A DNA stretch of 64,000 bases from positions 1,860,001 through 1,924,000 of the forward strand of contig NZ_OW968402.1 of assembly GCF_943169825.2 (NCBI RefSeq), written 5' to 3'. The translations under genes and the position numbers were made by a program. Shown here piece by piece: positions 1 to 64,000 of the stretch; position 1 is the stretch's first letter, and the number at the start of each line of letters is the position of its first letter. Under the pieces are notes generated by a model. That model made no database searches. It saw nothing but the letters and a program-made list of their open reading frames with translations, and was not told where the DNA came from. The stretch is from Varibaculum prostatecancerukia (GTDB taxonomy: Bacteria; Actinomycetota; Actinomycetes; Actinomycetales; Actinomycetaceae).

Positions 1-194
1 CGATTGGATGGATGGATGCTGCCGGCGAGGGCGAATGGGCAATTGCTTTGCGGTGCGCCGAGCGCGACCCGGCTCGCGCAGACACTTATCGCCTGATTGC
101 TGGCGCTGGGATCATGGCAGATTCCGATCCGCAGCGCGAGCTGGCCGAAACCGAAACCAAAATGTCACCCATGCGCCGCGCCCTCCAGGCGTAA
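1..194 (+). CDS. menF: Isochorismate synthase, C-terminal end (partial)
   Basis: This is the last 63 residues of a chorismate-binding enzyme whose 5' part lies outside the window; the reading frame is open from base 3. The visible tail contains GWMDAAGEGEWAIALRC, then AGAGIMADSDP and a final ELAETETKM segment. This is the C-terminal pattern of isochorismate synthases, where the GAGI.ADSDP strand and the following ELxET helix line the active site. MenF converts chorismate to isochorismate, the first committed step of menaquinone synthesis. The gene converges on menD with only six bases between the stop codons, and menD, menC, menB and menE follow, so a MenF role is preferred over salicylate-type or anthranilate-type relatives. 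Confidence 0.88.
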   Translation, partial: IGWMDAAGEGEWAIALRCAERDPARADTYRLIAGAGIMADSDPQRELAETETKMSPMRRALQA

Positions 195-200
195 ACGAAG

Positions 201-2378
201 TTAAAGGGCAGCTAACTCGCGGGCGATTTCCGATTCCAAAGCAGCGCGGCGAGAGCGTAAATCCGGCAAATAAGCGTTAATTTCCACGATTTCACGGCGC
301 GGGGTTTCGCAAAGAATCGCTTTTAGTTCTTCTATGTCTTGGGCGCAGCGGTGATCCCAACCCAGGCCGGCAGCCAGCGCGGAAAGATCGAAATGCTGGG
401 GTGTCAAGAAGTAGCGCTCGAAGATTTCCTGGTCACTAGCCGCACCGTGTTCGAGGGTGGCGAAGATGCGTCCTCCCCCATCGTTAAGTGCCAGCACCTG
501 CACAGTGGGCGCGTCCTCCAACTGCCCAGTGAGCAACCCGGTTAGATCATGTAGACAGGTCAGGTCCCCGGCTATCAGCCGCACCGCGCGCCCGGTGCCA
601 GCAGCCAGTCCCGAGGCAGTCGCGATATTTCCATCAATGCCTGCCAGGCCGCGATTCGCGCAATAGGTAATGCCGCGGTCACCGCGCGCCGCCAGATCAA
701 AAGCACGAATCGTGTTGGAGGCACCGAGCATAGTCAGCGGAGGGGCACAGGAGGCAGTCACCTTTTTCCCCTCCGGTTGTGTCAGCACGCTATTGCCACT
801 CCCCGAGCGGCCCTCATCATCGGCATCCCTCACACTATCGGTGCTGGTCAGGTGGTTAACGCCTTTTTCGCTAGTTTCCCGAGAGGTATCGGGGTCACGA
901 TTAACCCACTCCTCATAGACGTCCTCGTAAATACGGGCGAGGGCATAAGGATCTATCCCCATTTCCAGTTCTCGCAGGTTATCCCCCATTTCCGGGGTAT
1001 CTTCGGGAGTGGCCATGCGGAGGCGGTGGGCAACTTCGTTCGCGGTTTGTCCGCCTTCGTTCGAGGTAGCGAAAACATGATTTTTTATTGCTTCCGAAGG
1101 GGTTGCCTGCGCAGCTACTACTTGCGGAAGTTCACGGGAATCCAGTGCAGCATAGTTGGCGTTTTGCCAAACCGTGACCGCGCGTCGATCTACACAGCGG
1201 CGGTAGGCGCGCTCGACTGCTTTCGCGGCCTCGCGCCAACGCGCCAGCCAGCTAGGACTGGAGGTCGCCGGGAAAACCTTATCCACTTGCCCGGGGGTGG
1301 TAGCTATATATTTTCCGGTCAGGTTAGTTCTCGCCCCCAGGCTAGGCAAGCGGTAAATCGGGATATCCCCTCGGGAAAGCAGGGAACTTACCGGACGCGA
1401 CAAAGTGGCGTGACCGGCTATAATCACCTGCTCAACTTCACCGGTGAGGGCGGGGAGCACTTGCGCCGCGTGCGCGATCTGCACCGGATTGCCGGGGAGC
1501 AAAGTCACCGTCGGTTCTGCCAACACCGGCAGTCCCCATGCTTGCGCCGCCTCTGCGACCTGCGGGAGGCATTGATCCGCTAAAACCACCACCGTTTTTG
1601 CGATTTTTCGGGGAGCTTCTCCCTCACCCTCGACCACTAACTGTATTTTTAGGCGGTTTTCCGAGGAAGGCGCGGTTGCAGCTTCGTCAGCAGCAAGACC
1701 TTGCAGCTCGGCAGGAATCTGCCAGCTGCTGGAGCTGACTAAGGGTGGCGCGAAACATAGATTCAACTGCAACGGGCATAGTTGCCCGCGTTTTTCGGCA
1801 CCCGCACCCCAAGCCTTATCAAAGGCATCGCTAAGACTTTCTTTTACCGTATCCAGGCCATCCTCGCTGGCGTCAATATCTAGCGCCACCGGACAGGCTG
1901 GCTCAAAAATTCCTTGCTGCCAGGTAGTTTGATTCGCGCCAGTTCCGCGAGCGGAGCGGGGGCGATCAGCGGTCACAGCAACCAACGGAATTCCGCAGTG
2001 GAAGGCTTCTAGCATTCCCGCATGCAACTCGGCGACTGCAGTCCCCGAGGTCACTACCAGAGCTACCGGGGTGTAGGCCGCGTCCTCACCCTGATATATT
2101 CCGGATTTCGCCAGCCCCAAAGCGAAGAAAGCCGCAGAGCGTTCATCGAGGCGAACATGGGTGCGGACTACCCCTGCCTGTGCTAACGCTGCCAAAGCAT
2201 AGGTGAGAGGCGCGGATCGGGAGCCGGGGGAAATCACGAAATCGCGCACTCCGGCGCGCACCAACTCGCTAACTGCCAGCCGCGCCAAGGCGGTGGCCGA
2301 TTCTAGGTTTTCTCCGACCGGATCCGGTATTTTTTGGGAGCAACCAGGGGGAGTGGAGGGGAAAGGAACGTCACTCAC
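201..2378 (-). CDS. menD: SEPHCHC synthase MenD with a long insertion
   Basis: ThDP-dependent 2-succinyl-5-enolpyruvyl-6-hydroxy-3-cyclohexene-1-carboxylate synthase, which joins 2-oxoglutarate to isochorismate in menaquinone synthesis. Seen: the SPGSRSAPL substrate motif at residues 50-58, TSGTAVAELHAG at about 110-121, and the cofactor-side motif ANRGLAGIDGN at about 574. At 725 residues it is well above the roughly 550-600 usual for MenD. The excess is mostly between residues 408 and 550, a polar stretch rich in Ser, Glu, Asp and Asn just before the C-terminal ThDP domain. Start is GTG at 2378, overlapping the menC stop as GTGA, so the two are probably translationally coupled. The insertion is in frame and the flanking domains look intact, so I expect a functional enzyme. 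Confidence 0.95.
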   Translation of the reverse strand: MSDVPFPSTPPGCSQKIPDPVGENLESATALARLAVSELVRAGVRDFVISPGSRSAPLTYALAALAQAGVVRTHVRLDERSAAFFALGLAKSGIYQGEDAAYTPVALVVTSGTAVAELHAGMLEAFHCGIPLVAVTADRPRSARGTGANQTTWQQGIFEPACPVALDIDASEDGLDTVKESLSDAFDKAWGAGAEKRGQLCPLQLNLCFAPPLVSSSSWQIPAELQGLAADEAATAPSSENRLKIQLVVEGEGEAPRKIAKTVVVLADQCLPQVAEAAQAWGLPVLAEPTVTLLPGNPVQIAHAAQVLPALTGEVEQVIIAGHATLSRPVSSLLSRGDIPIYRLPSLGARTNLTGKYIATTPGQVDKVFPATSSPSWLARWREAAKAVERAYRRCVDRRAVTVWQNANYAALDSRELPQVVAAQATPSEAIKNHVFATSNEGGQTANEVAHRLRMATPEDTPEMGDNLRELEMGIDPYALARIYEDVYEEWVNRDPDTSRETSEKGVNHLTSTDSVRDADDEGRSGSGNSVLTQPEGKKVTASCAPPLTMLGASNTIRAFDLAARGDRGITYCANRGLAGIDGNIATASGLAAGTGRAVRLIAGDLTCLHDLTGLLTGQLEDAPTVQVLALNDGGGRIFATLEHGAASDQEIFERYFLTPQHFDLSALAAGLGWDHRCAQDIEELKAILCETPRREIVEINAYLPDLRSRRAALESEIARELAAL

Positions 2379-3457
2379 CTACTAGCGACCTCCGCCACAT
2401 CTCGCATTCGCTGAGCCCAACGTTTAACCAGGTCGCGACGGTCATCATTGTCGGGAGCGGAAATTAAATCGGTATTTATTTCTACTTCCTGCACCTCTAG
2501 CTGACCGTCTTTGACCTGCCAAGGCTGACGGGAAACATCGGATTTAAGTAGCTGGCTGGTCGCCAGGCCGCAGGCATGGGGAAGCTGCGCCATCGCGGCG
2601 GCGGCGCGCACCCCCAGTCCGATACCGACTGCGCTATCGACCGCGGAAGAAACCACCACGTCCATGCCACGTTCATTAGCTTTTTCCGCTAAATCAATAA
2701 CCGCGGATACTCCCCCCAAGGGTTGGATTTTCACCACCATCACATCGGCGCAATCTGCTGGCAGGTCAGCGAGAGGATCCGGGGAGCGGCGAATCAACTC
2801 ATCGACCGCGAGCGGCACCGAAGTGGCGGCACGTAACTCCAGCATTTCTTCGGCACTCTTACAGGGCTGCTCCACATATTCCAAACCGCCGGCCGCCTCG
2901 TCTAAGGCGGCGATCGCGGTTTTAGCTTCCGCCAGATTCCACGCGCCATTAGCGTCTACCCGGATCCGATAATCCCCACCGAACTGGTTTTCGAGGGCGG
3001 TGCGTACTGCTTTCACCCGCTGAACGTCATCGGCAAGTTCGGTACCCCGATCTGCAACTTTAATTTTCGCGGTCCGGCATCCGCCGCTTTGCTCTACGAT
3101 TTGCTGGGCGCGCCCCGGGGAAACCACCGGTACAGTCACGTTCACGGGAACGCTGGCTCGCACCGGGTCTGGCAGCTCTTCGGTCAGGGCATTAACCGTT
3201 GACCAAAGCCAACGTTTGGATTCGTGCGGACCATAATCCCAGAACGGCGCGAACTCACCCCAACGATTCCCCGAGCGCAATAACACGCCTTCGCGCACGA
3301 TTATCCGGCGGAAACGGTTTACTAGAGGCAGGGAATAAACTAGCGCCTGGTCGATTTCAATCGGGGGGAACTCGGAATTATCAAAAAGGCTACTGAGGTC
3401 GCTGACTTGCGAAGCCGGTACCTCAACTAGCATTGGAGTGCTGATGTTTCCTGCCAT
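2375..3457 (-). CDS. menC: o-Succinylbenzoate synthase
   Basis: Enolase-superfamily dehydratase that converts SHCHC to o-succinylbenzoate. Visible features of the muconate-lactonizing subgroup: the catalytic lysine pair in TAKIKVAD, a metal ligand in DANGAW, the second ligand in EQP, the third in the AVDE segment, and the second catalytic lysine in KIQPLGG. Length is 360 residues, typical for actinobacterial MenC. The ATG start at 3457 is preceded by an AGGGAAAG ribosome-binding site. It sits between menB, 117 bp upstream, and menD, which overlaps its stop; the three minus-strand genes look like one operon. Confidence 0.95.
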   Translation of the reverse strand: MAGNISTPMLVEVPASQVSDLSSLFDNSEFPPIEIDQALVYSLPLVNRFRRIIVREGVLLRSGNRWGEFAPFWDYGPHESKRWLWSTVNALTEELPDPVRASVPVNVTVPVVSPGRAQQIVEQSGGCRTAKIKVADRGTELADDVQRVKAVRTALENQFGGDYRIRVDANGAWNLAEAKTAIAALDEAAGGLEYVEQPCKSAEEMLELRAATSVPLAVDELIRRSPDPLADLPADCADVMVVKIQPLGGVSAVIDLAEKANERGMDVVVSSAVDSAVGIGLGVRAAAAMAQLPHACGLATSQLLKSDVSRQPWQVKDGQLEVQEVEINTDLISAPDNDDRRDLVKRWAQRMRDVAEVASR

Positions 3458-3574
3458 TACTTTCCCTTAAAACCTCGTATTATCGTTTTACTTCCGAAAA
3501 CGATACTTTTTCGCTTACCACTGCCTATTTCGGTCTTTCTACTTCCTATTGTGGGTCTATTTGCCCTGAAAAAC

Positions 3575-4666
3575 CTAATAGTAGTAGGGGAAGGTTGACC
3601 AATCCGGTTCCCGGTGCTCCAAGAAAGCGCGCCGCCCCTCCTCGGCTTCATCGGTAGTGTAAGCCAGGCGAGTAGCCTCCCCTGCGAATAACTGTTGGCC
3701 TAGTAAACCATCATCTGCCAGGTTAAACGCATATTTTAGCATCCGGATAGCCTGCGGGGATTTACGGGCAATAGTCAGCGCCCACTCTAAGGCCACGGTT
3801 TCTAGCTGCTGGTGTGGAACTGCCGCGTTGACCACTCCCCAATCTGCCGCTTGCCGGGCATCATAGGTGTTCGCCAGGTAAAAGATTTGCCGGGCGCGTT
3901 TGTCCCCGACTTGCCGCGCCAGGAGCGCCGAACCGTATCCGGCATCAAAGCTGCCCACATTCGCGTCGGTTTGTTTAAACCGGGCATGTTCCTGGCTGGC
4001 CAGCGCCAAATCACACACCACCACTAGAGAGTGTCCGCCCCCGGCAGCCCACCCCGGAACCGCGGCGATTACCGGTTTAGGCATCGAGCGAATCAGACGT
4101 TGGACTTCCAAGATGTGCAGTCGTCCGGTACGCGCCAGATCCAGGTTTTGGCGGCGCTGGGAAACTTCCGCGTCCGGATCGGCTCCCTGCTGCTCGTAAC
4201 GATAGCCACCCCGGTCACGAATCCGCTGGTCGCCACCGGAACAAAAACTGTATCCTCCATCGGAGTCGCTAGGACCATTCCCAGTTAAGATCACCGCCGC
4301 CACATCGGCGGCGCTGCGCGCATATTCCAGGCAAGCCAGCAGCTCATCTACGGTATGCGGACGGAAAGCATTGCGCACCTGGGGACGGTCAAAGGCAATC
4401 CGCAAAACCGGCAGCTTCTCCCCATTTTCCCCGCAATCAGCCAATTCGGTGGCCGCAAAGTCATTAAGCTGATAGCGGTCGCGCCCCGGCTTATAGGGTT
4501 TTTGCTTCTCCTGAGCTTCAGATGAGGACGAGGACGCGGAGGCATTCGCACTTCCCGCTTTCACCACCGCCCGATGAAAAGTCAGGTCAGTTAGCTTTTC
4601 AAAGCCGGGAACTGGAATCCACCGTTGCTCATCGAAAGTGTCAGAAACATGTTCAAGCTGGCTCAT
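3575..4666 (-). CDS. menB: 1,4-Dihydroxy-2-naphthoyl-CoA synthase
   Basis: Crotonase-fold enzyme that cyclises o-succinylbenzoyl-CoA. Visible: the oxyanion and substrate loop around YSFCSGGDQRIR, an AAVPGWAAGGGHSL segment, FKQTDANVGSFDAGYG, and the typical menB C-terminal end DWSTFPYYY. It is 363 residues; the excess over the usual roughly 300 is an N-terminal insertion rich in Ser/Ala plus a polar block (about residues 38-80) between the first strand and the RNAF motif. The start ATG at 4666 has a GGGAGT Shine-Dalgarno. It is probably the first gene of menB-menC-menD and is divergent from menE across a region filled with nested inverted repeats. Confidence 0.95.
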   Translation of the reverse strand: MSQLEHVSDTFDEQRWIPVPGFEKLTDLTFHRAVVKAGSANASASSSSSEAQEKQKPYKPGRDRYQLNDFAATELADCGENGEKLPVLRIAFDRPQVRNAFRPHTVDELLACLEYARSAADVAAVILTGNGPSDSDGGYSFCSGGDQRIRDRGGYRYEQQGADPDAEVSQRRQNLDLARTGRLHILEVQRLIRSMPKPVIAAVPGWAAGGGHSLVVVCDLALASQEHARFKQTDANVGSFDAGYGSALLARQVGDKRARQIFYLANTYDARQAADWGVVNAAVPHQQLETVALEWALTIARKSPQAIRMLKYAFNLADDGLLGQQLFAGEATRLAYTTDEAEEGRRAFLEHREPDWSTFPYYY

Positions 4667-4787
4667 ACTCCCACCCTACCCCGAGCACGGTTACCAAGTT
4701 TCCCGCAGTTGTCCGCGCAAGGCAAGAAGTTTTTCCTCGCGTTCTGTGCGCGGGAAGAGAAGTTTTTCCTCCCGCATTATTCCGCGC

Positions 4788-4888
4788 GGAGCCTAGGTTT
4801 TTCCTCCCGCCCAAGAAATTCGGAAAACGTAGCGGCGTTTTCCGAATTCTTATGCCCACCGCACCCACTCGGATAAAACCTAGGCTCC
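4788..4888 (-). repeat. Nested-stem repeat, copy 1
   Basis: Outer arms GGAGCCTAGGTTTT (4788-4801) and AAAACCTAGGCTCC (4875-4888) pair perfectly. Inner arms 4813-4829 and 4836-4851 (core TTCGGAAAACG / CGTTTTCCGAA) pair with one bulge. Between outer and inner stems the two strands do not pair. Read on the minus strand they are ATCCGAGTGGGTGCGGTGGG (then CAT) and GGGCGGGAGG, which recur in the other copies. Confidence 0.75.
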
Positions 4889-4959
4889 ACGCTCGCTGGT
4901 ACCGCCTGCGTAAGGGGCGCAGGGGAAAAAGCTGCCGGAAGATGCGCACTGAGCGTGCG

Positions 4960-5056
4960 GGGGCGGATTTATGCCGAGGGGTAGGCTTCGGGCCTTAAAT
5001 CCGTGAAAATGCCAGAGCATTTTCCGGATTTCGGGGCGCGAGGCAAAATCCGCCCC
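4960..5056 (+). repeat. Nested-stem repeat, copy 2 (diverged)
   Basis: Outer arms GGGGCGGATTT (4960-4970) and AAATCCGCCCC (5046-5056) pair perfectly. Inner arms 4997-5012 and 5017-5031 (core GAAAATGC / GCATTTTC) also pair. The unpaired internal strands are GCCGAGGGGTAGGCTTCGGG and CGGGGCGCGAGGC, recognisable but diverged relatives of the motif in copies 1, 3, 4 and 7. Confidence 0.65.
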
Positions 5057-5162
5057 TGTGCGCGGACGCCTATGGGAGGAAAACTTCTTTCCTTGCGCTT
5101 GAATTGGGATCGCAGGAACTGGCGATAGACTGGGCGCTGACGGCTATTTTCGGAGGTTGGCT

Positions 5163-6875
5163 TTGCGCATTGTTCCCCCACCGAGCACGGACGCTCGGGC
5201 AGCCAGCGAAGTTTTAGCTCCTCAAAGCGGTAATAGCAATAAAGATTTCCAGATTGACAAAGAAGAAAATGCTCCGCAGATCGTCTGGTTGCAAAGCGAA
5301 CCGAACGTAGAGGAAAGACAAGAAGGAAAAACCACGGATTCGGCCTCGCGCCCGCGGCCGCTGATTTTCCTGCCGGTCTCCGATAATCCCGCGCGCGATA
5401 CCTTATTCTTTACCGCGCTGCGCACCGCCCTCTGGCCGGACAAATTTACTTCCCTACCCACTCTTGATTTGTCGGCAGTTGCCGGGCCGGCGAAACCCTT
5501 TTTTGCGCTGCGGATCCTGGCAGATTACCACCCGATATTTTTCCCAGCGCGCACCGAGCATCTGTCCTGCTCTTGGGCTCGCCAGCAAGCATTGCGGCTG
5601 CAGCGCCTGCCTGAACAGGTAAGTTTTATTCTTTCGACTTCCGGTTCTACCAAGCCCGGAGGGCGCCTGGTGGGGATTTCGCTGGCGGCTTTGCGCGCTT
5701 CCCATCAGGCAACCGCCCAGCGCCTCGGGGGTGCCGGCCTCTGGGTGTCGTCGCTCCCTCGGGATCATATTGCCGGTTTCCAAGTGATTGCCCGTGCCTA
5801 CGCGGGGGGAACTGAGCCGGTAACTATCGATATGACCGGTGGTTTTAAGCTCTCTCGCCTGCGGCAGGCTCTGGAAAATATTTCCTCGGCGGGCGTCCCG
5901 ATTTATCTATCGCTAGTTCCCACTCAGCTGACCCGCGCCCTCGCCGATCCAGAAACCCTCGCGGCTCTGCGCCTTTGCTCTGCGATTCTGGTGGGCGGGG
6001 CGCGTATCTCGCCCTCGTTGCTTACCGCCGGGCGCGAACAGGGGTTGAACCTGGTCACCACCTATGGGATGACCGAGACTTGCGGGGGCTGCGTCTATGA
6101 CGGTGTTCCCCTGCCGGGAGTCAAAGCTGCGGTTAACGAGGGCAGGATTTGGCTGTGTACCCCCACTTTGATGAGCGGATATTTAGAGGCAGAATCAGAT
6201 CCTGAAATCCGCGAACTTTCGGGTACAACCTGGCTGGCTACCAATGATGCGGGCAGAATCATTTTTGAGGACAAGGAGACGAGCGCGAGAACCGAAGATG
6301 ACACTTTCTCGGGATCCGAATCGAGTAACCTGCAAACTTTCAGCTCTCCGGGAGTGGAATCCACCAGCAGACAGGCTCAACTAGCAGCAAGCGAGAACAC
6401 TTCGCTTGAGCAAAGCAGCGCGGATTTAAGGCCCAATAAACCACCTCGGGAAGAAGTAGACATCATCGACTCGTCTAGCCGAGCTCACCTAGAGGTGTTA
6501 GGTCGTCTAGATGACACCATTATTTCCGGCGGGGAAAATATCTCCCTACCCCTGGTGACCCGGGCGGCGGAACAGGCGGGATATGGGGGAATAGAGTTCT
6601 GCGGGCTAGCAGATGATGAATGGGGACAGATACTCTGCGCGGTTTTTTCGGCAGCCTCTTTACCCGCCGCGGAACCCGATGATGCCCGAAACCTTGCCCA
6701 TTTAGGCCAGGAGCTACGCGAAGCCCTCAGAAAACAGTTACCACCCTCGCATCTGCCCCGCGCGGTGGCGCTGCTCCCCCACCTCCCCCTACTGCCCAGC
6801 GGAAAATTAGATCACCGCGCCTTGCAAGCGGATGCGCGCGCCGCCGATAGAGAAAACCGCACCTGGCGCAAATAA
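5163..6875 (+). CDS. menE: o-Succinylbenzoate-CoA ligase with low-complexity insertion
   Basis: ANL-superfamily adenylating enzyme that activates o-succinylbenzoate with CoA. Visible: the P-loop-like STSGSTKPGG, the YGMTETCGG adenylate motif, GRLDDTIISGGENI at the hinge, and the catalytic lysine in LLPSGKLDHRAL near the end. A block of about 85 residues rich in Ser/Thr/Glu/Gln sits between the DAGR segment and the hinge and is absent from ordinary MenE. I place the start at TTG 5163 because GGAGG (5152-5156) directly abuts the other possible TTG at 5157. The gene is divergent from menB. A weakly conserved, Ser-rich N-terminus of about 50 residues precedes the enzyme core. Confidence 0.92.
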   Translation: MRIVPPPSTDARAASEVLAPQSGNSNKDFQIDKEENAPQIVWLQSEPNVEERQEGKTTDSASRPRPLIFLPVSDNPARDTLFFTALRTALWPDKFTSLPTLDLSAVAGPAKPFFALRILADYHPIFFPARTEHLSCSWARQQALRLQRLPEQVSFILSTSGSTKPGGRLVGISLAALRASHQATAQRLGGAGLWVSSLPRDHIAGFQVIARAYAGGTEPVTIDMTGGFKLSRLRQALENISSAGVPIYLSLVPTQLTRALADPETLAALRLCSAILVGGARISPSLLTAGREQGLNLVTTYGMTETCGGCVYDGVPLPGVKAAVNEGRIWLCTPTLMSGYLEAESDPEIRELSGTTWLATNDAGRIIFEDKETSARTEDDTFSGSESSNLQTFSSPGVESTSRQAQLAASENTSLEQSSADLRPNKPPREEVDIIDSSSRAHLEVLGRLDDTIISGGENISLPLVTRAAEQAGYGGIEFCGLADDEWGQILCAVFSAASLPAAEPDDARNLAHLGQELREALRKQLPPSHLPRAVALLPHLPLLPSGKLDHRALQADARAADRENRTWRK

Positions 6876-6888
6876 TACGCAAATAAAA

Positions 6889-6955
6889 GGGCTAATGCCC
6901 AAACTGGCATTAGCCCAAAATAAGTAGAGGCGGCGAGGAAAACCCCGCCGCCTCT
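6889..6955 (-). terminator. Tandem hairpin terminators between menE and the lipoprotein gene
   Basis: Two hairpins: GGGCTAATGCC (6889-6899) with GGCATTAGCCC (6906-6916), 11 bp perfect, followed on the minus strand by CTTTTATTT; and AGAGGCGGCG (6926-6935) with CGCCGCCTCT (6946-6955). They lie between convergent menE and the lipoprotein/trpB relic. The second hairpin is nearly identical to the one behind trpB2 at 32586-32620. Confidence 0.8.
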
Positions 6956-6971
6956 AAACCTAAAGTTTCCT

Positions 6972-7046
6972 TTAGCCTTTTAGTACCTGGTGCAAGGCCG
7001 CCAAATCCAGCGCCCTGTCACCAGATAGGCTCCAATCATCGCCAGC
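6972..7046 (-). pseudogene. Relic of a second trpB-like gene, 3' end only
   Basis: In the minus frame ending at the TAA 6972-6974, the sequence reads AGDDWSLSGDRALDLAALHQ then VLKG. The C-terminus of the intact trpB2 at 32633-33937 reads AGDDQVVLIGLSGNGVLDLA then AYHQVLEK. The DNA aligns well over about 75 bases with one 12-base gap, and the hairpin that follows is the same in both places. No upstream part of trpB is present; the lipoprotein gene takes its place and its stop codon falls at the edge of this relic. I infer a duplicated or displaced trpB whose body was lost. Confidence 0.7.
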
Positions 7047-7881
7047 CGGGATCGCCTTCACCCGCGCAGGGGTTGGAATCCTGTTGAACATTGCTATTTT
7101 GCTGTTGATTGTTGCTAGATTGCGATTGTTGCTTCGGAGCAGGCGGGTTGTAATTCTGAGTTTTCGACTGCTGCGCATTCTTTTGCGCTGCAGCCTGCTC
7201 AGCTGCTGCTTGTTCCGCTGCAGCTTTTTCTGCTGCCTCTTTCTTCTCCGCAGCTTCCTTTTCTGCTGCTTCCTTATAGGCTTGAGCTTTTTCTGCCGCC
7301 GCCTTTAGAGCCTTCTGAGATTCTAGAGTGTTAAACTTTTCGCCCTTCTTGGTTTCGCCCGCGAAATAAACCAAATCGGATTCAGCATCGAAGCGCAGTT
7401 CTGATTTCTCTAAAGTTGCCAGGGTTTCTATCGGAAGCTGATTAACCTCATGTTTTTCTTCTTCAGAGAAGCTCAGCGACAGATCAATAAGATGCCGCTC
7501 ATTTACTTTCGCCGCATTCGGATCGCCATCTTTTTCCACCGCATCTTTGGTGTCTTTCTTGTATTTTGCGGGAATATTGAGTTCAGCTAGCCTCTTGTTC
7601 ATAAACTCTGAACCTTTAGAAAAATCTAGTTTAGAGAACTCACCCTCACCTGATTGCCGAATAGAAACTTCTTTAATCGACTTACCGGTTTTGTTCCTTA
7701 ATAAGGTTTTAATTGCACCTTTGCCAGTCTTGCCAATAACCACGCTGGCAGTCTGTTCCTCTTGCGGAGCTTTTGCTTTCTTGGAATCACTGGCGGAGCA
7801 TCCAGTGAAAGCAAACATTAGACCTAAAGCGCTCAACACCAAAACAATTTTTTTAGCGCTACTTCTAAGCATAGACACCAT
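7036..7881 (-). CDS. Secreted lipoprotein with Ala/Glu/Lys-rich coiled-coil tail
   Basis: 281 residues starting MVSMLRSSAKKIVLVLSALG with a lipobox FTGC at about residues 25-28, so probably lipidated and surface-exposed. The middle (about 45-185) is a mixed, charged domain that I do not recognise. From about 185 a low-complexity helix of AAEKEAAEKKEAAEKAAAEQ type runs into a Gln/Asn/Ser-rich tail ending CAGEGDPGWR. That last part is encoded across the start of the trpB relic in a different frame, so the natural C-terminus may have been lost or added by the rearrangement. RBS GAAAGG precedes the ATG at 7881. Function unknown. Confidence 0.75.
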   Translation of the reverse strand: MVSMLRSSAKKIVLVLSALGLMFAFTGCSASDSKKAKAPQEEQTASVVIGKTGKGAIKTLLRNKTGKSIKEVSIRQSGEGEFSKLDFSKGSEFMNKRLAELNIPAKYKKDTKDAVEKDGDPNAAKVNERHLIDLSLSFSEEEKHEVNQLPIETLATLEKSELRFDAESDLVYFAGETKKGEKFNTLESQKALKAAAEKAQAYKEAAEKEAAEKKEAAEKAAAEQAAAEQAAAQKNAQQSKTQNYNPPAPKQQSQSSNNQQQNSNVQQDSNPCAGEGDPGWR

Positions 7882-7978
7882 TTCTAGCCTTTCTAAACGT
7901 TCCTAAACTCAATTTTTTATTATCTAACATTTTGGGAAAGTATCCTATCGGCTCTCCCAATTCATCTACATTTAGTTG

Positions 7979-9483
7979 CTATTTTCCCTGTATTTTAGCT
8001 ATTTCCTTAGCTTCCAGCCCAAAATCTTTGCTAACCGCATAGATTTTGATATCCGCACCTTTGGGAACCTCGGCTTCTGGAAGGTAGAACCGATATCCAA
8101 AGTCATTAACGATTCGGTGAGAATCGTTAATAACCGACCGTCTGTATCCACGGTAATCGCGCACCTGGGAGTCCTTCCCCGGCATCGTCACCCTCGCAAA
8201 CACTTCTACATCAGCTTGACGATACCGGGCGGGAATAGTTCCATCGATCACCTTAAATATTCCGTTTTTCTTGAAACTAGCCTTGGTCTTACCTGCGGTG
8301 TCAATCAATTTATAGGGAGCAAGCGTACTCGGAGGGCTAGTCATCGCCGGCGGATCCGTAGCGAAAAATGGAATCAACCTTTCGGCTCGCTCTACCACCA
8401 AGATGTCTGGTTCTAAGGAAAAAGCGTAGGTAGCATCGTAGGGAATCAGCTTGGAATAGTGGGCACTAGCGAAACTCGGGGAAAGCACCGGTACCAGTGA
8501 GTTGCCGAAAGAGTCTCGGAACATAAAAAGATCCTCTTTCCCCTGCCCCCTCGTTTCGAAAAGATCCGCGGTGGTATCCGGCTTATCACCCAGGTACCTC
8601 CAGAGATTACCTTGGAAATCCTGGAGGTCATTTATTCCTTCCGCCCGCCAGTTCGGTTCGCTCACCGTGGAGGTAGGATCCTGCATCCTCTCGATGTCAC
8701 CTACGAATCCTTCACCCAGTTTCCATTGTGGATTTTTAGCCAGGTTCTCCACCTGCAACTGGTCTAGCAGATAGTCGGCACCGCTATATGCTCCCTTGTA
8801 ACTCCAGTGAGTGTCGGTTTTTTGATAAAGAACTTCCTTACTGCTTTTCAGCTTTTTCGTGAGATCCACGTAGGGAACGCCCAGGGAACCTAATCTGTTC
8901 TGCAAACGGTTTAGATTAGATTGCTCAAAATTTCCTGCCCGGTAACGACTGGGCATGAATTGCCCATAAAGGGTGTTCTTATTGGGCGCTAACGCCACCG
9001 CAAACTTGATGCCCTGCGCCTGCGCCTGGTCACCCAGAATCTTTAGGTTGGTGGCCGCATTGTCGATTCCGCGCGAAGAAAGTCGATTTACTCCCCGATA
9101 GTCATCGAGCGAATCTGCGTAAAACAGGTAACCATTTTTACCAATAACTACCTGATCGGTAAGTGCGGACGAGAATATCCCGCTTTTCAAGGTGCCGGCA
9201 GCTGCGATCATTTCCCCTCTAAAAGGAAAAGTTTTTTCCAGGTAAGTGCCGGCATCTTGTAAATAGTTGACATTTAACTCTCCGGAAGACTTAGTTAGGG
9301 AGGGCGCCGCAACCTTTGCTTCTTGCGAGGGCTCTTGCCATTTTTTATAGGGAGCAGGTGTGAAACTGCGGGAATCAACATCAGGCACAAACCAAGGGTC
9401 ACAAAGGTTAGCATTAGGCTGCTCTTTGCCCACCGCGCTACCGAGGCATTTTTTTCCTCGGATGAACCGTTGTTTTCAGTCAT
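7979..9483 (-). CDS. DHHW/AlgJ-type polysaccharide O-acetyltransferase, needs -1 frameshift
   Basis: The main frame (7979-9433) carries a SGNH-like catalytic domain: VIGKNGYLFY, ALAPNKNTLYGQFMP, the signature DTHWSYKG and RDSFGNSL. This is the AlgJ/AlgX-related family that moves acetyl groups to exported glycans together with an MBOAT partner, which is the next gene upstream. The cytoplasmic tail and membrane anchor (SLMLTFVTLGLCLMLIPAVS) lie in another frame, starting at ATG 9483 behind AGGAAG. The two frames join exactly by a -1 shift at A AAA AAT (9346-9340), giving about 500 residues. Whether this is programmed slippage, on/off variation of an A-run, a fixed mutation or a sequencing error cannot be told here. 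Confidence 0.8.
9340..9346 (-). other. Putative -1 frameshift slip site A_AAA_AAT
   Basis: On the minus strand the N-terminal frame reads CCT ATA AAA AAT GGC. Slipping back one base on the six-A run moves translation to AAA AAA TGG CAA, the frame of the catalytic domain. This is the X XXY YYZ geometry of bacterial -1 sites. One extra A in the run would also restore the frame. I see no obvious stimulatory Shine-Dalgarno upstream. Confidence 0.5.
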
Positions 9484-9501
9484 AGTTACTTCCTGCACCT
9501 C

Positions 9502-10959
9502 CTAGAACCTGAAATAAATGAAGGGGTGGTAGCCGCCGGCTGCCAAGATCAGCAGGTTAGCTGCTAGCAGCACCAGGGTTAGACCCAGGCTCCACACTCG
9601 GGTATCTACAGTAGCCGGCATATAGGTCGAGGAAGGGTTAGTGACCCCCATTTTCTTCCATAGTTTTGCTTGCGGAGACAGGACTTGAGTAACCGGAAGC
9701 ATAGCAATCAGAGCTATGGAGAAAATAGTTAGAGTCCATGGGTCTAGGTAGGAGAACGCCAGGGATCCGGCTCCCACGGTGGATTCGGTGTTGAAACCAA
9801 ACATATTCGCGTACATTTGCAGAGCTTGGGTAAAGCTATCTGCTCTGAACACTACGAACGATGCTACCACCACGAACATGGTGTAGAGGTGACCGGCCCA
9901 GTGCGGAAGTTTCTTCAGGGGCACTATTTCTTCGAGCATTAAAAATATCCCGTGGATTAACCCCCAGACCACGAAGGTCCAGGCGGCACCGTGCCACAGA
10001 CCGCAGAGCAGGAACACCGTGAACTTGTTTATAACTGTTCGCGCTTCGCCTTTGCGATTTCCGCCCAGGGGAATATAGAGGTATTCCAGGAACCAGGTGG
10101 ATAAGGAAATATGCCAACGACGCCAAAACTCTTGCATGGTGCGAGAGATATAGGGGTAGGTGAAGTTTTCTTGGAATCGGAAACCGAACATCGCTGCCAT
10201 GCCGATGGCCATATCGGAGTAGCCGGAAAAATCGAAATAAATCTGGAGAGCGTAGCAGATAGCCGCTAACCAGGCTGCGTAAAAATCTACTTCCCCGGAT
10301 TGGTTTCCATAGATCCCATCGACTACTACCGCCAAAGAATCAGCGACTATCACCTTTTTACTAAGCCCGACTACGAATCTGCGCATCCCACAAGCCACTC
10401 CGTTCAAAGTGAATGAACGCTGCGCAATCTGTTCTTCGATGTGCCGGTAACGCACGATTGGTCCCGCAATAAGTTGCGGGAAGAACGAGATATAGAGCAT
10501 CACCACGAAGGGATCCCGGGCGGCGGAGATTTTCCCGCGATACACATCTATTACGTAGGAGAGCGCCTGGAAGGTATAAAAAGATATCCCGATCGGTAAG
10601 GCTACTGCCCCGATTTTCAGGTCGAGCCCTAGCAAGGAATCGATGGTTCCTACAAACATCCCTGCGTATTTGAAGAACCCTAGCACTCCTAGGTTGAGAA
10701 CTAGCGCCAGCGTCAAGATGGCTTTTCGCCCTGCCGACGCTGCGTCCTCTTTCCTGGTGTCCAGTGCTAATGCCAGAGCCCAGTTCGCTAGACAGGAAAC
10801 CAGCATTAACAGCACATAGATGGGTTCCCCGTAGGAATAGAACAGGAGGCTGGCTAATATCAGCACTGCATTCTTTCCCCTTACCGACGGAATTATCAGC
10901 GTGAGGATAAAAACCGTCGGTAAGAAGAAAGATATGAAGAGGACAGTGCTAAAGACCAC
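9502..10959 (-). CDS. MBOAT-family acetyltransferase (AlgI/PatA-like)
   Basis: 485-residue polytopic membrane protein of the MBOAT family. These proteins pass acetyl groups from cytoplasmic acetyl-CoA across the membrane. Visible: the N-terminal helix FLPTVFILTLIIPSVRGK, GISFYTFQALSYVIDVYRGK, the conserved FPQLIAGPIVRY, FDFSGYSDMAIGMA, FWRRWHISLSTWF, and the catalytic histidine block LWHGAAWTFVVWGLIHG. It starts at GTG 10959 overlapping the TAG of the upstream gene, so it is coupled to it; the DHHW acetyltransferase follows after about 18 bp. The three genes look like one operon for acetylating a wall or surface glycan. Confidence 0.93.
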   Translation of the reverse strand: MVFSTVLFISFFLPTVFILTLIIPSVRGKNAVLILASLLFYSYGEPIYVLLMLVSCLANWALALALDTRKEDAASAGRKAILTLALVLNLGVLGFFKYAGMFVGTIDSLLGLDLKIGAVALPIGISFYTFQALSYVIDVYRGKISAARDPFVVMLYISFFPQLIAGPIVRYRHIEEQIAQRSFTLNGVACGMRRFVVGLSKKVIVADSLAVVVDGIYGNQSGEVDFYAAWLAAICYALQIYFDFSGYSDMAIGMAAMFGFRFQENFTYPYISRTMQEFWRRWHISLSTWFLEYLYIPLGGNRKGEARTVINKFTVFLLCGLWHGAAWTFVVWGLIHGIFLMLEEIVPLKKLPHWAGHLYTMFVVVASFVVFRADSFTQALQMYANMFGFNTESTVGAGSLAFSYLDPWTLTIFSIALIAMLPVTQVLSPQAKLWKKMGVTNPSSTYMPATVDTRVWSLGLTLVLLAANLLILAAGGYHPFIYFRF

Positions 10960-12698
10960 TAGTTAAGGGCTCTCTTATTGGCATCCCAGTAGTAGATCGG
11001 AGCGTTCCAGTAGGTCTTGTAGTAGAACGCCCAGCCACCTTTGGAACTCTTGTAGGCCATGTCTTCGTCGGTATCGAAAATATAGGTTGTGCCCGAAACA
11101 TCGATTTCATTCCAGCCGTGGGGAGCTCGCGCGTTCGCCACGTATCCGAGGCGGACTCTCGCTGATGGATACCCTAGCGCCCGGGCTATCCACTTGTAAC
11201 CGGCGGCAAAGCTGTAACAGTTGCCCCCACCGTTGGCGAAGAAATTCTTGGCGTATTGGATATCCCAGTTGCTTCCCCACGGATGTGACTTCCCGTGCGC
11301 ACCAATATAGTGATAGTTGTTTACCACATAGGCATAGGATTTGTAGAGGGAGTCATAGCGCCCAACTATGGACTCTAAGGTGGCGTCTAATTGAGCATCA
11401 CCCGAGCCAACGTAGTTAAAGTACATTCCCTTGGCTCGTAATGCCCTCACCGTCGAGTAACCAACTTTTCCATCAGGGTAAATACCATTGGCTCTCTGGA
11501 ATGTCTTAACACAGTTTTCCGTCATCCGTCCGAACCATCTGTCCGGTGTGAATTTACAGTAGGACGGATTCAGATAGGTGAGCGCTGTTTGCAACACTTC
11601 TACTTTATAACCGCTGGAACCATAGCCCATAACACTGATGTAGTTGACAGGCGGAATTATCCATACTGGTATTCCCGCTGCCCGCAGAGCTTTCGCGGTT
11701 GTCATCCCTACGCCCCCGTCTGGATAAATTCCGTGATCCCTCTGGAAAGCCTTCACCGCTGCAGTAGTACGCGCCCCGAATATTGAGTCAGCGTGAACGC
11801 CTAGGTATTGCGGGAAATACTTGTTTAAGCCCAATTGCAAATTTCTGGTAAAACTGCCACGCGATCCGGACCAGACGGTAGCTCTCCACCACTGCTGAGA
11901 GGGTGAAGGAGCTGCATAAATAGTGATAGGCACACCCCTGTCTTTACGCACGGCATCGGCAAACGCCTTATCTGCAATATTTGAATGAGATAGCCCTAGG
12001 TCGCCACGAATATCGGAAACGCATTTAGAGGTTGTTGCTCCAAAAAACGTGTCCACCCGCGGAATAACGCAATGCTCTGGATAAAATGCGGCTAGGTAAC
12101 CCTGCAAGCTCCGAACGATGGGGGTGTTTTGTTGCGGAACCAAATTAAAATTAGTGTTGATAGGGCTAGCAATCGCAGCTCTGATGCCCTGTTCTCTGAA
12201 CTTGGCCGCAGTAAGAAAACCATATACACCATCTGGCCTGCTAATACCAAGTTTTCTTTGTGCACAGTTTAAAGAAGCTTTAGTCTTTGCACCGAATATT
12301 CCGTCTGGCTTAAAAGATCCGCATTCTTTGAATTTCCCAACCAAGGTTTTTTGAAGATCTAACACTGCTTCCGAACGCATGCCCTGCCTTAGGAAGCTGC
12401 CGGAAATCACCGAGAATTGTTCTTCAGAGGCATCCGCTTCTTCCTCACTATCTTGAGATTGCCTAGAAGTAACTGTTTCACTTGGCGAACTGCTTTCATT
12501 TTGCGAATTGCTCACAGACGCATCTGGTGAAGCAGACGGATCCTGCTGACCACCTGCATTGTTCTCGGCCTCAGTTGTACTGCTTTCCGTATTCCCCTCA
12601 TTTGGAGCAGCGTATGCAGTCCCCTCTACTCCCCAGGATAATAAGAGAGCGAAGGTGGCTAACAGCCCCATTATCCGTTTTTGATTCCTGAGCAACAT
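10959..12698 (-). CDS. Secreted peptidoglycan-binding protein with transglutaminase-like domain
   Basis: 579 residues: a signal peptide (LLATFALLLSWGVEGTAYAA), an acidic Ser/Asn/Glu linker to about residue 95, four peptidoglycan-binding repeats of about 70-80 residues (each with a FGAKT-like core and GIYPDGGVG-like end, the second degenerate), and a C-terminal transglutaminase-like domain from about 440. Candidate triad: Cys in GGGNCYSFAAG, His in APHGWNEID, Asp in YIFDTDED. The repeats should hold it on the wall. The catalytic domain may cross-link, amidate or cleave peptide bonds; its substrate cannot be read from sequence. It heads the O-acetylation operon, so it may act on the same wall polymer. 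Confidence 0.85.
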   Translation of the reverse strand: MLLRNQKRIMGLLATFALLLSWGVEGTAYAAPNEGNTESSTTEAENNAGGQQDPSASPDASVSNSQNESSSPSETVTSRQSQDSEEEADASEEQFSVISGSFLRQGMRSEAVLDLQKTLVGKFKECGSFKPDGIFGAKTKASLNCAQRKLGISRPDGVYGFLTAAKFREQGIRAAIASPINTNFNLVPQQNTPIVRSLQGYLAAFYPEHCVIPRVDTFFGATTSKCVSDIRGDLGLSHSNIADKAFADAVRKDRGVPITIYAAPSPSQQWWRATVWSGSRGSFTRNLQLGLNKYFPQYLGVHADSIFGARTTAAVKAFQRDHGIYPDGGVGMTTAKALRAAGIPVWIIPPVNYISVMGYGSSGYKVEVLQTALTYLNPSYCKFTPDRWFGRMTENCVKTFQRANGIYPDGKVGYSTVRALRAKGMYFNYVGSGDAQLDATLESIVGRYDSLYKSYAYVVNNYHYIGAHGKSHPWGSNWDIQYAKNFFANGGGNCYSFAAGYKWIARALGYPSARVRLGYVANARAPHGWNEIDVSGTTYIFDTDEDMAYKSSKGGWAFYYKTYWNAPIYYWDANKRALN

Positions 12699-12783
12699 GT
12701 GTTTCGCCTCTTCATTTCTCTGCAGAGATGCTATTACAGTGAATAAGATTGTATCTAATTAAAAATCTTAAATCCACTATTAC

Positions 12784-13857
12784 CTATTGAGAGTAGAACT
12801 TCATTATTTTTTCTGCGCTGTCTAACCCCACATCCTTGAGATTCAAGCGTTCTACCGCGGGATCCATAAGTTCAAATGCCCACGAAAGCGTGGCGTCAAT
12901 ATTTGGAGTAGCGACCCCTATAAGTTTGCCAAGCTGGGCAATCTGAGAAAGTCCAAACGCTATATCTTCCTTAAAATAGCGCGATGAATAGTTCAAGCGA
13001 TACCCTTCACCATCTGCAATCATAGGAGAACCGATACCTTTGAATGCAGTAATTCCCCTAATCTTAGCGGTGAGTTCATCCTGGTTACGAGATTCGTAGT
13101 AGGCAGTTAAAGAAGGGACTAAATCCCCACCCACACTGGCGTATCCTCGTGCAACTTCCACAAGTTCTGTGTTCATCTTGAAAAAATAGTCCGAAGCTTT
13201 ACTACCCCAACCTTCATAGAAGGGAATATTTTCAGAAAAAGTGTTCCCCGGATTTTGCTCCGTAATTTCACGCAACCGAGATGAATGCAATATGGGATTG
13301 GACGCACCCAAAGAAATAGGCAGATACGTGGGCATCGTGCGCACAGGAACATGGAATAGTTCCTGCAGCAAATCACGCGCTCCTGCCTGTCTGGTCAGCT
13401 CAGCTGCTACCAGTTCTTTCTTTACACCTGAAAGCACTGCGCGATCGCCGTAACCAAATGAGCGGGAAATGAACATTACCCGCTGAAGACCAACTACGGC
13501 TGCCCCCTGTGCGAGCACCGGGTTAACAGTAAATTCTCGAGCACCATTGCCTGGAGATAACACAATGGTGTGCCTTTCGGCGAGGGCGTGTTGAGCACGA
13601 TTAAAGAAATCCTGCACTGCATAGACAGGAAGTGTCACTATGATGACATCGGAAAAATCGATAAGTTCAGCGGGATTGGAAGTTACAAACGCTAAATTTG
13701 CGGTGTACTCCTGCGAAGAAACCAAATCATGCACGTGTACTCGAGGTTTCCATTTAGCTGCTTGCCGGGTGTAAAGGGCAGTTTCATGCCCATGCCGCGC
13801 CAGGTAGCCTGCATAGACCGCCCCAGTATGGCCGCCTCCAACAATTCCAATGCGCAT
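12784..13857 (-). CDS. Opine/octopine dehydrogenase-like NAD(P) oxidoreductase
   Basis: 357 residues with an N-terminal Rossmann motif GIVGGGHTGAVYAGYLARHG and an IIVTLPVYAVQDF strand, followed by an all-helical C-terminal domain as in octopine/nopaline dehydrogenases and ketopantoate reductases. Enzymes of this family reductively join an amino compound to a 2-oxo acid. It starts four bases after the stop of the nucleotidyltransferase-PLP fusion gene, strongly suggesting a shared pathway. In this setting it could make an N-carboxyalkyl amino alcohol or amino acid that decorates the surface glycan; that is inference. Confidence 0.75.
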   Translation of the reverse strand: MRIGIVGGGHTGAVYAGYLARHGHETALYTRQAAKWKPRVHVHDLVSSQEYTANLAFVTSNPAELIDFSDVIIVTLPVYAVQDFFNRAQHALAERHTIVLSPGNGAREFTVNPVLAQGAAVVGLQRVMFISRSFGYGDRAVLSGVKKELVAAELTRQAGARDLLQELFHVPVRTMPTYLPISLGASNPILHSSRLREITEQNPGNTFSENIPFYEGWGSKASDYFFKMNTELVEVARGYASVGGDLVPSLTAYYESRNQDELTAKIRGITAFKGIGSPMIADGEGYRLNYSSRYFKEDIAFGLSQIAQLGKLIGVATPNIDATLSWAFELMDPAVERLNLKDVGLDSAEKIMKFYSQ

Positions 13858-13860
13858 CGG

Positions 13861-15693
13861 TTAAGCTATTCCTCCTAATACTTCCAGCAAGCGGGCATTG
13901 TCCTGGGTGGAACGAACCGCTAGCCGAATATATTGCTTACCGTCAAAACCCTCTTTTTCGGAAAGATCTTTTATGATCAGATCGTTTTCCAGACAGGCAA
14001 TAGTAAGTTCCTTTGAGCTGTGGGGAGCCAGCACCTCCGCGGTTACAAAGTTGGCTTGTGAAGGAATCACTCGCAGATAGCTAAGCTGGTTCAGATCTTC
14101 TACGAACTGCGCCCTCACCGCTTTTATTTTTTCTAAGGCAGCTGCGTAATCTTTCTGGTATTTTTCTTCTATTTGCAGATAGAACTCGGCAAAAGAGTTT
14201 ATGTTCCAGATCGACACGTCTTTCTTGAAACCTGTGATAGCTGCAGTATCCGAGCTCGCTAAGATTCCCAGACGCAAACCGGCAACCCCGTAACTCTTGG
14301 AAATGGATTTCATAATGAACAGGTGCGGATGGGAATCCAGGATTTCCTGGCTTAGCAGTGAATTGTCTTGACCTTCAGCAAAATCAATGAAACTTTCGTC
14401 AAGAACTAGAGTTATCCCGTTTTCTTCTGCCCAATCTGCCAGGCGGAGTGCATCTGCCTGGGGGATGAAGTTACCCGAAGGATTGTCAGGGTTAATCACA
14501 ATCAGAGCTTTTACCCGCTCTCCGCTGTCGGTTTTACCTTGTTCACTGCGTCCGAAAAACTCTATTAAGTCATCTGCGGTGTAGGAAAAATCCGGATTAT
14601 CTGCCTGGTAAATAACCGGTTTTTCCGGGCAGCGATTGGGGTATTCCTCGAAGGTGGGTCTAACTACTCCGTAGGGCATCGGCAGCTGCGCCATTAGAGA
14701 TTTAATTAGCTCTGCTGCCCCGTTCCCAACCACTACTTGTTCAGGCCGTAAAGCAAAATTCTTGGCCGCCAGTAAAGAGTTAACCCCCATACCAGAAGGG
14801 TAATCGGCCAGCAAGGAATCAAAGTTCGCTCGGATCTCGTCCTTCATCCGTTGCGGAGGGAAATAGGGATTGACCAGATAGCAGTAGTCCAGCATCTTGG
14901 GGTAACGCCAATATCCGCCGTAGCGGGATTCAAATAGTTTCTTGCGCTGGGCGGTATCGGGATGGAATATCGAGGATGCAATATCTAGATCCTGTACATC
15001 ATCAATCTCGTACCACTTTTGCCCATCTAGGCGTTTGGCTTTTATTCCCGGATCATCCAGGAGAGTAATAACCCGCAAGACCTGTTCATAGTATTCATTG
15101 CGCCCCAGCGCCTGAGTATAGGCATCTAAGAAGGGAACATAATGCGTGGTAGAGAATTCTTTAGAGAACTTATAAATATTTACCGTCTTGTAGTAAGAAT
15201 CTATGTCCCGATAAACAAATTTCTTGCCGGGGACGAAAGCAGAAATAGTGTCATCGTCATCGAGCTTGACGACCGTGCCATCCATCCAGGACTCGTATTT
15301 ATCAACTAGCGCTAAAGTTTTCCGGGGATCATCAAGAAGATCGTCTAGTACCCTATCTTCGAAAATCAGATCCGACTCTAGCAGCAGGGTGTCCTCTTCT
15401 AACAGCTTATCTTTGGCCAACCACAAAGAGTAGATGTTATTGGTCTGATCATAAATCGGGTTATCGACGAACTCTATTGGGGTAGAAATATCTAAGGTTT
15501 CAATATAGTCAATGAGCTTTTGGCCTTCGTAACCAGTCACAATAACTATTTTCGAAAGTGCCTTAGCGTCAAGCTGATGCAGCATCCGCTCAATCATGGT
15601 TACCCCATTGACTTTCACCATGCACTTGGTGTTGTTTGCAGTGAGATCTTTAAGACGGGATCCCATTCCTGCCGCCAAAATAAGTGCCTGCAT
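13861..15693 (-). CDS. Fusion: sugar-type nucleotidyltransferase + class I/II PLP enzyme
   Basis: 610 residues. Residues 1 to about 240 are a LicC-like nucleotidyltransferase: LILAAGMGSRLKDLTANNTK for nucleotide binding, then LLLESDLIFE with the metal aspartate. From about 265 there is a PLP-dependent fold-type I enzyme related to histidinol-phosphate aminotransferase and threonine-phosphate decarboxylase (CobD): GNGAAELIKSL, NPDNPSGNF, LDESFIDFAEG, and the Schiff-base lysine in KSISKSYGVAGLRLG. Such a fusion could make a phospho-amine or phospho-amino acid and activate it with CTP. LicD transferases at 18639 and 27701 are natural recipients. The exact substrate is unknown; phosphocholine, phosphoethanolamine, phosphoserine or a phosphonate are all possible. 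Confidence 0.85.
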   Translation of the reverse strand: MQALILAAGMGSRLKDLTANNTKCMVKVNGVTMIERMLHQLDAKALSKIVIVTGYEGQKLIDYIETLDISTPIEFVDNPIYDQTNNIYSLWLAKDKLLEEDTLLLESDLIFEDRVLDDLLDDPRKTLALVDKYESWMDGTVVKLDDDDTISAFVPGKKFVYRDIDSYYKTVNIYKFSKEFSTTHYVPFLDAYTQALGRNEYYEQVLRVITLLDDPGIKAKRLDGQKWYEIDDVQDLDIASSIFHPDTAQRKKLFESRYGGYWRYPKMLDYCYLVNPYFPPQRMKDEIRANFDSLLADYPSGMGVNSLLAAKNFALRPEQVVVGNGAAELIKSLMAQLPMPYGVVRPTFEEYPNRCPEKPVIYQADNPDFSYTADDLIEFFGRSEQGKTDSGERVKALIVINPDNPSGNFIPQADALRLADWAEENGITLVLDESFIDFAEGQDNSLLSQEILDSHPHLFIMKSISKSYGVAGLRLGILASSDTAAITGFKKDVSIWNINSFAEFYLQIEEKYQKDYAAALEKIKAVRAQFVEDLNQLSYLRVIPSQANFVTAEVLAPHSSKELTIACLENDLIIKDLSEKEGFDGKQYIRLAVRSTQDNARLLEVLGGIA

Positions 15694-15838
15694 TTGACCA
15701 GCTTTCTATCTATCGGTAGCTTTTGTTCGGTTTCTGATTCCCCAATCTTACCGAATCTGACCTCTTTTACCTCGGCACTTATCCGGCTTGTCTATGACAT
15801 AGTTAGACAACAACAATAACATTTGTAACAATGAGAAC

Positions 15839-17965
15839 ATGTTTACCTGCAGCAACAGAATCCGCACACGCGCACTGGCAATCCTGGCTCTTATCGCCAC
15901 CTTTATTGCCTTTAATGGCCTAACAGCCATAACCGCACCTCAAAAGGCGGAGGCAGCTCCAATCACCGATTGGCAGGCCGGGTATATTATCTCGGATGCC
16001 AACTTCTATACGCAGGGAAACATGAGTGTCTCCCAGATCCAAACCTTCCTTAATAACAAGGGTAAATACTGCAATGGATCGAGGTGCCTAAAAAATTATC
16101 GCGGCAATCTTGCTTCTTTCTCTGCGGGCTCTTGCCCCTCAGCAGTTACCGGAGGCAGCAACCTATCGGCAGCGGAAATGATTTATCGAGTGTCACGTGC
16201 TTGTAAAATCTCCGCAAAAGTTTTGCTGGTTACTTTGGAAAAAGAAAACGGTCTGGTGACTTCACCCGCCTGGTATAACTCCCGTACCGGCGCGAATGCG
16301 TTTAGGACCGCCTTGGGGTACGGCTGCCCCGACACTGCGCCCTGTGACGCGCAGTATTTCGGAGTAGGCAACCAGCTTTATCACGCTGCGAAACAGTTCA
16401 ATATCTATAAGAAATACCCCAACTACTATAATTTTAGATCCGGGAAAACCTCGTGGGTGGGATATAACCCGAGCTCGGCTTGCGGAGGAAGTAACGTCTA
16501 TATGCGCAATGCCGCTACAGCCGGCCTCTACAACTACACCCCCTACCAACCGAATGCAGCTGCCTTACGGGCGGGACTAGGGACTGGGAACTCCTGCAGT
16601 TCTTATGGCAACCGCAATTTTTATTACCTGTACAAATCATGGTTCGGCAGTCCCCGCGCAGCCTCAAAACGCACAGTTACCCAGGCGCAGATAAAAGCCC
16701 TTTCACCAGTCATTTCCGATACCGATCTCAAGAGCGGAATGTGGAACGACACCATAAAGAAACTACAAGCAGCCATGCTTTTAGCAGTCCCCAGCTACCC
16801 ACTCTTTACCCCGGACGGTGGGTACGGAGCTAAGACCACCGAGATTGTGAAACAGTTCCAAAGCGAGAACGGTCTTTATCCCAGCGGGGTGGTGAACCAA
16901 GAGACTTCCTATACCCTGCTGCGTAAGGGTTTCCCGGTATACGTATTCACCCCCCACACCTACTACGGAACTTTGGGGTGGGGCGCACGTAGCGATGCTG
17001 TAACCACGCTACAGATAGGCGCGAAAGCGTTATTCCCCCAGTGGTATTCAGCAGGTATAGACGGGATTTATGGCGCCAAGAGTACGGCTTTCGTAAAAGC
17101 ATTCCAAAAGTCCAAGGGACTTCCCGAAAGCGGAACCGTAGACGAGGCTACCGCGCAGCAGCTTCGCGAAGCCGGGATTCCTATTTCCCTAGTGGCGGTA
17201 GCAGATCCCAAACCGATCTACCTGCGAAGCACCCTTTGGAAGGGCGCCTGGAATGATGATGTCCTGCAAGTTCAGCGGGCACTGGTAAAGAAATTCCCAC
17301 GATACGCCCAGTTCCAACCGGATGGCGGATTCGGAGCCAAGACCGAAGCGGCAGTTAAAGCAGTTCAACGCGCTAACGGAATCTATCCGGACGGCGGCGT
17401 CGGTCCTAAAACCATGGAACTTTTCCGAAAGAACGGAATCGAGGCGGGGATGTTTAACGCCGCTAAATCAACTACCGCTCTGAACCAGGGAGTATGGAAC
17501 TCGTCAGTGACCACTTTGCAGCAAGGGCTGCGTAAGTATTTCCCGGAGAGTTTCCCCTGCTGGCCGGACGGTGGATTCGGAGCTAAGACCGAAGCCGGAG
17601 TAAAGGCGGTACAGAAACATTTCGGTCTGCCGGAAACCGGTTTTGTAGATAAGGCTACTGCCGATCAGTTGCGAAGCTTGGGAGTGCCGCTCACCGTTTC
17701 GGCTCCACCTGAGGAGCTCGGTCAAACTCTGAACACACCCTTGGGACAGTGGCAATGGAATTCTCAGGTAATGGCGCTGCAAAAGATACTCAAGTACTAC
17801 TTCCCCGCGCAGACTCCCTACACCCCTGATGGAGGTTACGGAGTAGGCAGCAAAGCTGGAATGATCAAAGTTCAGAACTTGCTGCGCATCACCCCTACCG
17901 GGGTATTTGATCAGGAAACTGCTGCAAAGCTGCAGGAATACGGAGTTCCGCTGTCCTATAAGTAA
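15839..17965 (+). CDS. Secreted wall protein with five peptidoglycan-binding repeats
   Basis: 708 residues. A signal peptide ending near QKAEAAP is followed by a domain of about 250 residues with several Cys (GKYCNGSRCLKN, SRACKISAKVLLVTLEKENG, GCPDTAPCDAQYFG) that resembles the actinobacterial 'hemagglutinin'-annotated domain; the helix with LEKENGLVT looks lysozyme-like, but I cannot confirm catalysis. Five repeats of about 70 residues follow, each with a PDGG(F/Y)GAKT-like core and ending in a G(I/V)P(I/V/L)-like turn. Repeat sequence is close to that of the 579-residue transglutaminase protein. It is divergent from the nucleotidyltransferase fusion gene. Likely a wall-bound remodelling or adhesion protein. 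Confidence 0.8.
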   Translation: MFTCSNRIRTRALAILALIATFIAFNGLTAITAPQKAEAAPITDWQAGYIISDANFYTQGNMSVSQIQTFLNNKGKYCNGSRCLKNYRGNLASFSAGSCPSAVTGGSNLSAAEMIYRVSRACKISAKVLLVTLEKENGLVTSPAWYNSRTGANAFRTALGYGCPDTAPCDAQYFGVGNQLYHAAKQFNIYKKYPNYYNFRSGKTSWVGYNPSSACGGSNVYMRNAATAGLYNYTPYQPNAAALRAGLGTGNSCSSYGNRNFYYLYKSWFGSPRAASKRTVTQAQIKALSPVISDTDLKSGMWNDTIKKLQAAMLLAVPSYPLFTPDGGYGAKTTEIVKQFQSENGLYPSGVVNQETSYTLLRKGFPVYVFTPHTYYGTLGWGARSDAVTTLQIGAKALFPQWYSAGIDGIYGAKSTAFVKAFQKSKGLPESGTVDEATAQQLREAGIPISLVAVADPKPIYLRSTLWKGAWNDDVLQVQRALVKKFPRYAQFQPDGGFGAKTEAAVKAVQRANGIYPDGGVGPKTMELFRKNGIEAGMFNAAKSTTALNQGVWNSSVTTLQQGLRKYFPESFPCWPDGGFGAKTEAGVKAVQKHFGLPETGFVDKATADQLRSLGVPLTVSAPPEELGQTLNTPLGQWQWNSQVMALQKILKYYFPAQTPYTPDGGYGVGSKAGMIKVQNLLRITPTGVFDQETAAKLQEYGVPLSYK

Positions 17966-18032
17966 AATAATCAAATCGGCAGCGCTAGCTTGCCGGCAAC
18001 CCTTAGCCAATTTTTAGATAGAGGAAGCCGCC

Positions 18033-18578
18033 GTGAAGAAGTGGTTATTTTTAGTTGCATTCGCAGCCGTTACCTTAAGCGCCTGTTCCCCCGCCCTGCC
18101 GCGGGAAACTCCGAGCACTAGCGCCAGCGCCAGCGTCAGCAGCGGGCAGGCCAGCATTAGTACCCCAGCTACACCGGATGCAAAATCTAAGCAGCCAAAA
18201 GCCTCCGAAAAGTCCGACGCCAAGACTCTGCCTAGTTCCAAGGTTAACGCTGACCAAAAAACTCCGCAGGGTGCAGTTATGCTCTACCTGAAGGCCTTTG
18301 CTTCCAAGGACACAGCAACGCTTTGCAAAACGATCACCACTTCCACAGTTAATCGCTTAGAAGCCTTAGGGCAAGAATGCGAAAGCACCTATCGGGAGTC
18401 AGAGGTTCCCGAACCTGCAAAGGATCTTTCAAAATTGCAATTTCGCAATAGTGGTTCCACTAGCGATGGACGCGGGGTATCGGTGCTGGTTACTTCGGGG
18501 AAAAGCAGCTACTCGTTTGTATGCGTAGACGAGGGGGGTAGCTGGCACGTAGATCCGGAAAGTTATACTAGGAAATAG
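18033..18578 (+). CDS. Small lipoprotein with DUF4878-like C-terminal domain
   Basis: 181 residues, GTG start with GAGGAAG upstream. Signal with lipobox LSAC at residues 15-18, then a Ser/Thr/Ala/Lys-rich linker to about 75, then a compact domain beginning TPQGAVMLYLKAFASKDTAT and ending with an SYSFVCVDEGGSWHVDPESY strand pair. The layout fits NTF2-like lipoproteins of the DUF4878 type; no enzymatic residues are evident. It lies between the wall protein and LicD and may be cotranscribed with them. Confidence 0.65.
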   Translation: MKKWLFLVAFAAVTLSACSPALPRETPSTSASASVSSGQASISTPATPDAKSKQPKASEKSDAKTLPSSKVNADQKTPQGAVMLYLKAFASKDTATLCKTITTSTVNRLEALGQECESTYRESEVPEPAKDLSKLQFRNSGSTSDGRGVSVLVTSGKSSYSFVCVDEGGSWHVDPESYTRK

Positions 18579-18638
18579 TAAATAGCAAGAACTTCTCGGC
18601 TCTTTTTACAGCCTTAACACTATGAAAGGCGCTGCTAC

Positions 18639-19334
18639 ATGATTGCAAGCGTGAAACGTTGGCTTCGTACCTCCCGATTAACTCGCGACCTCTACCAACG
18701 CCTATACGATGTCAAGCATCAGCGGGAAGAACGTTTAGCAAATGCGGCCCTCAAAAACGATGGCGCTGAAGTACTGGCCGACTTCCAAGCTCTGATGCAA
18801 AAACTCGGTGCCGAATGGTACTTAGCATATGGGACCTGCCTAGGCGCCCTCCGTAATCATCAGTTCATATCCCATGATCTAGATATGGATTTTTATCTAT
18901 GCCCTAAGCTCGGAGTCGGGATCGAAGAAGTTAAGAACGCACTTTCTGCAGCCGGCTATCGCCACCACCACGATTACGAAGTGGAGGGAAAGACTGCAGA
19001 ATGCAGCTGGGAACGGAATGGGGTCAATTTTGACATTTTTGTTCTCGAAGAGAAACCAGAGGGATATGGGTGCTATTTATTTAATCGTTTCCCTGATAGT
19101 TCTTACAGTCACGAGCACGAATTTTCTGTGAGCTTGAGTATGGCCCCACATATCACCGACAAACGTGAGATAGACCTTGCGGGAGTTACAGTTCCCATAC
19201 CTGCAAACGCCGAAGATTTTATGAAACTTTACTACGGTGAAAATTGGATAGTCCCCGACCCCAGCTACACTTGGGAAAACGCGCTCCCTTCGCGGAAACG
19301 ATGCGCTAAGCGAGGATACTATAGACAGTACTGA
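18639..19334 (+). CDS. LicD-family phosphotransferase
   Basis: 231 residues of the LicD nucleotidyltransferase-like fold. Seen: the helix YLAYGTCLGALRNHQFISHD followed by the metal-binding LDMDFYL, then a second acidic strand VNFDIFVLE. LicD proteins move phosphocholine or similar groups from a CDP carrier to a surface glycan. The likely donor in this locus is made by the nucleotidyltransferase-PLP fusion. Followed at 30 bp by a glycosyltransferase gene on the same strand. Confidence 0.85.
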   Translation: MIASVKRWLRTSRLTRDLYQRLYDVKHQREERLANAALKNDGAEVLADFQALMQKLGAEWYLAYGTCLGALRNHQFISHDLDMDFYLCPKLGVGIEEVKNALSAAGYRHHHDYEVEGKTAECSWERNGVNFDIFVLEEKPEGYGCYLFNRFPDSSYSHEHEFSVSLSMAPHITDKREIDLAGVTVPIPANAEDFMKLYYGENWIVPDPSYTWENALPSRKRCAKRGYYRQY

Positions 19335-19363
19335 CCTTATTCACGCCCTACCCAGGAAGTAGC

Positions 19364-20416
19364 ATGAAAACTTTTGAGTCTCTCAGTAGCCCCCATATAT
19401 CTGTGGGCATTGTTGCTCTAGATGAAGAGGATTATCTTCCCGATATGCTCTCTTGCATCAAGGCTCAAGACTACCCACACCATCTTATCCAGGTGGTGCT
19501 GGTAGATAGCGGATCTGAAGATGCCACCCCCCGGATTATGAAGGACTTTGCCACGCGGGCAACCGACTTTGAATCCGTGGTGCTGCTCCATAACCCAGGA
19601 AAGACCGTGCCGAAAGGATGGAACGTCTTTCTTGCCGCCGCAACCGGAGATGTAATCGTTAGGGTAGACGCTCACGCTCGCATTCCAGATAATTTTTTGA
19701 GCCAAATCATAGCGGTCTTGCGTGAAGATGAAGCAGTAGCTGGTGGCCCGCGCCCCACGATCACCCCTAATAGTGCCACCGACTGGCAACGAGTATTGCA
19801 TACCGTCGAAGAATCTATGTTCGGGGCTTCGATCGCGAAATATCGAGGTAAGTCAAAATCCGACTCTAACGCACCTCAGTACGTAAAATCAGTATTCCAC
19901 CCAGGATACCGCCGCTCGGTGATAGATAAAGTGGGTCCCTTTAACGAGGAGCTTACCCGCACCGAAGACAACGACTACTCCTACCGGATTCGTAAAGCCG
20001 GTTATAAGATTCGTTTTGATTCCCGGATCTATTCTGAGCAAATAATTCGTCCTTCACTGTTTGCCATGATTAGGCAAAAATACAATAACGGCTATTGGAT
20101 AGGTAGGACTCTTTTCGTACAACCCGGATGTATCGAGGTGTATCACCTGGTGCCGGGAGCTTTTGTTTTAGCTATTGCCGCGGGATTCGCACTGCGGCTA
20201 CGGGGAGTTAAGCTGCCGCTGCGGCTGCTAGCCGCCAGCTATGGAACCGCCGATCTGGCTTTAAGCGCGGCATCGTTTCCGAAAGTTGACCCGCCCACCA
20301 GTAAAGCTGCCAGCTTACCCTTGATTTTCCCCGCCCTCCATATTGCCTATGGCATCGGCACTTGGAAGGGAATAATAGAGGGACTAAAAGAGACATTCCA
20401 AGGAGGGCGAGGGTGA
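19364..20416 (+). CDS. Family 2 glycosyltransferase with membrane tail
   Basis: 350 residues. GT-A fold of the ExoA/succinoglycan type: ISVGIVALDEEDYLPDMLSC at the N-terminus, LVDSGSEDATP, the metal site RVDAHARIP and the acceptor-side ED in TRTEDNDYSYRIRKAG. A short hydrophobic region follows (GAFVLAIAAGFALRLRG and onward), so it is membrane-associated. AGGAAG precedes the ATG at 19364. Its stop overlaps the next start as GTGA. Confidence 0.9.
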   Translation: MKTFESLSSPHISVGIVALDEEDYLPDMLSCIKAQDYPHHLIQVVLVDSGSEDATPRIMKDFATRATDFESVVLLHNPGKTVPKGWNVFLAAATGDVIVRVDAHARIPDNFLSQIIAVLREDEAVAGGPRPTITPNSATDWQRVLHTVEESMFGASIAKYRGKSKSDSNAPQYVKSVFHPGYRRSVIDKVGPFNEELTRTEDNDYSYRIRKAGYKIRFDSRIYSEQIIRPSLFAMIRQKYNNGYWIGRTLFVQPGCIEVYHLVPGAFVLAIAAGFALRLRGVKLPLRLLAASYGTADLALSAASFPKVDPPTSKAASLPLIFPALHIAYGIGTWKGIIEGLKETFQGGRG

Positions 20417-21108
20417 ATCTTGATTCCCTGCACGACTTGAAAAGTAAGCTGCAGCTGCGCTGGCATTTATATAAAAACCGACAGCTTTTGAATCGGGAAG
20501 TAACCATTATTTCCAATAACTGTATTGCGGGGGTCATATATCATGATTGCGGTTTACGATTTCTTTCCCCTACTGTGAACCTTTGGTTTCCGACTGAAGA
20601 TTTTTTCACCTACGCGGCCAACCTCCTTGAGTACTCCCCACAACAGGGAGCAGAACTACGTGAGATTTTTGAGGAGGGAATCAGTTACCCCCTGGGGTTA
20701 CTAACTCCAAAATCTGCGGATCTGCCCGCGATAAAGCTTTACTTTCAGCATTACCCCAGCTTTGAACTTGCCAAAGAAAAATGGGAGCAGCGTTCAAGGC
20801 GAATAAACTTGGAAAACATTTGTATGATTTTTGAGTGTTCGCAACCCATTGCCGAAAACAGCCCTATTCCAGAGCTTTTTCGCGCGGCTCCCTATTCCCA
20901 TAAAGTTATAGTTACCAGTAAGCATTCGGTAACTGGCGCAGGCACTGAAGTTGTACATCTTCCGGTATATGACTTGCCAGGGTATCAGCCGGGAAAGCTT
21001 TTCACCACCAAAAGTAAACTGTCTTTATCCCGGTGGCTTGATGATTTCAATTATGTAGAGTTTTTAAATCGCACTAAAGGAAAGCTGCTTCCCGCGATAC
21101 TCAAGTAG
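20413..21108 (+). CDS. DUF1919 polysaccharide-biosynthesis protein
   Basis: 231 residues from the GTG at 20413, chosen over the longer frame from 20362 because AGGAGG (20401-20406) sits six bases upstream and the GTGA overlaps the preceding stop. The N-terminal signature VTIISNNCIAGVIYHDCGLR and FLSPTVNLWFPTEDF are diagnostic of DUF1919, a family found in exopolysaccharide clusters whose biochemical role is unsettled. Translationally coupled to the upstream glycosyltransferase. Confidence 0.8.
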   Translation: MNLDSLHDLKSKLQLRWHLYKNRQLLNREVTIISNNCIAGVIYHDCGLRFLSPTVNLWFPTEDFFTYAANLLEYSPQQGAELREIFEEGISYPLGLLTPKSADLPAIKLYFQHYPSFELAKEKWEQRSRRINLENICMIFECSQPIAENSPIPELFRAAPYSHKVIVTSKHSVTGAGTEVVHLPVYDLPGYQPGKLFTTKSKLSLSRWLDDFNYVEFLNRTKGKLLPAILK

Positions 21109-21275
21109 ATTGTCAGCACTCCCTAGAGTCAATGTTCGAAAACAGGGATCACGAATAATCTCTAGCTGACAAATGAGGATGCCAAATAACGCGACTTCAC
21201 TGCCCGCATCATTATAATTTCTCGAAGATTAAAAAGTTCAACAGACTTAACTATTCGTAAGTTTTGACATTAGTT

Positions 21276-22403
21276 TTAAGCTTTACGTTCGTTAAGTATC
21301 AATTTTTGATAGCGATTTACAAGTAACTGCGAGGCTTGCCTAATATCGAAACCCTTCTGGGCAACTAGCTTATCTGCCCCTTCTAAACGATTTGTCGGCA
21401 GGGATAGGACAGTTTCCGCCCAACGATCCGGCGGGTCACCTAAGCCCTGCTGCCGATAGCTAGGAAGAATTCTAGCTTCCGCCGGTACCTGGCTACTCGC
21501 CAGACAAGGCAGACCATTGGTCTGTGCTTCTACCAGCACAATCCCAAAGCCTTCATGGAGAGAAGGCAAACAGAAACTATCCATGGCGCTTAGAAGCGCG
21601 CCTATATCTGTACGAAGACCCGCAAAATGCACCGAATCTGCAATCCCAAGTTTCTTAACTCGGGTCTCAACTGCGGGACGCAGAGCGCCACCTTCACCCA
21701 CTAAGAGGAGACATGCATCGGGGCGGCGCCGCTTTACCTCAGCAAAGACCTGCACTAATAATTCATGGTTCTTCAGGGCTACGAAGCGCCCTATATGTCC
21801 GAGCACAAAAGCATCCGGGGAAATGTTGAACTCGCTTCGCACTTCCGCTCTTTGTTGGGGGTTAAATAAGAAATGCTCCAAACTGATTGCGTTATTGATT
21901 ACTGTGAATGAGGCAGTAGAAGTTATGCGTTTACCAAAAGCCGCGTTTCCCGCTGCTATGGAAGCTGCCCAAAAGTCAGTAGCCAGATAGGGCAGGGAAC
22001 GATAGAGTAACCAGTTTCGTACACTGCCTATTAGGTGCTCAGAATATTTTTCGGAATGACTATGCGCGATTCGCACCTTCACTCCATATTTTTTTGCAAG
22101 CGTGAAAATCACCGGATTCAAATAAAGATCGTGAAGTTGCACCGCATCATATTCACCAACGTGAGCCCGGAAAAAATCCTCGACCGCTTTCCAATACTGC
22201 GGGAATCCCCTAAGCCCAGGTTCGGGGGTCAGAAATACCCTCCCCCCGAGTTCTTCGATTTCCGCCCGAAAGGTGTAGTCATTTTCCCAGAACACCAGGA
22301 AATCAAAGGTAACTTCTTTGGCAATGTGACGATAGTAATTCATCATCGCTTGTGCTACCCCAGAAACCTGAGCGCACGAAGCCATCACCTGTAAGACTCT
22401 CAC
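21276..22403 (-). CDS. GT4-type glycosyltransferase (EpsF-like)
   Basis: 375 residues, two Rossmann domains. Seen: VSGVAQAMMNYYRHIA in the acceptor domain, YDAVQLHDLYLNP, FVLGHIGRFVALKNHE at the domain boundary, VGEGGALRP, and the donor-site glutamate motif SLHEGFGIVLVEAQTNG. It probably adds one sugar to the lipid-linked repeat unit on the cytoplasmic side. Convergent with the DUF1919 gene across 167 bp in which I see no feature, and 24 bp downstream of the polymerase/ligase gene. Confidence 0.9.
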   Translation of the reverse strand: MRVLQVMASCAQVSGVAQAMMNYYRHIAKEVTFDFLVFWENDYTFRAEIEELGGRVFLTPEPGLRGFPQYWKAVEDFFRAHVGEYDAVQLHDLYLNPVIFTLAKKYGVKVRIAHSHSEKYSEHLIGSVRNWLLYRSLPYLATDFWAASIAAGNAAFGKRITSTASFTVINNAISLEHFLFNPQQRAEVRSEFNISPDAFVLGHIGRFVALKNHELLVQVFAEVKRRRPDACLLLVGEGGALRPAVETRVKKLGIADSVHFAGLRTDIGALLSAMDSFCLPSLHEGFGIVLVEAQTNGLPCLASSQVPAEARILPSYRQQGLGDPPDRWAETVLSLPTNRLEGADKLVAQKGFDIRQASQLLVNRYQKLILNERKA

Positions 22404-22427
22404 GGTAATCTCGCTACTATGCCAGTT

Positions 22428-23972
22428 TTAGTTCCCGGAAACCAGTTTTGTTTCCCGCAGCGTAATCACTGGAATTCTCATCGGCTCGGAGTCGGGACGG
22501 GCTATTAAATAACCCATGATAATCAGCAAAATCCCGAACATGTAATCTAAGCCTAGGAATGAATCAGTCAGGAACATAACTCCGCTCATTATCGTCAGCC
22601 AGGCCGCGCCCAAGAAGAAATCGGACCAATCGGGGTGACGCAGCTTTATCGCTTTTCCATAGCTAACCAGACATCCCAAGAAAAACACCAGGTAGATCCC
22701 AAATCCGAGAGCTCCGTAGCTGATTAAAACATCAAGATAGGAGTTGTGCACGTGATAGCCCCGCTCCAATAATTTCTGCTCAGCGCGTAGTTTCTCCGCT
22801 TTCGCGTATTCATCAGTGTTGTAGGGGCCAATACCGACTACCGGGTGCCCTTTCCAAAGCTCGAGGGTTTCTTCCCAGATGTAAATGCGCGCTGATTTAG
22901 TGGAATCTCCTTTATTTACGCGAAGCATACTCACGTCATCTGCCATCTTCCAATCAGAACTGGTTTTCTTAGATCCGGCAGGGTGAATTAGTTCAAAAAC
23001 TTGAGTGTAATAGGAAATTTCTCCCTCCACCAGGGCATCTATATTGGCATTAACCGTGGTGTAGCCAAAACCCCCGATAAGGATTACCCACACCACCAGC
23101 AGAGCTTTCGCTTTTTTCTGTAGATACTCACTGCGCCGGTAATAAAACACGAAAAGGCAAAGACCGGCCACTGCCAGGGTGATTAATAGGGATAAACGGG
23201 CTCCTCGAGAATTGCAACCAACGGTAGCGATAACTACCAGAACTAGATTTATCCAATACAAAATTCGGTATCTTATTTTACCGCGCGCGGTAAGGAAGAT
23301 CTTTTCCTGATAAATCAACGCCCAGGTAGTAACAAAGATACTCACTATTCCAGCGAGTGCAGCGTGATTCGAATCCACATTCATTCCGAAAACGATGAAT
23401 ACTCGATTCCCGGAACCATAGGTCAAAGATTGCACCCCAAGACGGCGCATGGCGCCCGCTAGTTCACCTAGGAAAGTAAAACCCAAGGCAATCATTGCGA
23501 CCGAAGTAAGCGCCTGTAAACCAGTTATTATCTGTGCGGGCAGCAATACTTTAGCCAGCTCTCTATGGGGTTTGGAGCTGCGCGCTATATAGGCTCCCAG
23601 CGGATAAACTAATAACACCGAAACTGCAAGCAGGATTCCGGATTTAATTTGAGTTACCGGATTTACCGCATAGTTTAGGGCTAAGGTAACTACCGCGGCA
23701 GGCAGCAGCAACCCCAGCACTTTTATCCAAGGGGTTTTAAAGTAGGAGCGATCCTTTAATAAATAATAAAGAATCAAGGCATATGCCCAGAACAAAAGCA
23801 AATACTGTATCGACCCGAGGAACTCGCCTAAAATTACAACTTGCCGCAACACAAGATAAACCAGGTAGACACTCACGCAGTAAACCGGATTCAGCAGGAC
23901 ACTGAAGAGCTTGCGCGCTTGCTTTGGCGCCGTAGGGGTCACAGTTTCATCACTTACTACTGCTTCATTCAC
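22428..23972 (-). CDS. O-antigen ligase/polymerase-like membrane protein (Wzy_C)
   Basis: 514 residues with about a dozen hydrophobic segments and a large external loop (about 330-400). The loop carries the Wzy_C-type signature HPVVGIGPYNTDEY and HNSYLDVLISYGALGFG, as in O-antigen ligases and capsule polymerases. With the Wzx-type flippase at 25290 this suggests a Wzx/Wzy route for a surface polysaccharide. It is divergent from the glycosyltransferase at 24091. Confidence 0.85.
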   Translation of the reverse strand: MNEAVVSDETVTPTAPKQARKLFSVLLNPVYCVSVYLVYLVLRQVVILGEFLGSIQYLLLFWAYALILYYLLKDRSYFKTPWIKVLGLLLPAAVVTLALNYAVNPVTQIKSGILLAVSVLLVYPLGAYIARSSKPHRELAKVLLPAQIITGLQALTSVAMIALGFTFLGELAGAMRRLGVQSLTYGSGNRVFIVFGMNVDSNHAALAGIVSIFVTTWALIYQEKIFLTARGKIRYRILYWINLVLVVIATVGCNSRGARLSLLITLAVAGLCLFVFYYRRSEYLQKKAKALLVVWVILIGGFGYTTVNANIDALVEGEISYYTQVFELIHPAGSKKTSSDWKMADDVSMLRVNKGDSTKSARIYIWEETLELWKGHPVVGIGPYNTDEYAKAEKLRAEQKLLERGYHVHNSYLDVLISYGALGFGIYLVFFLGCLVSYGKAIKLRHPDWSDFFLGAAWLTIMSGVMFLTDSFLGLDYMFGILLIIMGYLIARPDSEPMRIPVITLRETKLVSGN

Positions 23973-24090
23973 ATTCTTACTCCACTAAAATAAGCTTTTC
24001 ATTTGGCTCACTAAAAGATAAATAGAGTTTACCGCATTAGAGTGAGTTCACCTCGCAAGCAGATAGCATTCCCTATGGAATACTGAAGTT

Positions 24091-25092
24091 ATGAGGCTAA
24101 GCGTAATCATTCCTTATTATAATTCAGCAGAATTCTTACCGCGTCTGGAAAAAACTTTATCTAACCAGATAAACCCCCGGGGAGAAGCAGAGACTGAAGT
24201 TGAAGTCATTGTGGTTGATGATGCCTCTCGCCAAGCAGATCAGACTCTGCTAGCTGAGGTCTCGGCTAGAAATAACTGGCAGCTAGTGACCCTAACTGAA
24301 AACCTGGGACCTGGAGGGGCGCGCAATGCCGGAATCTCTGCTGCCAGTGGCGACTACTTAGTGTTTTTAGACTCCGACGATGAGCTCATCCCCGGCTCCC
24401 TGGAAATACTTGCGGATGCGTTGAGTAAAACGCCTTGTGACGTATTGCTTTTCGACTTCAGTATTATCGACGAGGGAAAAGCACACGATTATACCGTTCT
24501 TCCCGAACCCCCGGCACAGCTTGATTACGTTAGTACCGACTATGCGCTGGCCTTCGCGCGGGGAGGAACCTGCGGGAAAGTCTATCGCCGCGATTTTGTT
24601 CGTGAGCACGACCTGGGGTTCGGAACCGGCGTCCGGCATGAAGATACAGTGCTTACCAAAACCGCACTGGCTTGGGCGGAAAAAGTCGCTTATCTGCCCC
24701 AGAGTCTTTACCGCTACCAGGTCCACGCAGGGTCTTTGATTGCTGATGATTCTAATGCTTCCCTTTCTGCCTCCTTTGAGGCCTTAGAGCAGATCCGCAA
24801 GCTTAGCGCGGACAGGCATCCTCAAGAAATTGAATACGTCTATATTGTCGAAGTAATCATTTCCTGCGCGATGAAATTCTATCCCTTAAAAGTAACCCGC
24901 AGTCAGGCGCGAAAACTATTCTTACGCTTTGTCGCAGACTATCCTAACTGGGCAAAGAATCCTTACCTGCAGAAAGGCGGAATCCGTTACCGCTTATATG
25001 CCGCTTTAGCTCAGCACCACTCCTTTCTCGGTTTATTTACACTTTCCTACGTAGAAACCGTGATGCGAAAAATTCTAGGTCGGGGACACTGA
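24091..25092 (+). CDS. Family 2 glycosyltransferase
   Basis: 333 residues, GT-A fold: LSVIIPYYNSAEFLPRLEKT, VIVVDDASRQADQTLL, ENLGPGGARNAGISAASGDY, and the metal site FLDSDDELIPGSL. The acceptor side shows GVRHEDTVLTKTAL. It resembles WaaB/CpsJ-type enzymes of capsule clusters. No membrane segment is clear. The donor and acceptor sugars cannot be read. Confidence 0.9.
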   Translation: MRLSVIIPYYNSAEFLPRLEKTLSNQINPRGEAETEVEVIVVDDASRQADQTLLAEVSARNNWQLVTLTENLGPGGARNAGISAASGDYLVFLDSDDELIPGSLEILADALSKTPCDVLLFDFSIIDEGKAHDYTVLPEPPAQLDYVSTDYALAFARGGTCGKVYRRDFVREHDLGFGTGVRHEDTVLTKTALAWAEKVAYLPQSLYRYQVHAGSLIADDSNASLSASFEALEQIRKLSADRHPQEIEYVYIVEVIISCAMKFYPLKVTRSQARKLFLRFVADYPNWAKNPYLQKGGIRYRLYAALAQHHSFLGLFTLSYVETVMRKILGRGH

Positions 25093-25289
25093 CTCCCTCC
25101 CTATCTGGAGCACTTTTAGGACGGAAGCCAGAAACGAAGAAGCAGGCTCCCCCCTAAGAAACCTAGTTGCTATCTCCGTTTCGGGTAACAATAACTATGC
25201 CTCTCTAGCGGTTTGTCCGTTACTAGATATTGATTTACCATGCTTTACTTGTAGACGTTAAGTCTAACGCAGTGAATCTAAGGAGAAGC

Positions 25290-26678
25290 GTGGCGATAGA
25301 AAATAAAGGCACTCCCGACAGTGCTGAGCCTGTTTCCAGCGGCAACACTGTTTCCAGTGATGTTCCTGCTACTTCGAGCTCCGAACCTAAAACTACCGAT
25401 TCTGGTGCTACAACTATTAAAGAAACCGGAAAAACCAAGAAGAAAAGGCTGCTAAAGAATACGATTTTTCTCTATGTCTTAGTGTTCTCCGGGTATTTCT
25501 TTTCCTTCATCACTGTCCCCTATCAAACCCGAGTGCTCGGCGCCGAACTCTACGGAAAAATCGGGTGGGCAATGGCGGTGATGGCGTACTTCAGTGTATT
25601 TATCGAGTTCGGGTTTTTACTGTCTGCCACTGCGTCAATCGCGGGAAATCGCGATGATAAAACCTATGTCGAAAAGGTGGTAGGAGCGGTAACCCTAGAT
25701 AAATTACTGCTTACCCTTCTCAGCCTGGCAGTTCTCGCCCCCATGGCGTTTTTCTGGCAGAAAATGAGTTCAGATCCCTGGTTCTACCTGCTATGTTTCC
25801 TCTCGGTTTCTTCGGCGAGTTTCATGCTCGATTTCTTCTACCGCGGTATCGAAGAAATGCAAACCATCACCATCGCCTCGGTTTTCTTACGAGCTCTCTT
25901 CACCATCGGAATTTTTGTTTTCATGCACAAACCCCAAGACTACTGGATGGTTCCTGCGCTGAACCTGGGAGGTAACCTCCTCGCAGCCGGCTACGTCTAC
26001 GGACACATGATTTTTAAACTCGGTTATAAAATTCGCTGGCCCGGTCTGGGCTTCGCCTGGCAAATCTTAAAAGAGTCCACTTGGTTTTTCCTATCCCGAG
26101 TAGCCAGCACTATTTATACCGCTACCAATATCTTCCTTCTCGGGTTCGTCTATCCGGTAGCCAGCATCCCCATCGGCGTCTACACCGCAGCCGACAAACT
26201 GCTCGGGGTAATGAAACAAACCATGGGACCAATATCCGACAGTCTTTATCCCTATATGGTGCGCAACCGCGACTTCAAACTCCTAAAGAAAATACTGCTC
26301 TCGTTAATGCCGGTAGTAGCGCTGGGATGCATAGTAGTTGCGATTATCGCCGAGCCTATGTGTTCTTGGTTCTTTGGGACTCAGTTCCGTGATGCTGGAA
26401 AAGTATTGCGCCTGATGATGCTTATCCTATTTATTACTTTGCCGGTCTACCTTCTGGGATTCCCCACCCTCAGTCCCCTGGGGGGCGCAAAAGCAGTTAA
26501 CCAATCGGTGATCGTAGCTTCTATTTTCCACGTCTTTGCTCTCTGCGTAACCTTCGTCCTCGGCTACCTAAATATCTACTCGGTGGTGCTACTTACCTTC
26601 TGCACCGAAATGATTATTCTTATTTACCGAGTGGTTGCAGTATCTAAATACTGGAAGAAATCAAAAGCCGGGTTGTAA
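25290..26678 (+). CDS. Wzx-type polysaccharide flippase
   Basis: 462 residues from the GTG at 25290, chosen because AAGGAGA lies just upstream; the longer TTG frame from 25230 lacks a ribosome-binding site. After a Ser/Thr-rich cytoplasmic N-terminus of about 45 residues there are about 12 hydrophobic helices beginning NTIFLYVLVFSGYFFSFITV. The YQTRVLGAELYGKIGW motif is typical of RfbX/Wzx proteins in the MATE/MOP superfamily. It would flip the undecaprenyl-linked repeat unit outward. Confidence 0.9.
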   Translation: MAIENKGTPDSAEPVSSGNTVSSDVPATSSSEPKTTDSGATTIKETGKTKKKRLLKNTIFLYVLVFSGYFFSFITVPYQTRVLGAELYGKIGWAMAVMAYFSVFIEFGFLLSATASIAGNRDDKTYVEKVVGAVTLDKLLLTLLSLAVLAPMAFFWQKMSSDPWFYLLCFLSVSSASFMLDFFYRGIEEMQTITIASVFLRALFTIGIFVFMHKPQDYWMVPALNLGGNLLAAGYVYGHMIFKLGYKIRWPGLGFAWQILKESTWFFLSRVASTIYTATNIFLLGFVYPVASIPIGVYTAADKLLGVMKQTMGPISDSLYPYMVRNRDFKLLKKILLSLMPVVALGCIVVAIIAEPMCSWFFGTQFRDAGKVLRLMMLILFITLPVYLLGFPTLSPLGGAKAVNQSVIVASIFHVFALCVTFVLGYLNIYSVVLLTFCTEMIILIYRVVAVSKYWKKSKAGL

Positions 26679-26696
26679 TCCTGCCAGCACAGTTAG

Positions 26697-27686
26697 TTAC
26701 TTTAAGCGCAAGGCGATTCCATAAATAAACGTGGCTACCGCGATAGTTATGCGTGCCGTCACTACCGTGGCAGCATCTATTTTCCGCAGTCCTTTTAGAG
26801 GTATCCGTCTAGCCAGTTTCTGCACTCGTTTTTTCAAAGAACGGTAGCGGGGATCTTGGCGGTAACTAGGATCGGCGGAGTACTCCACCAGGCAGTTGAT
26901 CCCGGCTTTAAACGCTGCCAGGAGCGCGAGTTTCGCTTGCGGGAGGTGTAGATCGCTCAACAACCTATAGTGTTCTTCGTAAAAATCAATCCCGTCTCTA
27001 TGTTTCCAGGAGGGAGTAGCCATTATTGAGGACTCGTTACAACGATAGTGATAAAGCGGTGCGCGAGTGAGCGCAACCCGTTCAGACTGTAGCAACACCG
27101 GAAGCGCTACCGCTACGTCCTCGTGGAGACGTCCTTCAGGAAAATGCAGATTTTTATAGATTCGCCGCGGATACAGTTTAGATACTGCCACCGTAAGCTG
27201 CTGTAAGAGCAGTCCCCCATACAGCTGCGTTATCGCTTCATTCTGGGAATATAGGCGCCAATTCGCTTCTTGAGCAGGCTGACTCATGGAGTACAGCTCG
27301 CGATCGTCAGAAAATCTAGCCAGCCCACATACCGCTAAATCAGCTTGCAGCTTTGAAATCCCTTCCATCAGTAGCCGCACAAAATCTGGATGCAAGGAAT
27401 CATCGGAATCAACAAAGCAAAGATAATCCCCATGCGCCCGCGCTAAACCAAAATTTCGCGCGCTAGAAAGTCCCCCATTGGGTTTACTGACTACTTCCAG
27501 TCGCGGATCAGCGTAACTTTCTGCTATCGCCAGTGAACCATCGGGGGAACCATCATTTACCACGATTACCTGCAAATTTTTGTAGCTCTGCGCTAACACG
27601 GAATCAAGACAGATACGCAGATATTTTTCTACGTTATAAACCGGAATAACCACAGAAACTAGCGGCTCACTGCTGTCATGCTGCAT
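26697..27686 (-). CDS. Family 2 glycosyltransferase
   Basis: 329 residues of the WaaB/EpsJ-like group: VSVVIPVYNVEKYLRICLDS, VIVVNDGSPDGSLAIAESYA, GGLSSARNFGLARAHGDYLC, metal site FVDSDDSLHPDFV, and LHEDVAVALPVLL near the acceptor site. The C-terminus ends with a hydrophobic segment (VVTARITIAVATFIYGIALR). Convergent with the flippase gene and 14 bp downstream of a LicD gene. Confidence 0.9.
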   Translation of the reverse strand: MQHDSSEPLVSVVIPVYNVEKYLRICLDSVLAQSYKNLQVIVVNDGSPDGSLAIAESYADPRLEVVSKPNGGLSSARNFGLARAHGDYLCFVDSDDSLHPDFVRLLMEGISKLQADLAVCGLARFSDDRELYSMSQPAQEANWRLYSQNEAITQLYGGLLLQQLTVAVSKLYPRRIYKNLHFPEGRLHEDVAVALPVLLQSERVALTRAPLYHYRCNESSIMATPSWKHRDGIDFYEEHYRLLSDLHLPQAKLALLAAFKAGINCLVEYSADPSYRQDPRYRSLKKRVQKLARRIPLKGLRKIDAATVVTARITIAVATFIYGIALRLK

Positions 27687-27700
27687 TGTAATCGTTTCTT

Positions 27701-28627
27701 TTAGTCGCTTATCCCTGCTTTTCGAGGATCAAAACGCCCGTTGGTCATGTATTCCTGATAAGGAGTATCTAAATCCATGAAATAAACTGCGTGCTTGGGT
27801 TGCTGTTGCTCAATGGGGGGCGGGTTAAGATAATCGTCACCGAACTCGGCACGCAAATAGGCGTCCCAGTCAGCAGGCATCCGGAACTGCTGTTGTGTTC
27901 CCGCTACTTCCAGTGGCATATCGATTCCTTGACCAAACCATTTACGCCGGAAGGGGACGATTATAAGCTTTGGATCGTCACAAATCCTTGCCGTCCATTC
28001 ATGGCGGTCATAATCCCATTTACTCATTTGCTTCTCACAAGCCCGCCATAGTTTATATCGCCAGCGGGGATGGGGCACTAGCGCTAACGCCACCTTCGCC
28101 CCCAAAGCCACTACTTTGCCGTGGTTTTTCGGCACTTCGGCCACGTTATACAAATTGAAGAGTTCTCCCATTAGCACCTGCCACCACCAAGCTAGGGACT
28201 TTGGCTGAGGTGCTCCATCTAGCGGAAAAATATCGATGGTCAACCCTTGGGGAATTTTTTTATCTATTTGATAAGGGGTTACCAAGGTAGTGAAGTTGTC
28301 ACAGATTTTTGCCATTACATCCCCGGCATGGGTATTCGCGCCGGTACGGACATAGCTAAAACGCTCGGTATCGGCTTCCCGATTCCAAAGGCTGGCAAGT
28401 CGTTCATAATCGGGGCGAGGCATATAGACATCTACATCATCATCCCAGGGAATAAATTTCCCATCGCGAGCCGCGCCAATCACGCAACCTCCGCAACCAT
28501 AAAAACGCAGCCCACGTTGATCACAAAAATCCGCGAAATACTGGTAGATCTCCCAAGACTTCTCTTGCATCTTTCGCAGTTCATCGGCACTCACCGGACG
28601 CGTCTTAGCTGCCCCAAAGTTTTCCAT
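27701..28627 (-). CDS. LicD-family phosphotransferase, second copy
   Basis: 308 residues from the ATG at 28627, preceded by AAGGAGG eight bases upstream; the frame continues to 28696 but without a ribosome-binding site. Motifs: LRFYGCGGCVIGAARDGKFI, then the metal site PWDDDVDVYMPRPDYERL and TIDIFPLDG. It is longer than the copy at 18639 and only distantly related to it, so the two probably act on different acceptors or positions. Likely donor: a CDP-linked phospho group from the fusion enzyme at 13861. Confidence 0.85.
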   Translation of the reverse strand: MENFGAAKTRPVSADELRKMQEKSWEIYQYFADFCDQRGLRFYGCGGCVIGAARDGKFIPWDDDVDVYMPRPDYERLASLWNREADTERFSYVRTGANTHAGDVMAKICDNFTTLVTPYQIDKKIPQGLTIDIFPLDGAPQPKSLAWWWQVLMGELFNLYNVAEVPKNHGKVVALGAKVALALVPHPRWRYKLWRACEKQMSKWDYDRHEWTARICDDPKLIIVPFRRKWFGQGIDMPLEVAGTQQQFRMPADWDAYLRAEFGDDYLNPPPIEQQQPKHAVYFMDLDTPYQEYMTNGRFDPRKAGISD

Positions 28628-28743
28628 CTCTCCATCCTCCTTGATTATTTTCAGTAATCTCGATTCCCGATTGCGCCCTGCCGGTCGCTCATCCATCCTG
28701 GGAAAACAGATACTTAACTTTAAGTTATCCTATCTATCTGCGA

Positions 28744-30585
28744 CTATTGATAGAGCACCTGGTCTTTCGCGGTCACGAAATCGTGCTCTGCCATTAAGGC
28801 TTCCGGAGAGATTTCAGGGACAGTAGTATGCGAAATTAGCGGATGGAAGGGACGCTCGTCCTTTTCGGCCTCAAAATGCAACACTTCGGAGAGCTTTTCC
28901 CCGGGACGCATCCCCGTAATCTTGATTTCAATATCCTTCCCGCTCATTTCAATCATGCGCCGCGCCACGTCAATGATTTTTACCGGCTCACCCATATCTA
29001 GTACCAGTACCTCACCGGGACGACCAATCGCTCCCGCTTGAATCACTAGGGCGCACGCTTCCGGAATAGTCATAAAGAAACGTTCCACATCCGGGTGAGT
29101 AATGGTGATGGGTCCTCCCTTCTCAATCTGGGAGGTAAAAGTCCAAAGCACCGAGCCGCGCGAGCCTAAAACATTACCGAAACGCACGCTAACGTAGCGC
29201 CAGCCCTTGTCAGCCACCTGCTGAGAATGGTGTGCCACTATCCGCTCCGCCATCCGTTTAGAACGCCCCAACACCGTAGTAGGTTCAGCAGCTTTATCGG
29301 TAGAGATATTTACCAGGTTAGTAACCCCGTACTCCACTGCCAGCTCTACCACGTTCTTCGATCCCAAAACATTGGTTTTCCACCCCTCGTCCGGGTATTG
29401 CTCCAGCATCGGTAAATGCTTGAGCGCGGCGGTATGGAAAATAACTTCCGGATGGTGGGTTTCAAAGATCGCGCGCAGCGCCTCCCTATCCCGAATGTCG
29501 CAGAGGGCGAAATCGGGGGTATCCAGCATCCCGGATCCATAAAGGTCCAGTTGCATGGCATGCAACTCGGATTCATCCCGGTCTAGCAGCACTAATTCTG
29601 CCGGATTCAAGGCTTTCACCTGACGGCAAATCTCGGAACCGATGGAGCCACCCGCACCAGTTACCAGCACCCGTTTACCTGTCACATAACTGGCGATTTG
29701 CTTTAGGTTAGTTTTGATTTCCCGCCGCCCCAACAGGTCAGTCACGTTCATCTGGCGAATATTGCTTAAATCAACTTTCCCATCTAGCATCTCCCCTACT
29801 TGCGGAGCTACCAGCAGTTTTAAACCGGCATCTTTTGCTAACTGTGAGTACGCGCTTTTAACATCCCGCAACTGCACACTGGAATCTGCTGGATCAGGAT
29901 GCTCGGCATTAATAGAGAAAATCGCGGTAGTTACCCCTAGTTTTTTCGCTATCTCCGCTAAATCCTGTCGTTTGCCGCGAACCGGAACCCCGCGCAGCCG
30001 CAAATTCCGCTTCGCCGAAGCATCGTCAATCAAAGCCACTGGAATATAGGGAGATTGGGTATCCACCTGCATCTGATTAATCAGCTGTTCGCCAGCGATC
30101 CCCGCGCCGATGATAATCACCGGCTCCGGATCCTCGACCCCATTGCGGCGTGCCTTTTTGAAAAGCCGCCAAAAAACTCGCGCGCTGCTCATAATTAATA
30201 GCCCCAGAGCCGGGCTGGCTACCGCCACCACAATACTGACGAAGCGACCGGGATACACCAGGGTAAATAGCGCACCTACCACTGCCGATGCCACAACGAT
30301 GACCCCTAAGCTGACTACCTCTTCGAATGAGGCAATCCAGTAACGGTTCATATAGTGCTTCGAGAGCAAACCGGCAACCGCTTGCACCACTATCGCGACC
30401 ACCGCGAAAACTAGAATCGCTTGTTCATCCAGCGAGCTCAAGGTGAAATCAAACCTGAGCCAAGAAATAATAACTACTGCCAGAACCCAACTGATAATAT
30501 CCGTCGCCAGTAAAATACCGCGTCGCAGCCACGTAGGAATAAACACGTATCCTCTTTTCTGCCTATTCATAAAACCTAAAGCCAT
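28744..30585 (-). CDS. PglF/CapD-like nucleotide-sugar 4,6-dehydratase
   Basis: 613 residues. Four N-terminal membrane helices (about 15-125), a first Rossmann domain (IIIGAGIAGEQLINQM), then the catalytic SDR domain from about 305 with VLVTGAGGSIGSEICRQV, HTAALKHLPMLEQYPDEG and STDKAAEPTTVLGRSKR. Enzymes of this build convert UDP-GlcNAc to the 4-keto-6-deoxy sugar, the first step towards bacillosamine-type amino sugars. The aminotransferase and phospho-sugar transferase for the next steps lie divergently at 30693 and 31910. No PglD-type acetyltransferase is visible nearby. Confidence 0.92.
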   Translation of the reverse strand: MALGFMNRQKRGYVFIPTWLRRGILLATDIISWVLAVVIISWLRFDFTLSSLDEQAILVFAVVAIVVQAVAGLLSKHYMNRYWIASFEEVVSLGVIVVASAVVGALFTLVYPGRFVSIVVAVASPALGLLIMSSARVFWRLFKKARRNGVEDPEPVIIIGAGIAGEQLINQMQVDTQSPYIPVALIDDASAKRNLRLRGVPVRGKRQDLAEIAKKLGVTTAIFSINAEHPDPADSSVQLRDVKSAYSQLAKDAGLKLLVAPQVGEMLDGKVDLSNIRQMNVTDLLGRREIKTNLKQIASYVTGKRVLVTGAGGSIGSEICRQVKALNPAELVLLDRDESELHAMQLDLYGSGMLDTPDFALCDIRDREALRAIFETHHPEVIFHTAALKHLPMLEQYPDEGWKTNVLGSKNVVELAVEYGVTNLVNISTDKAAEPTTVLGRSKRMAERIVAHHSQQVADKGWRYVSVRFGNVLGSRGSVLWTFTSQIEKGGPITITHPDVERFFMTIPEACALVIQAGAIGRPGEVLVLDMGEPVKIIDVARRMIEMSGKDIEIKITGMRPGEKLSEVLHFEAEKDERPFHPLISHTTVPEISPEALMAEHDFVTAKDQVLYQ

Positions 30586-30692
30586 TCTAGCGTTTACTCA
30601 GTACTTACCTAAAGACAATGCCGCCGCTAAAGGAACAAAGATATTAGTGAGATAATGGCAGCAGGATTGCATGCTGACCGAAAGGCTAAAAA

Positions 30693-31910
30693 ATGAAAGT
30701 GCCATTTTCTCCTCCTGACATTAGGGAACAAGATATTGAGGCAGTAGTAGAGGTACTGCGCTCAGGTTGGATCACCTCCGGCCCAGTGGGGGAAAAGTTC
30801 CGCAAAGCACTGACGGAGTTTTCAGGAACCGCCGGAACCATGCTGCTTAACTCGGCAACTGCTGGTCTTAAGAATGCCCTGCGGTTTTTGGGGATTGGCC
30901 CCGGCGATGAGGTAATCGTTCCCGCCTACACCTATACCGCTTCGGCCTCTGTGGTTGCTCACGTAGGGGCAAAAATCGTAATGGTAGATGTGGAACCAGG
31001 CGACTACTTTACTTCTGCTCAGCGCATTCGGGCTGCTATCACCCAGAATACGAAAGCGATTATCCCCGTGGATTTAGCGGGACGGATGGTTGATACTGCA
31101 CCGATTTATGAAGCGATTGAGGATGCCCAGCCACTTTTCCACCCGGGGAATGCCCTCCAAGAAACCTTAGGGCGCGTCGCCCTGATTATTGATGGCGCGC
31201 ATTCTTTGGGAGCTACCGGATATGGGATGCATTCGGGGCAAGCCGGCGATTTCACCGCTTTTTCTTTCCATGCAGTCAAGAATTTAACTACTGCCGAGGG
31301 CGGCGCCCTGACTTGGCGTGCAGAAAATCCTTTGGCGGATCAGGTAGAGCACTTCGTAAAACTCAACACTTTGCATGGGCAGTCTAAATCGGCGCTAGAA
31401 AAAACCAATAGCGCGGGTTGGGAGTACGATGTCCTTTTCCCTGGCTATAAAGAGAATATGCCCGACACCCTGGCGGCTTTGGGGTATTCCCAGTTGCAGC
31501 GCTATCCACAGATGATAGCGCGCCGCCACCAGATTATTGATTCCTACACCCAGGCACTAGCGGATCTGCCGGTGACGGCGCTGGCTCATAGTGGCACTGA
31601 TGCTCAAGGGCGTAGCTGGAATAGTTCCGGCCACCTCTATTTACTTTCCCTAGACACCCTGGGACTGGCGGAACGTAACCAGTTCATTGAAGAAATGTTT
31701 AACCGGGGGATCTCGTGCAATGTACACTACAAGCCGCTACCGCTGCTGACTGCCTATCGTGACCTGGGGTTCAAGATTGATGATTTCCCGAATGCTTACG
31801 AGGCATACTGTCACGAGGTCACGCTACCTCTAAACACGGTATTAGACGATAACCAGGTAGAATACGTGCAGGAAACTGCTAAAGAAATTTTGTCTAGGAT
31901 GACGAAATAA
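30693..31910 (+). CDS. DegT/DnrJ/EryC1 aminotransferase (PglE-like)
   Basis: 405 residues, PLP enzyme acting on keto sugars: FSPPDIREQDIEAVVEVLRS, ITSGPVGEKF, the ALRFLGIGPGDEVIVPAYTY segment, DGAHSLGATGYG, and the PLP lysine in FHAVKNLTTAEGGAL. It probably aminates the 4-keto sugar made by the divergent dehydratase. Its TAA overlaps the ATG of the next gene (TAATG), so both are coupled. Confidence 0.92.
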   Translation: MKVPFSPPDIREQDIEAVVEVLRSGWITSGPVGEKFRKALTEFSGTAGTMLLNSATAGLKNALRFLGIGPGDEVIVPAYTYTASASVVAHVGAKIVMVDVEPGDYFTSAQRIRAAITQNTKAIIPVDLAGRMVDTAPIYEAIEDAQPLFHPGNALQETLGRVALIIDGAHSLGATGYGMHSGQAGDFTAFSFHAVKNLTTAEGGALTWRAENPLADQVEHFVKLNTLHGQSKSALEKTNSAGWEYDVLFPGYKENMPDTLAALGYSQLQRYPQMIARRHQIIDSYTQALADLPVTALAHSGTDAQGRSWNSSGHLYLLSLDTLGLAERNQFIEEMFNRGISCNVHYKPLPLLTAYRDLGFKIDDFPNAYEAYCHEVTLPLNTVLDDNQVEYVQETAKEILSRMTK

Positions 31911-32533
31911 TGTTTCCGGCAGACGCAAGGAAAAAATCTGTGGACGCTAAAGAGATTATTGACCGCGCTATTGCGGCGGCGGCATTGATAGTGCTCAGCC
32001 CCCTATTTGCGGTGACCGCGCTGGCTATCAAACTTGATTCTTCCGGGCCGGTATTTTTCCGGCAAGAAAGGATCGGACGCTTCGGGGTTCCCTTCCATAT
32101 CCACAAATTTCGCACCATGCGCAATGAAAAACCGAAGAAAAATATCTCTGCCAGCGGTGATCCGCGAGTAACTAGGGTGGGGCGGATCCTGCGGAAAACC
32201 AAGATTGACGAGTTAGCGCAACTCATAGATGTTGCTCAAGGATCTATGTCACTGGTGGGGCCGCGTCCGGAAGTACCGGAATATGTGGAGCAGTGGCCGC
32301 AAGACAGGAAAGCACTGATTCTTTCTGTGCGCCCCGGAATCACTGACCCGGCCTCGATTGTTTATCGTAATGAGGCCGACGAGTTAGCCAGTGCCGCCGA
32401 CCCGGAACGCTACTATACCCAGGTATTGATTCCTAAGAAGACCAAAATGTATGCCGATTATGTGCGGTCTCGCTCTTTGCTGGGTGATTTCCGGATTATT
32501 TTGCAAACCATTGCCACTGTTGCGCGCGGGTAG
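31910..32533 (+). CDS. Initiating phospho-sugar transferase (PglC/WcaJ type)
   Basis: 207 residues. A single re-entrant membrane helix (IAAAALIVLSPLFAVTALAI) is followed by the conserved GPVFFRQERIGRFG, HIHKFRTMRN, RVGRILRKTKIDELAQL and MSLVGPRPEVPEY motifs. Monotopic enzymes like this move a sugar phosphate onto undecaprenyl phosphate, starting the glycan. Length fits the small PglC class rather than five-helix WbaP/WcaJ. It closes the polysaccharide region. Confidence 0.93.
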   Translation: MFPADARKKSVDAKEIIDRAIAAAALIVLSPLFAVTALAIKLDSSGPVFFRQERIGRFGVPFHIHKFRTMRNEKPKKNISASGDPRVTRVGRILRKTKIDELAQLIDVAQGSMSLVGPRPEVPEYVEQWPQDRKALILSVRPGITDPASIVYRNEADELASAADPERYYTQVLIPKKTKMYADYVRSRSLLGDFRIILQTIATVARG

Positions 32534-32585
32534 CTAAATACCCGGAAAAGAAAATACAACTGGCGCATATATAGCACACGAATAG

Positions 32586-32620
32586 CTAGAGGCGGCGAGG
32601 AAAACCCCCGCCGCCTCTAG
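32586..32620 (-). terminator. Hairpin terminator downstream of trpB2
   Basis: CTAGAGGCGGCG (32586-32597) pairs perfectly with CGCCGCCTCTAG (32609-32620). It lies between the convergent sugar-transferase and trpB2 genes. Its core stem and loop are almost identical to the hairpin at 6926-6955. Confidence 0.75.
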
Positions 32621-32632
32621 CAGTAAATTCAG

Positions 32633-33937
32633 TTACTTCTCTAGCACCTGGTGGTAGGCCGCCAAGTCCAGCACCCCGTTACCGGAAAGCCCAATCAGCA
32701 CCACCTGATCATCGCCAGCCTCCCCGGAACGGATGAAGTCCAGCGCCCCCGCAATCGCGTGGGTAGATTCGGGGGCCGGAATGATTCCCTCGGAGCGCGC
32801 GAACTCGAGCCCAGCCGCAAAGGTCTGTTCTTGCGGATAAGCGCGCGCCTCCATCAATCCCAGGTGGTAGGCGTGCGAAACCATCGGCGCCATCCCGTGA
32901 TAACGCAAACCACCAGCATGAATGGGATCCGGCACGAACTCATGACCCAGGGTGTACATCTTCATTAAGGGGGTCAGACCCGACATATCCCCGAAGTCGT
33001 AACGGTATTCGCCTTGCGTCAGCGAGGGGCAGGCTGCCGGTTCACAGGCCACTACCCGCGCGTTCTTGCCTTCGCGCAGATTCTCGCCGATAAAGGGAGT
33101 AGCCAGACCACCCAGGTTAGAGCCACCCCCGGCGCAACCGAAAATGAAGTCCGCGCCGGATTCGCCGGCTTTAGCCAGTTGAACTTGTGCCTCCAAGCCA
33201 ATTACCGTCTGGTGGATAATCACCTGATTCATTACCGAGCCCAAAGCGTAGTGCGCCTGCGGATCCGAAACCGCAGATTCCACCGCCTCCGAAATTGCCA
33301 TCCCTAGAGAACCGGAAGTATCGGGGTTTTCGGCTTGGATCCGGCGGCCTGCCTCGGTGCGATCGGAGGGCGAACTCCAACATTTCGCGCCGTAAGTCTC
33401 CATCTGCATGCGCCGATAGGGCTTTTGATCATAGGAGGAACGTACCTGCCACACTTCACATTCCATTCCCAGCATGGAGCAGGCCATCGCCAGGGAAGCA
33501 CCCCACTGCCCAGCCCCAGTTTCGGTGGTGAGCCGTTTAATCCCGGCCACCGCGTTGTAGTAGGCCTGGGCTAATGCCGAGTTCGGTTTATGGGACCCGG
33601 CCGGAGAATTACCTTCATACTTGTAGTAGATGCGGCATTTAGTGCCTAGTTCTTGCTCCAAGTTGTGCGCGCGATAAAGCGGCGCCGGACGGAAATTGGT
33701 ATAGAGTTCCCGGATTCGCTGGGGAATCTCGATATAGCGTTCCTTGCTCATCTCCAGTTCGATGAGCCCGGGAGCAAACAGGGGCTCCAGATCTTTCGCG
33801 GTAATCGGTTCGCGGGTCTGCGGGTTCAGGTAGGGAGGCATCGGCTCCGGGAAGTCCGCGACCAGGTTGTACCAGCGAGCAGGAATGTGGTTATCGATCG
33901 GAAATCCTAAGGGTTGGATTCTAGGGTTATCAGTCAT
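32633..33937 (-). CDS. trpB: Tryptophan synthase beta-like protein (TrpB2 type)
   Basis: 434 residues of the TrpB2 subgroup, which is longer than TrpB1 and often found without TrpA. Seen: the PLP lysine in GNSPAGSHKPNSALAQ, TETGAGQWGASLAMACSMLG, the phosphate-binding loop CAGGGSNLGG, ESTHAIAGALDF and LSGNGVLDLAAYHQ. TrpB2 joins indole or serine-derived aminoacrylate to give Trp, often as an indole-salvage enzyme. No trpA or other trp gene is in the window, but the gene carries its own Trp-codon attenuator, which argues that Trp supply is its real job. Confidence 0.92.
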   Translation of the reverse strand: MTDNPRIQPLGFPIDNHIPARWYNLVADFPEPMPPYLNPQTREPITAKDLEPLFAPGLIELEMSKERYIEIPQRIRELYTNFRPAPLYRAHNLEQELGTKCRIYYKYEGNSPAGSHKPNSALAQAYYNAVAGIKRLTTETGAGQWGASLAMACSMLGMECEVWQVRSSYDQKPYRRMQMETYGAKCWSSPSDRTEAGRRIQAENPDTSGSLGMAISEAVESAVSDPQAHYALGSVMNQVIIHQTVIGLEAQVQLAKAGESGADFIFGCAGGGSNLGGLATPFIGENLREGKNARVVACEPAACPSLTQGEYRYDFGDMSGLTPLMKMYTLGHEFVPDPIHAGGLRYHGMAPMVSHAYHLGLMEARAYPQEQTFAAGLEFARSEGIIPAPESTHAIAGALDFIRSGEAGDDQVVLIGLSGNGVLDLAAYHQVLEK

Positions 33938-34006
33938 CTTTTCTTTTGCTCCTCATTGAAATATCACTTCTATTAAATAGTTTCCGCTGGCGGGAGACAA
34001 AAAAAT

Positions 34007-34055
34007 ACCCGCCACCTGGCGGGTTCTATAAATGCCTGAAAGAAAGGACCCGCCT
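34007..34055 (-). promoter_or_regulatory. trp-type transcription attenuator upstream of trpB2
   Basis: On the minus strand the leader stop is followed by GGCGGGTCC, a spacer, GAACCCGCC, AGGT, GGCGGGT and a run of Ts. ACCCGCC (34018-34024) can pair either with the upstream GGCGGGT (antiterminator) or with the downstream one to form the terminator ACCCGCC-AGGT-GGCGGGT (34007-34024) followed by ATTTTTTTG. This is the classical ribosome-stalling attenuator layout. Confidence 0.88.
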
Positions 34056-34101
34056 AGGCGAGCCACCACCACTGAATCGATTTGATCGCTGTTTCTTCCA
34101 T
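34054..34101 (-). CDS. trpL: Trp leader peptide
   Basis: A 15-codon frame encoding MEETAIKSIQWWWLA with three consecutive TGG codons next to its TAG stop, placed immediately upstream of the 2:3/3:4 alternative hairpins. Stalling at the Trp codons when charged tRNA-Trp is low would favour the antiterminator and let trpB2 be transcribed. A possible promoter on the minus strand is TTGTAG, 18 bases, TAGCAT (-10 at 34108-34113), which would start transcription at or next to the ATG, so the leader may be leaderless. Confidence 0.88.
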   Translation of the reverse strand: MEETAIKSIQWWWLA

Positions 34102-34185
34102 GCCCCTATGCTAACGAAAACGTGAGAGCGACTACAAGCCGTCTCAAAAGTTGGCGTTTTGCTTTTCAGAGCTTTAGTCTAAACG

Positions 34186-34267
34186 TAGCCATCAAGAGCA
34201 GTGCAGAGACCTGGCTCGCGCACTGCAGCAACCGATAAGACGGTGCTAATGCCAGGACCGATGGGAA
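34186..34267 (+). promoter_or_regulatory. SAM riboswitch (S-box clan) upstream of metN
   Basis: The stretch shows the S-box hallmarks in order: P1 strand CCATC (34189-34193), AAGAGCAGTGCAGAGACCTG, GCAACCGATAAGACGGTGCT then AATGCC, and the closing P1 strand GATGG (34260-34264). The GGTGCTAATNCC segment is diagnostic of SAM-binding S-box RNAs. The closing strand runs into the metN ribosome-binding site (GGGAAGGA), and there is no terminator, so control is probably at translation initiation. A promoter with TTGGCG, 18 bases, TAGTCT (34151-34180) would start at about 34187. Confidence 0.85.
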
Positions 34268-34274
34268 GGAACTT

Positions 34275-35297
34275 ATGAGTATCGGCAAAGCGGAAAAGCC
34301 GCTGATTGAGTTGCGGGACGTCTATAAAATTTATCCCCGCAAGAAACAGGACCAGCTGCACGCCCTCGATGGTATCTCCCTAAAAATTGGGGCCGGGGAA
34401 ATCCACGGCATTGTGGGACAGTCGGGAGCCGGAAAATCTACGCTGATTCGTTGCCTGACCGCTTTGGAACATCCCACTTCGGGCGAAATTCTGGTGGCGG
34501 GGCAAAATCTTTCCACCCTTTCTGAAAAGCATTTGCGCCAGGCACGCCGCTCGATTGGGATGGTGTTCCAGGCGGCTAACCTTCTGGATTCGCGCACTGC
34601 TGCCGGCAATATTGCCTATCCGCTGTATTTGGCGGGACAAAAACGCGGGGATCGCCACGAGCGGGTTCAAAAGCTGCTAGATCTGGTGGGGCTGCATGAC
34701 CGGGGATCCTCTTATCCCTCCCAACTTTCCGGGGGGCAACAGCAGCGAGTAGGGGTCGCCCGGGCGCTGGCCGATGAGCCGCAAGTGTTACTGTGCGATG
34801 AACCTACCAGCGCTTTGGATACCGAATCCACCCAGCAAATCCTGCATTTAATCAAAGATGTACATGACCGCCTGGGCGTAACCGTAGTGATTATTACCCA
34901 CGAGATGAGCGTAGTCCGCGAGATTTGCACCCACGTCACTTTGCTAGAAGGCGGAAAGATCGTACAGACCGGTTCGGTGGAGGACGTAGTCAAGAATCCG
35001 TCTTCGCGGCTGGCAAAAGACCTGGTTCCGCCCCCCAATGTTGACGAAGAAGTAACTTTAGACGGCGAGCCCGCCTCGGTAGTAGATATTGCTTTTACTT
35101 CTTCGCCGGGGGTACCCACCGGATCTAAAGTTATGGATCTGGTGGCTAGCCTGGGCGGCGATATTGTGGCCGGAACGTTTGAAACCGTGGGAACCACGCA
35201 GGTTGGTCGTCTAGCTCTGGGAGTTAAAACCACGGAACTGGACAGTTTTATTCGCGAAATGGAAAATCATCACATCTATACGGAGGTGCGGGCATGA
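34275..35297 (+). CDS. metN: Methionine ABC transporter ATP-binding protein
   Basis: 340 residues. ABC ATPase with Walker A GQSGAGKST, signature LSGGQQQRVGVARAL, Walker B VLLCDEPTSAL, and a C-terminal NIL-type regulatory domain (about 270-340) that binds methionine in MetN proteins. It drives D-/L-methionine uptake with MetI and MetQ. It is preceded by a SAM riboswitch, which fits repression when SAM is plentiful. Its stop overlaps the metI start as ATGA. Confidence 0.95.
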   Translation: MSIGKAEKPLIELRDVYKIYPRKKQDQLHALDGISLKIGAGEIHGIVGQSGAGKSTLIRCLTALEHPTSGEILVAGQNLSTLSEKHLRQARRSIGMVFQAANLLDSRTAAGNIAYPLYLAGQKRGDRHERVQKLLDLVGLHDRGSSYPSQLSGGQQQRVGVARALADEPQVLLCDEPTSALDTESTQQILHLIKDVHDRLGVTVVIITHEMSVVREICTHVTLLEGGKIVQTGSVEDVVKNPSSRLAKDLVPPPNVDEEVTLDGEPASVVDIAFTSSPGVPTGSKVMDLVASLGGDIVAGTFETVGTTQVGRLALGVKTTELDSFIREMENHHIYTEVRA

Positions 35298-36034
35298 GTC
35301 TTATCGTTACTACCTCACAGGTTGCGAACATCATGCCCATGGCTGCGGATGCTTCCGGTAGATGGTTTTCCAATCCGGTGATTGCTAATGATCTTCTGAA
35401 TGCCACGTTAGAAACTATCTACATGTCGCTATGGTCGGGATTTTTCTCGATTCTGCTGGGGCTGCCGATTGGTTTGCTGCTGGTAGCTACCGCTCCGGCG
35501 GGACTGCTATCAGGTTCGAAGGTCGCGCGAGTGCTCTACGCAGTGTTGGGATTCATCGTTAACGTGGGGCGCTCACTGCCCTTCGTTATTTTGATGATTT
35601 CGATTATTCCTTTTACTCGCCTGCTGGTAGGCAGCGTTTTGGGGTGGAAAGCGGCAGTAGTTCCACTGACGCTGGCGGCGGCGCCGTTCTTTGCCCGCCT
35701 GGTGGAATCCAATGTGCAAGGGGTAGAAAGCGGCAAACTAGAGGCGGCAAAAATGGCGGGCGCCTCTAACTGGCAAATCATGATGGGAGTGCAGGTGCAC
35801 GAAGCGTTGCCGGCCCTAATCCAGTCAGTTACCGTTACTTTGATTTCTCTGATTGGTTACGGGGCGATGGCGGGTACTTTGGGTACCGGTGGCCTGGGGG
35901 CGCTTGCCATAAACTACGGTTACAACCAATTTATGGGTGACGTGATGCTAATCGTGGTCATCGACATCCTGCTGATCGTGGTCATCGTACAGTGGGTCGG
36001 CGACATGCTTAGCCGGCTGGTCGATCACCGCTAA
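35294..36034 (+). CDS. metI: Methionine ABC transporter permease
   Basis: 246 residues with five to six membrane helices. The binding-protein-dependent transport loop is seen in GKLEAAKMAGASNWQIMMGV, followed by LIGYGAMAGTLGTGGLG, both typical of MetI. Start ATG overlaps the metN stop. A gap of 183 bp to metQ contains two hairpins (CCGCTA/TAGCGG near 36058-36075 and GTCCTCG/CGAGGAC near 36129-36161) that may tune expression of the binding protein relative to the membrane parts. Confidence 0.94.
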   Translation: MSLIVTTSQVANIMPMAADASGRWFSNPVIANDLLNATLETIYMSLWSGFFSILLGLPIGLLLVATAPAGLLSGSKVARVLYAVLGFIVNVGRSLPFVILMISIIPFTRLLVGSVLGWKAAVVPLTLAAAPFFARLVESNVQGVESGKLEAAKMAGASNWQIMMGVQVHEALPALIQSVTVTLISLIGYGAMAGTLGTGGLGALAINYGYNQFMGDVMLIVVIDILLIVVIVQWVGDMLSRLVDHR

Positions 36035-36217
36035 GGAAAAACCAGTCGGAGTTTGTTCCGCTAGATTTTAGCGGTCTAGTTAAAAATTTTGTTCCCTGGC
36101 ACCGCGCTAGGTAGCTCGGGAAAGCTTTTGTCCTCGTCCGCTCTATAGACGCAGGCGAGGACGGGCAAGAAAACTTTGTAAACTACCTAAAAAACAACTA
36201 ATTAAAAGGAAAAGAAA

Positions 36218-37042
36218 ATGAAAACTTGGAAGAAAATTATTGCTGCAGCGGGAGCTGCTGGTCTGGCCTTAAGTCTGGCTGCTTGCGGCGGTAGCTCCGC
36301 TGGTGGCGACACCAAACTGATCGTAGGGGCTTCCCCTAATCCGCATGCGAAGATCTTGCGTTACGTGGCCGATAACTTGGCTAAGAAGCAGGGCATCGAG
36401 TTGGAGATCAAAGAGTACACCGACTACGTCCAACCGAATGAAGCCCTGAATTCTGGGGATCTGGATGCCAACTATTATCAGACGGTTCCCTACTTCGATG
36501 AGAACACCGCCAAGAACAACTGGCAGTTCGATCACGGCAAGGGAATCCACCTAGAGCCGCTAGGAATTTATTCCGAAAAGCTCAAGGATATTAAGGATCT
36601 GAAGGACGGCGCCAAGATTGGGATCATCAACGACCCCACTAACCAGGCGCGTGCCCTAAAACTACTGGCCGACAATGGTTTAATTAAGTTGCCGAAGGAT
36701 GAGAAGCAGCAGAAAGTATCGGTGATTGCCAAGTCTAAAGAGTACAATCCGCGTGGCTTTGAGCTGCCTGAGGTGGAAGGTGCGCAGTTAGTGCGCGCCC
36801 TAGCTGACCTAGATGTCGCGGTGATCAACGGTAACTTTGCTCAACTTGGAGGCAAGAAGCCCTCTGAAGCCTTGATCTTGGAATCTACCAAGAATAATCC
36901 TGCGCTAAATATTCTGGCTTGGAAGAAGGATTCTGAAAAGGTAGAGGCGATTAAGAAGCTGGACACTTTGCTGCACTCTCCGGAAGTCAAGGCTTACATT
37001 GAAAAGACCTGGCCGGACAAGTCAGTGCTACCCGGTTTTTAA
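36218..37042 (+). CDS. metQ: Methionine-binding lipoprotein
   Basis: 274 residues with a lipoprotein signal (ALSLAACGGSS; lipidated Cys at about 23) and the NlpA/MetQ fold: LIVGASPNPHAKILRYVADN, EYTDYVQPNEALNSGDLDAN, YYQTVPYFDENT, IGIINDPTNQARAL, VAVINGNFAQ. It captures methionine outside the membrane for MetNI. AAAGGAAAAG upstream of the ATG is a strong ribosome-binding site. Confidence 0.95.
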   Translation: MKTWKKIIAAAGAAGLALSLAACGGSSAGGDTKLIVGASPNPHAKILRYVADNLAKKQGIELEIKEYTDYVQPNEALNSGDLDANYYQTVPYFDENTAKNNWQFDHGKGIHLEPLGIYSEKLKDIKDLKDGAKIGIINDPTNQARALKLLADNGLIKLPKDEKQQKVSVIAKSKEYNPRGFELPEVEGAQLVRALADLDVAVINGNFAQLGGKKPSEALILESTKNNPALNILAWKKDSEKVEAIKKLDTLLHSPEVKAYIEKTWPDKSVLPGF

Positions 37043-37086
37043 TCCGACTAACCAAGTCGCTTTAAAAATCTAATCGCCTTAAATCT

Positions 37087-37125
37087 CAGGGGCGGGGTCG
37101 AAGAAAATATTCGACCCCGCCCCTG
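37087..37125 (+). terminator. Rho-independent terminator after metQ
   Basis: CAGGGGCGGGGTCGAA (37087-37102) pairs perfectly with TTCGACCCCGCCCCTG (37110-37125), followed by TTTATGTTCTTT. It ends the metNIQ transcript before the convergent EIIA gene. Confidence 0.9.
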
Positions 37126-37225
37126 TTTATGTTCTTTAGGTCTACAAATAGTTACGGCGATTAGTCCGCAGCTACCAATATCCGCAAGAATAACTGTCAG
37201 ATTCCCCAGGTATTACTGGGTACCG

Positions 37226-37696
37226 TTACTTGCGCAAAGTTACCTGACAAAGCGGGGTTCCTGCCTGCACCGAGCCAAGGGAATAATCCATTGCCTCCAC
37301 TTGATTCCGTCCGATAAACACCACCGGGGTTACCGGATCTTTTTCTAGCGCGAGCAGGCGTGGAATATCGACCTCAACTATGGGCTGCCCGGCCTCAACC
37401 TCCTCGCCCTCACTGCATAGCAGCTTGAAACCCTCACCCTTAAGCCCCACCGTTTCTAGCCCCACGTGTACCAGCACCTCTAGGTCGCCAACCTTGCCTA
37501 CCAGCGCGAAGGCGTGTCCGGTTTTAAAAAGCTTTACGATTTTCCCACTAACCGGAGCCAAGACTGGCTGTACCTGCGGTAAAGGACGAATAGCTACGCC
37601 CTCCCCCATCATTTTCTGAGAAAAAACCGGATCCGGAACCGCGGTGACCGGCACAATCTCACCACAAAGGGGAGCTAGTATCGGAAGGACTGTCAT
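37226..37696 (-). CDS. Stand-alone PTS EIIA, glucose type
   Basis: 156 residues, a full EIIA-Glc (Crr-like) domain with nothing fused. Seen: PLCGEIVPVTAVPDPVFSQK, GEGVAIRP, APVSGKIVKLFKTGHAFAL (first active-site His), and VLVHVGLETVGLKGEGF (phospho-accepting His). It receives phosphate from HPr and passes it to a separate EIIB/EIIC, or signals carbon status. No EIIB/EIIC lies in the window. It is 42 bp downstream of a LacI-type regulator on the same strand. A second EIIA is at 56859. Confidence 0.93.
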   Translation of the reverse strand: MTVLPILAPLCGEIVPVTAVPDPVFSQKMMGEGVAIRPLPQVQPVLAPVSGKIVKLFKTGHAFALVGKVGDLEVLVHVGLETVGLKGEGFKLLCSEGEEVEAGQPIVEVDIPRLLALEKDPVTPVVFIGRNQVEAMDYSLGSVQAGTPLCQVTLRK

Positions 37697-37737
37697 CAGC
37701 TACCTCTGGGTTTTCTCCGGGACAAACGGCCAAGTTT

Positions 37738-38772
37738 TCAGGCGGTCTTGCGCACAATCAGCTGGGTGTCCACTTGGTTTTCGGTGGCGTCCCATTTCTT
37801 GCCATAGTTTTCCTCATCCAAAAAGAACTCTACGTGTGCTACCAGGCGCTCAACTGCTAGTGCTGCCAGTTGTTCCCGATCTTGTCGCACCGTAGTTAGT
37901 TCCACATAAGGCTCAGCAGCAATCGGAGTGTCATCGAAACCAACTACCGCAACTTCCTGCGGAATTTTGATGCCTTCTTGCCACAGCCTAATCATGAATC
38001 CTTGGGCACACAGGTCGTTAAAACACATCACTGCACGTGGTAGCCCCCTGTCCCCCCTGCTGACCTGGTGTAATATCTCGTCGGCAACCCGCGCCCCATC
38101 GCGCGGATTTTGTCCGCCCTGATAGATACGATTCGCTACACTTTCGCTGGACGATAACCCCGATTCTTTAAGGCAGCGGCGAAATGCGGCTTCCCGCACC
38201 CGGGCGTTAGCCTGATTGTCGCCACAAATATGCACAATGTCGCCAAAACCCTGCTTTTGTAAATACTGGAAACCTTTCTCAATTCCTAAGGCATCATTGG
38301 ACACCACGGCGTCAACATTCTTTGATCCAGATTCTTGACACAGGGTAATCAGCGGTATGGTAGATGCAACTTTTTCTAAATACTCACCGGAGAGTTTTGT
38401 ACCGATAAGAATTATTCCTTCACAGCGGTCTTGCAGCAGGGATTCGATGCAATCCATTTCGCTGCGCAGTCCCACGCAACCCGCCGCTACCAAGCGATAG
38501 CCTTGTTTTTCAGCGTAACGATAGAGCGGATCCATCAGCGAGGTTTGGAACTCTTGCTCCATATAATAAACCACACCCAGCAAATAGCTGCGGTCTAGAC
38601 GAATGAGGGCGGCCTGCCGGTCAGGACGATACCCCATCTCAAAAGCGGCGCGCTGAATCTCAGCGCGTCTCTTTTCCGAAACTCCGGGTCGTCCGGACAA
38701 CGCAACGGACACCGTAGAAATGGCGGCTCCCACTTCCTTGGCGACATCGGAGATAGTTACTTTTTGTTTCAT
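37738..38772 (-). CDS. LacI-family transcriptional regulator
   Basis: 344 residues: N-terminal helix-turn-helix VTISDVAKEVGAAISTVSVA then LSGRPGVSEKRRAEIQRAA, followed by a periplasmic-binding-protein-like sensor domain (LLGVVYYMEQEF, GIILIGTKLS, VAVVGFDDTPIA). The usual role is repression of sugar genes until an inducer binds. Nearby palindromes of LacI-operator type at 40083-40098 and 40003-40014, in front of the IolH-like gene, are the best candidate targets. Upstream of its own start is an imperfect palindrome, GAGGTTCAAACCTC (about 38813-38826). Confidence 0.92.
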   Translation of the reverse strand: MKQKVTISDVAKEVGAAISTVSVALSGRPGVSEKRRAEIQRAAFEMGYRPDRQAALIRLDRSYLLGVVYYMEQEFQTSLMDPLYRYAEKQGYRLVAAGCVGLRSEMDCIESLLQDRCEGIILIGTKLSGEYLEKVASTIPLITLCQESGSKNVDAVVSNDALGIEKGFQYLQKQGFGDIVHICGDNQANARVREAAFRRCLKESGLSSSESVANRIYQGGQNPRDGARVADEILHQVSRGDRGLPRAVMCFNDLCAQGFMIRLWQEGIKIPQEVAVVGFDDTPIAAEPYVELTTVRQDREQLAALAVERLVAHVEFFLDEENYGKKWDATENQVDTQLIVRKTA

Positions 38773-38959
38773 AGCATTGCTCTTAGAGTATCGCTAAATA
38801 GCCTATAGCCATGGAGGTTCAAACCTCTGAAACATAATTTGGAATAAACCAAATAGCTAACTAAACACCCCTAAGATTCGTTTGAGCATTCACAGGTAAA
38901 CGTATAGTTAACGTTATTTATTCAGTTGTTTTCCGAGAAACACTTGGATTTGCAAGAAA

Positions 38960-38996
38960 GGTTTTCCGAAGACGCCACCTGCGCCCTCGGAAAACC
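38960..38996 (-). terminator. Hairpin terminator after the IolH-like gene
   Basis: GGTTTTCCGA (38960-38969) pairs with TCGGAAAACC (38987-38996); on the minus strand the stem is followed by TTTCTTG. It separates the IolH-like gene from the LacI gene. Confidence 0.7.
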
Positions 38997-39022
38997 AAAT
39001 CTTGCTTAGTTACTGAGCGGGA

Positions 39023-39889
39023 TTACTGTCCGAACTCGCTCTTCACCCGGGCAATCATCTTCTTATTGATTTCGTCAGCGCGGTCATGCCAGCCGAATAC
39101 GCACAGAGATAACACGCCATCGAACTTCATATCCCGTAAGGTGCTGAACAGCTCGTCCCAGGGAACTTCGCCCATGCCGATCTCGTTGTGCTGGTGTACC
39201 CGCGCGTCCACTCCCGGAGGATTGATTACGTAACGGTTTCCATCGAAGGCCTTGTGGTTATAAACATCCGCAATATGTACTTCTTTCAGCAGGTCACCTG
39301 CAGAACGTAGCATCCGCTCTACATCGCCCTTGCCATCGGAAAGGTGGAAGGTGTGCGGAGCGCAGTATTCATAGCCAATCCAGGGCTTATTTACCCCGCG
39401 AATCAAGTTGATGGCGGGATCGTGTAGCTCCACGAAGTCGTAGGGGTGTGCCTCCATGTGCAGCTGAATCCCATATTTTTCAAAATCGGGTGTGAGTTCT
39501 TCAATGGACTTATACCACTGATGTTCGCAGTGCCGGGGAGTGTTGGGATCCCCGGAAAATTCAGAAACAATCTCGCGCACATCTAACTGATCGGCAATCT
39601 CGAGCAACCGCCGCCAGTTGCGCACCTGGGCTTGCCGCTCTTCCTCGTCAACACATGCCCAGTTAAACACCGGGTTCAAAGTGGCAATCTTAACCCCGGA
39701 TTCCTTCTGTGCCTTGTTAAGCTCGGCGACAAAAGCATCGTCCGCCTTGGGGTAGTGATGCCAGAAGTGAAAATCTGCCGTTGGCGAGAGTTCCACATAA
39801 TCAAACCCCAGTTCCCGGGCTTTATGCAGGGTTTGCGGAACCAGCATAAACCAGTAATACATATTGGGGTCGAGAGCAATCTTGACCAT
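39023..39889 (-). CDS. Sugar-phosphate isomerase/epimerase-like protein (IolH-like)
   Basis: 288 residues of the xylose-isomerase-like TIM-barrel family. The N-terminus VKIALDPNMYYW and ELGFDYVELSPTADF, with metal-ligand-like positions in HMEAHPYDF, EVHIADVYNH and HQHNEIGMGEVPWDEL, fits the IolE/IolH/IolI group and most resembles IolH. IolH proteins are part of myo-inositol loci but their reaction is not well defined. Neighbours LacI and mmsA (iolA-like) support an inositol-related role, but the core genes iolG, iolC, iolB and iolD are not in the window. Confidence 0.75.
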   Translation of the reverse strand: MVKIALDPNMYYWFMLVPQTLHKARELGFDYVELSPTADFHFWHHYPKADDAFVAELNKAQKESGVKIATLNPVFNWACVDEEERQAQVRNWRRLLEIADQLDVREIVSEFSGDPNTPRHCEHQWYKSIEELTPDFEKYGIQLHMEAHPYDFVELHDPAINLIRGVNKPWIGYEYCAPHTFHLSDGKGDVERMLRSAGDLLKEVHIADVYNHKAFDGNRYVINPPGVDARVHQHNEIGMGEVPWDELFSTLRDMKFDGVLSLCVFGWHDRADEINKKMIARVKSEFGQ

Positions 39890-40002
39890 TTTTCATTCCT
39901 TCTACTTGGCGGTGACTATATTCATCAGGGCGAGTATTGAGGTTCCTCCCTCAGGTAGTAGCCTCTTCGCTCCGCTTATTTGTTGGGCACCCTCAGCTTA
40001 GC

Positions 40003-40014
40003 CGAAACGTTTCG
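40003..40014. promoter_or_regulatory. LacI/cre-type operator palindrome
   Basis: CGAAACGTTTCG is a perfect 12-bp palindrome with the central CG typical of LacI-family operators. It lies about 115 bp in front of the IolH-like gene. A very similar palindrome (CGGAAACGTTTCCG) precedes the pullulanase at 60843-60856. Confidence 0.5.
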
Positions 40015-40056
40015 TCACATCGAGGCTTTTCCGGGGTTTCCCGTTTGTAGACTTGG

Positions 40057-40110
40057 TTGACACCAAAGCCTATCTACCTTTATTTAACACGTGTTAAACA
40101 AGGGTGTCAA
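40057..40110. promoter_or_regulatory. Divergent TTGACA promoters sharing a 16-bp operator
   Basis: On the minus strand TTGACA (40110-40105), a 17-bp spacer and TTAAAT (40087-40082) form a good sigma-70-type promoter towards the IolH-like gene. Its spacer and -10 box are covered by the perfect palindrome TTTAACACGTGTTAAA (40083-40098). On the plus strand TTGACA (40057-40062) with a weaker -10 near 40080 points towards pdxS. A repressor bound to the palindrome would block the minus-strand promoter and perhaps both. The LacI protein at 37738 is the obvious candidate. The rest of 39890-40296 shows no gene. Confidence 0.6.
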
Positions 40111-40296
40111 GGGTATTACCCTTATATTTTTTCTCGCGTAATAAAAAAACTGCGATTTGCATTTTTTCACTAGACGCGTCCTTGCCCACTAAAATACCTA
40201 TTCCGCCTCGTAAGTTTGTAAAGTAGATGCTTAGAGGGAAAAGCGCCGCTTAGCGCCGCGACCAAGAAGGCTAGGCACAGAAAGAAGGAACAGGAA

Positions 40297-41211
40297 ATGG
40301 AAACCGGCAACACTTCCAAAGTCCAGGAATCAAACGAACTAAAAGAACGGGTGGCGCTGAACCGTCAGCTTGCCCAGATGCTGAAGGGTGGCGTGATTAT
40401 GGACGTCACCACCCCGGAACAGGCACGGATTGCCGAGGACGCGGGCGCGGCCGCCGTTATGGCGCTAGAACGGATCCCCGCCGACATTCGGGCAGCGGGC
40501 GGCGTTTCTCGGATGAGTGATCCGGCGATGATCAAGGGGATCCAAGAGGCAGTTTCTATTCCGGTGATGGCAAAGTGCCGGATTGGACATTTTGTGGAAG
40601 CCCAGTTGCTGGAAGCTATCGAAATCGACTATATTGATGAATCCGAAGTCCTCTCCCCCGCCGACGACATCTACCACATTGATAAAACCCAGTTCAAAGT
40701 ACCTTTCGTGTGTGGGGCACGTAACCTGGGTGAAGCGCTGCGGCGCATTGGCGAGGGCGCAACCATGATTCGCACCAAGGGCGAGCCGGGAACCGGCGAC
40801 GTGGTACAGGCAGTAACCCATATGCGCGAGATGAACGCGGAAATCCGGCGGATTTCCAGCCTGCGCGAAGACGAGATTTTCGAGGCCGCTAAGCAGCTAG
40901 AAGTACCGCTGGCGCTGTTGCAAGAGGTACATGATTCTGCGCGCCTTCCGGTCGTAAACTTCGCGGCTGGCGGAGTGGCCACCCCAGCAGATGCAGCTTT
41001 GATGATGCAGCTAGGTGCCGAGGGCGTGTTCGTAGGTTCCGGTATTTTCAAGTCCGGCAATCCCGCCAAACGTGCCGCCGCGATCGTCAAGGCAGTCACT
41101 AACTTTAGGGACGCAAAACTGATCGCGGAACTTTCCGAAAATCTGGGTGAAGCCATGGTGGGGATTAACGAAAGTGAAATTGACCTACTGATGGCAGAAC
41201 GCGGAAAGTAA
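40297..41211 (+). CDS. pdxS: Pyridoxal 5'-phosphate synthase, lyase subunit
   Basis: 304 residues, highly conserved PdxS/Pdx1 TIM barrel that condenses ribose 5-phosphate, glyceraldehyde 3-phosphate and ammonia into PLP. Seen: [69 protein letters not shown], and [20 protein letters not shown] then [26 protein letters not shown] precedes the ATG. pdxT follows after 33 bp, forming the usual synthase/glutaminase pair. Confidence 0.97.
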
Positions 41212-41244
41212 GCCCCCTCCAACAGAATCGGTCAGCGTAATCAG

Positions 41245-41814
41245 ATGGAAAAAGTTGGCGTACTCGCAGTTCAAGGTGCCTTCATTGAGCATGAACAGTG
41301 CCTGCAGGCAGTGGGGGCTCAGGTAGTCGAACTGCGCGAAGCAGCAGACTTGCGCAGCGGATTTAACCGCCTGGTATTACCGGGCGGAGAATCCACGGTG
41401 CAATCAAAACTGCTGATTGAACTGGGGATGGCGGATCGGCTACGGGATATGATTACCGCCGGGATGCCGGTTCTGGGAACCTGCGCTGGACTAATCTTGC
41501 TGGCCAAGCAGATTATGGGTAAACGCGACGTGGATCGCACGGCACTCGGAACCTTGGACGTTACCGTGGAACGCAATGCCTATGGACGCCAACTCGGTTC
41601 CTTTAACGCCCGCGCTGACTTTGCAGGAATGAAAGATCTACCGATGACCTTTATTCGCGCTCCTCGCATTAGCGAGGTGGGGCCGGGAGTAGAAGAACTC
41701 GGACGAGTAAATGGGCTAATTGTGGGGGCGCGAGCCGGAGGTCAAATCGGAGTTACTTTCCACCCCGAACTGACCGGCGACCCGCGCCTGCACCAAATGT
41801 TCTTGAACCTCTAG
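41245..41814 (+). CDS. pdxT: PLP synthase, glutaminase subunit
   Basis: 189 residues, class I glutamine amidotransferase that feeds ammonia to PdxS. Catalytic features: LPGGESTVQSKLL, nucleophile Cys in GTCAGLILLAKQI, and the His-Glu pair in GVTFHPELTGD. Length is normal for PdxT. It shares the transcript with pdxS and is convergent with mmsA, 15 bp between the stops. Confidence 0.96.
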   Translation: MEKVGVLAVQGAFIEHEQCLQAVGAQVVELREAADLRSGFNRLVLPGGESTVQSKLLIELGMADRLRDMITAGMPVLGTCAGLILLAKQIMGKRDVDRTALGTLDVTVERNAYGRQLGSFNARADFAGMKDLPMTFIRAPRISEVGPGVEELGRVNGLIVGARAGGQIGVTFHPELTGDPRLHQMFLNL

Positions 41815-41829
41815 TTCCTTTAGCTACCT

Positions 41830-43332
41830 TTAGCCTTCCTCGCGCTGGAAGCTCATAGTGGCTTCATAGTGTCCGGATTCGCTCGGCCAGCGGGTAGTAA
41901 TCGCTTTGGCCTTGGTGTAGAACTTCACGCCCTCGGGGCCGTGGATATGAGTGTCCCCAAGTAGCGAGTCTTTCCAGCCACCGAAGGAGTAGTAGGCAAC
42001 CGGAGTCGGAATCGGGACGTTAACGCCCACCATGCCGGCCTCAACATCGAGGGTGAACTTGCGCGCTACCCCGCCGTCATTGGTGAAGATAGCAGAGCCG
42101 TTACCAAAGGGAGAGGAGTTAACGATTTCGATGGCTTCTTCATAAGTTTCGGCGCGGGTAATTACCAGCACCGGACCGAAGATTTCCTCGTAGTAGGCGG
42201 GCGCATCTTTGGGGCAGTTATCGATAATGGTGGGCCCTACGAAGTAGCCGTTGGGGTAACCTTCCGGTCGGAATCCGCGTCCATCACGCACAATAGTCGC
42301 ACCGCGTTCTTCAGCGTCAGTAATCAGACCTTCGATGCGTTCCTGCGCTTTCTTGTCAATCACCGGTCCCATCTCGCAGCCTTCAACCATGCCTTGATTC
42401 ACGTGAATCTGGTCAGCGTGGGCTTTGACTTTCTCGGCTAGTTTTTCACCAGCGCTTCCTACGGCTACTACCACCGGCAACGCCATACAGCGTTCACCCG
42501 CCGCTCCGAAAGCCGCTGCCGAAATATGCTTGGCGGCGAAATCGATATCTGCATCCGGCATCACGATGGCGTGGTTGTTTGCCCCGCCCAGCGCCTGTAC
42601 CCGTTTGCCGTGAGCAACCCCGGTGTTCTGCACAATATGTGCAACCGGAGTGGATCCCACAAAGGAAATCGCATCGATTCCCGGATGCTCCAAGATGGAG
42701 GTAACCAGGTTACGGTTACCAGTCAATACCTGGTAAATCCCGTCCGGTAGCCCCGCTTGCTTGTAGAGTTCGCCGGTAAAGAGGGCAGCGGAAGGAGTGG
42801 AGGACGCGGGCTTAATAATAATGGCATTACCAGTAGCGATAGCCAAGGGGTGCATCCACATGGGCACCATTGCCGGGAAGTTGAACGGGCAAATCCCCGC
42901 TACTACTCCCACCGGCTGCCGCACGGTGTAAATATCAACACCAGTCGAAATCTGGTAGGAATATTCGCCCTTCATATTGGCGTTAATCCCGCAGGCATAG
43001 TCGAGGGTTTCCCGTCCGCGCTGAATCTCGCCAATCGCGTCCGAGTAGTTCTTGCCGTGCTCCTGGACGATGAGCCTTGCCATCTTGTCTTGGTTTTCCA
43101 AAACCAGGTGGCGCATCTTGAACATGATGTCTACGCGTTTTGCGAGCGAAAGTTTCGCCCACTCTTTTTGCGCTTTTTTGGCAATCTCTACTGCGTGATC
43201 CAAATCTTCACTAGATGCGGACGGAACCGTAGCTACGACCTCTCCTAGCGCTGGATCTTCAATATCGATGTGTCCAGCAGGTTTCCCCTGTGCGTATTCA
43301 CCGTTAATCCAATGCTGCAACTGTTTTACCAT
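41830..43332 (-). CDS. mmsA: CoA-acylating methylmalonate-semialdehyde dehydrogenase
   Basis: 500 residues of the aldehyde dehydrogenase superfamily. Seen: GICPFNFPAMVPMWMHPLAI, KPASSTPSAA, FVGSTPVAHIVQNTG, LGGANNHAIVMPDAD, and the catalytic Cys in GAAGERCMALPVVV. The family (MmsA/IolA) oxidises malonate- or methylmalonate-semialdehyde to acetyl- or propionyl-CoA at the end of valine or myo-inositol breakdown. TGAGGAGAAACTGACA upstream of the ATG gives a strong ribosome-binding site. With the IolH-like gene nearby, an inositol role is favoured over valine breakdown. Confidence 0.93.
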   Translation of the reverse strand: MVKQLQHWINGEYAQGKPAGHIDIEDPALGEVVATVPSASSEDLDHAVEIAKKAQKEWAKLSLAKRVDIMFKMRHLVLENQDKMARLIVQEHGKNYSDAIGEIQRGRETLDYACGINANMKGEYSYQISTGVDIYTVRQPVGVVAGICPFNFPAMVPMWMHPLAIATGNAIIIKPASSTPSAALFTGELYKQAGLPDGIYQVLTGNRNLVTSILEHPGIDAISFVGSTPVAHIVQNTGVAHGKRVQALGGANNHAIVMPDADIDFAAKHISAAAFGAAGERCMALPVVVAVGSAGEKLAEKVKAHADQIHVNQGMVEGCEMGPVIDKKAQERIEGLITDAEERGATIVRDGRGFRPEGYPNGYFVGPTIIDNCPKDAPAYYEEIFGPVLVITRAETYEEAIEIVNSSPFGNGSAIFTNDGGVARKFTLDVEAGMVGVNVPIPTPVAYYSFGGWKDSLLGDTHIHGPEGVKFYTKAKAITTRWPSESGHYEATMSFQREEG

Positions 43333-43953
43333 TGTCAGTTTCTCCTCAGAATGTTGCTGACCTTATCGCCGGTCATGCCAGGTTGTAGGCATCCCCTTTG
43401 ATTAACTGAATTGTCCTTACAATAGCCACTATAGTCGACCTAAGTCCCAGACACAAGAGCACACCTGCGTGAGCGTACTAAAAGTTTCAATTGAATGGCA
43501 GTCTTTAGAAAATAGAGTTGCGCCGCCCTCAAAAACTACTAGAGCCCTGGCAAATGCGCCCTCCCCTAGCAGTACGACGCCGTCCTCGCCCAAGGAATCC
43601 TAAACTTCTTTTCCGCCCGTTAGCGTGGCTTTAGAGGAAAGTCATTTAAGCTGATAAGCCTCATTTTCATTTGTTCTATCTTCCTGTTTGCCGGAGAGTT
43701 ATCTGCCTGTTTGCCGGAATTTGGAATTTTCGAGGAGGGAGTGCAGCAAGTGCAGGGCGCGAACGTGACGGGGCGCGGCGGACGTCGCACCGAGAGCCAT
43801 ACCTGCCGGAGGGGACGCAGGAGACGCGGTAGAAAACTCCCGGCGAAAGGGCAGGCTGAGGACAGTAACTTTGCCGTGGGTGGCTAAACGCCTTGGTGCC
43901 AGCGGGCAAAGACGCTAACAATCAGGGATTGGGGGACGTGAAGATGTAACCTT
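43333..43953. other. 621-bp gene-poor stretch between mmsA and tadA
   Basis: No convincing gene. There is a 13-bp direct repeat CCTGTTTGCCGGA at 43683-43695 and 43706-43718, and a GC-rich patch at about 43735-43905. I looked there for the SRP, RNase P and tm RNA core motifs and for a tRNA-Ser, as such genes can lie near tadA, and found none. A short minus-strand frame (43676-43921) has no recognisable protein features. Confidence 0.5.
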
Positions 43954-44541
<588 letters not shown>

Positions 44542-44616
44542 TTACCTGGCATTTTACACTGATAAAACCTGGTGCTTTTCGCAGACAAAAAGCTAAATAA
44601 GTGAAAGACTGGATAC

Positions 44617-46287
44617 ATGTTTGAAAGAGCCGGGCAAAAAGCCAAACCAGAAGATTTAATCAATGTCGATGACCTCCTAGCCGCCTACTATGACCTGGAG
44701 CCAGACCCCGCCGAGCCAAGCCAACGGGTCAGTTTCGGCACCTCGGGACACCGCGGCAGCGCCTTCGACCACGCATTTAACGAAGCCCATATCGTGGCCA
44801 TCACCCAGGCAATTGTGGAATACCGCCGCAACCAGGGGATTAGCGGGCCGCTATTTATGGGGCGTGACACCCACGCCCTTTCGGAGCCTGCTCACCGCAG
44901 CGCCCTGGAAGTGCTGGTAGCTAATGGAGTGGACGTGCGGATCGATTCCCGCAACTCCTATGTACCCACCCCGGCAGTATCCTTAGCGATTCTGCAGGCA
45001 AATGGGGCGCCTGGCAAAGTGCGCACCTCGGGCGCGGATGTGGCTGACGGAATTGTAATCACCCCGTCACATAACCCGCCACGCGACGGCGGCTTCAAAT
45101 ACAATCCCCCTACCGGCGGCCCTGCAGACGTGGACGCTACCGGCTGGATCGCCGATCGCGCTAACCAGATTCTCCAGGACGGCTGGCGCAATGTTCCGCG
45201 CTCTACGCTAGCGGATTTAACTCGCGCCGACTGTGTCCACCCCCATGATTATCTGCATGAATACGTGGATGCGCTGCCCAGCGTTATCGACTTGGATGCG
45301 ATTCGCTCTGCGGGAGTACGCATCGGCGCAGATCCCTTAGGTGGAGCTTCCGTGGACTATTGGGGGATGATTGCTGAGCGTCACGACCTGAACCTGACGG
45401 TAGTTAACCCGGATGTGGATCCCGCCTTCAGCTTCATGACCTTGGATTGGGATGGAAAGATCCGCATGGACTGCTCCTCCCCTTATGCAATGGCTTCGCT
45501 ACGGGAAAAGATGGCACCGGACGAGGACGGGGTTACGCCTTTCGATATTGCTACCGGTAACGATGCAGATTCGGATCGCCACGGGATTGTCACCCCGGAT
45601 GGACTAATGAACCCCAACCATTACCTGGCAGTCGCCATCGAATACCTGTACACCCACCGGCCGGAATGGGGCGAGAGTTGCGGAGTCGGGAAGACCTTGG
45701 TTTCCTCCTCGCTAATCGACCGGGTTGTTGCCAACATGGGACGCAAGCTGGTGGAAGTACCAGTGGGCTTTAAGTATTTCGTGCCGGGATTACTCTCCGG
45801 AACTATCGGTTTCGGGGGCGAGGAATCCGCCGGTGCCTCTTTCTTACGCAAAGATGGGTCTGTCTGGACAACCGATAAAGACGGCATTATTTTGGCGCTA
45901 CTAGCTTCCGAAATCCTGGCGGTAACCGGAACTTCTCCCTCGCAGCTGCATAAACAGCAGGTGGAACGTTTCGGGGCTTCCAGTTATAAGCGTTTCGAGG
46001 CCGCCGCCACCCCGGAGCAGAAAGCTAAACTCAAGAAACTTTCTTCCGAGGACGTAACCGCCGAGAAACTTGCCGGGGAAGAGATTACCGACAAACTGGT
46101 GCGCGCCCCCGGTAATGACGCTGAAATCGGTGGACTGAAAGTAGTCACTAAGGACGCCTGGTTTGCGGCTCGCCCCTCGGGTACCGAAGATATCTACAAG
46201 ATTTACGCGGAATCCTTCCAGGGCGACCAGCACGTTGATCAAGTGATTTCCGAAGCGCAAGAGGTAGTAGGCGCCGCCCTCTCGTAG
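44617..46287 (+). CDS. pgm: Phosphoglucomutase, alpha-D-glucose specific
   Basis: 556 residues. Four-domain phosphohexomutase: [20 protein letters not shown], the phosphoserine loop [12 protein letters not shown], the metal loop [15 protein letters not shown], the sugar-binding [18 protein letters not shown], and the phosphate loop [15 protein letters not shown]. It interconverts glucose 1- and 6-phosphate, feeding glycogen/maltodextrin turnover (pullulanase at 57545) and the nucleotide sugars needed by the polysaccharide region. It is divergent from tadA. Confidence 0.96.
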
Positions 46288-46309
46288 TCGGCTCTAACCC
46301 TTATACCGC

Positions 46310-46339
46310 AAGGGCGGAGATTACTTTTGTCTCCCGCCC
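46310..46339 (-). repeat. Half-copy of a nested-stem repeat
   Basis: The 30 bases here (AGGGCGGAGATTACTTTTGT then CTCCCGCCC) are nearly the reverse complement of the right half of copy 4 (46602-46631), including its conserved GGGCGGGAG strand. The matching inner stem and left half are missing; copy 3 begins 14 bases later. It looks like an element broken by insertion or deletion. Confidence 0.6.
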
Positions 46340-46352
46340 GCTGCAAGCGTTG

Positions 46353-46451
46353 GGGGCTAGGTTTTTCCTCCCGCCCAAGAATCCGGTAAATACCTTTGGT
46401 ATTTACCGGATTCTTATGCCCACCGCGCCTGCTCGGATAAAACCTAGCCCC
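46353..46451 (-). repeat. Nested-stem repeat, copy 3
   Basis: Outer arms GGGGCTAGGTTTT (46353-46365) and AAAACCTAGCCCC (46439-46451), perfect. Inner arms AAGAATCCGGTAAATACC (46377-46394) and GGTATTTACCGGATTCTT (46398-46415), 18 bp perfect with a TTT loop. The unpaired strands on the minus strand are ATCCGAGCAGGCGCGGTGGG (then CAT) and GGGCGGGAGG, identical to copy 6. It lies between the convergent pgm and hrpB genes. Confidence 0.8.
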
Positions 46452-46520
46452 AACCCCGCGCCTGTTCCGCGAGAATCCAACCGGTTGCCATGCTGCCCGG
46501 ATATTCCCCACCAAGCCGGT

Positions 46521-46631
46521 AAGGGTGAGGATTACTTTTGTCGATCAGGTTAGGCGGGCGTAAGAACTTGGGTAATACCTTGGGTATTGCCCAAGTTCTT
46601 TGGGCGGGAGACAAAAGTAATCCTCGCCCTT
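46521..46631 (+). repeat. Nested-stem repeat, copy 4
   Basis: Outer arms at 46521-46541 and 46611-46631 pair over 21 bases with one mismatch (core GAGGATTACTTTTGT / ACAAAAGTAATCCTC). Inner arms AAGAACTTGGGTAATACC (46562-46579) and GGTATTGCCCAAGTTCTT (46583-46600) pair with one wobble. The unpaired strands are CGATCAGGTTAGGCGGGCGT and GGGCGGGAG. Confidence 0.8.
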
Positions 46632-46686
46632 AATATCGGGTCGGGAGGTAAAATCTTTCCCCTGCTTCCCAGGTACAACCCCTTAG

Positions 46687-49344
46687 TTACCGGGAGCGGA
46701 GTTGGCGGTTGGTGGCGGCAGTGGCGAGGGCGGCGCGGGGATCTTCCGGCCAAGGATGCTTGCGGTACCTGCCCCGCATTTCCGCTCGTACCTGCGGATA
46801 GACTTCATCCCAGAAGTGATCTAAGTCGGTCACTAACGCCAGCGGGCGACCTGCCGGTGACAGCATCTCCATCGCCAGGTCGACTTGTCCTCCCAGGATT
46901 TTTGGCGCGGATTGCATCCCAAAGAATTCTTGTAGTTTCGCCTGCACCCGAGGCGGGCCGCTGGTGATATCGTCGGGATAGCTAATAGCGCCGCGCCGGC
47001 CGGAAGGAAGTAAAAATTCGCTGGGTGCCTCTTGTTCCAAGGTACGCCGAGTTTCATAGTCGAGTATCCCCTCCAACCAGGTCGTTACCGGGGCATTTGC
47101 AGCGTTTTTTCCTGCTGCAAAATAACTGATCAACACCTGCCAGAAGCGGGGATTATCATGTAAATCCTGGTCACTAACTGCAGGGACATTGGGCAAATAG
47201 CGCGCCGCCCAGCGCAAACGGGCGCGTAAGCGAGTGGCTTTAGGGTTCCAAGTCAGAAAATCTAGCCCCACCCGCTGATACTCGGCTTCGAGGACGCGCT
47301 CAGGTTCTCGGATTTTCGCTTTTTGCCGCTGCAGAGGGATTTCTCCTAGACACCGTTGCTGCCAAGCGCTGATTTTTCCATCCCGGTACTCTTCAAAATG
47401 TTTTTCTTGTTTTAGATGACTTCCCAGCTCTAACGCCAGTTTCTCGGTGAGGGGCGCGGCTAAACGAATCAGGTCGTCACCGCCTTTACGCACCCCAATT
47501 TCTGCAATCGCCAGCCATTTACTGGTGGATAAAGAACTGTCATTGTCTAGGCGAGCCGCTCCCGACCCAGAAAGCTGATATACCCCGTCCTTACTGGTTA
47601 GACGCCCTATTTGATCGGGAAATGCCATCGCCACCACTAATCCAACGCTTAAATCGCCTGCAAGTTTTTGCAAATTAGCTGGTGAACTTGCAGCTTGGCT
47701 ATTCGCGCTGCCTTGCCCTAGCTGCCCACCCCTAGCAGATAACAACGACATAAAGTTCTCGCTACCAGTATCGATACCTTGATAACGCCGCGCCAATTTT
47801 TCAAAGCGGCTACGCTCAGTGCGATAAGTTCTATCTCCTTGACGTTCCGCGCGGCGAATCGCAGCCCATAAATCACCGTCTGAACTACGTAAATCCACTT
47901 GTAAAGCCGCCACTACCTGGGCGGCACGGCGCTCACCCACCAGACGCGCCCCCAAAATCAAGGCGCGTGCCAGGCGGGGATGGGCTGGAATTTGTACCAA
48001 TTGGCGTCCAAAAGCGGTAATCCGGCAATCATTATCTAAAGCGCCGAGTGCCTGCAAATCCTTCTCCGCCTGCTGCCAGGCAGCAGGCGGAGGGGCGGTA
48101 GGCAGTACCAGAACTTCCAGATCGGTTTGCCCCCAATCCGCCAGTTGCAAATAGGTCTGGGCAAGGTCACTCCGCAGGATTTCTGGCTGCGTATCGGGTT
48201 CCATACGCGCATAAGTTTGCTGGTCATAGCCGCGAATCACATATCCAGGTCCCAGGCGCGCGGCACGTCCCCCGCGTTGAGTTGCCGCGGCTCGCGAGCA
48301 ACTCAAGGTGCTCAATCCCCCGGCATTTCCACGCAGACGGCGACTGGGAACCCGCGATAATCCACTGTCAATCACCTGGCGAACCCCGGGAACTGTCAGT
48401 GCCGATTCTGCCACCGAAGTGGCAACAATTATCCTGCCCTCCCCGGGCTTAAGGGCGTCCTCACTGGCGGAAGAGGCACCCTGGGACAGCACTTTTGCCT
48501 GCTCGCGGGGAGATAGCTGTCCGTGCAGAGTCATGATTCGCTCCGGATAACTAGCACGCAAACGCAATGCGGAGGCAATTGCCTCTACGTCCGCGATTGC
48601 GGGCGCAAACACTAAAGTATCAGCCTGTATGCGATGTTTTAACGCCAAATCAGCCAAATAGTCGCGGAGCTCTAGGGAAGTTCCCCGCTCACTAATCCGC
48701 CGCACCCGCGCTGGCGGCGGCGCGAACACTTCTTGCAGAGGAAAAAGTTTGCCCTCTGCCTCTAAAACGGGGGTATCTTCCCCTAAAACCTTGCGGAACA
48801 GTTCACTATCTAAAGTCGCCGACATCACGACTATTCGCAGCTCCGGGCGTAACTGACGCACCTCGCAGAGCAGAGCTAATAAAATATCGGTATCCAAAGA
48901 CCTTTCGTGAACCTCGTCGATAATCACCGTACCAATACCCGAGATTTCCGGATCCGTCAGCAGTTGCCGCAAAAACAGGCCGGCAGTCACAAAATCTAGG
49001 CGAGTATCGCGGCTGCGAGTGGATTCCCCCCGGATAGAAAATGCGACTTTAGCTGCCAGGTTATCCTCATTATTAGGTAGCAGTGTCTGCAGGTAACTGG
49101 CAGCAGCCCGGGCGGCAATCCGGCGCGGCTCGGTCACTATTACCCCCGCTGCCGGGGAGTTATTTTTCGCCCGCGCATCCTCTAACGCCCAGCAAATCGG
49201 AGGAACCAAAGTGGTTTTCCCTGACCCCGGCTCAGCGGAAACAATTACTTTCCCCGCGGTTTCGAGGGCGCTTTCCAGTTTCGGCAAGATTCTCGCCGCC
49301 GGAAGCTCAGGGGCGAGGGCGCGTGCCTGGGAAAGCGTGAACAT
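46687..49344 (-). CDS. hrpB: ATP-dependent helicase HrpB
   Basis: 885 residues from the ATG at 49344; the frame continues upstream to a GTG at 49428 but there is no better start signal there. DEAH-type RNA helicase layout: Walker A AEPGSGKTTLVPPICW, TEPRRIAARAAASYLQ, DEVH box IIDEVHERSLDTDILLALL, MSATLDSELF, VATSVAESALTVPGVRQVID then GGRAARLGPGYV, and the long HrpB-type C-terminal region. The exact bacterial role is unclear. It is convergent with pgm across the repeat-rich gap and divergent from an HNH nuclease gene. Confidence 0.92.
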   Translation of the reverse strand: MFTLSQARALAPELPAARILPKLESALETAGKVIVSAEPGSGKTTLVPPICWALEDARAKNNSPAAGVIVTEPRRIAARAAASYLQTLLPNNEDNLAAKVAFSIRGESTRSRDTRLDFVTAGLFLRQLLTDPEISGIGTVIIDEVHERSLDTDILLALLCEVRQLRPELRIVVMSATLDSELFRKVLGEDTPVLEAEGKLFPLQEVFAPPPARVRRISERGTSLELRDYLADLALKHRIQADTLVFAPAIADVEAIASALRLRASYPERIMTLHGQLSPREQAKVLSQGASSASEDALKPGEGRIIVATSVAESALTVPGVRQVIDSGLSRVPSRRLRGNAGGLSTLSCSRAAATQRGGRAARLGPGYVIRGYDQQTYARMEPDTQPEILRSDLAQTYLQLADWGQTDLEVLVLPTAPPPAAWQQAEKDLQALGALDNDCRITAFGRQLVQIPAHPRLARALILGARLVGERRAAQVVAALQVDLRSSDGDLWAAIRRAERQGDRTYRTERSRFEKLARRYQGIDTGSENFMSLLSARGGQLGQGSANSQAASSPANLQKLAGDLSVGLVVAMAFPDQIGRLTSKDGVYQLSGSGAARLDNDSSLSTSKWLAIAEIGVRKGGDDLIRLAAPLTEKLALELGSHLKQEKHFEEYRDGKISAWQQRCLGEIPLQRQKAKIREPERVLEAEYQRVGLDFLTWNPKATRLRARLRWAARYLPNVPAVSDQDLHDNPRFWQVLISYFAAGKNAANAPVTTWLEGILDYETRRTLEQEAPSEFLLPSGRRGAISYPDDITSGPPRVQAKLQEFFGMQSAPKILGGQVDLAMEMLSPAGRPLALVTDLDHFWDEVYPQVRAEMRGRYRKHPWPEDPRAALATAATNRQLRSR

Positions 49345-49437
49345 ACTTCTATTGTGCACCGCGGGAGATAAAAGCAAATACTTCCGGCAGCGGGACTGCC
49401 AATTAGGAAAGCGCCTAAAAGTTGCCACAATGGAGCT

Positions 49438-50229
49438 ATGGGGTATTACCGGTTAGGCAGACGCAGGCGTTCTGGGAAGGACTTTTCCTGGGGTACCCGC
49501 ATTATTGCGGGATTTATTATTGGTTTGCTGGCATGGGCTTTTATCCCTGGAATCGGTCCGGATTTAGCGGGACTTTCCCAAAAAGGAGCCCCCAAAGTGG
49601 GGTTACCCAATTGGGGGAAAAGTGCGGATCAGATTCTCTCCGAATCGGTGCAGACCGATTTGGTAAAAGCAGTCGCCAGCCTGCCCGAGGGCGAGTGGGA
49701 AAGCGCCTCCCCCTATCAGCGTTCTCAATTCGGTATCCGTTGGGCAGATGTTGATCGCAATGGTTGTGACACCAGAAACGATATTTTACGGCGCGACTTG
49801 TCCCAGGTGCAGACCAAGGCGGGAACTCATGATTGCGTGGTGCTATCTGGAGAATTCACAGAGCCATATACTGGGCGTTTCCAACGATTTCGTAAAGGGG
49901 CAGACACCTCCAGCAAGATTCAGATTGACCATGTAGTCGCCCTCTCTAATGCCTGGAAAACCGGAGCCAGCAGGTGGGATGCTAAAGCTCGTGAACAGTT
50001 CGCCAACGACCCCTTAAATCTGCTGGCGGTTGATGGTCCGGCGAATCAAGATAAACAAGATAAGGATGCCGCCAGTTGGCTGCCCCCTAACCAGGGATTT
50101 CATTGTCAATACGTGGCTTTGCAGACCGCGATTAAACAAAAGTGGAAGCTGTGGGTTACTCCGGAGGAAAAGCGGGCGATGGCGACAGTGGCAGCGTCCT
50201 GCCCCGCGCAGCCCCTCCCCGCTGGTTAG
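49438..50229 (+). CDS. Membrane-anchored HNH nuclease-like protein (DUF1524)
   Basis: 263 residues: a basic N-terminus, one hydrophobic segment (IIAGFIIGLLAWAFIPGIG) and an extracellular DUF1524-type domain. Nuclease-like features: WADVDRNGCDTRNDILRRDL, the His motif KIQIDHVVALSNAWKTGA, and NDPLNLLAVDGPANQDKQDK then DAASWLPPN. The layout matches secreted or surface-anchored nucleases common in Actinobacteria, probably for scavenging external DNA or RNA. Only 93 bp separate it from the divergent hrpB. Confidence 0.85.
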   Translation: MGYYRLGRRRRSGKDFSWGTRIIAGFIIGLLAWAFIPGIGPDLAGLSQKGAPKVGLPNWGKSADQILSESVQTDLVKAVASLPEGEWESASPYQRSQFGIRWADVDRNGCDTRNDILRRDLSQVQTKAGTHDCVVLSGEFTEPYTGRFQRFRKGADTSSKIQIDHVVALSNAWKTGASRWDAKAREQFANDPLNLLAVDGPANQDKQDKDAASWLPPNQGFHCQYVALQTAIKQKWKLWVTPEEKRAMATVAASCPAQPLPAG

Positions 50230-50300
50230 CCCGCTTCGCGGGGTAGGTAATTTTAAATACCAGTTGCTTAAGTTTCTTAATTGTTAATATACTTAACTAT
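50230..50300 (+). promoter_or_regulatory. Promoter of the MarR gene, probably leaderless
   Basis: After a short GC hairpin at the end of the nuclease gene (CCCGC...GCGGG near 50230-50243) comes an AT-rich stretch with TTGCTT (50264-50269), an 18-bp spacer and TATACT (50288-50293). Transcription would start at about 50300, directly at the ATG at 50301. TTAATTGTTAA lies inside the spacer and is a possible MarR site. Confidence 0.55.
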
Positions 50301-50786
50301 ATGGATAACACTTCGAACCCGACCAACGAGCGCAAGCAGCTATTAGACCAGCTCCTTTACGAACTACACAGATTAGTTTTTGCCTCAACTGACCTGGTCA
50401 ACCGGTATTCCTCAAAATTGGGATTGCACGGGAAGGATGGAGAAGCCTTGCTGCAAATCTGGCAGGCAGAACTAAGTGGCACCCCCCTGTCCCCCTCGGA
50501 ATTAGCAGAACAACTACACATCACCCGGGCAGCGGTTAGTTATCTCACCGATCGCCTCATCGATTTAGGATACGTAAACCGGGAAACTAATGAGACCGAC
50601 CGCCGAAAAACCATACTGCGGATCTCAGAGCTTGGCGGACAAATCGGGCATGGCTTCACCGCCCCCATGGAAGCGGGACTTAATGGATTGTTTGCCGCGC
50701 GCACGCAAAAAGAACTGAAAACTTTTACCGAAATGCTCCAGGACTTCGTGGAATCCCTAGACACCTCCCACGACCTTAAAGCCTAA
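50301..50786 (+). CDS. MarR-family transcriptional regulator
   Basis: 161 residues, winged helix-turn-helix: LSPSELAEQLHITRAAVSYL as recognition helix, then DRLIDLGYVNRETNETDRRK as the wing. It lies 39 bp upstream of a multidrug-efflux gene on the same strand, the usual arrangement in which a MarR repressor controls its own operon and is released by a drug-like ligand. No ribosome-binding site is seen, consistent with a leaderless message. Confidence 0.92.
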   Translation: MDNTSNPTNERKQLLDQLLYELHRLVFASTDLVNRYSSKLGLHGKDGEALLQIWQAELSGTPLSPSELAEQLHITRAAVSYLTDRLIDLGYVNRETNETDRRKTILRISELGGQIGHGFTAPMEAGLNGLFAARTQKELKTFTEMLQDFVESLDTSHDLKA

Positions 50787-50825
50787 GACTATCGCCAGAA
50801 AACCACGGCTAATTAAGGATCAAAA

Positions 50826-52901
50826 ATGAGCGATCTACTTGGCGCTTCAAATAAAGAGGAAGCGAAAGAATCAAAGAAATCCGGAGTATCTCCGACAGTA
50901 AATAACCACGCCCCCAGCGATTTTACTGCCCCTAAGCGGTGGAAACTCGTCCTCGTCCTCTATTTAGCAGGCATCGGGATGGGCGCCCTCGATATGGGGA
51001 TTGTGAACCCGGCGCGTACCGTGATTCAAAATGGGCTGGGAGTAGGCGATAAGGTTGGGGTTTGGGTTTTCACTATTTACACCCTCGCCTATGCGGCAGC
51101 GATTCCAGTAATCGGAAAAATTGCGGACATTATTGGCCGTAAACCGGTATATGTACTGGCGATTGGGCTATTTGGGCTCGGTTCCCTGGGATGCGGGCTA
51201 GCGCAAGATTTCTCTTCCCTAGGACTGTTACTAGCTTCCCGCGCCATCCAAGCCATCGGAGGCGGCGGGATGGTGCCAGTAGCAACCGCTGCAGTCGGCA
51301 CCATTGTTCCTCCCCCTAAGCGCGGCATGGCCTTAGGACTGGTAGGCATGGTTTATGGCGTTGCCTCAGTGTTCGGCGGCTCTGCTGGTTCTCTCATTTT
51401 GGATATCGCCGGACAGGAAAACTGGCAATGGATCTTCTACATTAACGTTCCGATTGCGGTAATCGTGGTCGCCCTCGGAATTTGGGCGCTCCCGCAAGAA
51501 AATGAGAATTCCGCGCGCAAACTAGATTTACCAGGGGTATTTATCCTAGTAGTGATGATTACCGCCCTGTTGTGGGCATTCCAAAACCTAGACTTCACCA
51601 AGATCGGCGAATCCCTGGGAGACCCCAACGTATGGGTAGGTTTACTTATTTTCCTGATCATGCTGCCAGCATTTTGGGTAGCGGAAGTGCGCGCCGATGA
51701 CCCTCTCATCGATTTTAAATACTTCGCTACTATCAACGTGGGAACTACTTTGTTGTTCGCTGCCGTATCCGGCATTTTGATGATGACCGTCATGTTCATC
51801 CCGCAATTCGCGGAAAACTGTATGCGGCTACCCTCTGGACGAGGCGGCTATCCCACGATTATTATCGGCTTGGCCTCGGCCATCGGGGCTCCATTAAGCG
51901 GACGGCTAACCGACCGTTTTGGTCCTCGCTTCGTGCTAGGGATTGGGGTGCTGATTTCTACCATTTCCGGGTTCATGTTGATTTATTGGGCGAGCCCCTA
52001 CCCGGGATACCTATCGAATTCGGTTTCGATTTTCGTAATGGGTCTGGGGCTAGGATTCCTGATGGGGGCGCCTTTAACCTACCTAATCTTGCACCTGATT
52101 CCAGAAACTGACGCCAACTCCGGACAGGCGACACTCTCGCTGATCCGCTCACTGGGTACCACTTTGGCTCCCGCGATACTGGTCGGGTTACTTGCCACCG
52201 CCATGGGAGGACTATCGGGCAAAGTCATGGACGCCATGCCCACCATGGAAATGCCAGCGATGCCCGCTATGACTGCTCCGGCACCCGACCCTAACGGAAG
52301 TATGCCCCAGGGAATGTCTCCGCAGGCTCAAGGCAGCCGGGAAGGAATGCCGGAAAATATGGGCGAGGGAGGCCAGACGATGCCCCCACAAACCCCAGGT
52401 AACGGGGAAACTATGCCGCCCGAAGCCGCAGTTAACGGACAGACCATGCCCCCAAGTAGCCAGGCAAAAGCCCCAGCAGAAACGCCAACTGGGAAAGCCG
52501 CCACCCCCATGGCGAAATCCGATATGGGATTCAAGATGTCCGATATGCCTGCTTCTCTGCAAAATAAAATTAAAACCGCTGATGTAACCAACGTGGTAGA
52601 TCGCACTAAAGAAGTTGCGAAATATATGTTCGCGCAGCAGGAAGAGAAAATGAAAGCCAAAATGGGGATGGTTCCTCCCGGCATCGATAAGATGCAGGAA
52701 CAATATCTTAAAGATATCGAGTCCCACCGTGACCAGATAGAGACCGCGTTCCAAATGGGGCTAAATGAAGGATTCACTCGCCTGTTCTGGTTCTATACCA
52801 TTTTGTCACTAGCTGGGATATTGCTCCTAGCAGGACTACCTTCCAAGCGCAAAATTGATGCCGTAATCAATCCGGAGTCGGATCGAGGTCTGGCTCGGTA
52901 A
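50826..52901 (+). CDS. DHA2-family MFS efflux pump with Met-rich loop
   Basis: 691 residues. Fourteen-helix drug:proton antiporter features: motif A GKIADIIGRKPVYVLAIG, the motif-C-like GMVYGVASVFGGSAGSL and the second motif-A-like GRLTDRFGPRFVLGIG. Between about residues 460 and 640, before the last helix, is a large hydrophilic loop with many Met-Pro repeats (MDAMPTMEMPAMPAMTAP, then MPQGM, MPENM, TMPP and similar). This loop makes the protein about 180 residues longer than common EmrB/QacA proteins; Met-rich external loops can bind Cu(I)/Ag(I), so metal-linked efflux is possible. Its last codons and stop lie inside a repeated sequence (GGTCTGGCTCGGTAAAAGCA). Confidence 0.9.
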   Translation: MSDLLGASNKEEAKESKKSGVSPTVNNHAPSDFTAPKRWKLVLVLYLAGIGMGALDMGIVNPARTVIQNGLGVGDKVGVWVFTIYTLAYAAAIPVIGKIADIIGRKPVYVLAIGLFGLGSLGCGLAQDFSSLGLLLASRAIQAIGGGGMVPVATAAVGTIVPPPKRGMALGLVGMVYGVASVFGGSAGSLILDIAGQENWQWIFYINVPIAVIVVALGIWALPQENENSARKLDLPGVFILVVMITALLWAFQNLDFTKIGESLGDPNVWVGLLIFLIMLPAFWVAEVRADDPLIDFKYFATINVGTTLLFAAVSGILMMTVMFIPQFAENCMRLPSGRGGYPTIIIGLASAIGAPLSGRLTDRFGPRFVLGIGVLISTISGFMLIYWASPYPGYLSNSVSIFVMGLGLGFLMGAPLTYLILHLIPETDANSGQATLSLIRSLGTTLAPAILVGLLATAMGGLSGKVMDAMPTMEMPAMPAMTAPAPDPNGSMPQGMSPQAQGSREGMPENMGEGGQTMPPQTPGNGETMPPEAAVNGQTMPPSSQAKAPAETPTGKAATPMAKSDMGFKMSDMPASLQNKIKTADVTNVVDRTKEVAKYMFAQQEEKMKAKMGMVPPGIDKMQEQYLKDIESHRDQIETAFQMGLNEGFTRLFWFYTILSLAGILLLAGLPSKRKIDAVINPESDRGLAR

Positions 52902-52940
52902 AAGCAGACCGTGTCCGGGTCTGGCTCGGTAAAAGCACTC
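52887..52940 (+). repeat. Duplicated 18-20-bp unit at the end of the efflux-pump gene
   Basis: GTCTGGCTCGGTAAAAGCA occurs at about 52888-52906 and again at about 52919-52937. The first copy encodes the last residues (GLAR) and the TAA of the transporter. Its inner part TGGCTCGGTAAAAGCA also occurs in reverse at about 63452-63467. Confidence 0.7.
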
Positions 52941-53011
52941 CGGGGACCCCGTGAGCTTCGCAAAGCTCAGCTCAAGCCCCGTTCGTATCTTTTACCGGCC
53001 GCGACCCGGAC
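52913..53011 (-). repeat. Nested-stem repeat, copy 5 (diverged)
   Basis: Outer arms 52913-52934 and 52990-53011: GTCCGGGTC pairs with GACCCGGAC and CGGTAAAA with TTTTACCG, with a five-base mismatch block between. Inner stem TGAGCTT-CGCA-AAGCTCA (about 52952-52969). The internal strands are diverged and most like copy 2. It directly follows the efflux-pump gene and abuts copy 6. Confidence 0.6.
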
Positions 53012-53015
53012 GTGC

Positions 53016-53092
53016 TCCTCCCGCCCAAGAATTCGGAAAATTCCAAAGCATTTTCCGAATTCTTATGCCCACCGCGCCTGCTCGGATAAAAT
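53016..53092 (-). repeat. Nested-stem repeat, copy 6 (outer stem lost)
   Basis: Inner arms AAGAATTCGGAAAAT (53027-53041) and ATTTTCCGAATTCTT (53050-53064), 15 bp perfect. The minus-strand internal motifs ATCCGAGCAGGCGCGGTGGG (then CAT) and GGGCGGGAGG are identical to copy 3, yet the inner stem differs. No convincing outer stem is found. The remainder to 53280 shows no gene. Confidence 0.75.
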
Positions 53093-53280
53093 CTCCCCCT
53101 GCGGTAATAAGTTTTTCGCACACTCTCTTTCCCACCACCATCGCGCCTGCTCACTGCCCTGCCCAAACCCCGATAAAAGCCCTCTTATGCACATCTGCGT
53201 ACCTCAAAATGGAGGGAAAGCTGGGGCGGAGATAAATCCGTTAGTGGAAAAAATGGGGTGAAAGATAGAAAGATAGGGGT

Positions 53281-54036
53281 ATGCCCACAAGTTCCTTAGC
53301 CCCTGAAGTTATTGAAATCTGGTTCCGGGCAGTCGATGTGACCGGAGTGTTTTGTGCTGCGGTAATTGGCGCGAAACTCGCTCGTGAGCGCCGTTTTGAT
53401 GCAGTCGGGTTCGCCACCCTGGCGGTTATCTCCGCGCTGGGCGGCGGGATGACCCGGGACGTGCTACTACAACAGATTCCGGTTGCCTTTACCGATCCTT
53501 TTTATTTAGGAGGCGCCCTCTTGGGAGCCACCGTGGCGTTCTTTTGGCGCCTGGAATCAAAATGGACCAACCGGATGATAACCGTGGCCGACGCCCTCTG
53601 CCTGGGGTGTTGGGCCGCTACCGGCGCCCAAAAAACCCTCGCCCTGGGACTAGGGGTGTTACCTGCGATGATGATGGGACTAACTACTGCGGTGGGAGGA
53701 AGTATTATCCGGGACGTGATGGTGGGAAAGATTCCCAAGATTTTTGGGGGCGCTAATTTGTATGCCACCCCCGCTGCCACCTCGGCAGTAATCATGGTGG
53801 TATTTTTCAAACTAAATATGCCGGTACTGGGGATGGCGCTCTCCATTATTGCGGCGCTGATTTTTGTACTTTTGGCACAGTGGCGAGGATGGGTACTTCC
53901 CGAGGCACTTGATTTGAGCATCAATCTAACTCCCCGCCAGTTTCGGCAGCTTTTGCGTTTGCGTGATACCAAACCGCAGGATTCAAAAGACACTAATCCG
54001 GTCACTAAAGATAAAAACACCTCTGGCAGTGATTAA
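53281..54036 (+). CDS. TRIC-family cation channel
   Basis: 251 residues with about seven hydrophobic segments arranged as an internal repeat. Each half carries a glycine motif followed by Arg-Asp: ALGGGMTRDVLLQQIP and AVGGSIIRDVMVGKIPKIFG, the signature of the TRIC/UPF0126 family of trimeric potassium-permeable channels. The C-terminus is a polar Lys/Asp/Thr-rich tail of about 30 residues. It is convergent with the ferritin-VIT1 gene. The physiological role in bacteria is not well defined. Confidence 0.9.
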   Translation: MPTSSLAPEVIEIWFRAVDVTGVFCAAVIGAKLARERRFDAVGFATLAVISALGGGMTRDVLLQQIPVAFTDPFYLGGALLGATVAFFWRLESKWTNRMITVADALCLGCWAATGAQKTLALGLGVLPAMMMGLTTAVGGSIIRDVMVGKIPKIFGGANLYATPAATSAVIMVVFFKLNMPVLGMALSIIAALIFVLLAQWRGWVLPEALDLSINLTPRQFRQLLRLRDTKPQDSKDTNPVTKDKNTSGSD

Positions 54037-54108
54037 CGGGACGCCTACAAAGGGCGGTAACGAAACTCCGGCAAGAAGGACGACCTCTAGCCATGCATAG
54101 CTGGAAGT

Positions 54109-55218
54109 TTAGAGCTGGGTGCCGATAGCTAATCCCAACAGGTAGGTGGCTCCCGCCGCCCCATAGCCGATCAGCAGTTGTCGCAGCGCTTTGGGAGCCG
54201 GATTTACCCCCGAAAGCAACCCCACAATTCCGCCTACGATAACTAGCGCTACCCCTACTAGAATCACCGCGCCTATCGCACCTTGCAGGGGTGAAAGCGG
54301 TAAAAGGAATGGGAATAGCGGGACGAAGGCTCCAATAGCGAAGAAAGTGAATGAAGAAATAGCGGCTTTCATGCCGGTACCGATTTCTTCATATTCCCGG
54401 TTACCCGATTCTAGATAGGCGTGTCCACCGGTCTTAATTTTGGCAAAGGCGGCAGCCGCCTTACGGTCAGCGGTCGCGGCATCGTCTCCCCGCGCCCGAA
54501 ACACTAGCGACAGTTCATTTTGGTTCATATTGAGCTTATCGATGGCGTGTTCAGACTCGGGGTCTGGGGAAGATGAAGCCAACAGTTCAGTTTGAGAACG
54601 TACCGAAACGTATTCCCCGGCTCCCATGGAGAGGGCGCCGGACAGTAAGCCCGCTAGTCCAGTAACGATAATGGTGGTTTTAGAAACTCCGGTACCAAAA
54701 ATCCCCAGGATGAGGGCGCAGGTAGAGACCAGACCATCGTTTACCCCGAAAACGGCAGCCCGGAAACTGCCAGAAATAGTGGCGCGTTGGCGGGCAGCCA
54801 GACCGCGCACCACCTCGGAATGAATTTTTTCATCCGCCACAATTTCCTTGGGAACATCCAGGTCTGCCTCGTAATCATGCCGCTGTTCTGCTCGTTGCAT
54901 CATCGCCAACATAAAGATAGTTCCGAAAATGCGCGTGAAAAAGTTAAGTAGCCGTGAACGTAGGCTTGCCCGCGGGGTGGGCAGCGCGTCCTCACCCAGG
55001 AGATTTAACCAATACTGTTCGTGACGTTCTTCGGCGATTGATAACTCTTGGAGCACTTCCCGCTCATCGCCACTACGCCGGCGCGCCAGGTAACGATAGG
55101 TGTCGGCCTCCAGGCGTTCTTCCGCGAGATATTTTCTCCAACGCCGCACCTGTTTCCTGGAAACAGCAGGTACCTGAGAGCCATCAACAGCTGCGTGTTT
55201 ATTAGCTGAGTCAGCCAT
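54109..55218 (-). CDS. Ferritin-like domain fused to VIT1/CCC1 metal transporter
   Basis: 369 residues from the ATG at 55218. The N-terminal half (about 20-145) is a four-helix ferritin-like domain with metal-ligand-type Glu/His positions in RRWRKYLAEERLEADTYRYL, LSIAEERHEQYW and ADEKIHSEVVRGLA. The C-terminal half is a five-helix VIT1/CCC1 transporter: SGSFRAAVFGVNDGLVSTCA, LSGALSMGAGEYVSVRSQTE, and the hydrophobic pair near the end. Proteins of this kind export or sequester Fe(II)/Mn(II). The start is two bases after the stop of the upstream small gene, with a weak ribosome-binding site, so translation is probably coupled. Confidence 0.9.
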   Translation of the reverse strand: MADSANKHAAVDGSQVPAVSRKQVRRWRKYLAEERLEADTYRYLARRRSGDEREVLQELSIAEERHEQYWLNLLGEDALPTPRASLRSRLLNFFTRIFGTIFMLAMMQRAEQRHDYEADLDVPKEIVADEKIHSEVVRGLAARQRATISGSFRAAVFGVNDGLVSTCALILGIFGTGVSKTTIIVTGLAGLLSGALSMGAGEYVSVRSQTELLASSSPDPESEHAIDKLNMNQNELSLVFRARGDDAATADRKAAAAFAKIKTGGHAYLESGNREYEEIGTGMKAAISSFTFFAIGAFVPLFPFLLPLSPLQGAIGAVILVGVALVIVGGIVGLLSGVNPAPKALRQLLIGYGAAGATYLLGLAIGTQL

Positions 55219-55219
55219 T

Positions 55220-55543
55220 TTAGAGACGTGAATCCGGTCCTTCAACAGTTATTTCTTCGATTTCGACATCTACGAACTCGGGATTAGATTTGCTGGAGGG
55301 CGCTACTCCGAAGATGCGTTCTTTGACCGCGTCCGCAATCTTGTCGGTGACGGCTTCGCCTTGGCGGCGGAAAATCTCGGAAGCCTTTTTCTTGGTGGCC
55401 TCCCCCGCTTTGCGTACCTGCGGATTGGAAGTCACCGCGTTAACGGTTTTTGCTACCCCGCCCTCTGGGTTCTCTCGCACTTCGCGGCGAACCAGGGCAA
55501 TACCAGCGCCGATGCCGAGCACGGTTAGGAGTTTCTTTCCCAC
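55220..55543 (-). CDS. Small membrane-anchored protein of unknown function
   Basis: 107 residues from the GTG at 55543, preferred over a GTG at 55552 because GAAAGG lies eight bases upstream of the former. A short N-terminal hydrophobic segment (LLTVLGIGAGIALVRREV) is followed by a charged, Lys/Ala/Val-rich helical region and an acidic end (EFVDVEIEEITVEGPDS). It resembles the small helical proteins seen next to transporters in Actinobacteria, but I do not recognise the family. It is probably cotranscribed with the ferritin-VIT1 gene. Confidence 0.65.
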   Translation of the reverse strand: MGKKLLTVLGIGAGIALVRREVRENPEGGVAKTVNAVTSNPQVRKAGEATKKKASEIFRRQGEAVTDKIADAVKERIFGVAPSSKSNPEFVDVEIEEITVEGPDSRL

Positions 55544-55694
55544 GGCTAACACCTTTCAAATCGATAAGAATAAGCGTTCCTCATTCTATCGCACGTGCAT
55601 GATGAGGAAAGTTGCAGCAAGTTGAGAACTATCCTTAAGCAATTTCCGTATTTTTTCACAACATATTTTATGTTTCGCGGTTTACGGTGGATAC

Positions 55695-56516
55695 ATGAGC
55701 AAGATTAGTATCGACACTTCCCGAGGCATCACCTTGGCAGCCGACTTTGTAGTGCCGGTGGATTCCAGTAAATGCGCGGTGGTGTTTGCGCATTCTTTCT
55801 TGCTTGACCGCCACGGGCTGGGATGGTTCGATGTTTTCGCAAAATCTTATCGCAGCGCTGGTTACGCCACTTTGCAACTGGATTTTTCCGGCTGCGGGGA
55901 AAGTGCGGATGATGTGATCCATTTAGAAAACCAGATTGAGGATTTAAAGGCGGCCTGCGGTTGGCTCTCTGAACGAGGCTTCGAACGGATAATCTTGCAT
56001 GCCGATGGCTCCGGAGCCTTGGTAGCTTTGCGTGCGGTCCCCGACAAGGTACAGGCACTGGTGCTTACGGCACCGATTTTAGGCCCGGCGGAGGTTTCCT
56101 GGGAGGACGTATTTTCGCCCTCGCAACTAGCTGAGTTAGAGCGGGTGGGACATACTCGGATCCCTAATGACCAGGGGGCTTCGCGACCATATTTTGTGAT
56201 CGGGAAACAGACTTTGGGGGAACTAACCATGGTCGACACCGAAAAATTACTGCACGATATCGCCCTCCCGACCTTATTTGTGGTTGATCCCCAGACGCTC
56301 GCCTCGCAATGGTTTGCCCCACTGGTTGATGATCCGCAGTCGTTACTTCCTCCCAATTGCGAGCTGTTATTCCTAGATAAGCTCAGTTTGTATGGGGAGC
56401 TACCCGCTACCTACCGCAAACCGGACAGCACTTACCCGGATGCGGAGAAGGTGGATTTCTTGCGGGATCAAGTAGTTGCCTGGGTTACTCGTGTGGCTCC
56501 TGCGGTTAGAACATAA
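55695..56516 (+). CDS. Alpha/beta hydrolase, nucleophile Ser replaced by Asp
   Basis: 273 residues with the alpha/beta hydrolase layout: CAVVFAHSFLLDRHGLGWFD with the oxyanion region, GYATLQLDFSGCGESADD, a nucleophile-elbow equivalent ILHADGSGALVALRA, and VDPQTL and CELLFLDKLSL in late positions. Where serine hydrolases have GxSxG, aligned residues here are H-A-D-G-S-G, so the nucleophile position appears to be Asp, as in epoxide hydrolases and dehalogenases. The substrate is unknown. Divergent from the small membrane protein. Confidence 0.8.
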   Translation: MSKISIDTSRGITLAADFVVPVDSSKCAVVFAHSFLLDRHGLGWFDVFAKSYRSAGYATLQLDFSGCGESADDVIHLENQIEDLKAACGWLSERGFERIILHADGSGALVALRAVPDKVQALVLTAPILGPAEVSWEDVFSPSQLAELERVGHTRIPNDQGASRPYFVIGKQTLGELTMVDTEKLLHDIALPTLFVVDPQTLASQWFAPLVDDPQSLLPPNCELLFLDKLSLYGELPATYRKPDSTYPDAEKVDFLRDQVVAWVTRVAPAVRT

Positions 56517-56858
56517 GCTAATCAAGGGCGGCCAGTCTCTTCGTTTTCTAGGGGATTAGGTTCCCGAATTTTCTTTGGAAAACAACGGAAAATCTTTATA
56601 ACATCCCACTAGCTACATCTTTTACCAAACGTAAAGCTAACTTTCAGGTTCATTTATATTATTTTTCAGACAAATGTCTTATGATTGATAACAGCAATAA
56701 GGATTGAGCGTTGATCGTTTGATATCTCCTTATTTGCTTGAGATGGGGAACAAAAGTGGGGCGGATTCCAAAGGAATCCGCCCCACTCTCTGTCTACGGA
56801 CCTCACCGCCGGTTAGCGCCCGCACGAGCCGCTAGCTTAGAAAACTAGGGCGCGAATG
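56517..56858. other. Gene-poor gap between hydrolase and EIIA with strong terminator
   Basis: No gene is seen. The main feature is a perfect hairpin, AGTGGGGCGGATTCC (56755-56769) with GGAATCCGCCCCACT (56773-56787), followed on the minus strand by TTTTGTTCC. It terminates the EIIA transcript and possibly the convergent hydrolase transcript. The part before it is AT-rich and unremarkable. Confidence 0.75.
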
Positions 56859-57356
56859 TCACCATTCGCTGGGATCGCCGGCAGGAGCGGCGCTGATTTC
56901 GAACAACAAATCCCCGACTTCAACCTGATTACCTTCCGGGCGGAGATTTTCCAGATCAGAGGGAGTCGAATCCAGTACCACCACCGGGCAAATCGGCGAG
57001 TAACGCGCTTTTTCAATTTGTTTAACCGAGAAAGTAGTGATGGGCTCTCCGGCTTTAACCATTTCATTTTCGAGGGCGTGGCAGGTGAAACCGTCCCCCC
57101 GCATCTTTACCGTGTCAATCCCCAGATGTACCAGTACTGTTTGTTCTCCGTTGGCAATCATGAAAGCGTGCGGGAACAGCTTTATTAGTCTCCCGGAAAT
57201 GGGCGCTACTGCCGTCAGTTTTTTGGCTCCGGGGAGTGGACGCACCGCAATCCCGGCACCCACAATCATGCCGGAGAACACTAAGTCTGGTACCTGCCGC
57301 AGCCCCACTAGCCGCCCAGGAATCGGCGAACACACCTGTAAGGATGGCTCCCCCAT
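56859..57356 (-). CDS. Stand-alone PTS EIIA, glucose type, second copy
   Basis: 165 residues, EIIA-Glc fold with SPIPGRLVGLRQVPDLVFSG, GAGIAVRPLPGAKKL, APISGRLIKLFPHAFMIANG (first His) and TVLVHLGIDTVKMRGDGF (phospho-accepting His). It is clearly homologous to, but distinct from, the EIIA at 37226. It ends in a Ser/Glu/Trp tail. It follows the pullulanase gene at a distance of 188 bp, so it may serve or sense maltodextrin supply. No EIIB or EIIC is in the window. Confidence 0.92.
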   Translation of the reverse strand: MGEPSLQVCSPIPGRLVGLRQVPDLVFSGMIVGAGIAVRPLPGAKKLTAVAPISGRLIKLFPHAFMIANGEQTVLVHLGIDTVKMRGDGFTCHALENEMVKAGEPITTFSVKQIEKARYSPICPVVVLDSTPSDLENLRPEGNQVEVGDLLFEISAAPAGDPSEW

Positions 57357-57544
57357 GCTTCACCCCAATCCCAAAAGGAGAACTAACTTTCTTTATAAAC
57401 CAGCCTAGCCCGCCCGCGTCCTACAGAAAAACTTATTATTTTCCGGAGGGCGAGGGGCGGTACTCACACGAAAATCACGCTGAACTCATCCCCGTTCTTC
57501 CTCGCAAAACGTAAAGCGAAATAGCAGGTTAAGACCGCGCTAGC

Positions 57545-60500
57545 CTACCCGCGTTTGCGAGCACGGAAAACCAACACAACTCCCGAAGCCCCGAGCAGCA
57601 GCGAAATAAATACCATCTCGGGTACTCCTGCACCAGTGGTTGCCAGGTGGTCTACGCTACGATCTTGCACAGAACCCTTAACCTTTCCAGAGGGTTTGTG
57701 CGTCGGTTTCGTCGGACCAGAAGCAGGTCCCTGCGGATTCGGCTGCGGGTTTATACCCGGGTCTGGCTCCGGTTCCGGCTCGGGCGCCGGCGCCTCCCTC
57801 ACCAATAAAATACTTAAAGGAGGTACCGTAACTTTACCGTTTGAAGTGAGGGTTACCGGTTTTTGGTAAACATCCAATCCCTTAATCATCACCTCGTATT
57901 CCCCGGCTGGCAAAGGAGCCTCCCAAGCTAGTTTGTCTGCATTCACGTATGCGAACGCATCGGCGCTGTCTTTACCACTCTTAGTCTTTAGCGGGAACGC
58001 ACCCTTGACGGTATAACCCACATGATTAGTAGCGATGCTCTCTTCACCAGCAATAATTTCATGCGTGTACTTCTGGTTTACAGCGTCGTAACTGCCCTGG
58101 CGCATAAAATCATATTGCTTACGGAACTTGTTTAAATCCCGGAAGAACTTTACTTCCTTTTCATATTGCTGAGCCCGGTCATAGTCGAAAACATTAACCG
58201 AGTCGGGGGACTTATAAGAGTTGTGATCCCCCGCTTTGGTGCGCAAGAATTCCTGCCCCGCGTGGATAAATACCGCGCCATTGGCCAGGTACTGGGTGCC
58301 GGTACCGAGGGCGTGCCGCTGAGCTACTTCGCTATCGGGGGTATCTGCCGGCAAACTGCCTTTCAATTTATCGAACATGGTGTAGTTATCATGGGCTTCG
58401 TTGTAGACCACGGATTGGTCTGGCCCCAGATAGTTACGCACATATTGGGCGCCCTTGATATTGTTCAACAAATCCCAAGAGCGTTGGGGCTGGTTCGCAC
58501 CACTAATAAATCCGGTGTGGTTCAACTCGAAGTTATCGCCCTTTACGGTGTCACGATACTGGTCATTGAAGAACGAAATTCCAGGCATCTGTTTCGCGTT
58601 TTCCTGGTTAGCCGCCGCTACCCCACTAGGATGATTACCCATCTTCCAGCCTTCGCCCAGAATCACAATTGAGGGATCAATCTTATTTAGGGCTTCCCGC
58701 ACCGCTTTCATGGTTTCCACGTCATGGATACCCATAAGATCGAAACGGAAACCGTCAATATCGTAGTGCTTTGCCCAATAGGTAACCGAATCAACAATGT
58801 ATTTGCGCATCATCAGTTGTTCCGAGGCGGTTTCATTGCCAACTCCGGTTCCGTCTTGGAACTTGCAGTTCGCATCCATCCGGAAATAGTAGTCAGGGAC
58901 AGTTTGCTGCAACGGAGAGGTTTCCGGATTGTAGACATGGTTATAAACCACATCCATAATTACCCGCATATCGTTCGCATGCATGGTTTCTACCATTGAC
59001 TTTAGTTCCAGGATGCGTGAGGTCGGATCCGCCGGTTTGGTTGCGTAAGACCCTTCGGGAACATTATAGTTTTGGGGATCATATCCCCAGTTGTATTGGG
59101 CGTTATAGGAAAGGTCACCGAGTTCATCTACAGACCCGAAATCAAAAATCGGTAATAACTGCACATGGGTGACGCCCAAAGATTTTAGATAATCCAGGCC
59201 AGATAGATTCCCCTCCTTAGTTTTGGTACCCGCCTCGGTGAGCCCCAAGAATTTGCCCTTGTTGGTGATGCCGTTATCCGGGCCGATGGTTAAATCGCGT
59301 ACGTGTGCCTCGTAAATAATCGCGTCCTTCATCGAGGTAAATGCGGGCATCCGTTTGCCATCCCAGTTGCTGGGTACGGTTTTATCGGGGTCAATCACCA
59401 CGGCGTGCGTACCGTTGGCGGTAACCGCCCGGGCGTAGGGATCGATAGCTTCGTTAACCTTGTCGCCCGCGAAATGGAGGCGGTAGCGATACTGCTTTCC
59501 CTTTTGGTCACCGTCGAGCGTAATCTCCCAGGTTCCTTTTTCCCCTTTGGTCATGGCAGTGACTTTTCCGTTCTCGGAATAGTTAACGAATTCGACTGTT
59601 TGGGCAGTGGGCGCCCATACCCTAAAGGTGGTTTTTTTCGGGGAGTAAATCGCCCCTAACTCGCCCTCGTAAAAATATTTCTTATTAAAATCCGCGGTAT
59701 GTAGCTTCGCACAGTTACTGTTAGGAGTCGGTTTGGGAATATCTGCTTCCGAATAGTAAATTTTGGGGTCACCCTGCACAATCCAGATTTCCGCCTTCCC
59801 CTGGGGGAACTTGGTAACAAAGAGGTCGTCGGGAGTGTTTTTCTCTGCCCATTCATTTCCGGGTTCCGAACGGCGCACAATCAGACCAACTTTTTCAATC
59901 CCATTTGGGTCTTTATGAGTAAGGGTGGCGGTATGGTTTCCATCGAAATCCGCTTGCTTTCCTTCCGTTTCCGGAAGCCAAGTCCACACATTCCAGTTGT
60001 CATATTTATTGTCGGAGCGCAGGTAGTGAACAGTGACAGTGACTTCGGTAGGGAGGGCAGGGGGATTTTCGGCGGGTTTCAGCTGGTAGCTGCCATCGGT
60101 TTTTATATCGATCCCGCCCGGAACTGGGATATCTTTCAAGTCAGAGGTTTGCCACGCCCAGTCGTTTGTCGCAGTAGAGCGACGCACAATTAGGTTTACT
60201 TTTTCATTCGGAGCCGGAACGGTGACTTCGGCGGTTAGGTTGCCTGCCCCATCCTTTCCGGTGAAAGCCACGGAGTAACCACCAGACCCCTCGGTCCACA
60301 CCCACAGGTTATATTCCGATGCGGGTACATTGGGATCGGGGGTAAAACTCACCTTTAATTTGCCGTCTGCTGCGGGTTCCAGTCCGTCCTGGTTATAGCT
60401 GAAACTACGAGCATCCCACCTGGTGAAAACGGAGTTCCCCGGTTTCGCGCCAGTATACACGGCGGATTCCCAGACTCGATTTTCGCTCTGCCCTGGCTGT

Positions 60501-60805
60501 AAGGAAGTGGTGTCAGTGCGGTAGACCCGGAAGTTCAGGGGATCGCCTGGCGCCAAGATATTTGTGTTTATATAGCCTTCCGGTTGCTGGGCGGAGAACT
60601 TTTGACTTTGCTTTGCCTGCCCATCAGCCCAGTACTCTACTCGGTAAACAGTTAAGGGGTTTTGAACGGTTGGATCCGGTTTGAAGTTCAGGTACATTAC
60701 CTGGCTATTAGGACCAGCGTGAGCTAAAGGAGTAACACTACCTGCTATTACCAGCAGAAAGGCGATAAAAAATCCCAAAAAACTTCTACTAATTCTTGAT
60801 TTCAC
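57545..60805 (-). CDS. pulA: Wall-anchored type I pullulanase
   Basis: 1086 residues. Signal peptide ending near PLAHA; two starch-binding CBM41-like modules (about 150-260 and 270-360, each with a WVWTEGSGG or WNVWTWLPE core and LIVRRS end); a CBM48-like domain (TTFRVWAPTAQTVEFVNYSE); and a GH13_14 catalytic domain with VIMDVVYNHVYN, nucleophile Asp in GFRFDLMGIHD, acid Glu in VILGEGWKMG and NEAHDNYTMFD. The tail has a Pro/Lys-rich linker, the sorting signal LATTG at 1054-1058, a membrane helix and ARKRG, typical of class E sortase substrates. It debranches extracellular glycogen or pullulan. Start GTG with GAGGAGG upstream. Confidence 0.95.
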   Translation of the reverse strand: MKSRISRSFLGFFIAFLLVIAGSVTPLAHAGPNSQVMYLNFKPDPTVQNPLTVYRVEYWADGQAKQSQKFSAQQPEGYINTNILAPGDPLNFRVYRTDTTSLQPGQSENRVWESAVYTGAKPGNSVFTRWDARSFSYNQDGLEPAADGKLKVSFTPDPNVPASEYNLWVWTEGSGGYSVAFTGKDGAGNLTAEVTVPAPNEKVNLIVRRSTATNDWAWQTSDLKDIPVPGGIDIKTDGSYQLKPAENPPALPTEVTVTVHYLRSDNKYDNWNVWTWLPETEGKQADFDGNHTATLTHKDPNGIEKVGLIVRRSEPGNEWAEKNTPDDLFVTKFPQGKAEIWIVQGDPKIYYSEADIPKPTPNSNCAKLHTADFNKKYFYEGELGAIYSPKKTTFRVWAPTAQTVEFVNYSENGKVTAMTKGEKGTWEITLDGDQKGKQYRYRLHFAGDKVNEAIDPYARAVTANGTHAVVIDPDKTVPSNWDGKRMPAFTSMKDAIIYEAHVRDLTIGPDNGITNKGKFLGLTEAGTKTKEGNLSGLDYLKSLGVTHVQLLPIFDFGSVDELGDLSYNAQYNWGYDPQNYNVPEGSYATKPADPTSRILELKSMVETMHANDMRVIMDVVYNHVYNPETSPLQQTVPDYYFRMDANCKFQDGTGVGNETASEQLMMRKYIVDSVTYWAKHYDIDGFRFDLMGIHDVETMKAVREALNKIDPSIVILGEGWKMGNHPSGVAAANQENAKQMPGISFFNDQYRDTVKGDNFELNHTGFISGANQPQRSWDLLNNIKGAQYVRNYLGPDQSVVYNEAHDNYTMFDKLKGSLPADTPDSEVAQRHALGTGTQYLANGAVFIHAGQEFLRTKAGDHNSYKSPDSVNVFDYDRAQQYEKEVKFFRDLNKFRKQYDFMRQGSYDAVNQKYTHEIIAGEESIATNHVGYTVKGAFPLKTKSGKDSADAFAYVNADKLAWEAPLPAGEYEVMIKGLDVYQKPVTLTSNGKVTVPPLSILLVREAPAPEPEPEPDPGINPQPNPQGPASGPTKPTHKPSGKVKGSVQDRSVDHLATTGAGVPEMVFISLLLGASGVVLVFRARKRG

Positions 60806-61105
60806 TGGTCCTCCTCGACCAAGGCGTAGGCGGCGGCATCGCCGGAAACGTTTCCGAAACCATGGTATCCGACTTCAAATAAGATATGAAGATTGTATTT
60901 ATGTGCGTTTCCTCACGTTTAGCTAGCTTTTTCAAGAGCCAACACTGCCGGCTAACGCGCGGAATTGTTAATCCTATGATGGTGTCGCGGTCGATTGCGC
61001 AAGCCGGGAAACTGGCAGCTCAACCGAGAATCAGCTTCGTACACGCTCCTCGCTGTGTGCCCTAATCCGGGCGATAATTCCTATCCGCACTCTTCAATGC
61101 GCCTA
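60806..61105 (-). promoter_or_regulatory. Pullulanase control region with LacI-type operator
   Basis: CGGAAACGTTTCCG (60843-60856) is a perfect palindrome of the LacI/MalR/CcpA-like type. On the minus strand a possible promoter TTCATA, 17 bases, TACCAT lies just upstream of it, so a bound repressor would sit at the transcription start. No gene is seen in the remaining sequence up to 61105. Confidence 0.55.
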
Positions 61106-61891
61106 TCAATCCCAAAAGCCGCTGGAACCAAGCAGGAACACATTTCCATCGATAACGCTGCCAGGCGTCGGAGCTAGATTAATGTCCTCAGGCAAGGCTA
61201 TGGCAATTGGAAAGCCGCAATCCACCTCACACCGCCACCACTTTTGCCCGGTAAGACTGTTAGTCCTGAGTTCCGCCTTTTCAACAACTCCCTTAAACAT
61301 TGCGGAGGGATTAGCTTCTTCTGGTTGATTATCTCCGCTGGCCAAGGCGAACAGCCAAGGACTAGTAACAAATCTAGGACCAATATAGATTTCATTCGGC
61401 ATACCAGGGACTGGAGGGTTATCAACTTGAATAGGAGTTTGGTCTTTTTTCCATGCTTCCTCATTCGGGTAAATGGAAACCTCAATCGCCGCCCCGGAGA
61501 GACGATAATCATCATACTCAGCAAATTCACCCTCAGTACCGAACGGGCGCAGCGGGTAACAATGAGGGTCATCTACTGCAGCCAACAAGCGCCAAGTAGG
61601 ACTACCATTCCCGTTATCATCGTAGATATCGAGCAATGCCAGCGAGGGCTGAATCTGATATGCCCTGACTATGCGTCCCCCCATCCCCTTTAATGATGGG
61701 GTCGTAAACGGAGGATCGTCCTCGTAACGGAAGATCCCGACCCCGGCTTCGCTCTCATCTTTATAAAGACCCACAAACATGAATGGGTCAACATCCGATA
61801 CGCCCACCACTCCGGTGTCAATTATCGCGTCAGCCAGATCCTCCCACTCGGGAAAATCGAAACCTAATGCATGAAAATCAGGGGAAAACAT
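61106..61891 (-). CDS. Acidic orphan protein of unknown function
   Basis: 261 residues, no signal peptide, no membrane helix, strongly acidic. The N-terminus MFSPDFHALGFDFPEWEDLA, a central GIFRYEDDPPFTTPSLKGMG, and a C-terminal block with GPRFVTSPWLFALASGD, KWWRCEVDCGFPIAIALPED and GNVFLLGSSGFW suggest a beta-rich C-terminal domain of OB-fold size. The overall look resembles immunity-like or YegJ-type housekeeping orphans, but I do not recognise it. It is flanked by pullulanase and a GNAT gene, with no operon partner. Confidence 0.7.
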   Translation of the reverse strand: MFSPDFHALGFDFPEWEDLADAIIDTGVVGVSDVDPFMFVGLYKDESEAGVGIFRYEDDPPFTTPSLKGMGGRIVRAYQIQPSLALLDIYDDNGNGSPTWRLLAAVDDPHCYPLRPFGTEGEFAEYDDYRLSGAAIEVSIYPNEEAWKKDQTPIQVDNPPVPGMPNEIYIGPRFVTSPWLFALASGDNQPEEANPSAMFKGVVEKAELRTNSLTGQKWWRCEVDCGFPIAIALPEDINLAPTPGSVIDGNVFLLGSSGFWD

Positions 61892-62029
61892 GGTTTTATT
61901 CTCCCAGATTTATACCTATTGTTACCGGAATTCTGAAAATTTCTATTCGCGAGGGCGCGTCCTCACCGCATTCTGCAGGGAAAATTGGCGGGACAAACAA
62001 TCTGCTCCCTAGCTAGCCGAGTTCTGAAG

Positions 62030-62710
62030 TTAATCTAGCTTGGCGGCGGCTGCCAGCATTTTTTCAATCTCGGCGCGATATTTTCCGTCTGCGTTCCGGA
62101 TTTCGCCGCTATCTGCTAGGTAGGTTTTCAAGAATTTTTCTAGAGGACGACCCAAGCCTTGCCCCGCAATCCTGCCGGTACTAGCCGCGATCCCGGCATG
62201 AGCGCGTCCTCCAAAACTGAGAAGCCACATATCCTCCCCCACCGGCACGTTCGCACTCAGGCGCGGCATCACGAAAGGAAAGTCCAGGTGTTTAGCTCCC
62301 AGGCGCTGGTAGAAAGCCCAACGCCGCTGCGGATCCCCTCTGTCTTCCGAGGACGCGTGGAGCTGCGGATCCTCAATTTCTCCCAGAATCAACAGGGGAT
62401 TATTACTAGATTCCAGAGCGTAAATCGCTTGACGGAAAAGTTTAGAGCCCACCCCATGACCGCGAGTGCGGGGACTGACCGCCAGCCAACTCAGCAAAGT
62501 AACTTCGCTGGTTGCCGACCATGCTATCGCTGCCCCTAGCGGGCGCGTGCCCTCCCAAGCAGAAAAAGTCTGGAACTGCCCCGCCTGCAGCTGAGCGATT
62601 AAATCTTCCGGCTCCCCCAACTCTTCGGGCCCAAAAGCAGTTTTCAAAAGTTCACGCACCAGGATTTCTGTCTGCCCCGGTTCCAGGTGGTTTTGATACT
62701 CGATTTGCAC
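62030..62710 (-). CDS. GNAT-family N-acetyltransferase
   Basis: 226 residues. Acetyl-CoA motif A is seen in LLSWLAVSPRTRGHGVGSKL then FRQAIYALE, with the later AFYQRLGAKHLDFPF strand typical of small-molecule or protein N-acetyltransferases. A C-terminal extension of about 60 residues follows. The substrate cannot be inferred. It ends 138 bp past the start of the orphan acidic gene, which lies on the same strand further downstream. Confidence 0.85.
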   Translation of the reverse strand: MQIEYQNHLEPGQTEILVRELLKTAFGPEELGEPEDLIAQLQAGQFQTFSAWEGTRPLGAAIAWSATSEVTLLSWLAVSPRTRGHGVGSKLFRQAIYALESSNNPLLILGEIEDPQLHASSEDRGDPQRRWAFYQRLGAKHLDFPFVMPRLSANVPVGEDMWLLSFGGRAHAGIAASTGRIAGQGLGRPLEKFLKTYLADSGEIRNADGKYRAEIEKMLAAAAKLD

Positions 62711-62783
62711 CTCTTAACCCTAGCCCACAACATGAGTTAAGCTCGAGTTTCCATGCCAGCTAGATGAAGCACGGGCGCTTAGC

Positions 62784-62912
62784 TCAATCTTCCAGACCAA
62801 GTTCCGCCTTCACTTCCTCTAGAGAGTAAGTTTTCGCTTTACCAGCGCGGATTTCTTCTACTTCATTTAGTAGGGTGTATTTCGTTAACGCCTGAGTTAA
62901 CGTGCGGATACG
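62784..62912 (-). pseudogene. Antitoxin-like C-terminal fragment
   Basis: A frame open from 62912 and ending at the TGA 62784-62786 reads NEVEEIRAGKAKTYSLEEVK then AELGLED. This is the pattern of the toxin-binding C-terminus of RelB/Phd/StbD-type antitoxins. There is no start codon or DNA-binding N-terminus in front; the frame runs into a TAG (62913-62915) next to the lepB relic. No toxin gene is adjacent. I read it as a 5'-truncated antitoxin remnant. Confidence 0.5.
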
Positions 62913-62920
62913 CTATCCCT

Positions 62921-63031
62921 ATGGCTACAATGTACACGCACCAAGCCATCGGCACCGTGTCCGAAGATCAGATTGTCGGCAAAGCCATGCTAATCGTCTG
63001 GCCCCTAACCAACTTCGGCGGAGTTCGTTAG
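62921..63031 (+). pseudogene. Signal peptidase I C-terminal fragment
   Basis: A 36-codon frame reads AIGTVSEDQIVGKAMLIVWP then LTNFGGVR and stop. The V-(S/P)-E-D-x-IVGKA-x-LIVWPL block is the conserved C-terminal end of type I signal peptidases (LepB). The catalytic Ser and Lys regions are absent. Upstream it joins directly to the truncated antitoxin-like frame, so this spot is the junction of two broken genes. Confidence 0.7.
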
Positions 63032-63113
63032 GTTCGCTCTTCTGGAAGCTGTCAGATATTGGAGCAGGTATTAACCCCGCAATAGGGGTAGGCGGCGTGC
63101 TTTAGAAATTGGA

Positions 63114-63153
63114 AAAACCCCGTCACCGCTGGATCGCAACGAGGACGGGGTTT
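63114..63153 (-). terminator. Terminator downstream of tRNA-Arg
   Basis: AAAACCCCGTC (63114-63124) pairs with GACGGGGTTT (63144-63153); on the minus strand the stem ends in GGGGTTTTTCC. It lies three bases past the tRNA 3' end. Confidence 0.85.
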
Positions 63154-63155
63154 GG

Positions 63156-63228
63156 CGCGCTCGACAGGATTCGAACCTGCAACCTTCTGATCCGTAGTCA
63201 GATGCTCTATCCGTTGAGCCACGAGCGC
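63156..63228 (-). tRNA. tRNA-Arg (anticodon ACG)
   Basis: 73 nt. Acceptor arms GCGCTCG and CGAGCGC pair perfectly; D-arm GCTCAACGGATAGAGC; anticodon stem-loop TCTGA-CTACGGA-TCAGA with anticodon ACG; T-arm GCAGG-TTCGAAT-CCTGT. CCA is not encoded. The A34 is the natural substrate of TadA (43954), giving inosine to read CGU/CGC/CGA. Confidence 0.97.
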
Positions 63229-63345
63229 ATTTGCCGTTGCCTTAGCAACTACCTCAGTCTAAGACAGAGCCAATAAGCCTTCCAAATCCACGACAGCTTA
63301 TTTAATGTGATTCACACACTAGCGCCGCGGTGGGGACGTACTGCA

Positions 63346-63442
63346 CGGGGGATAGTTTTTATCCGATAGGCTAGGCGGGCGTAAATCCGTAAATGCCGCA
63401 GGCAGTTACGGATTTTGGGCAGCAGGAAAAAACTATCCCCCG
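63346..63442 (+). repeat. Nested-stem repeat, copy 7
   Basis: Outer arms CGGGGGATAGTTTTT (63346-63360) and AAAAACTATCCCCCG (63428-63442), 15 bp perfect. Inner arms AAATCCGTAAATGCC (63383-63397) and GGCAGTTACGGATTT (63401-63415) with one mismatch. Internal strands ATCCGATAGGCTAGGCGGGC (then GT) and GGGCAGCAGG. It lies between tRNA-Arg and argR. Confidence 0.8.
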
Positions 63443-63451
63443 CATATTATG

Positions 63452-63496
63452 TGCTTTTACCGAGCCAGCCCCGAAGCGGGAGGCAAAATCCTACTC
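63452..63496 (+). repeat. Half-copy of the nested-stem repeat family
   Basis: TGCTTTTACCGAGCCA (reverse complement of the unit at the end of the efflux-pump gene) is followed by GCGGGAGGCAAAATCC, which resembles the right half of copy 2 (GCGCGAGGCAAAATCC). No partner stem is found. A short hairpin CCCCGCG/CGCGGGG (63496-63516) behind it may end the argR transcript. Confidence 0.5.
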
Positions 63497-63530
63497 CCCG
63501 CGAAACCTCCGCGGGGTAACTCTACGCAAC

Positions 63531-64000
63531 CTAATCGGTAACGAACTGCATGAACAGCTCGTTTAAGGCGTTTGCATCTTCGTCAGTTTTGCAGATGACC
63601 AGAATAGTATCGTCACCGGCGATGCAGCCGAGCACGGCATCAAACCACGCCATATCGATTGCGCCTGCGAGCAACTGGGCTCCTGCCGCCGGGGTGCGCA
63701 GCACTACCTGATTATGCACCACTGCGGAAGATACCAGCAGGTCTTGACACCATTTCGCCAACTTTTCATTACCGGGATCTTCCTGTCCCCGCCGCACTCG
63801 CACCGGATAAGGCTCCGGCAGCATATAGATAGTTTTCCCACTGGTAGCACGCACTTTGGTGGCTCGTAAAGCTAAAAGATCCCGCGACAGAGTGGCTTGG
63901 GTGGTAGGGATTCCGCGTTCAGCCAAGTGGGTAAGCAGCTGTGACTGGCTAGAGATTTCCTGCTTACTGAGGATTTCACGGATCGCTTCCTCGCGCGCAG
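63531..64000 (-). CDS. argR: Arginine repressor ArgR (partial, 5' end outside window)
   Basis: The frame is open from the window edge through the stop at 63531. Visible: the winged helix EEAIREILSKQEISSQSQLL then THLAERGIPTTQATLSRDLL, the linker, and the C-terminal oligomerisation and arginine-binding domain with VLRTPAAGAQLLAGAIDMAW and GCIAGDDTILVICKTDEDA (the GDDT core contacts arginine in ArgR). The apparent start at 63926 is an internal Leu codon (TTG), so the real start lies beyond 64000. ArgR represses arginine biosynthesis as a hexamer with arginine. No arginine genes are inside the window. Confidence 0.95.
   Translation of the reverse strand, partial: AREEAIREILSKQEISSQSQLLTHLAERGIPTTQATLSRDLLALRATKVRATSGKTIYMLPEPYPVRVRRGQEDPGNEKLAKWCQDLLVSSAVVHNQVVLRTPAAGAQLLAGAIDMAWFDAVLGCIAGDDTILVICKTDEDANALNELFMQFVTD

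Follow-up and report, generated by a model that had tools for sequence, protein, structure and literature searches.

What is made by a protein in which a LicC-like nucleotidyltransferase is joined to a PLP enzyme of the CobD/HisC type, and what is the role of the opine dehydrogenase encoded directly after it? The question is raised by two adjacent genes in the 64,000-nucleotide stretch of the Varibaculum prostatecancerukia genome analysed here, called the window. A preliminary description of this DNA had suggested that, together with LicD transferases, the two proteins could build a phospho-amine or phospho-amino acid, N-alkylate it and attach it to a glycan. The reading that we favour, at a probability of roughly 55%, is that the pair is a donor module by which a surface polysaccharide becomes decorated with an N-modified ethanolamine phosphate.

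The gene pair sits in a Wzx/Wzy-type surface-polysaccharide cluster (Table 1). Both open reading frames are intact and lie on the minus strand, and three bases, not four as first described, separate the stop codon of the fusion from the ATG of the dehydrogenase, whose ribosome-binding-like site is found within the terminal part of the fusion gene. At an E value of 0.01, the whole genome has no LicD matches other than two proteins of this cluster. They had been described as two LicD transferases, and both indeed match the family, although the smaller one only in part.

Table 1. Features of the window, with strand and the basis of each assignment.
Feature	Position	Strand	Basis
AlgX-like SGNH protein	7979..9433	-	model match
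MBOAT acyltransferase, below DltB cut-off	9502..10959	-	model match
Peptidoglycan-binding repeats and transglutaminase-like core, 3' of the dehydrogenase, same strand	10959..12698	-	model match
Segment without DNA match in relative L016 (OCD/mu-crystallin gene in slot)	11828..13875	.	DNA comparison
Opine-dehydrogenase-family protein, 357 aa	12784..13857	-	Octopine_DH model, alignment, predicted fold
LicC/PntC-like cytidylyltransferase and CobD-like PLP enzyme fusion, 610 aa	13861..15693	-	models, PDB matches
AGGAGG, ribosome-binding-like site for the dehydrogenase, within the end of the fusion gene	13871..13876	-	sequence
Small LicD-like protein, partial match	18639..19334	+	31.7 bits, cut-off 22.6, 31 residues matched
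GT2 glycosyltransferase	19364..20416	+	model match
DUF1919 protein	20362..21108	+	model match
GT4-type glycosyltransferase	21276..22403	-	model match
Wzy_C/O-antigen-ligase-family polymerase or ligase	22428..23972	-	model match
GT2 glycosyltransferase	24091..25092	+	model match
Wzx-like polysaccharide flippase (Polysacc_synt)	25230..26678	+	model match
GT2 glycosyltransferase	26697..27686	-	model match
LicD-family transferase, full-length match	27701..28696	-	PF04991, 111.5 bits
Nucleotide-sugar dehydratase (Polysacc_synt_2 family)	28744..30585	-	model match
DegT-family sugar aminotransferase	30693..31910	+	model match
Initiating sugar-phosphate transferase (Bac_transf)	31910..32533	+	model match

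The fusion of a LicC-like domain with a CobD/HisC-like PLP enzyme, recognised already in the preliminary description, is confirmed by profile searches, in which residues 3-122 match NTP transferase models and residues 311-605 match Aminotran_1_2, and by PDB matches; the LicC/PntC-like half spans ca residues 1-250 and the CobD-like half ca 255-610. The best PDB matches of the first half are PntC and LicC, the PntC of a phosphonate cluster having the top score and the LicC relationship being seen in the match to 1jyk (E = 1.2e-14), while those of the second half are chains that are CobD-like or named HisC. The predicted structure of the whole fusion (ten sequences, mean pLDDT 71.3, pTM 0.48) was too poor for structure searching. 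Mapping by sequence alignment places Glu106 and Glu203 of the first half at the amine-side positions, which are occupied by Glu104 and Glu196 in PntC and by Asp in LicC (D105 and D192 according to PMC6697681); neither position of the fusion carries the LicC-type Asp. These glutamates favour the earlier suggestion that the substituent may not be phosphocholine, which is, however, weakened by a second LicC-like protein elsewhere in the genome (see below).

For the PLP half, the CobD model TIGR01140 is the best one, with 165.7 bits against 139.6 bits for the HisC model, but the score is below the cut-off of 290.55, and the half is thus CobD-like and not CobD itself. The closest solved structure is 6oux, listed as threonine-phosphate-decarboxylase-like, which we take to be active on serine phosphate; it is followed by 3ftb, named as a histidinol-phosphate aminotransferase, and by CobD 1lc5. 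Lys466 of the fusion, invariant in all ten sequences compared, aligns to K216 of 1lc5, presumably the PLP-binding lysine. Judged by these resemblances, the PLP half probably acts as a decarboxylase. Since its nearest relatives are CobD-like phosphate decarboxylases, a phospho-amine is the likelier of the two products first envisaged, and a phospho-amino acid the less likely.

Another option is that the PLP half acts as an aminotransferase and yields a different phospho-amine; one candidate is serinol phosphate, made from dihydroxyacetone phosphate. The dehydrogenase would N-alkylate the phospho-amine so formed, and the LicC and LicD enzymes would activate and attach it. HisC aminotransferase models also match this half, histidinol-phosphate aminotransferase is the name carried by most of its PDB matches, among them the second-best, and Cj1437 of a Campylobacter capsule cluster, described beside Cj1436, makes serinol phosphate. 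We nevertheless consider this unlikely, given the order of the two models and the first and third places of 6oux and 1lc5 among the chains, and because a relative of the dehydrogenase occurs in a 2-aminoethylphosphonate operon (see below), which points to an aminoethyl group.

The assignment of the neighbouring protein as opine-dehydrogenase-like has held up well: the protein is full length and matches Octopine_DH (PF02317) with 84.8 bits against a cut-off of 30. Its predicted structure (pLDDT 93.4) aligns with 1bg6 over 332 residues (Z 38.4, rmsd 2.1), and the best 12 rows of the structure comparison are all opine dehydrogenases. His191 and Asp298, conserved without exception in the 24 relatives aligned, correspond to H202 and D297 of 1bg6, which we take to be the catalytic His and Asp. 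From its family, the enzyme is predicted to join an amine and a 2-oxo acid in an NAD(P)H-dependent reaction. The fold (Z 37.3-38.4) and the catalytic His/Asp columns are common to octopine dehydrogenase and N-(1-D-carboxyethyl)-L-norvaline dehydrogenase, whereas the identity to them is only ca 21-22%. In sequence alignments, Arg194 and Lys265 are invariant in the group of the present dehydrogenase and stand opposite no basic residue in either known enzyme; the expected substrate of the Varibaculum enzyme is an amine phosphate, while that of the other two is an amino acid.

In the mechanism that we propose, the substrates, the acceptor and the order of N-alkylation and CTP activation are all predictions. 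The CobD-like half would decarboxylate O-phosphoserine to ethanolamine phosphate; a precedent is the decarboxylation of serine phosphate in a capsule cluster by Cj1436, as given in PMC12409886. The LicC-like half would then use CTP to convert ethanolamine phosphate to CDP-ethanolamine, or to an N-modified form of it. The dehydrogenase would condense a 2-oxo acid, in the simplest case pyruvate, with the primary amine and reduce the imine with NAD(P)H, yielding N-(1-carboxyalkyl)ethanolamine phosphate, and this N-carboxyalkylation could take place before or after the activation. Finally, a LicD protein would transfer the N-modified ethanolamine phosphate to a sugar.

The neighbourhood of the fusion is conserved in other bacteria. 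A gene-neighbourhood survey, called for in the preliminary description, finds the fusion, the dehydrogenase (or an unrelated ornithine-cyclodeaminase/mu-crystallin protein, OCD) and LicD together far beyond this genome, and the pair is common to other genera, many gut bacteria included. When neighbours are counted over all open reading frames at 80 named fusion loci, the dehydrogenase adjoins the fusion in 28, always on the same strand and at most 150 bases away, and OCD is the neighbour in 14; at 27 loci with both flanks complete, neither is present. The dehydrogenase is thus a recurrent partner of the fusion, but not an obligatory one. A search of those 27 genomes at E 1e-30 found no dehydrogenase elsewhere either, which indicates that N-alkylation is optional at most. 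Among 151 genomes of the family, the fusion is present in 8, the dehydrogenase in 2 and OCD in 3, and all five genomes with one of the latter belong to the eight with the fusion (Fisher p = 9e-8, relatedness ignored). In the class to which Mogibacterium timidum belongs, 12 of 391 genomes have the fusion, 8 the dehydrogenase and 4 both, adjacent in all four cases (p = 3.4e-5; with the centre genome, chosen for having both, left out, p = 5.5e-4).

In close relatives, the presumed nitrogen-altering enzyme is replaced by an unrelated one in the same slot. The L016 relative, in which the fusion protein is 98% identical and the flanks of the swapped segment are 91% identical in DNA, has the OCD gene there. 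OCD may carry out the corresponding reaction, in which the keto acid could be a different one or the stereochemistry opposite. Its best PDB matches are alanine dehydrogenases, all of them weak, and it may therefore aminate instead of N-alkylating.

The dehydrogenase follows a nucleotidyltransferase in two further settings. At locus L122 its gene and that of a LicC-kinase fusion overlap, and a weak LicD match is found on its other side. At L143 it shares an operon with genes for PEP mutase, phosphonopyruvate decarboxylase and 2-aminoethylphosphonate aminotransferase, three assignments above the NCBIfam cut-offs, and with LicC-like and LicD genes. The supply routes at these two loci and at the fusion loci share an aminoethyl phosphate or phosphonate, which is thus the likeliest amine of the dehydrogenase.

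These results also bear on the possibility that the fusion delivers plain CDP-ethanolamine to LicD, while the dehydrogenase creates an opine-type group elsewhere on the polysaccharide, on an amino-sugar or amino-acid substituent for instance. The 27 complete loci without either partner speak for this, and so do the amine-side Glu106 and Glu203, which do not vary between fusions that have the partner gene and those that lack it, as would fit the activation of unmodified ethanolamine phosphate; moreover, enterobacterial O-antigens carry (S)-1-carboxyethyl lysine and alanine derivatives, according to PMC10609480. The recurrence of the dehydrogenase behind the nucleotidyltransferase in all three supply routes, and its tight spacing in the 28 fusion loci, argue in the other direction, and we regard a separate target as improbable.

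Somewhat less probable still is that ordinary phosphocholine or phosphoethanolamine forms the substituent and that the pair of the window has only a side activity. The earlier statement that the choline kinase and transporter partners of LicC/LicD are missing holds for the window genes scanned, but not for the genome, which encodes at L112:8271-10079, outside the window, a 602-residue LicC/choline-kinase-like fusion with NTP transferase and choline-kinase domains, and an EamA transporter ca 4 kb from it. The choline route is thus missing only locally, and this protein could feed the same LicD enzymes, the only ones in the genome. However, a CobD-like domain would be superfluous for a choline route, N-alkylation is impossible on quaternary choline, and the pair recurs in other genera with its second gene exchanged at the same slot.

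The N-modified ethanolamine phosphate that we favour can be compared with the products of known systems. According to PMC6697681, the PntC-AEPT fusion of Treponema denticola (PDB 6PD1/6PD2) likewise joins a LicC-like cytidylyltransferase to a PLP enzyme, has Glu at both amine-side positions and clusters with LicD-like or glycosyltransferase genes, but its PLP part is a 2-aminoethylphosphonate transaminase, the chain being named class V, that works with PEP mutase. In our fusion, the second domain is not a class V transaminase but the CobD-like Aminotran_1_2 domain, and the genome has a single match to the PEP mutase family, an isocitrate lyase adjoining malate synthase (both named from sequence). 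A phosphonate decoration made by the module is therefore very improbable and this route is rejected for the present genome, despite the top score of the first half against PntC and the one dehydrogenase relative in a phosphonate operon. The LicC/LicD phosphocholine pathway has the cytidylyltransferase and LicD families in common with the Varibaculum cluster, whereas the pair here has no adjacent choline kinase or LicB, Glu for Asp at the amine side, and additional decarboxylase-like and dehydrogenase parts.

Cj1436 and Cj1437, which we take to belong to the CobD/HisC family, offer a parallel to the proposed role of the fusion. They make ethanolamine phosphate or a similar amine phosphate for the Campylobacter jejuni capsule, but in that system a further enzyme links the amine through an amide bond and the phosphate is cleaved off, unlike in our proposal. 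No opine dehydrogenase is known to take part in that route. The O-antigen of Proteus mirabilis O14 carries N-(1-carboxyethyl)ethanolamine phosphate, which is exactly the predicted product if the 2-oxo acid is pyruvate. Among the matches listed, a search of open-licence literature showed neither this substituent nor a paper in which opine dehydrogenases are connected to LicD or to the present fusion. In the two most pertinent listings, which covered 15 of 71 and 15 of 32 papers, the terms opine and octopine dehydrogenase are absent. The words opine, ethanolamine and decarboxylase do not occur in the main text of PMC5560731, on the Proteus O14 gene cluster.

The locus thus combines known enzyme families in a new, modular way. 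More tentatively, and at somewhat less than even odds, one can speculate that it represents a widespread class of decoration, in which an aminoethyl phosphate or phosphonate would be turned into an opine-like N-(1-carboxyalkyl) donor that is CDP- or CMP-activated and LicD-transferred. Three supply routes (phosphoserine decarboxylase fusion, kinase fusion and phosphonate operon) would then lead to one tailoring step, an exchangeable slot filled by two unrelated folds, and close relatives would consequently carry tags of different charge or stereochemistry. Phosphocholine and phosphoethanolamine tags govern how hosts, phages and wall-binding proteins recognise the bacterial surface. If our proposal is correct, the route is self-sufficient, with no need for external choline or ethanolamine, and its swappable step converts a positively charged amine to a zwitterion or an acid; it would also explain surface variation in host-associated bacteria that is masked by family names such as 'aminotransferase' and 'dehydrogenase'. 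Two genomes count against the reading that we favour: within the 16 kb read around the dehydrogenase of genome G879 (L146) there is no LicD or nucleotidyltransferase, and in genome G095 the fusion and the dehydrogenase are located at separate places.

The fusion and dehydrogenase genes lie in a genome of 2.21 Mb, assembled as a single contig. The preliminary description had the fusion followed four bases later by an opine dehydrogenase; both genes are there in this order, on the minus strand, and it is the gap that has to be corrected, to three bases. Among named organisms, Varibaculum vaginae has the closest relative of the fusion (93% identity), in a comparison from which the window's own genome was perhaps left out. 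Downstream of the dehydrogenase and on the same strand are genes for a peptidoglycan-binding/transglutaminase-like protein and for MBOAT and AlgX-like proteins, while to the right of the pair there are glycosyltransferases, a Wzy_C protein, a flippase, a LicD, a nucleotide-sugar dehydratase, a sugar aminotransferase and an initiating transferase. This is the gene content of a Wzx/Wzy-type polysaccharide cluster, and the two LicD matches of this region are the only ones in the whole genome at E 0.01. An MBOAT gene also lies near the pair at L027, a locus in another class, and at a further locus (L050) a gene near the pair clusters with the MBOAT gene of the window.

Coordinates of the features discussed (L-numbers denote loci outside the window; L112 is elsewhere in the same genome)
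Feature	Location	Strand	Description
Fusion	window 13861-15693	minus	610 aa; NTP transferase domain joined to aminotransferase-fold PLP domain
Dehydrogenase	window 12784-13857	minus	357 aa, Octopine_DH
AGGAGG	window 13871-13876		ahead of the dehydrogenase ATG
MBOAT and AlgX-like genes	window 7979-12698		after the dehydrogenase
Exchanged segment	window 11828-13875		no DNA match in L016
LicC-kinase protein	L112:8271-10079	minus	602 aa; winged-helix-looking start, LicC-like and choline-kinase-like domains; at ~1.30 Mb of the genome
EamA transporter	L112:3328-4224		~4 kb from the LicC-kinase protein
Separate LicC-like and CobD-like genes	L029:8099-11896		with CDP-alcohol phosphotransferase and methyltransferase
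CTP_transf_like-GFO_IDH_MocA protein	L147:9012-10352	plus	CTP_transf_like domain fused to oxidoreductase domain; beside OCD, dehydrogenase and LicD
~870-aa protein	L054:10715-13342		scanned: YidC-like (60KD_IMP) part and sulfatase-like part
Second opine dehydrogenase gene	L097:16339-17400		4.5 kb from the fusion, Mogibacterium timidum

The pair is real, non-random and wider in occurrence than the preliminary description could know; co-occurrence of the families beyond this genome was found in named loci and in family, phylum and class samples. At least 555 relatives of the fusion exist, the best 80 of which were kept for the neighbour count. These are mostly Clostridia MAGs, many from gut or rumen by their titles. 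The others include some Actinomycetaceae and a Coriobacteriaceae, as well as MAG contigs that bear the labels Akkermansia (two), Treponemataceae and Bacteroidales. Within 150 bases of the fusion and on the same strand, the dehydrogenase is found at 28 of the best 80 loci (21 downstream, 7 upstream) and OCD, an unrelated ornithine-cyclodeaminase/mu-crystallin protein, at 14 (13 downstream, 1 upstream), counts that are not fully independent since two loci (L031 and L036) are contigs of one MAG. OCD lies within 1.3 kb at two further loci. Neither partner is present at 27 loci whose flanks extend for at least 1.2 kb in each direction, nor at nine more with incomplete flanks, and a whole-genome search of the 27 at E 1e-30 gave no dehydrogenase of this kind. 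Only L073 has both families, with OCD as the direct neighbour and the dehydrogenase at a distance of 6.7 kb; the OCD matches there and at L082 and L094 are short or split ORFs.

In the family sample (151 genomes, apparently one same draw; E 1e-30 for the fusion, 1e-15 for the dehydrogenase and 1e-40 for OCD), the fusion was found in 8 genomes, the dehydrogenase in 2 and OCD in 3. All five genomes with either partner are among the 8 fusion carriers, compared to 0 of the 143 others (p 9e-8, kinship ignored). The remaining three carriers have neither partner, and one of them, G133, has the fusion at a contig edge. Four of 396 phylum genomes, one being the window's own, match the fusion at E 1e-40; in G292, from another class, a dehydrogenase (33% identical, L027) adjoins the fusion, and none adjoins it in G224 and G400. 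The class-wide sample of 391 genomes, centred on G546, which was picked for having both genes, gave 12 fusions (E 1e-150), 8 dehydrogenases (E 1e-60) and 4 genomes with both, always adjacent (p 3.4e-5, or 5.5e-4 without G546, kinship ignored). This survey overlaps with that of the named loci, because G546, G578 and apparently G766 contribute to the 80 loci and to the dehydrogenase profile as well. Within 1.5 kb of the 12 class fusions there are four dehydrogenases and three OCDs, one OCD being on the opposite strand (L151); one flank of the 12 loci is incomplete (L152). OCD occurs in 4 of 316 genomes (E 1e-60), twice with the fusion, once in the G722 cluster discussed below and once between two LicD genes (G836).

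The slot beside the fusion is exchanged between the dehydrogenase and OCD. L016, whose fusion protein is 98% identical, shares 91% DNA identity with the window on both flanks, and the segment without a match holds the dehydrogenase in the window and OCD in L016. L017 has the same pattern, with flanks 81-85% identical. Known members of both families reduce C=N bonds. OCD can be assigned a reaction with less certainty than the dehydrogenase, because its nearest NCBIfam models (pyrroline-carboxylate reductase, an OCD family model, archaeal alanine dehydrogenase, SbnB and iminosuccinate reductase) all match far under cut-off and its top PDB chains are alanine dehydrogenases.

For the dehydrogenase, H191 and D298 line up with the two catalytic residues in both octopine dehydrogenase and 1bg6, and are kept in 24 of 24 relatives. 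In a structure comparison of the predicted model (pLDDT 93.4), the first 12 rows are all opine dehydrogenases (Z 38.4 for 1bg6 and 37.3 for 3c7d), followed by ketopantoate reductases; Foldseek also has these opine dehydrogenases at the top. Arg194 and Lys265, which are invariant in the whole group and have no basic residue opposite them in the octopine dehydrogenase and 1bg6 alignments, might be phosphate ligands.

The PLP half of the fusion is best matched by the CobD model (165.7 bits, below the cut-off of 290.55), followed by HisC (139.6). Its best solved relatives are the threonine-phosphate-decarboxylase-like 6oux, presumably an L-serine phosphate decarboxylase, 3ftb, which bears the name histidinol-phosphate aminotransferase, and CobD 1lc5; HisC names are frequent among the others. 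The PLP lysine column, K466, is unchanged in 10 of 10 aligned proteins. PMC12409886 describes a capsule cluster with the serine phosphate decarboxylase Cj1436 and the serinol phosphate enzyme Cj1437. Conversion of phosphoserine to ethanolamine phosphate is the favoured prediction, because of the CobD-like matches, 6oux, the conserved lysine and the Cj1436 precedent; the rival reading is that the PLP half instead makes serinol phosphate. The LicC half comes about as close to Treponema denticola PntC (6pd1, 63.2 bits) as to the LicC of pneumococcus (1jyk, 57.7 bits). By alignment it carries Glu106 and Glu203, both unchanged in 10 of 10, at the amine-side positions that are Glu in PntC and Asp in LicC (PMC6697681), but as a pointer to substrate this pattern is suggestive only, since the same positions are Ser and Glu in two LicC-kinase proteins and Glu and Asp in the LicC of the phosphonate operon described below.

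The dehydrogenase also occurs with other supply genes. In G095 (L122), where dehydrogenase and fusion are on separate contigs, it overlaps an NTP transferase and kinase protein and precedes a weak LicD match. In G900 (L143) it is accompanied by a LicC-like gene, LicD and genes for PEP mutase, phosphonopyruvate decarboxylase and 2-aminoethylphosphonate aminotransferase, these last three all scoring above their NCBIfam cut-offs. At G722 (L147) it adjoins OCD, two LicD genes, a class V aminotransferase and a CTP_transf_like protein. In G665 it lies beside an apparent flippase (judged by eye) and its match contains one TGA; LicD and the fusion are absent from the 16 kb read. No setting of this kind surrounds it in G879. 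The simplest shared substrate would be an aminoethyl phosphate or phosphonate, either free or bound to CDP/CMP. In the window's own genome, choline or ethanolamine salvage may feed the LicD enzymes of the cluster, because the kinase part of the LicC-kinase protein at L112 matches a choline/ethanolamine kinase model.

As to the product, Proteus mirabilis O14 carries N-(1-carboxyethyl)ethanolamine phosphate, a precedent that was not found in the open-licence literature searched. PMC10609480 describes O-antigens in which lysine and alanine bear opine-type (S)-1-carboxyethyl groups. Each enzyme family is already known; no description of the combination, the three supply routes (decarboxylase-like fusion, LicC-kinase fusion and phosphonate operon) or the exchanged slot was found in that literature.

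At L028 (fusion 38-39% identical) a methyltransferase adjoins the fusion and two proteins cluster with LicD. The neighbours there and at L029, one example each, fit a nitrogen-modifying step or a lipid role for CDP-ethanolamine, and the L029 set may lead to ethanolamine or choline lipids. Two contigs of G034 (L020 and L021) have the same gene order and protein identities over ~19 kb, perhaps an assembly duplicate. Proteins of ~870 aa, some in tandem, lie beside the fusion in L054, L065, L072, L074, L078 and others.
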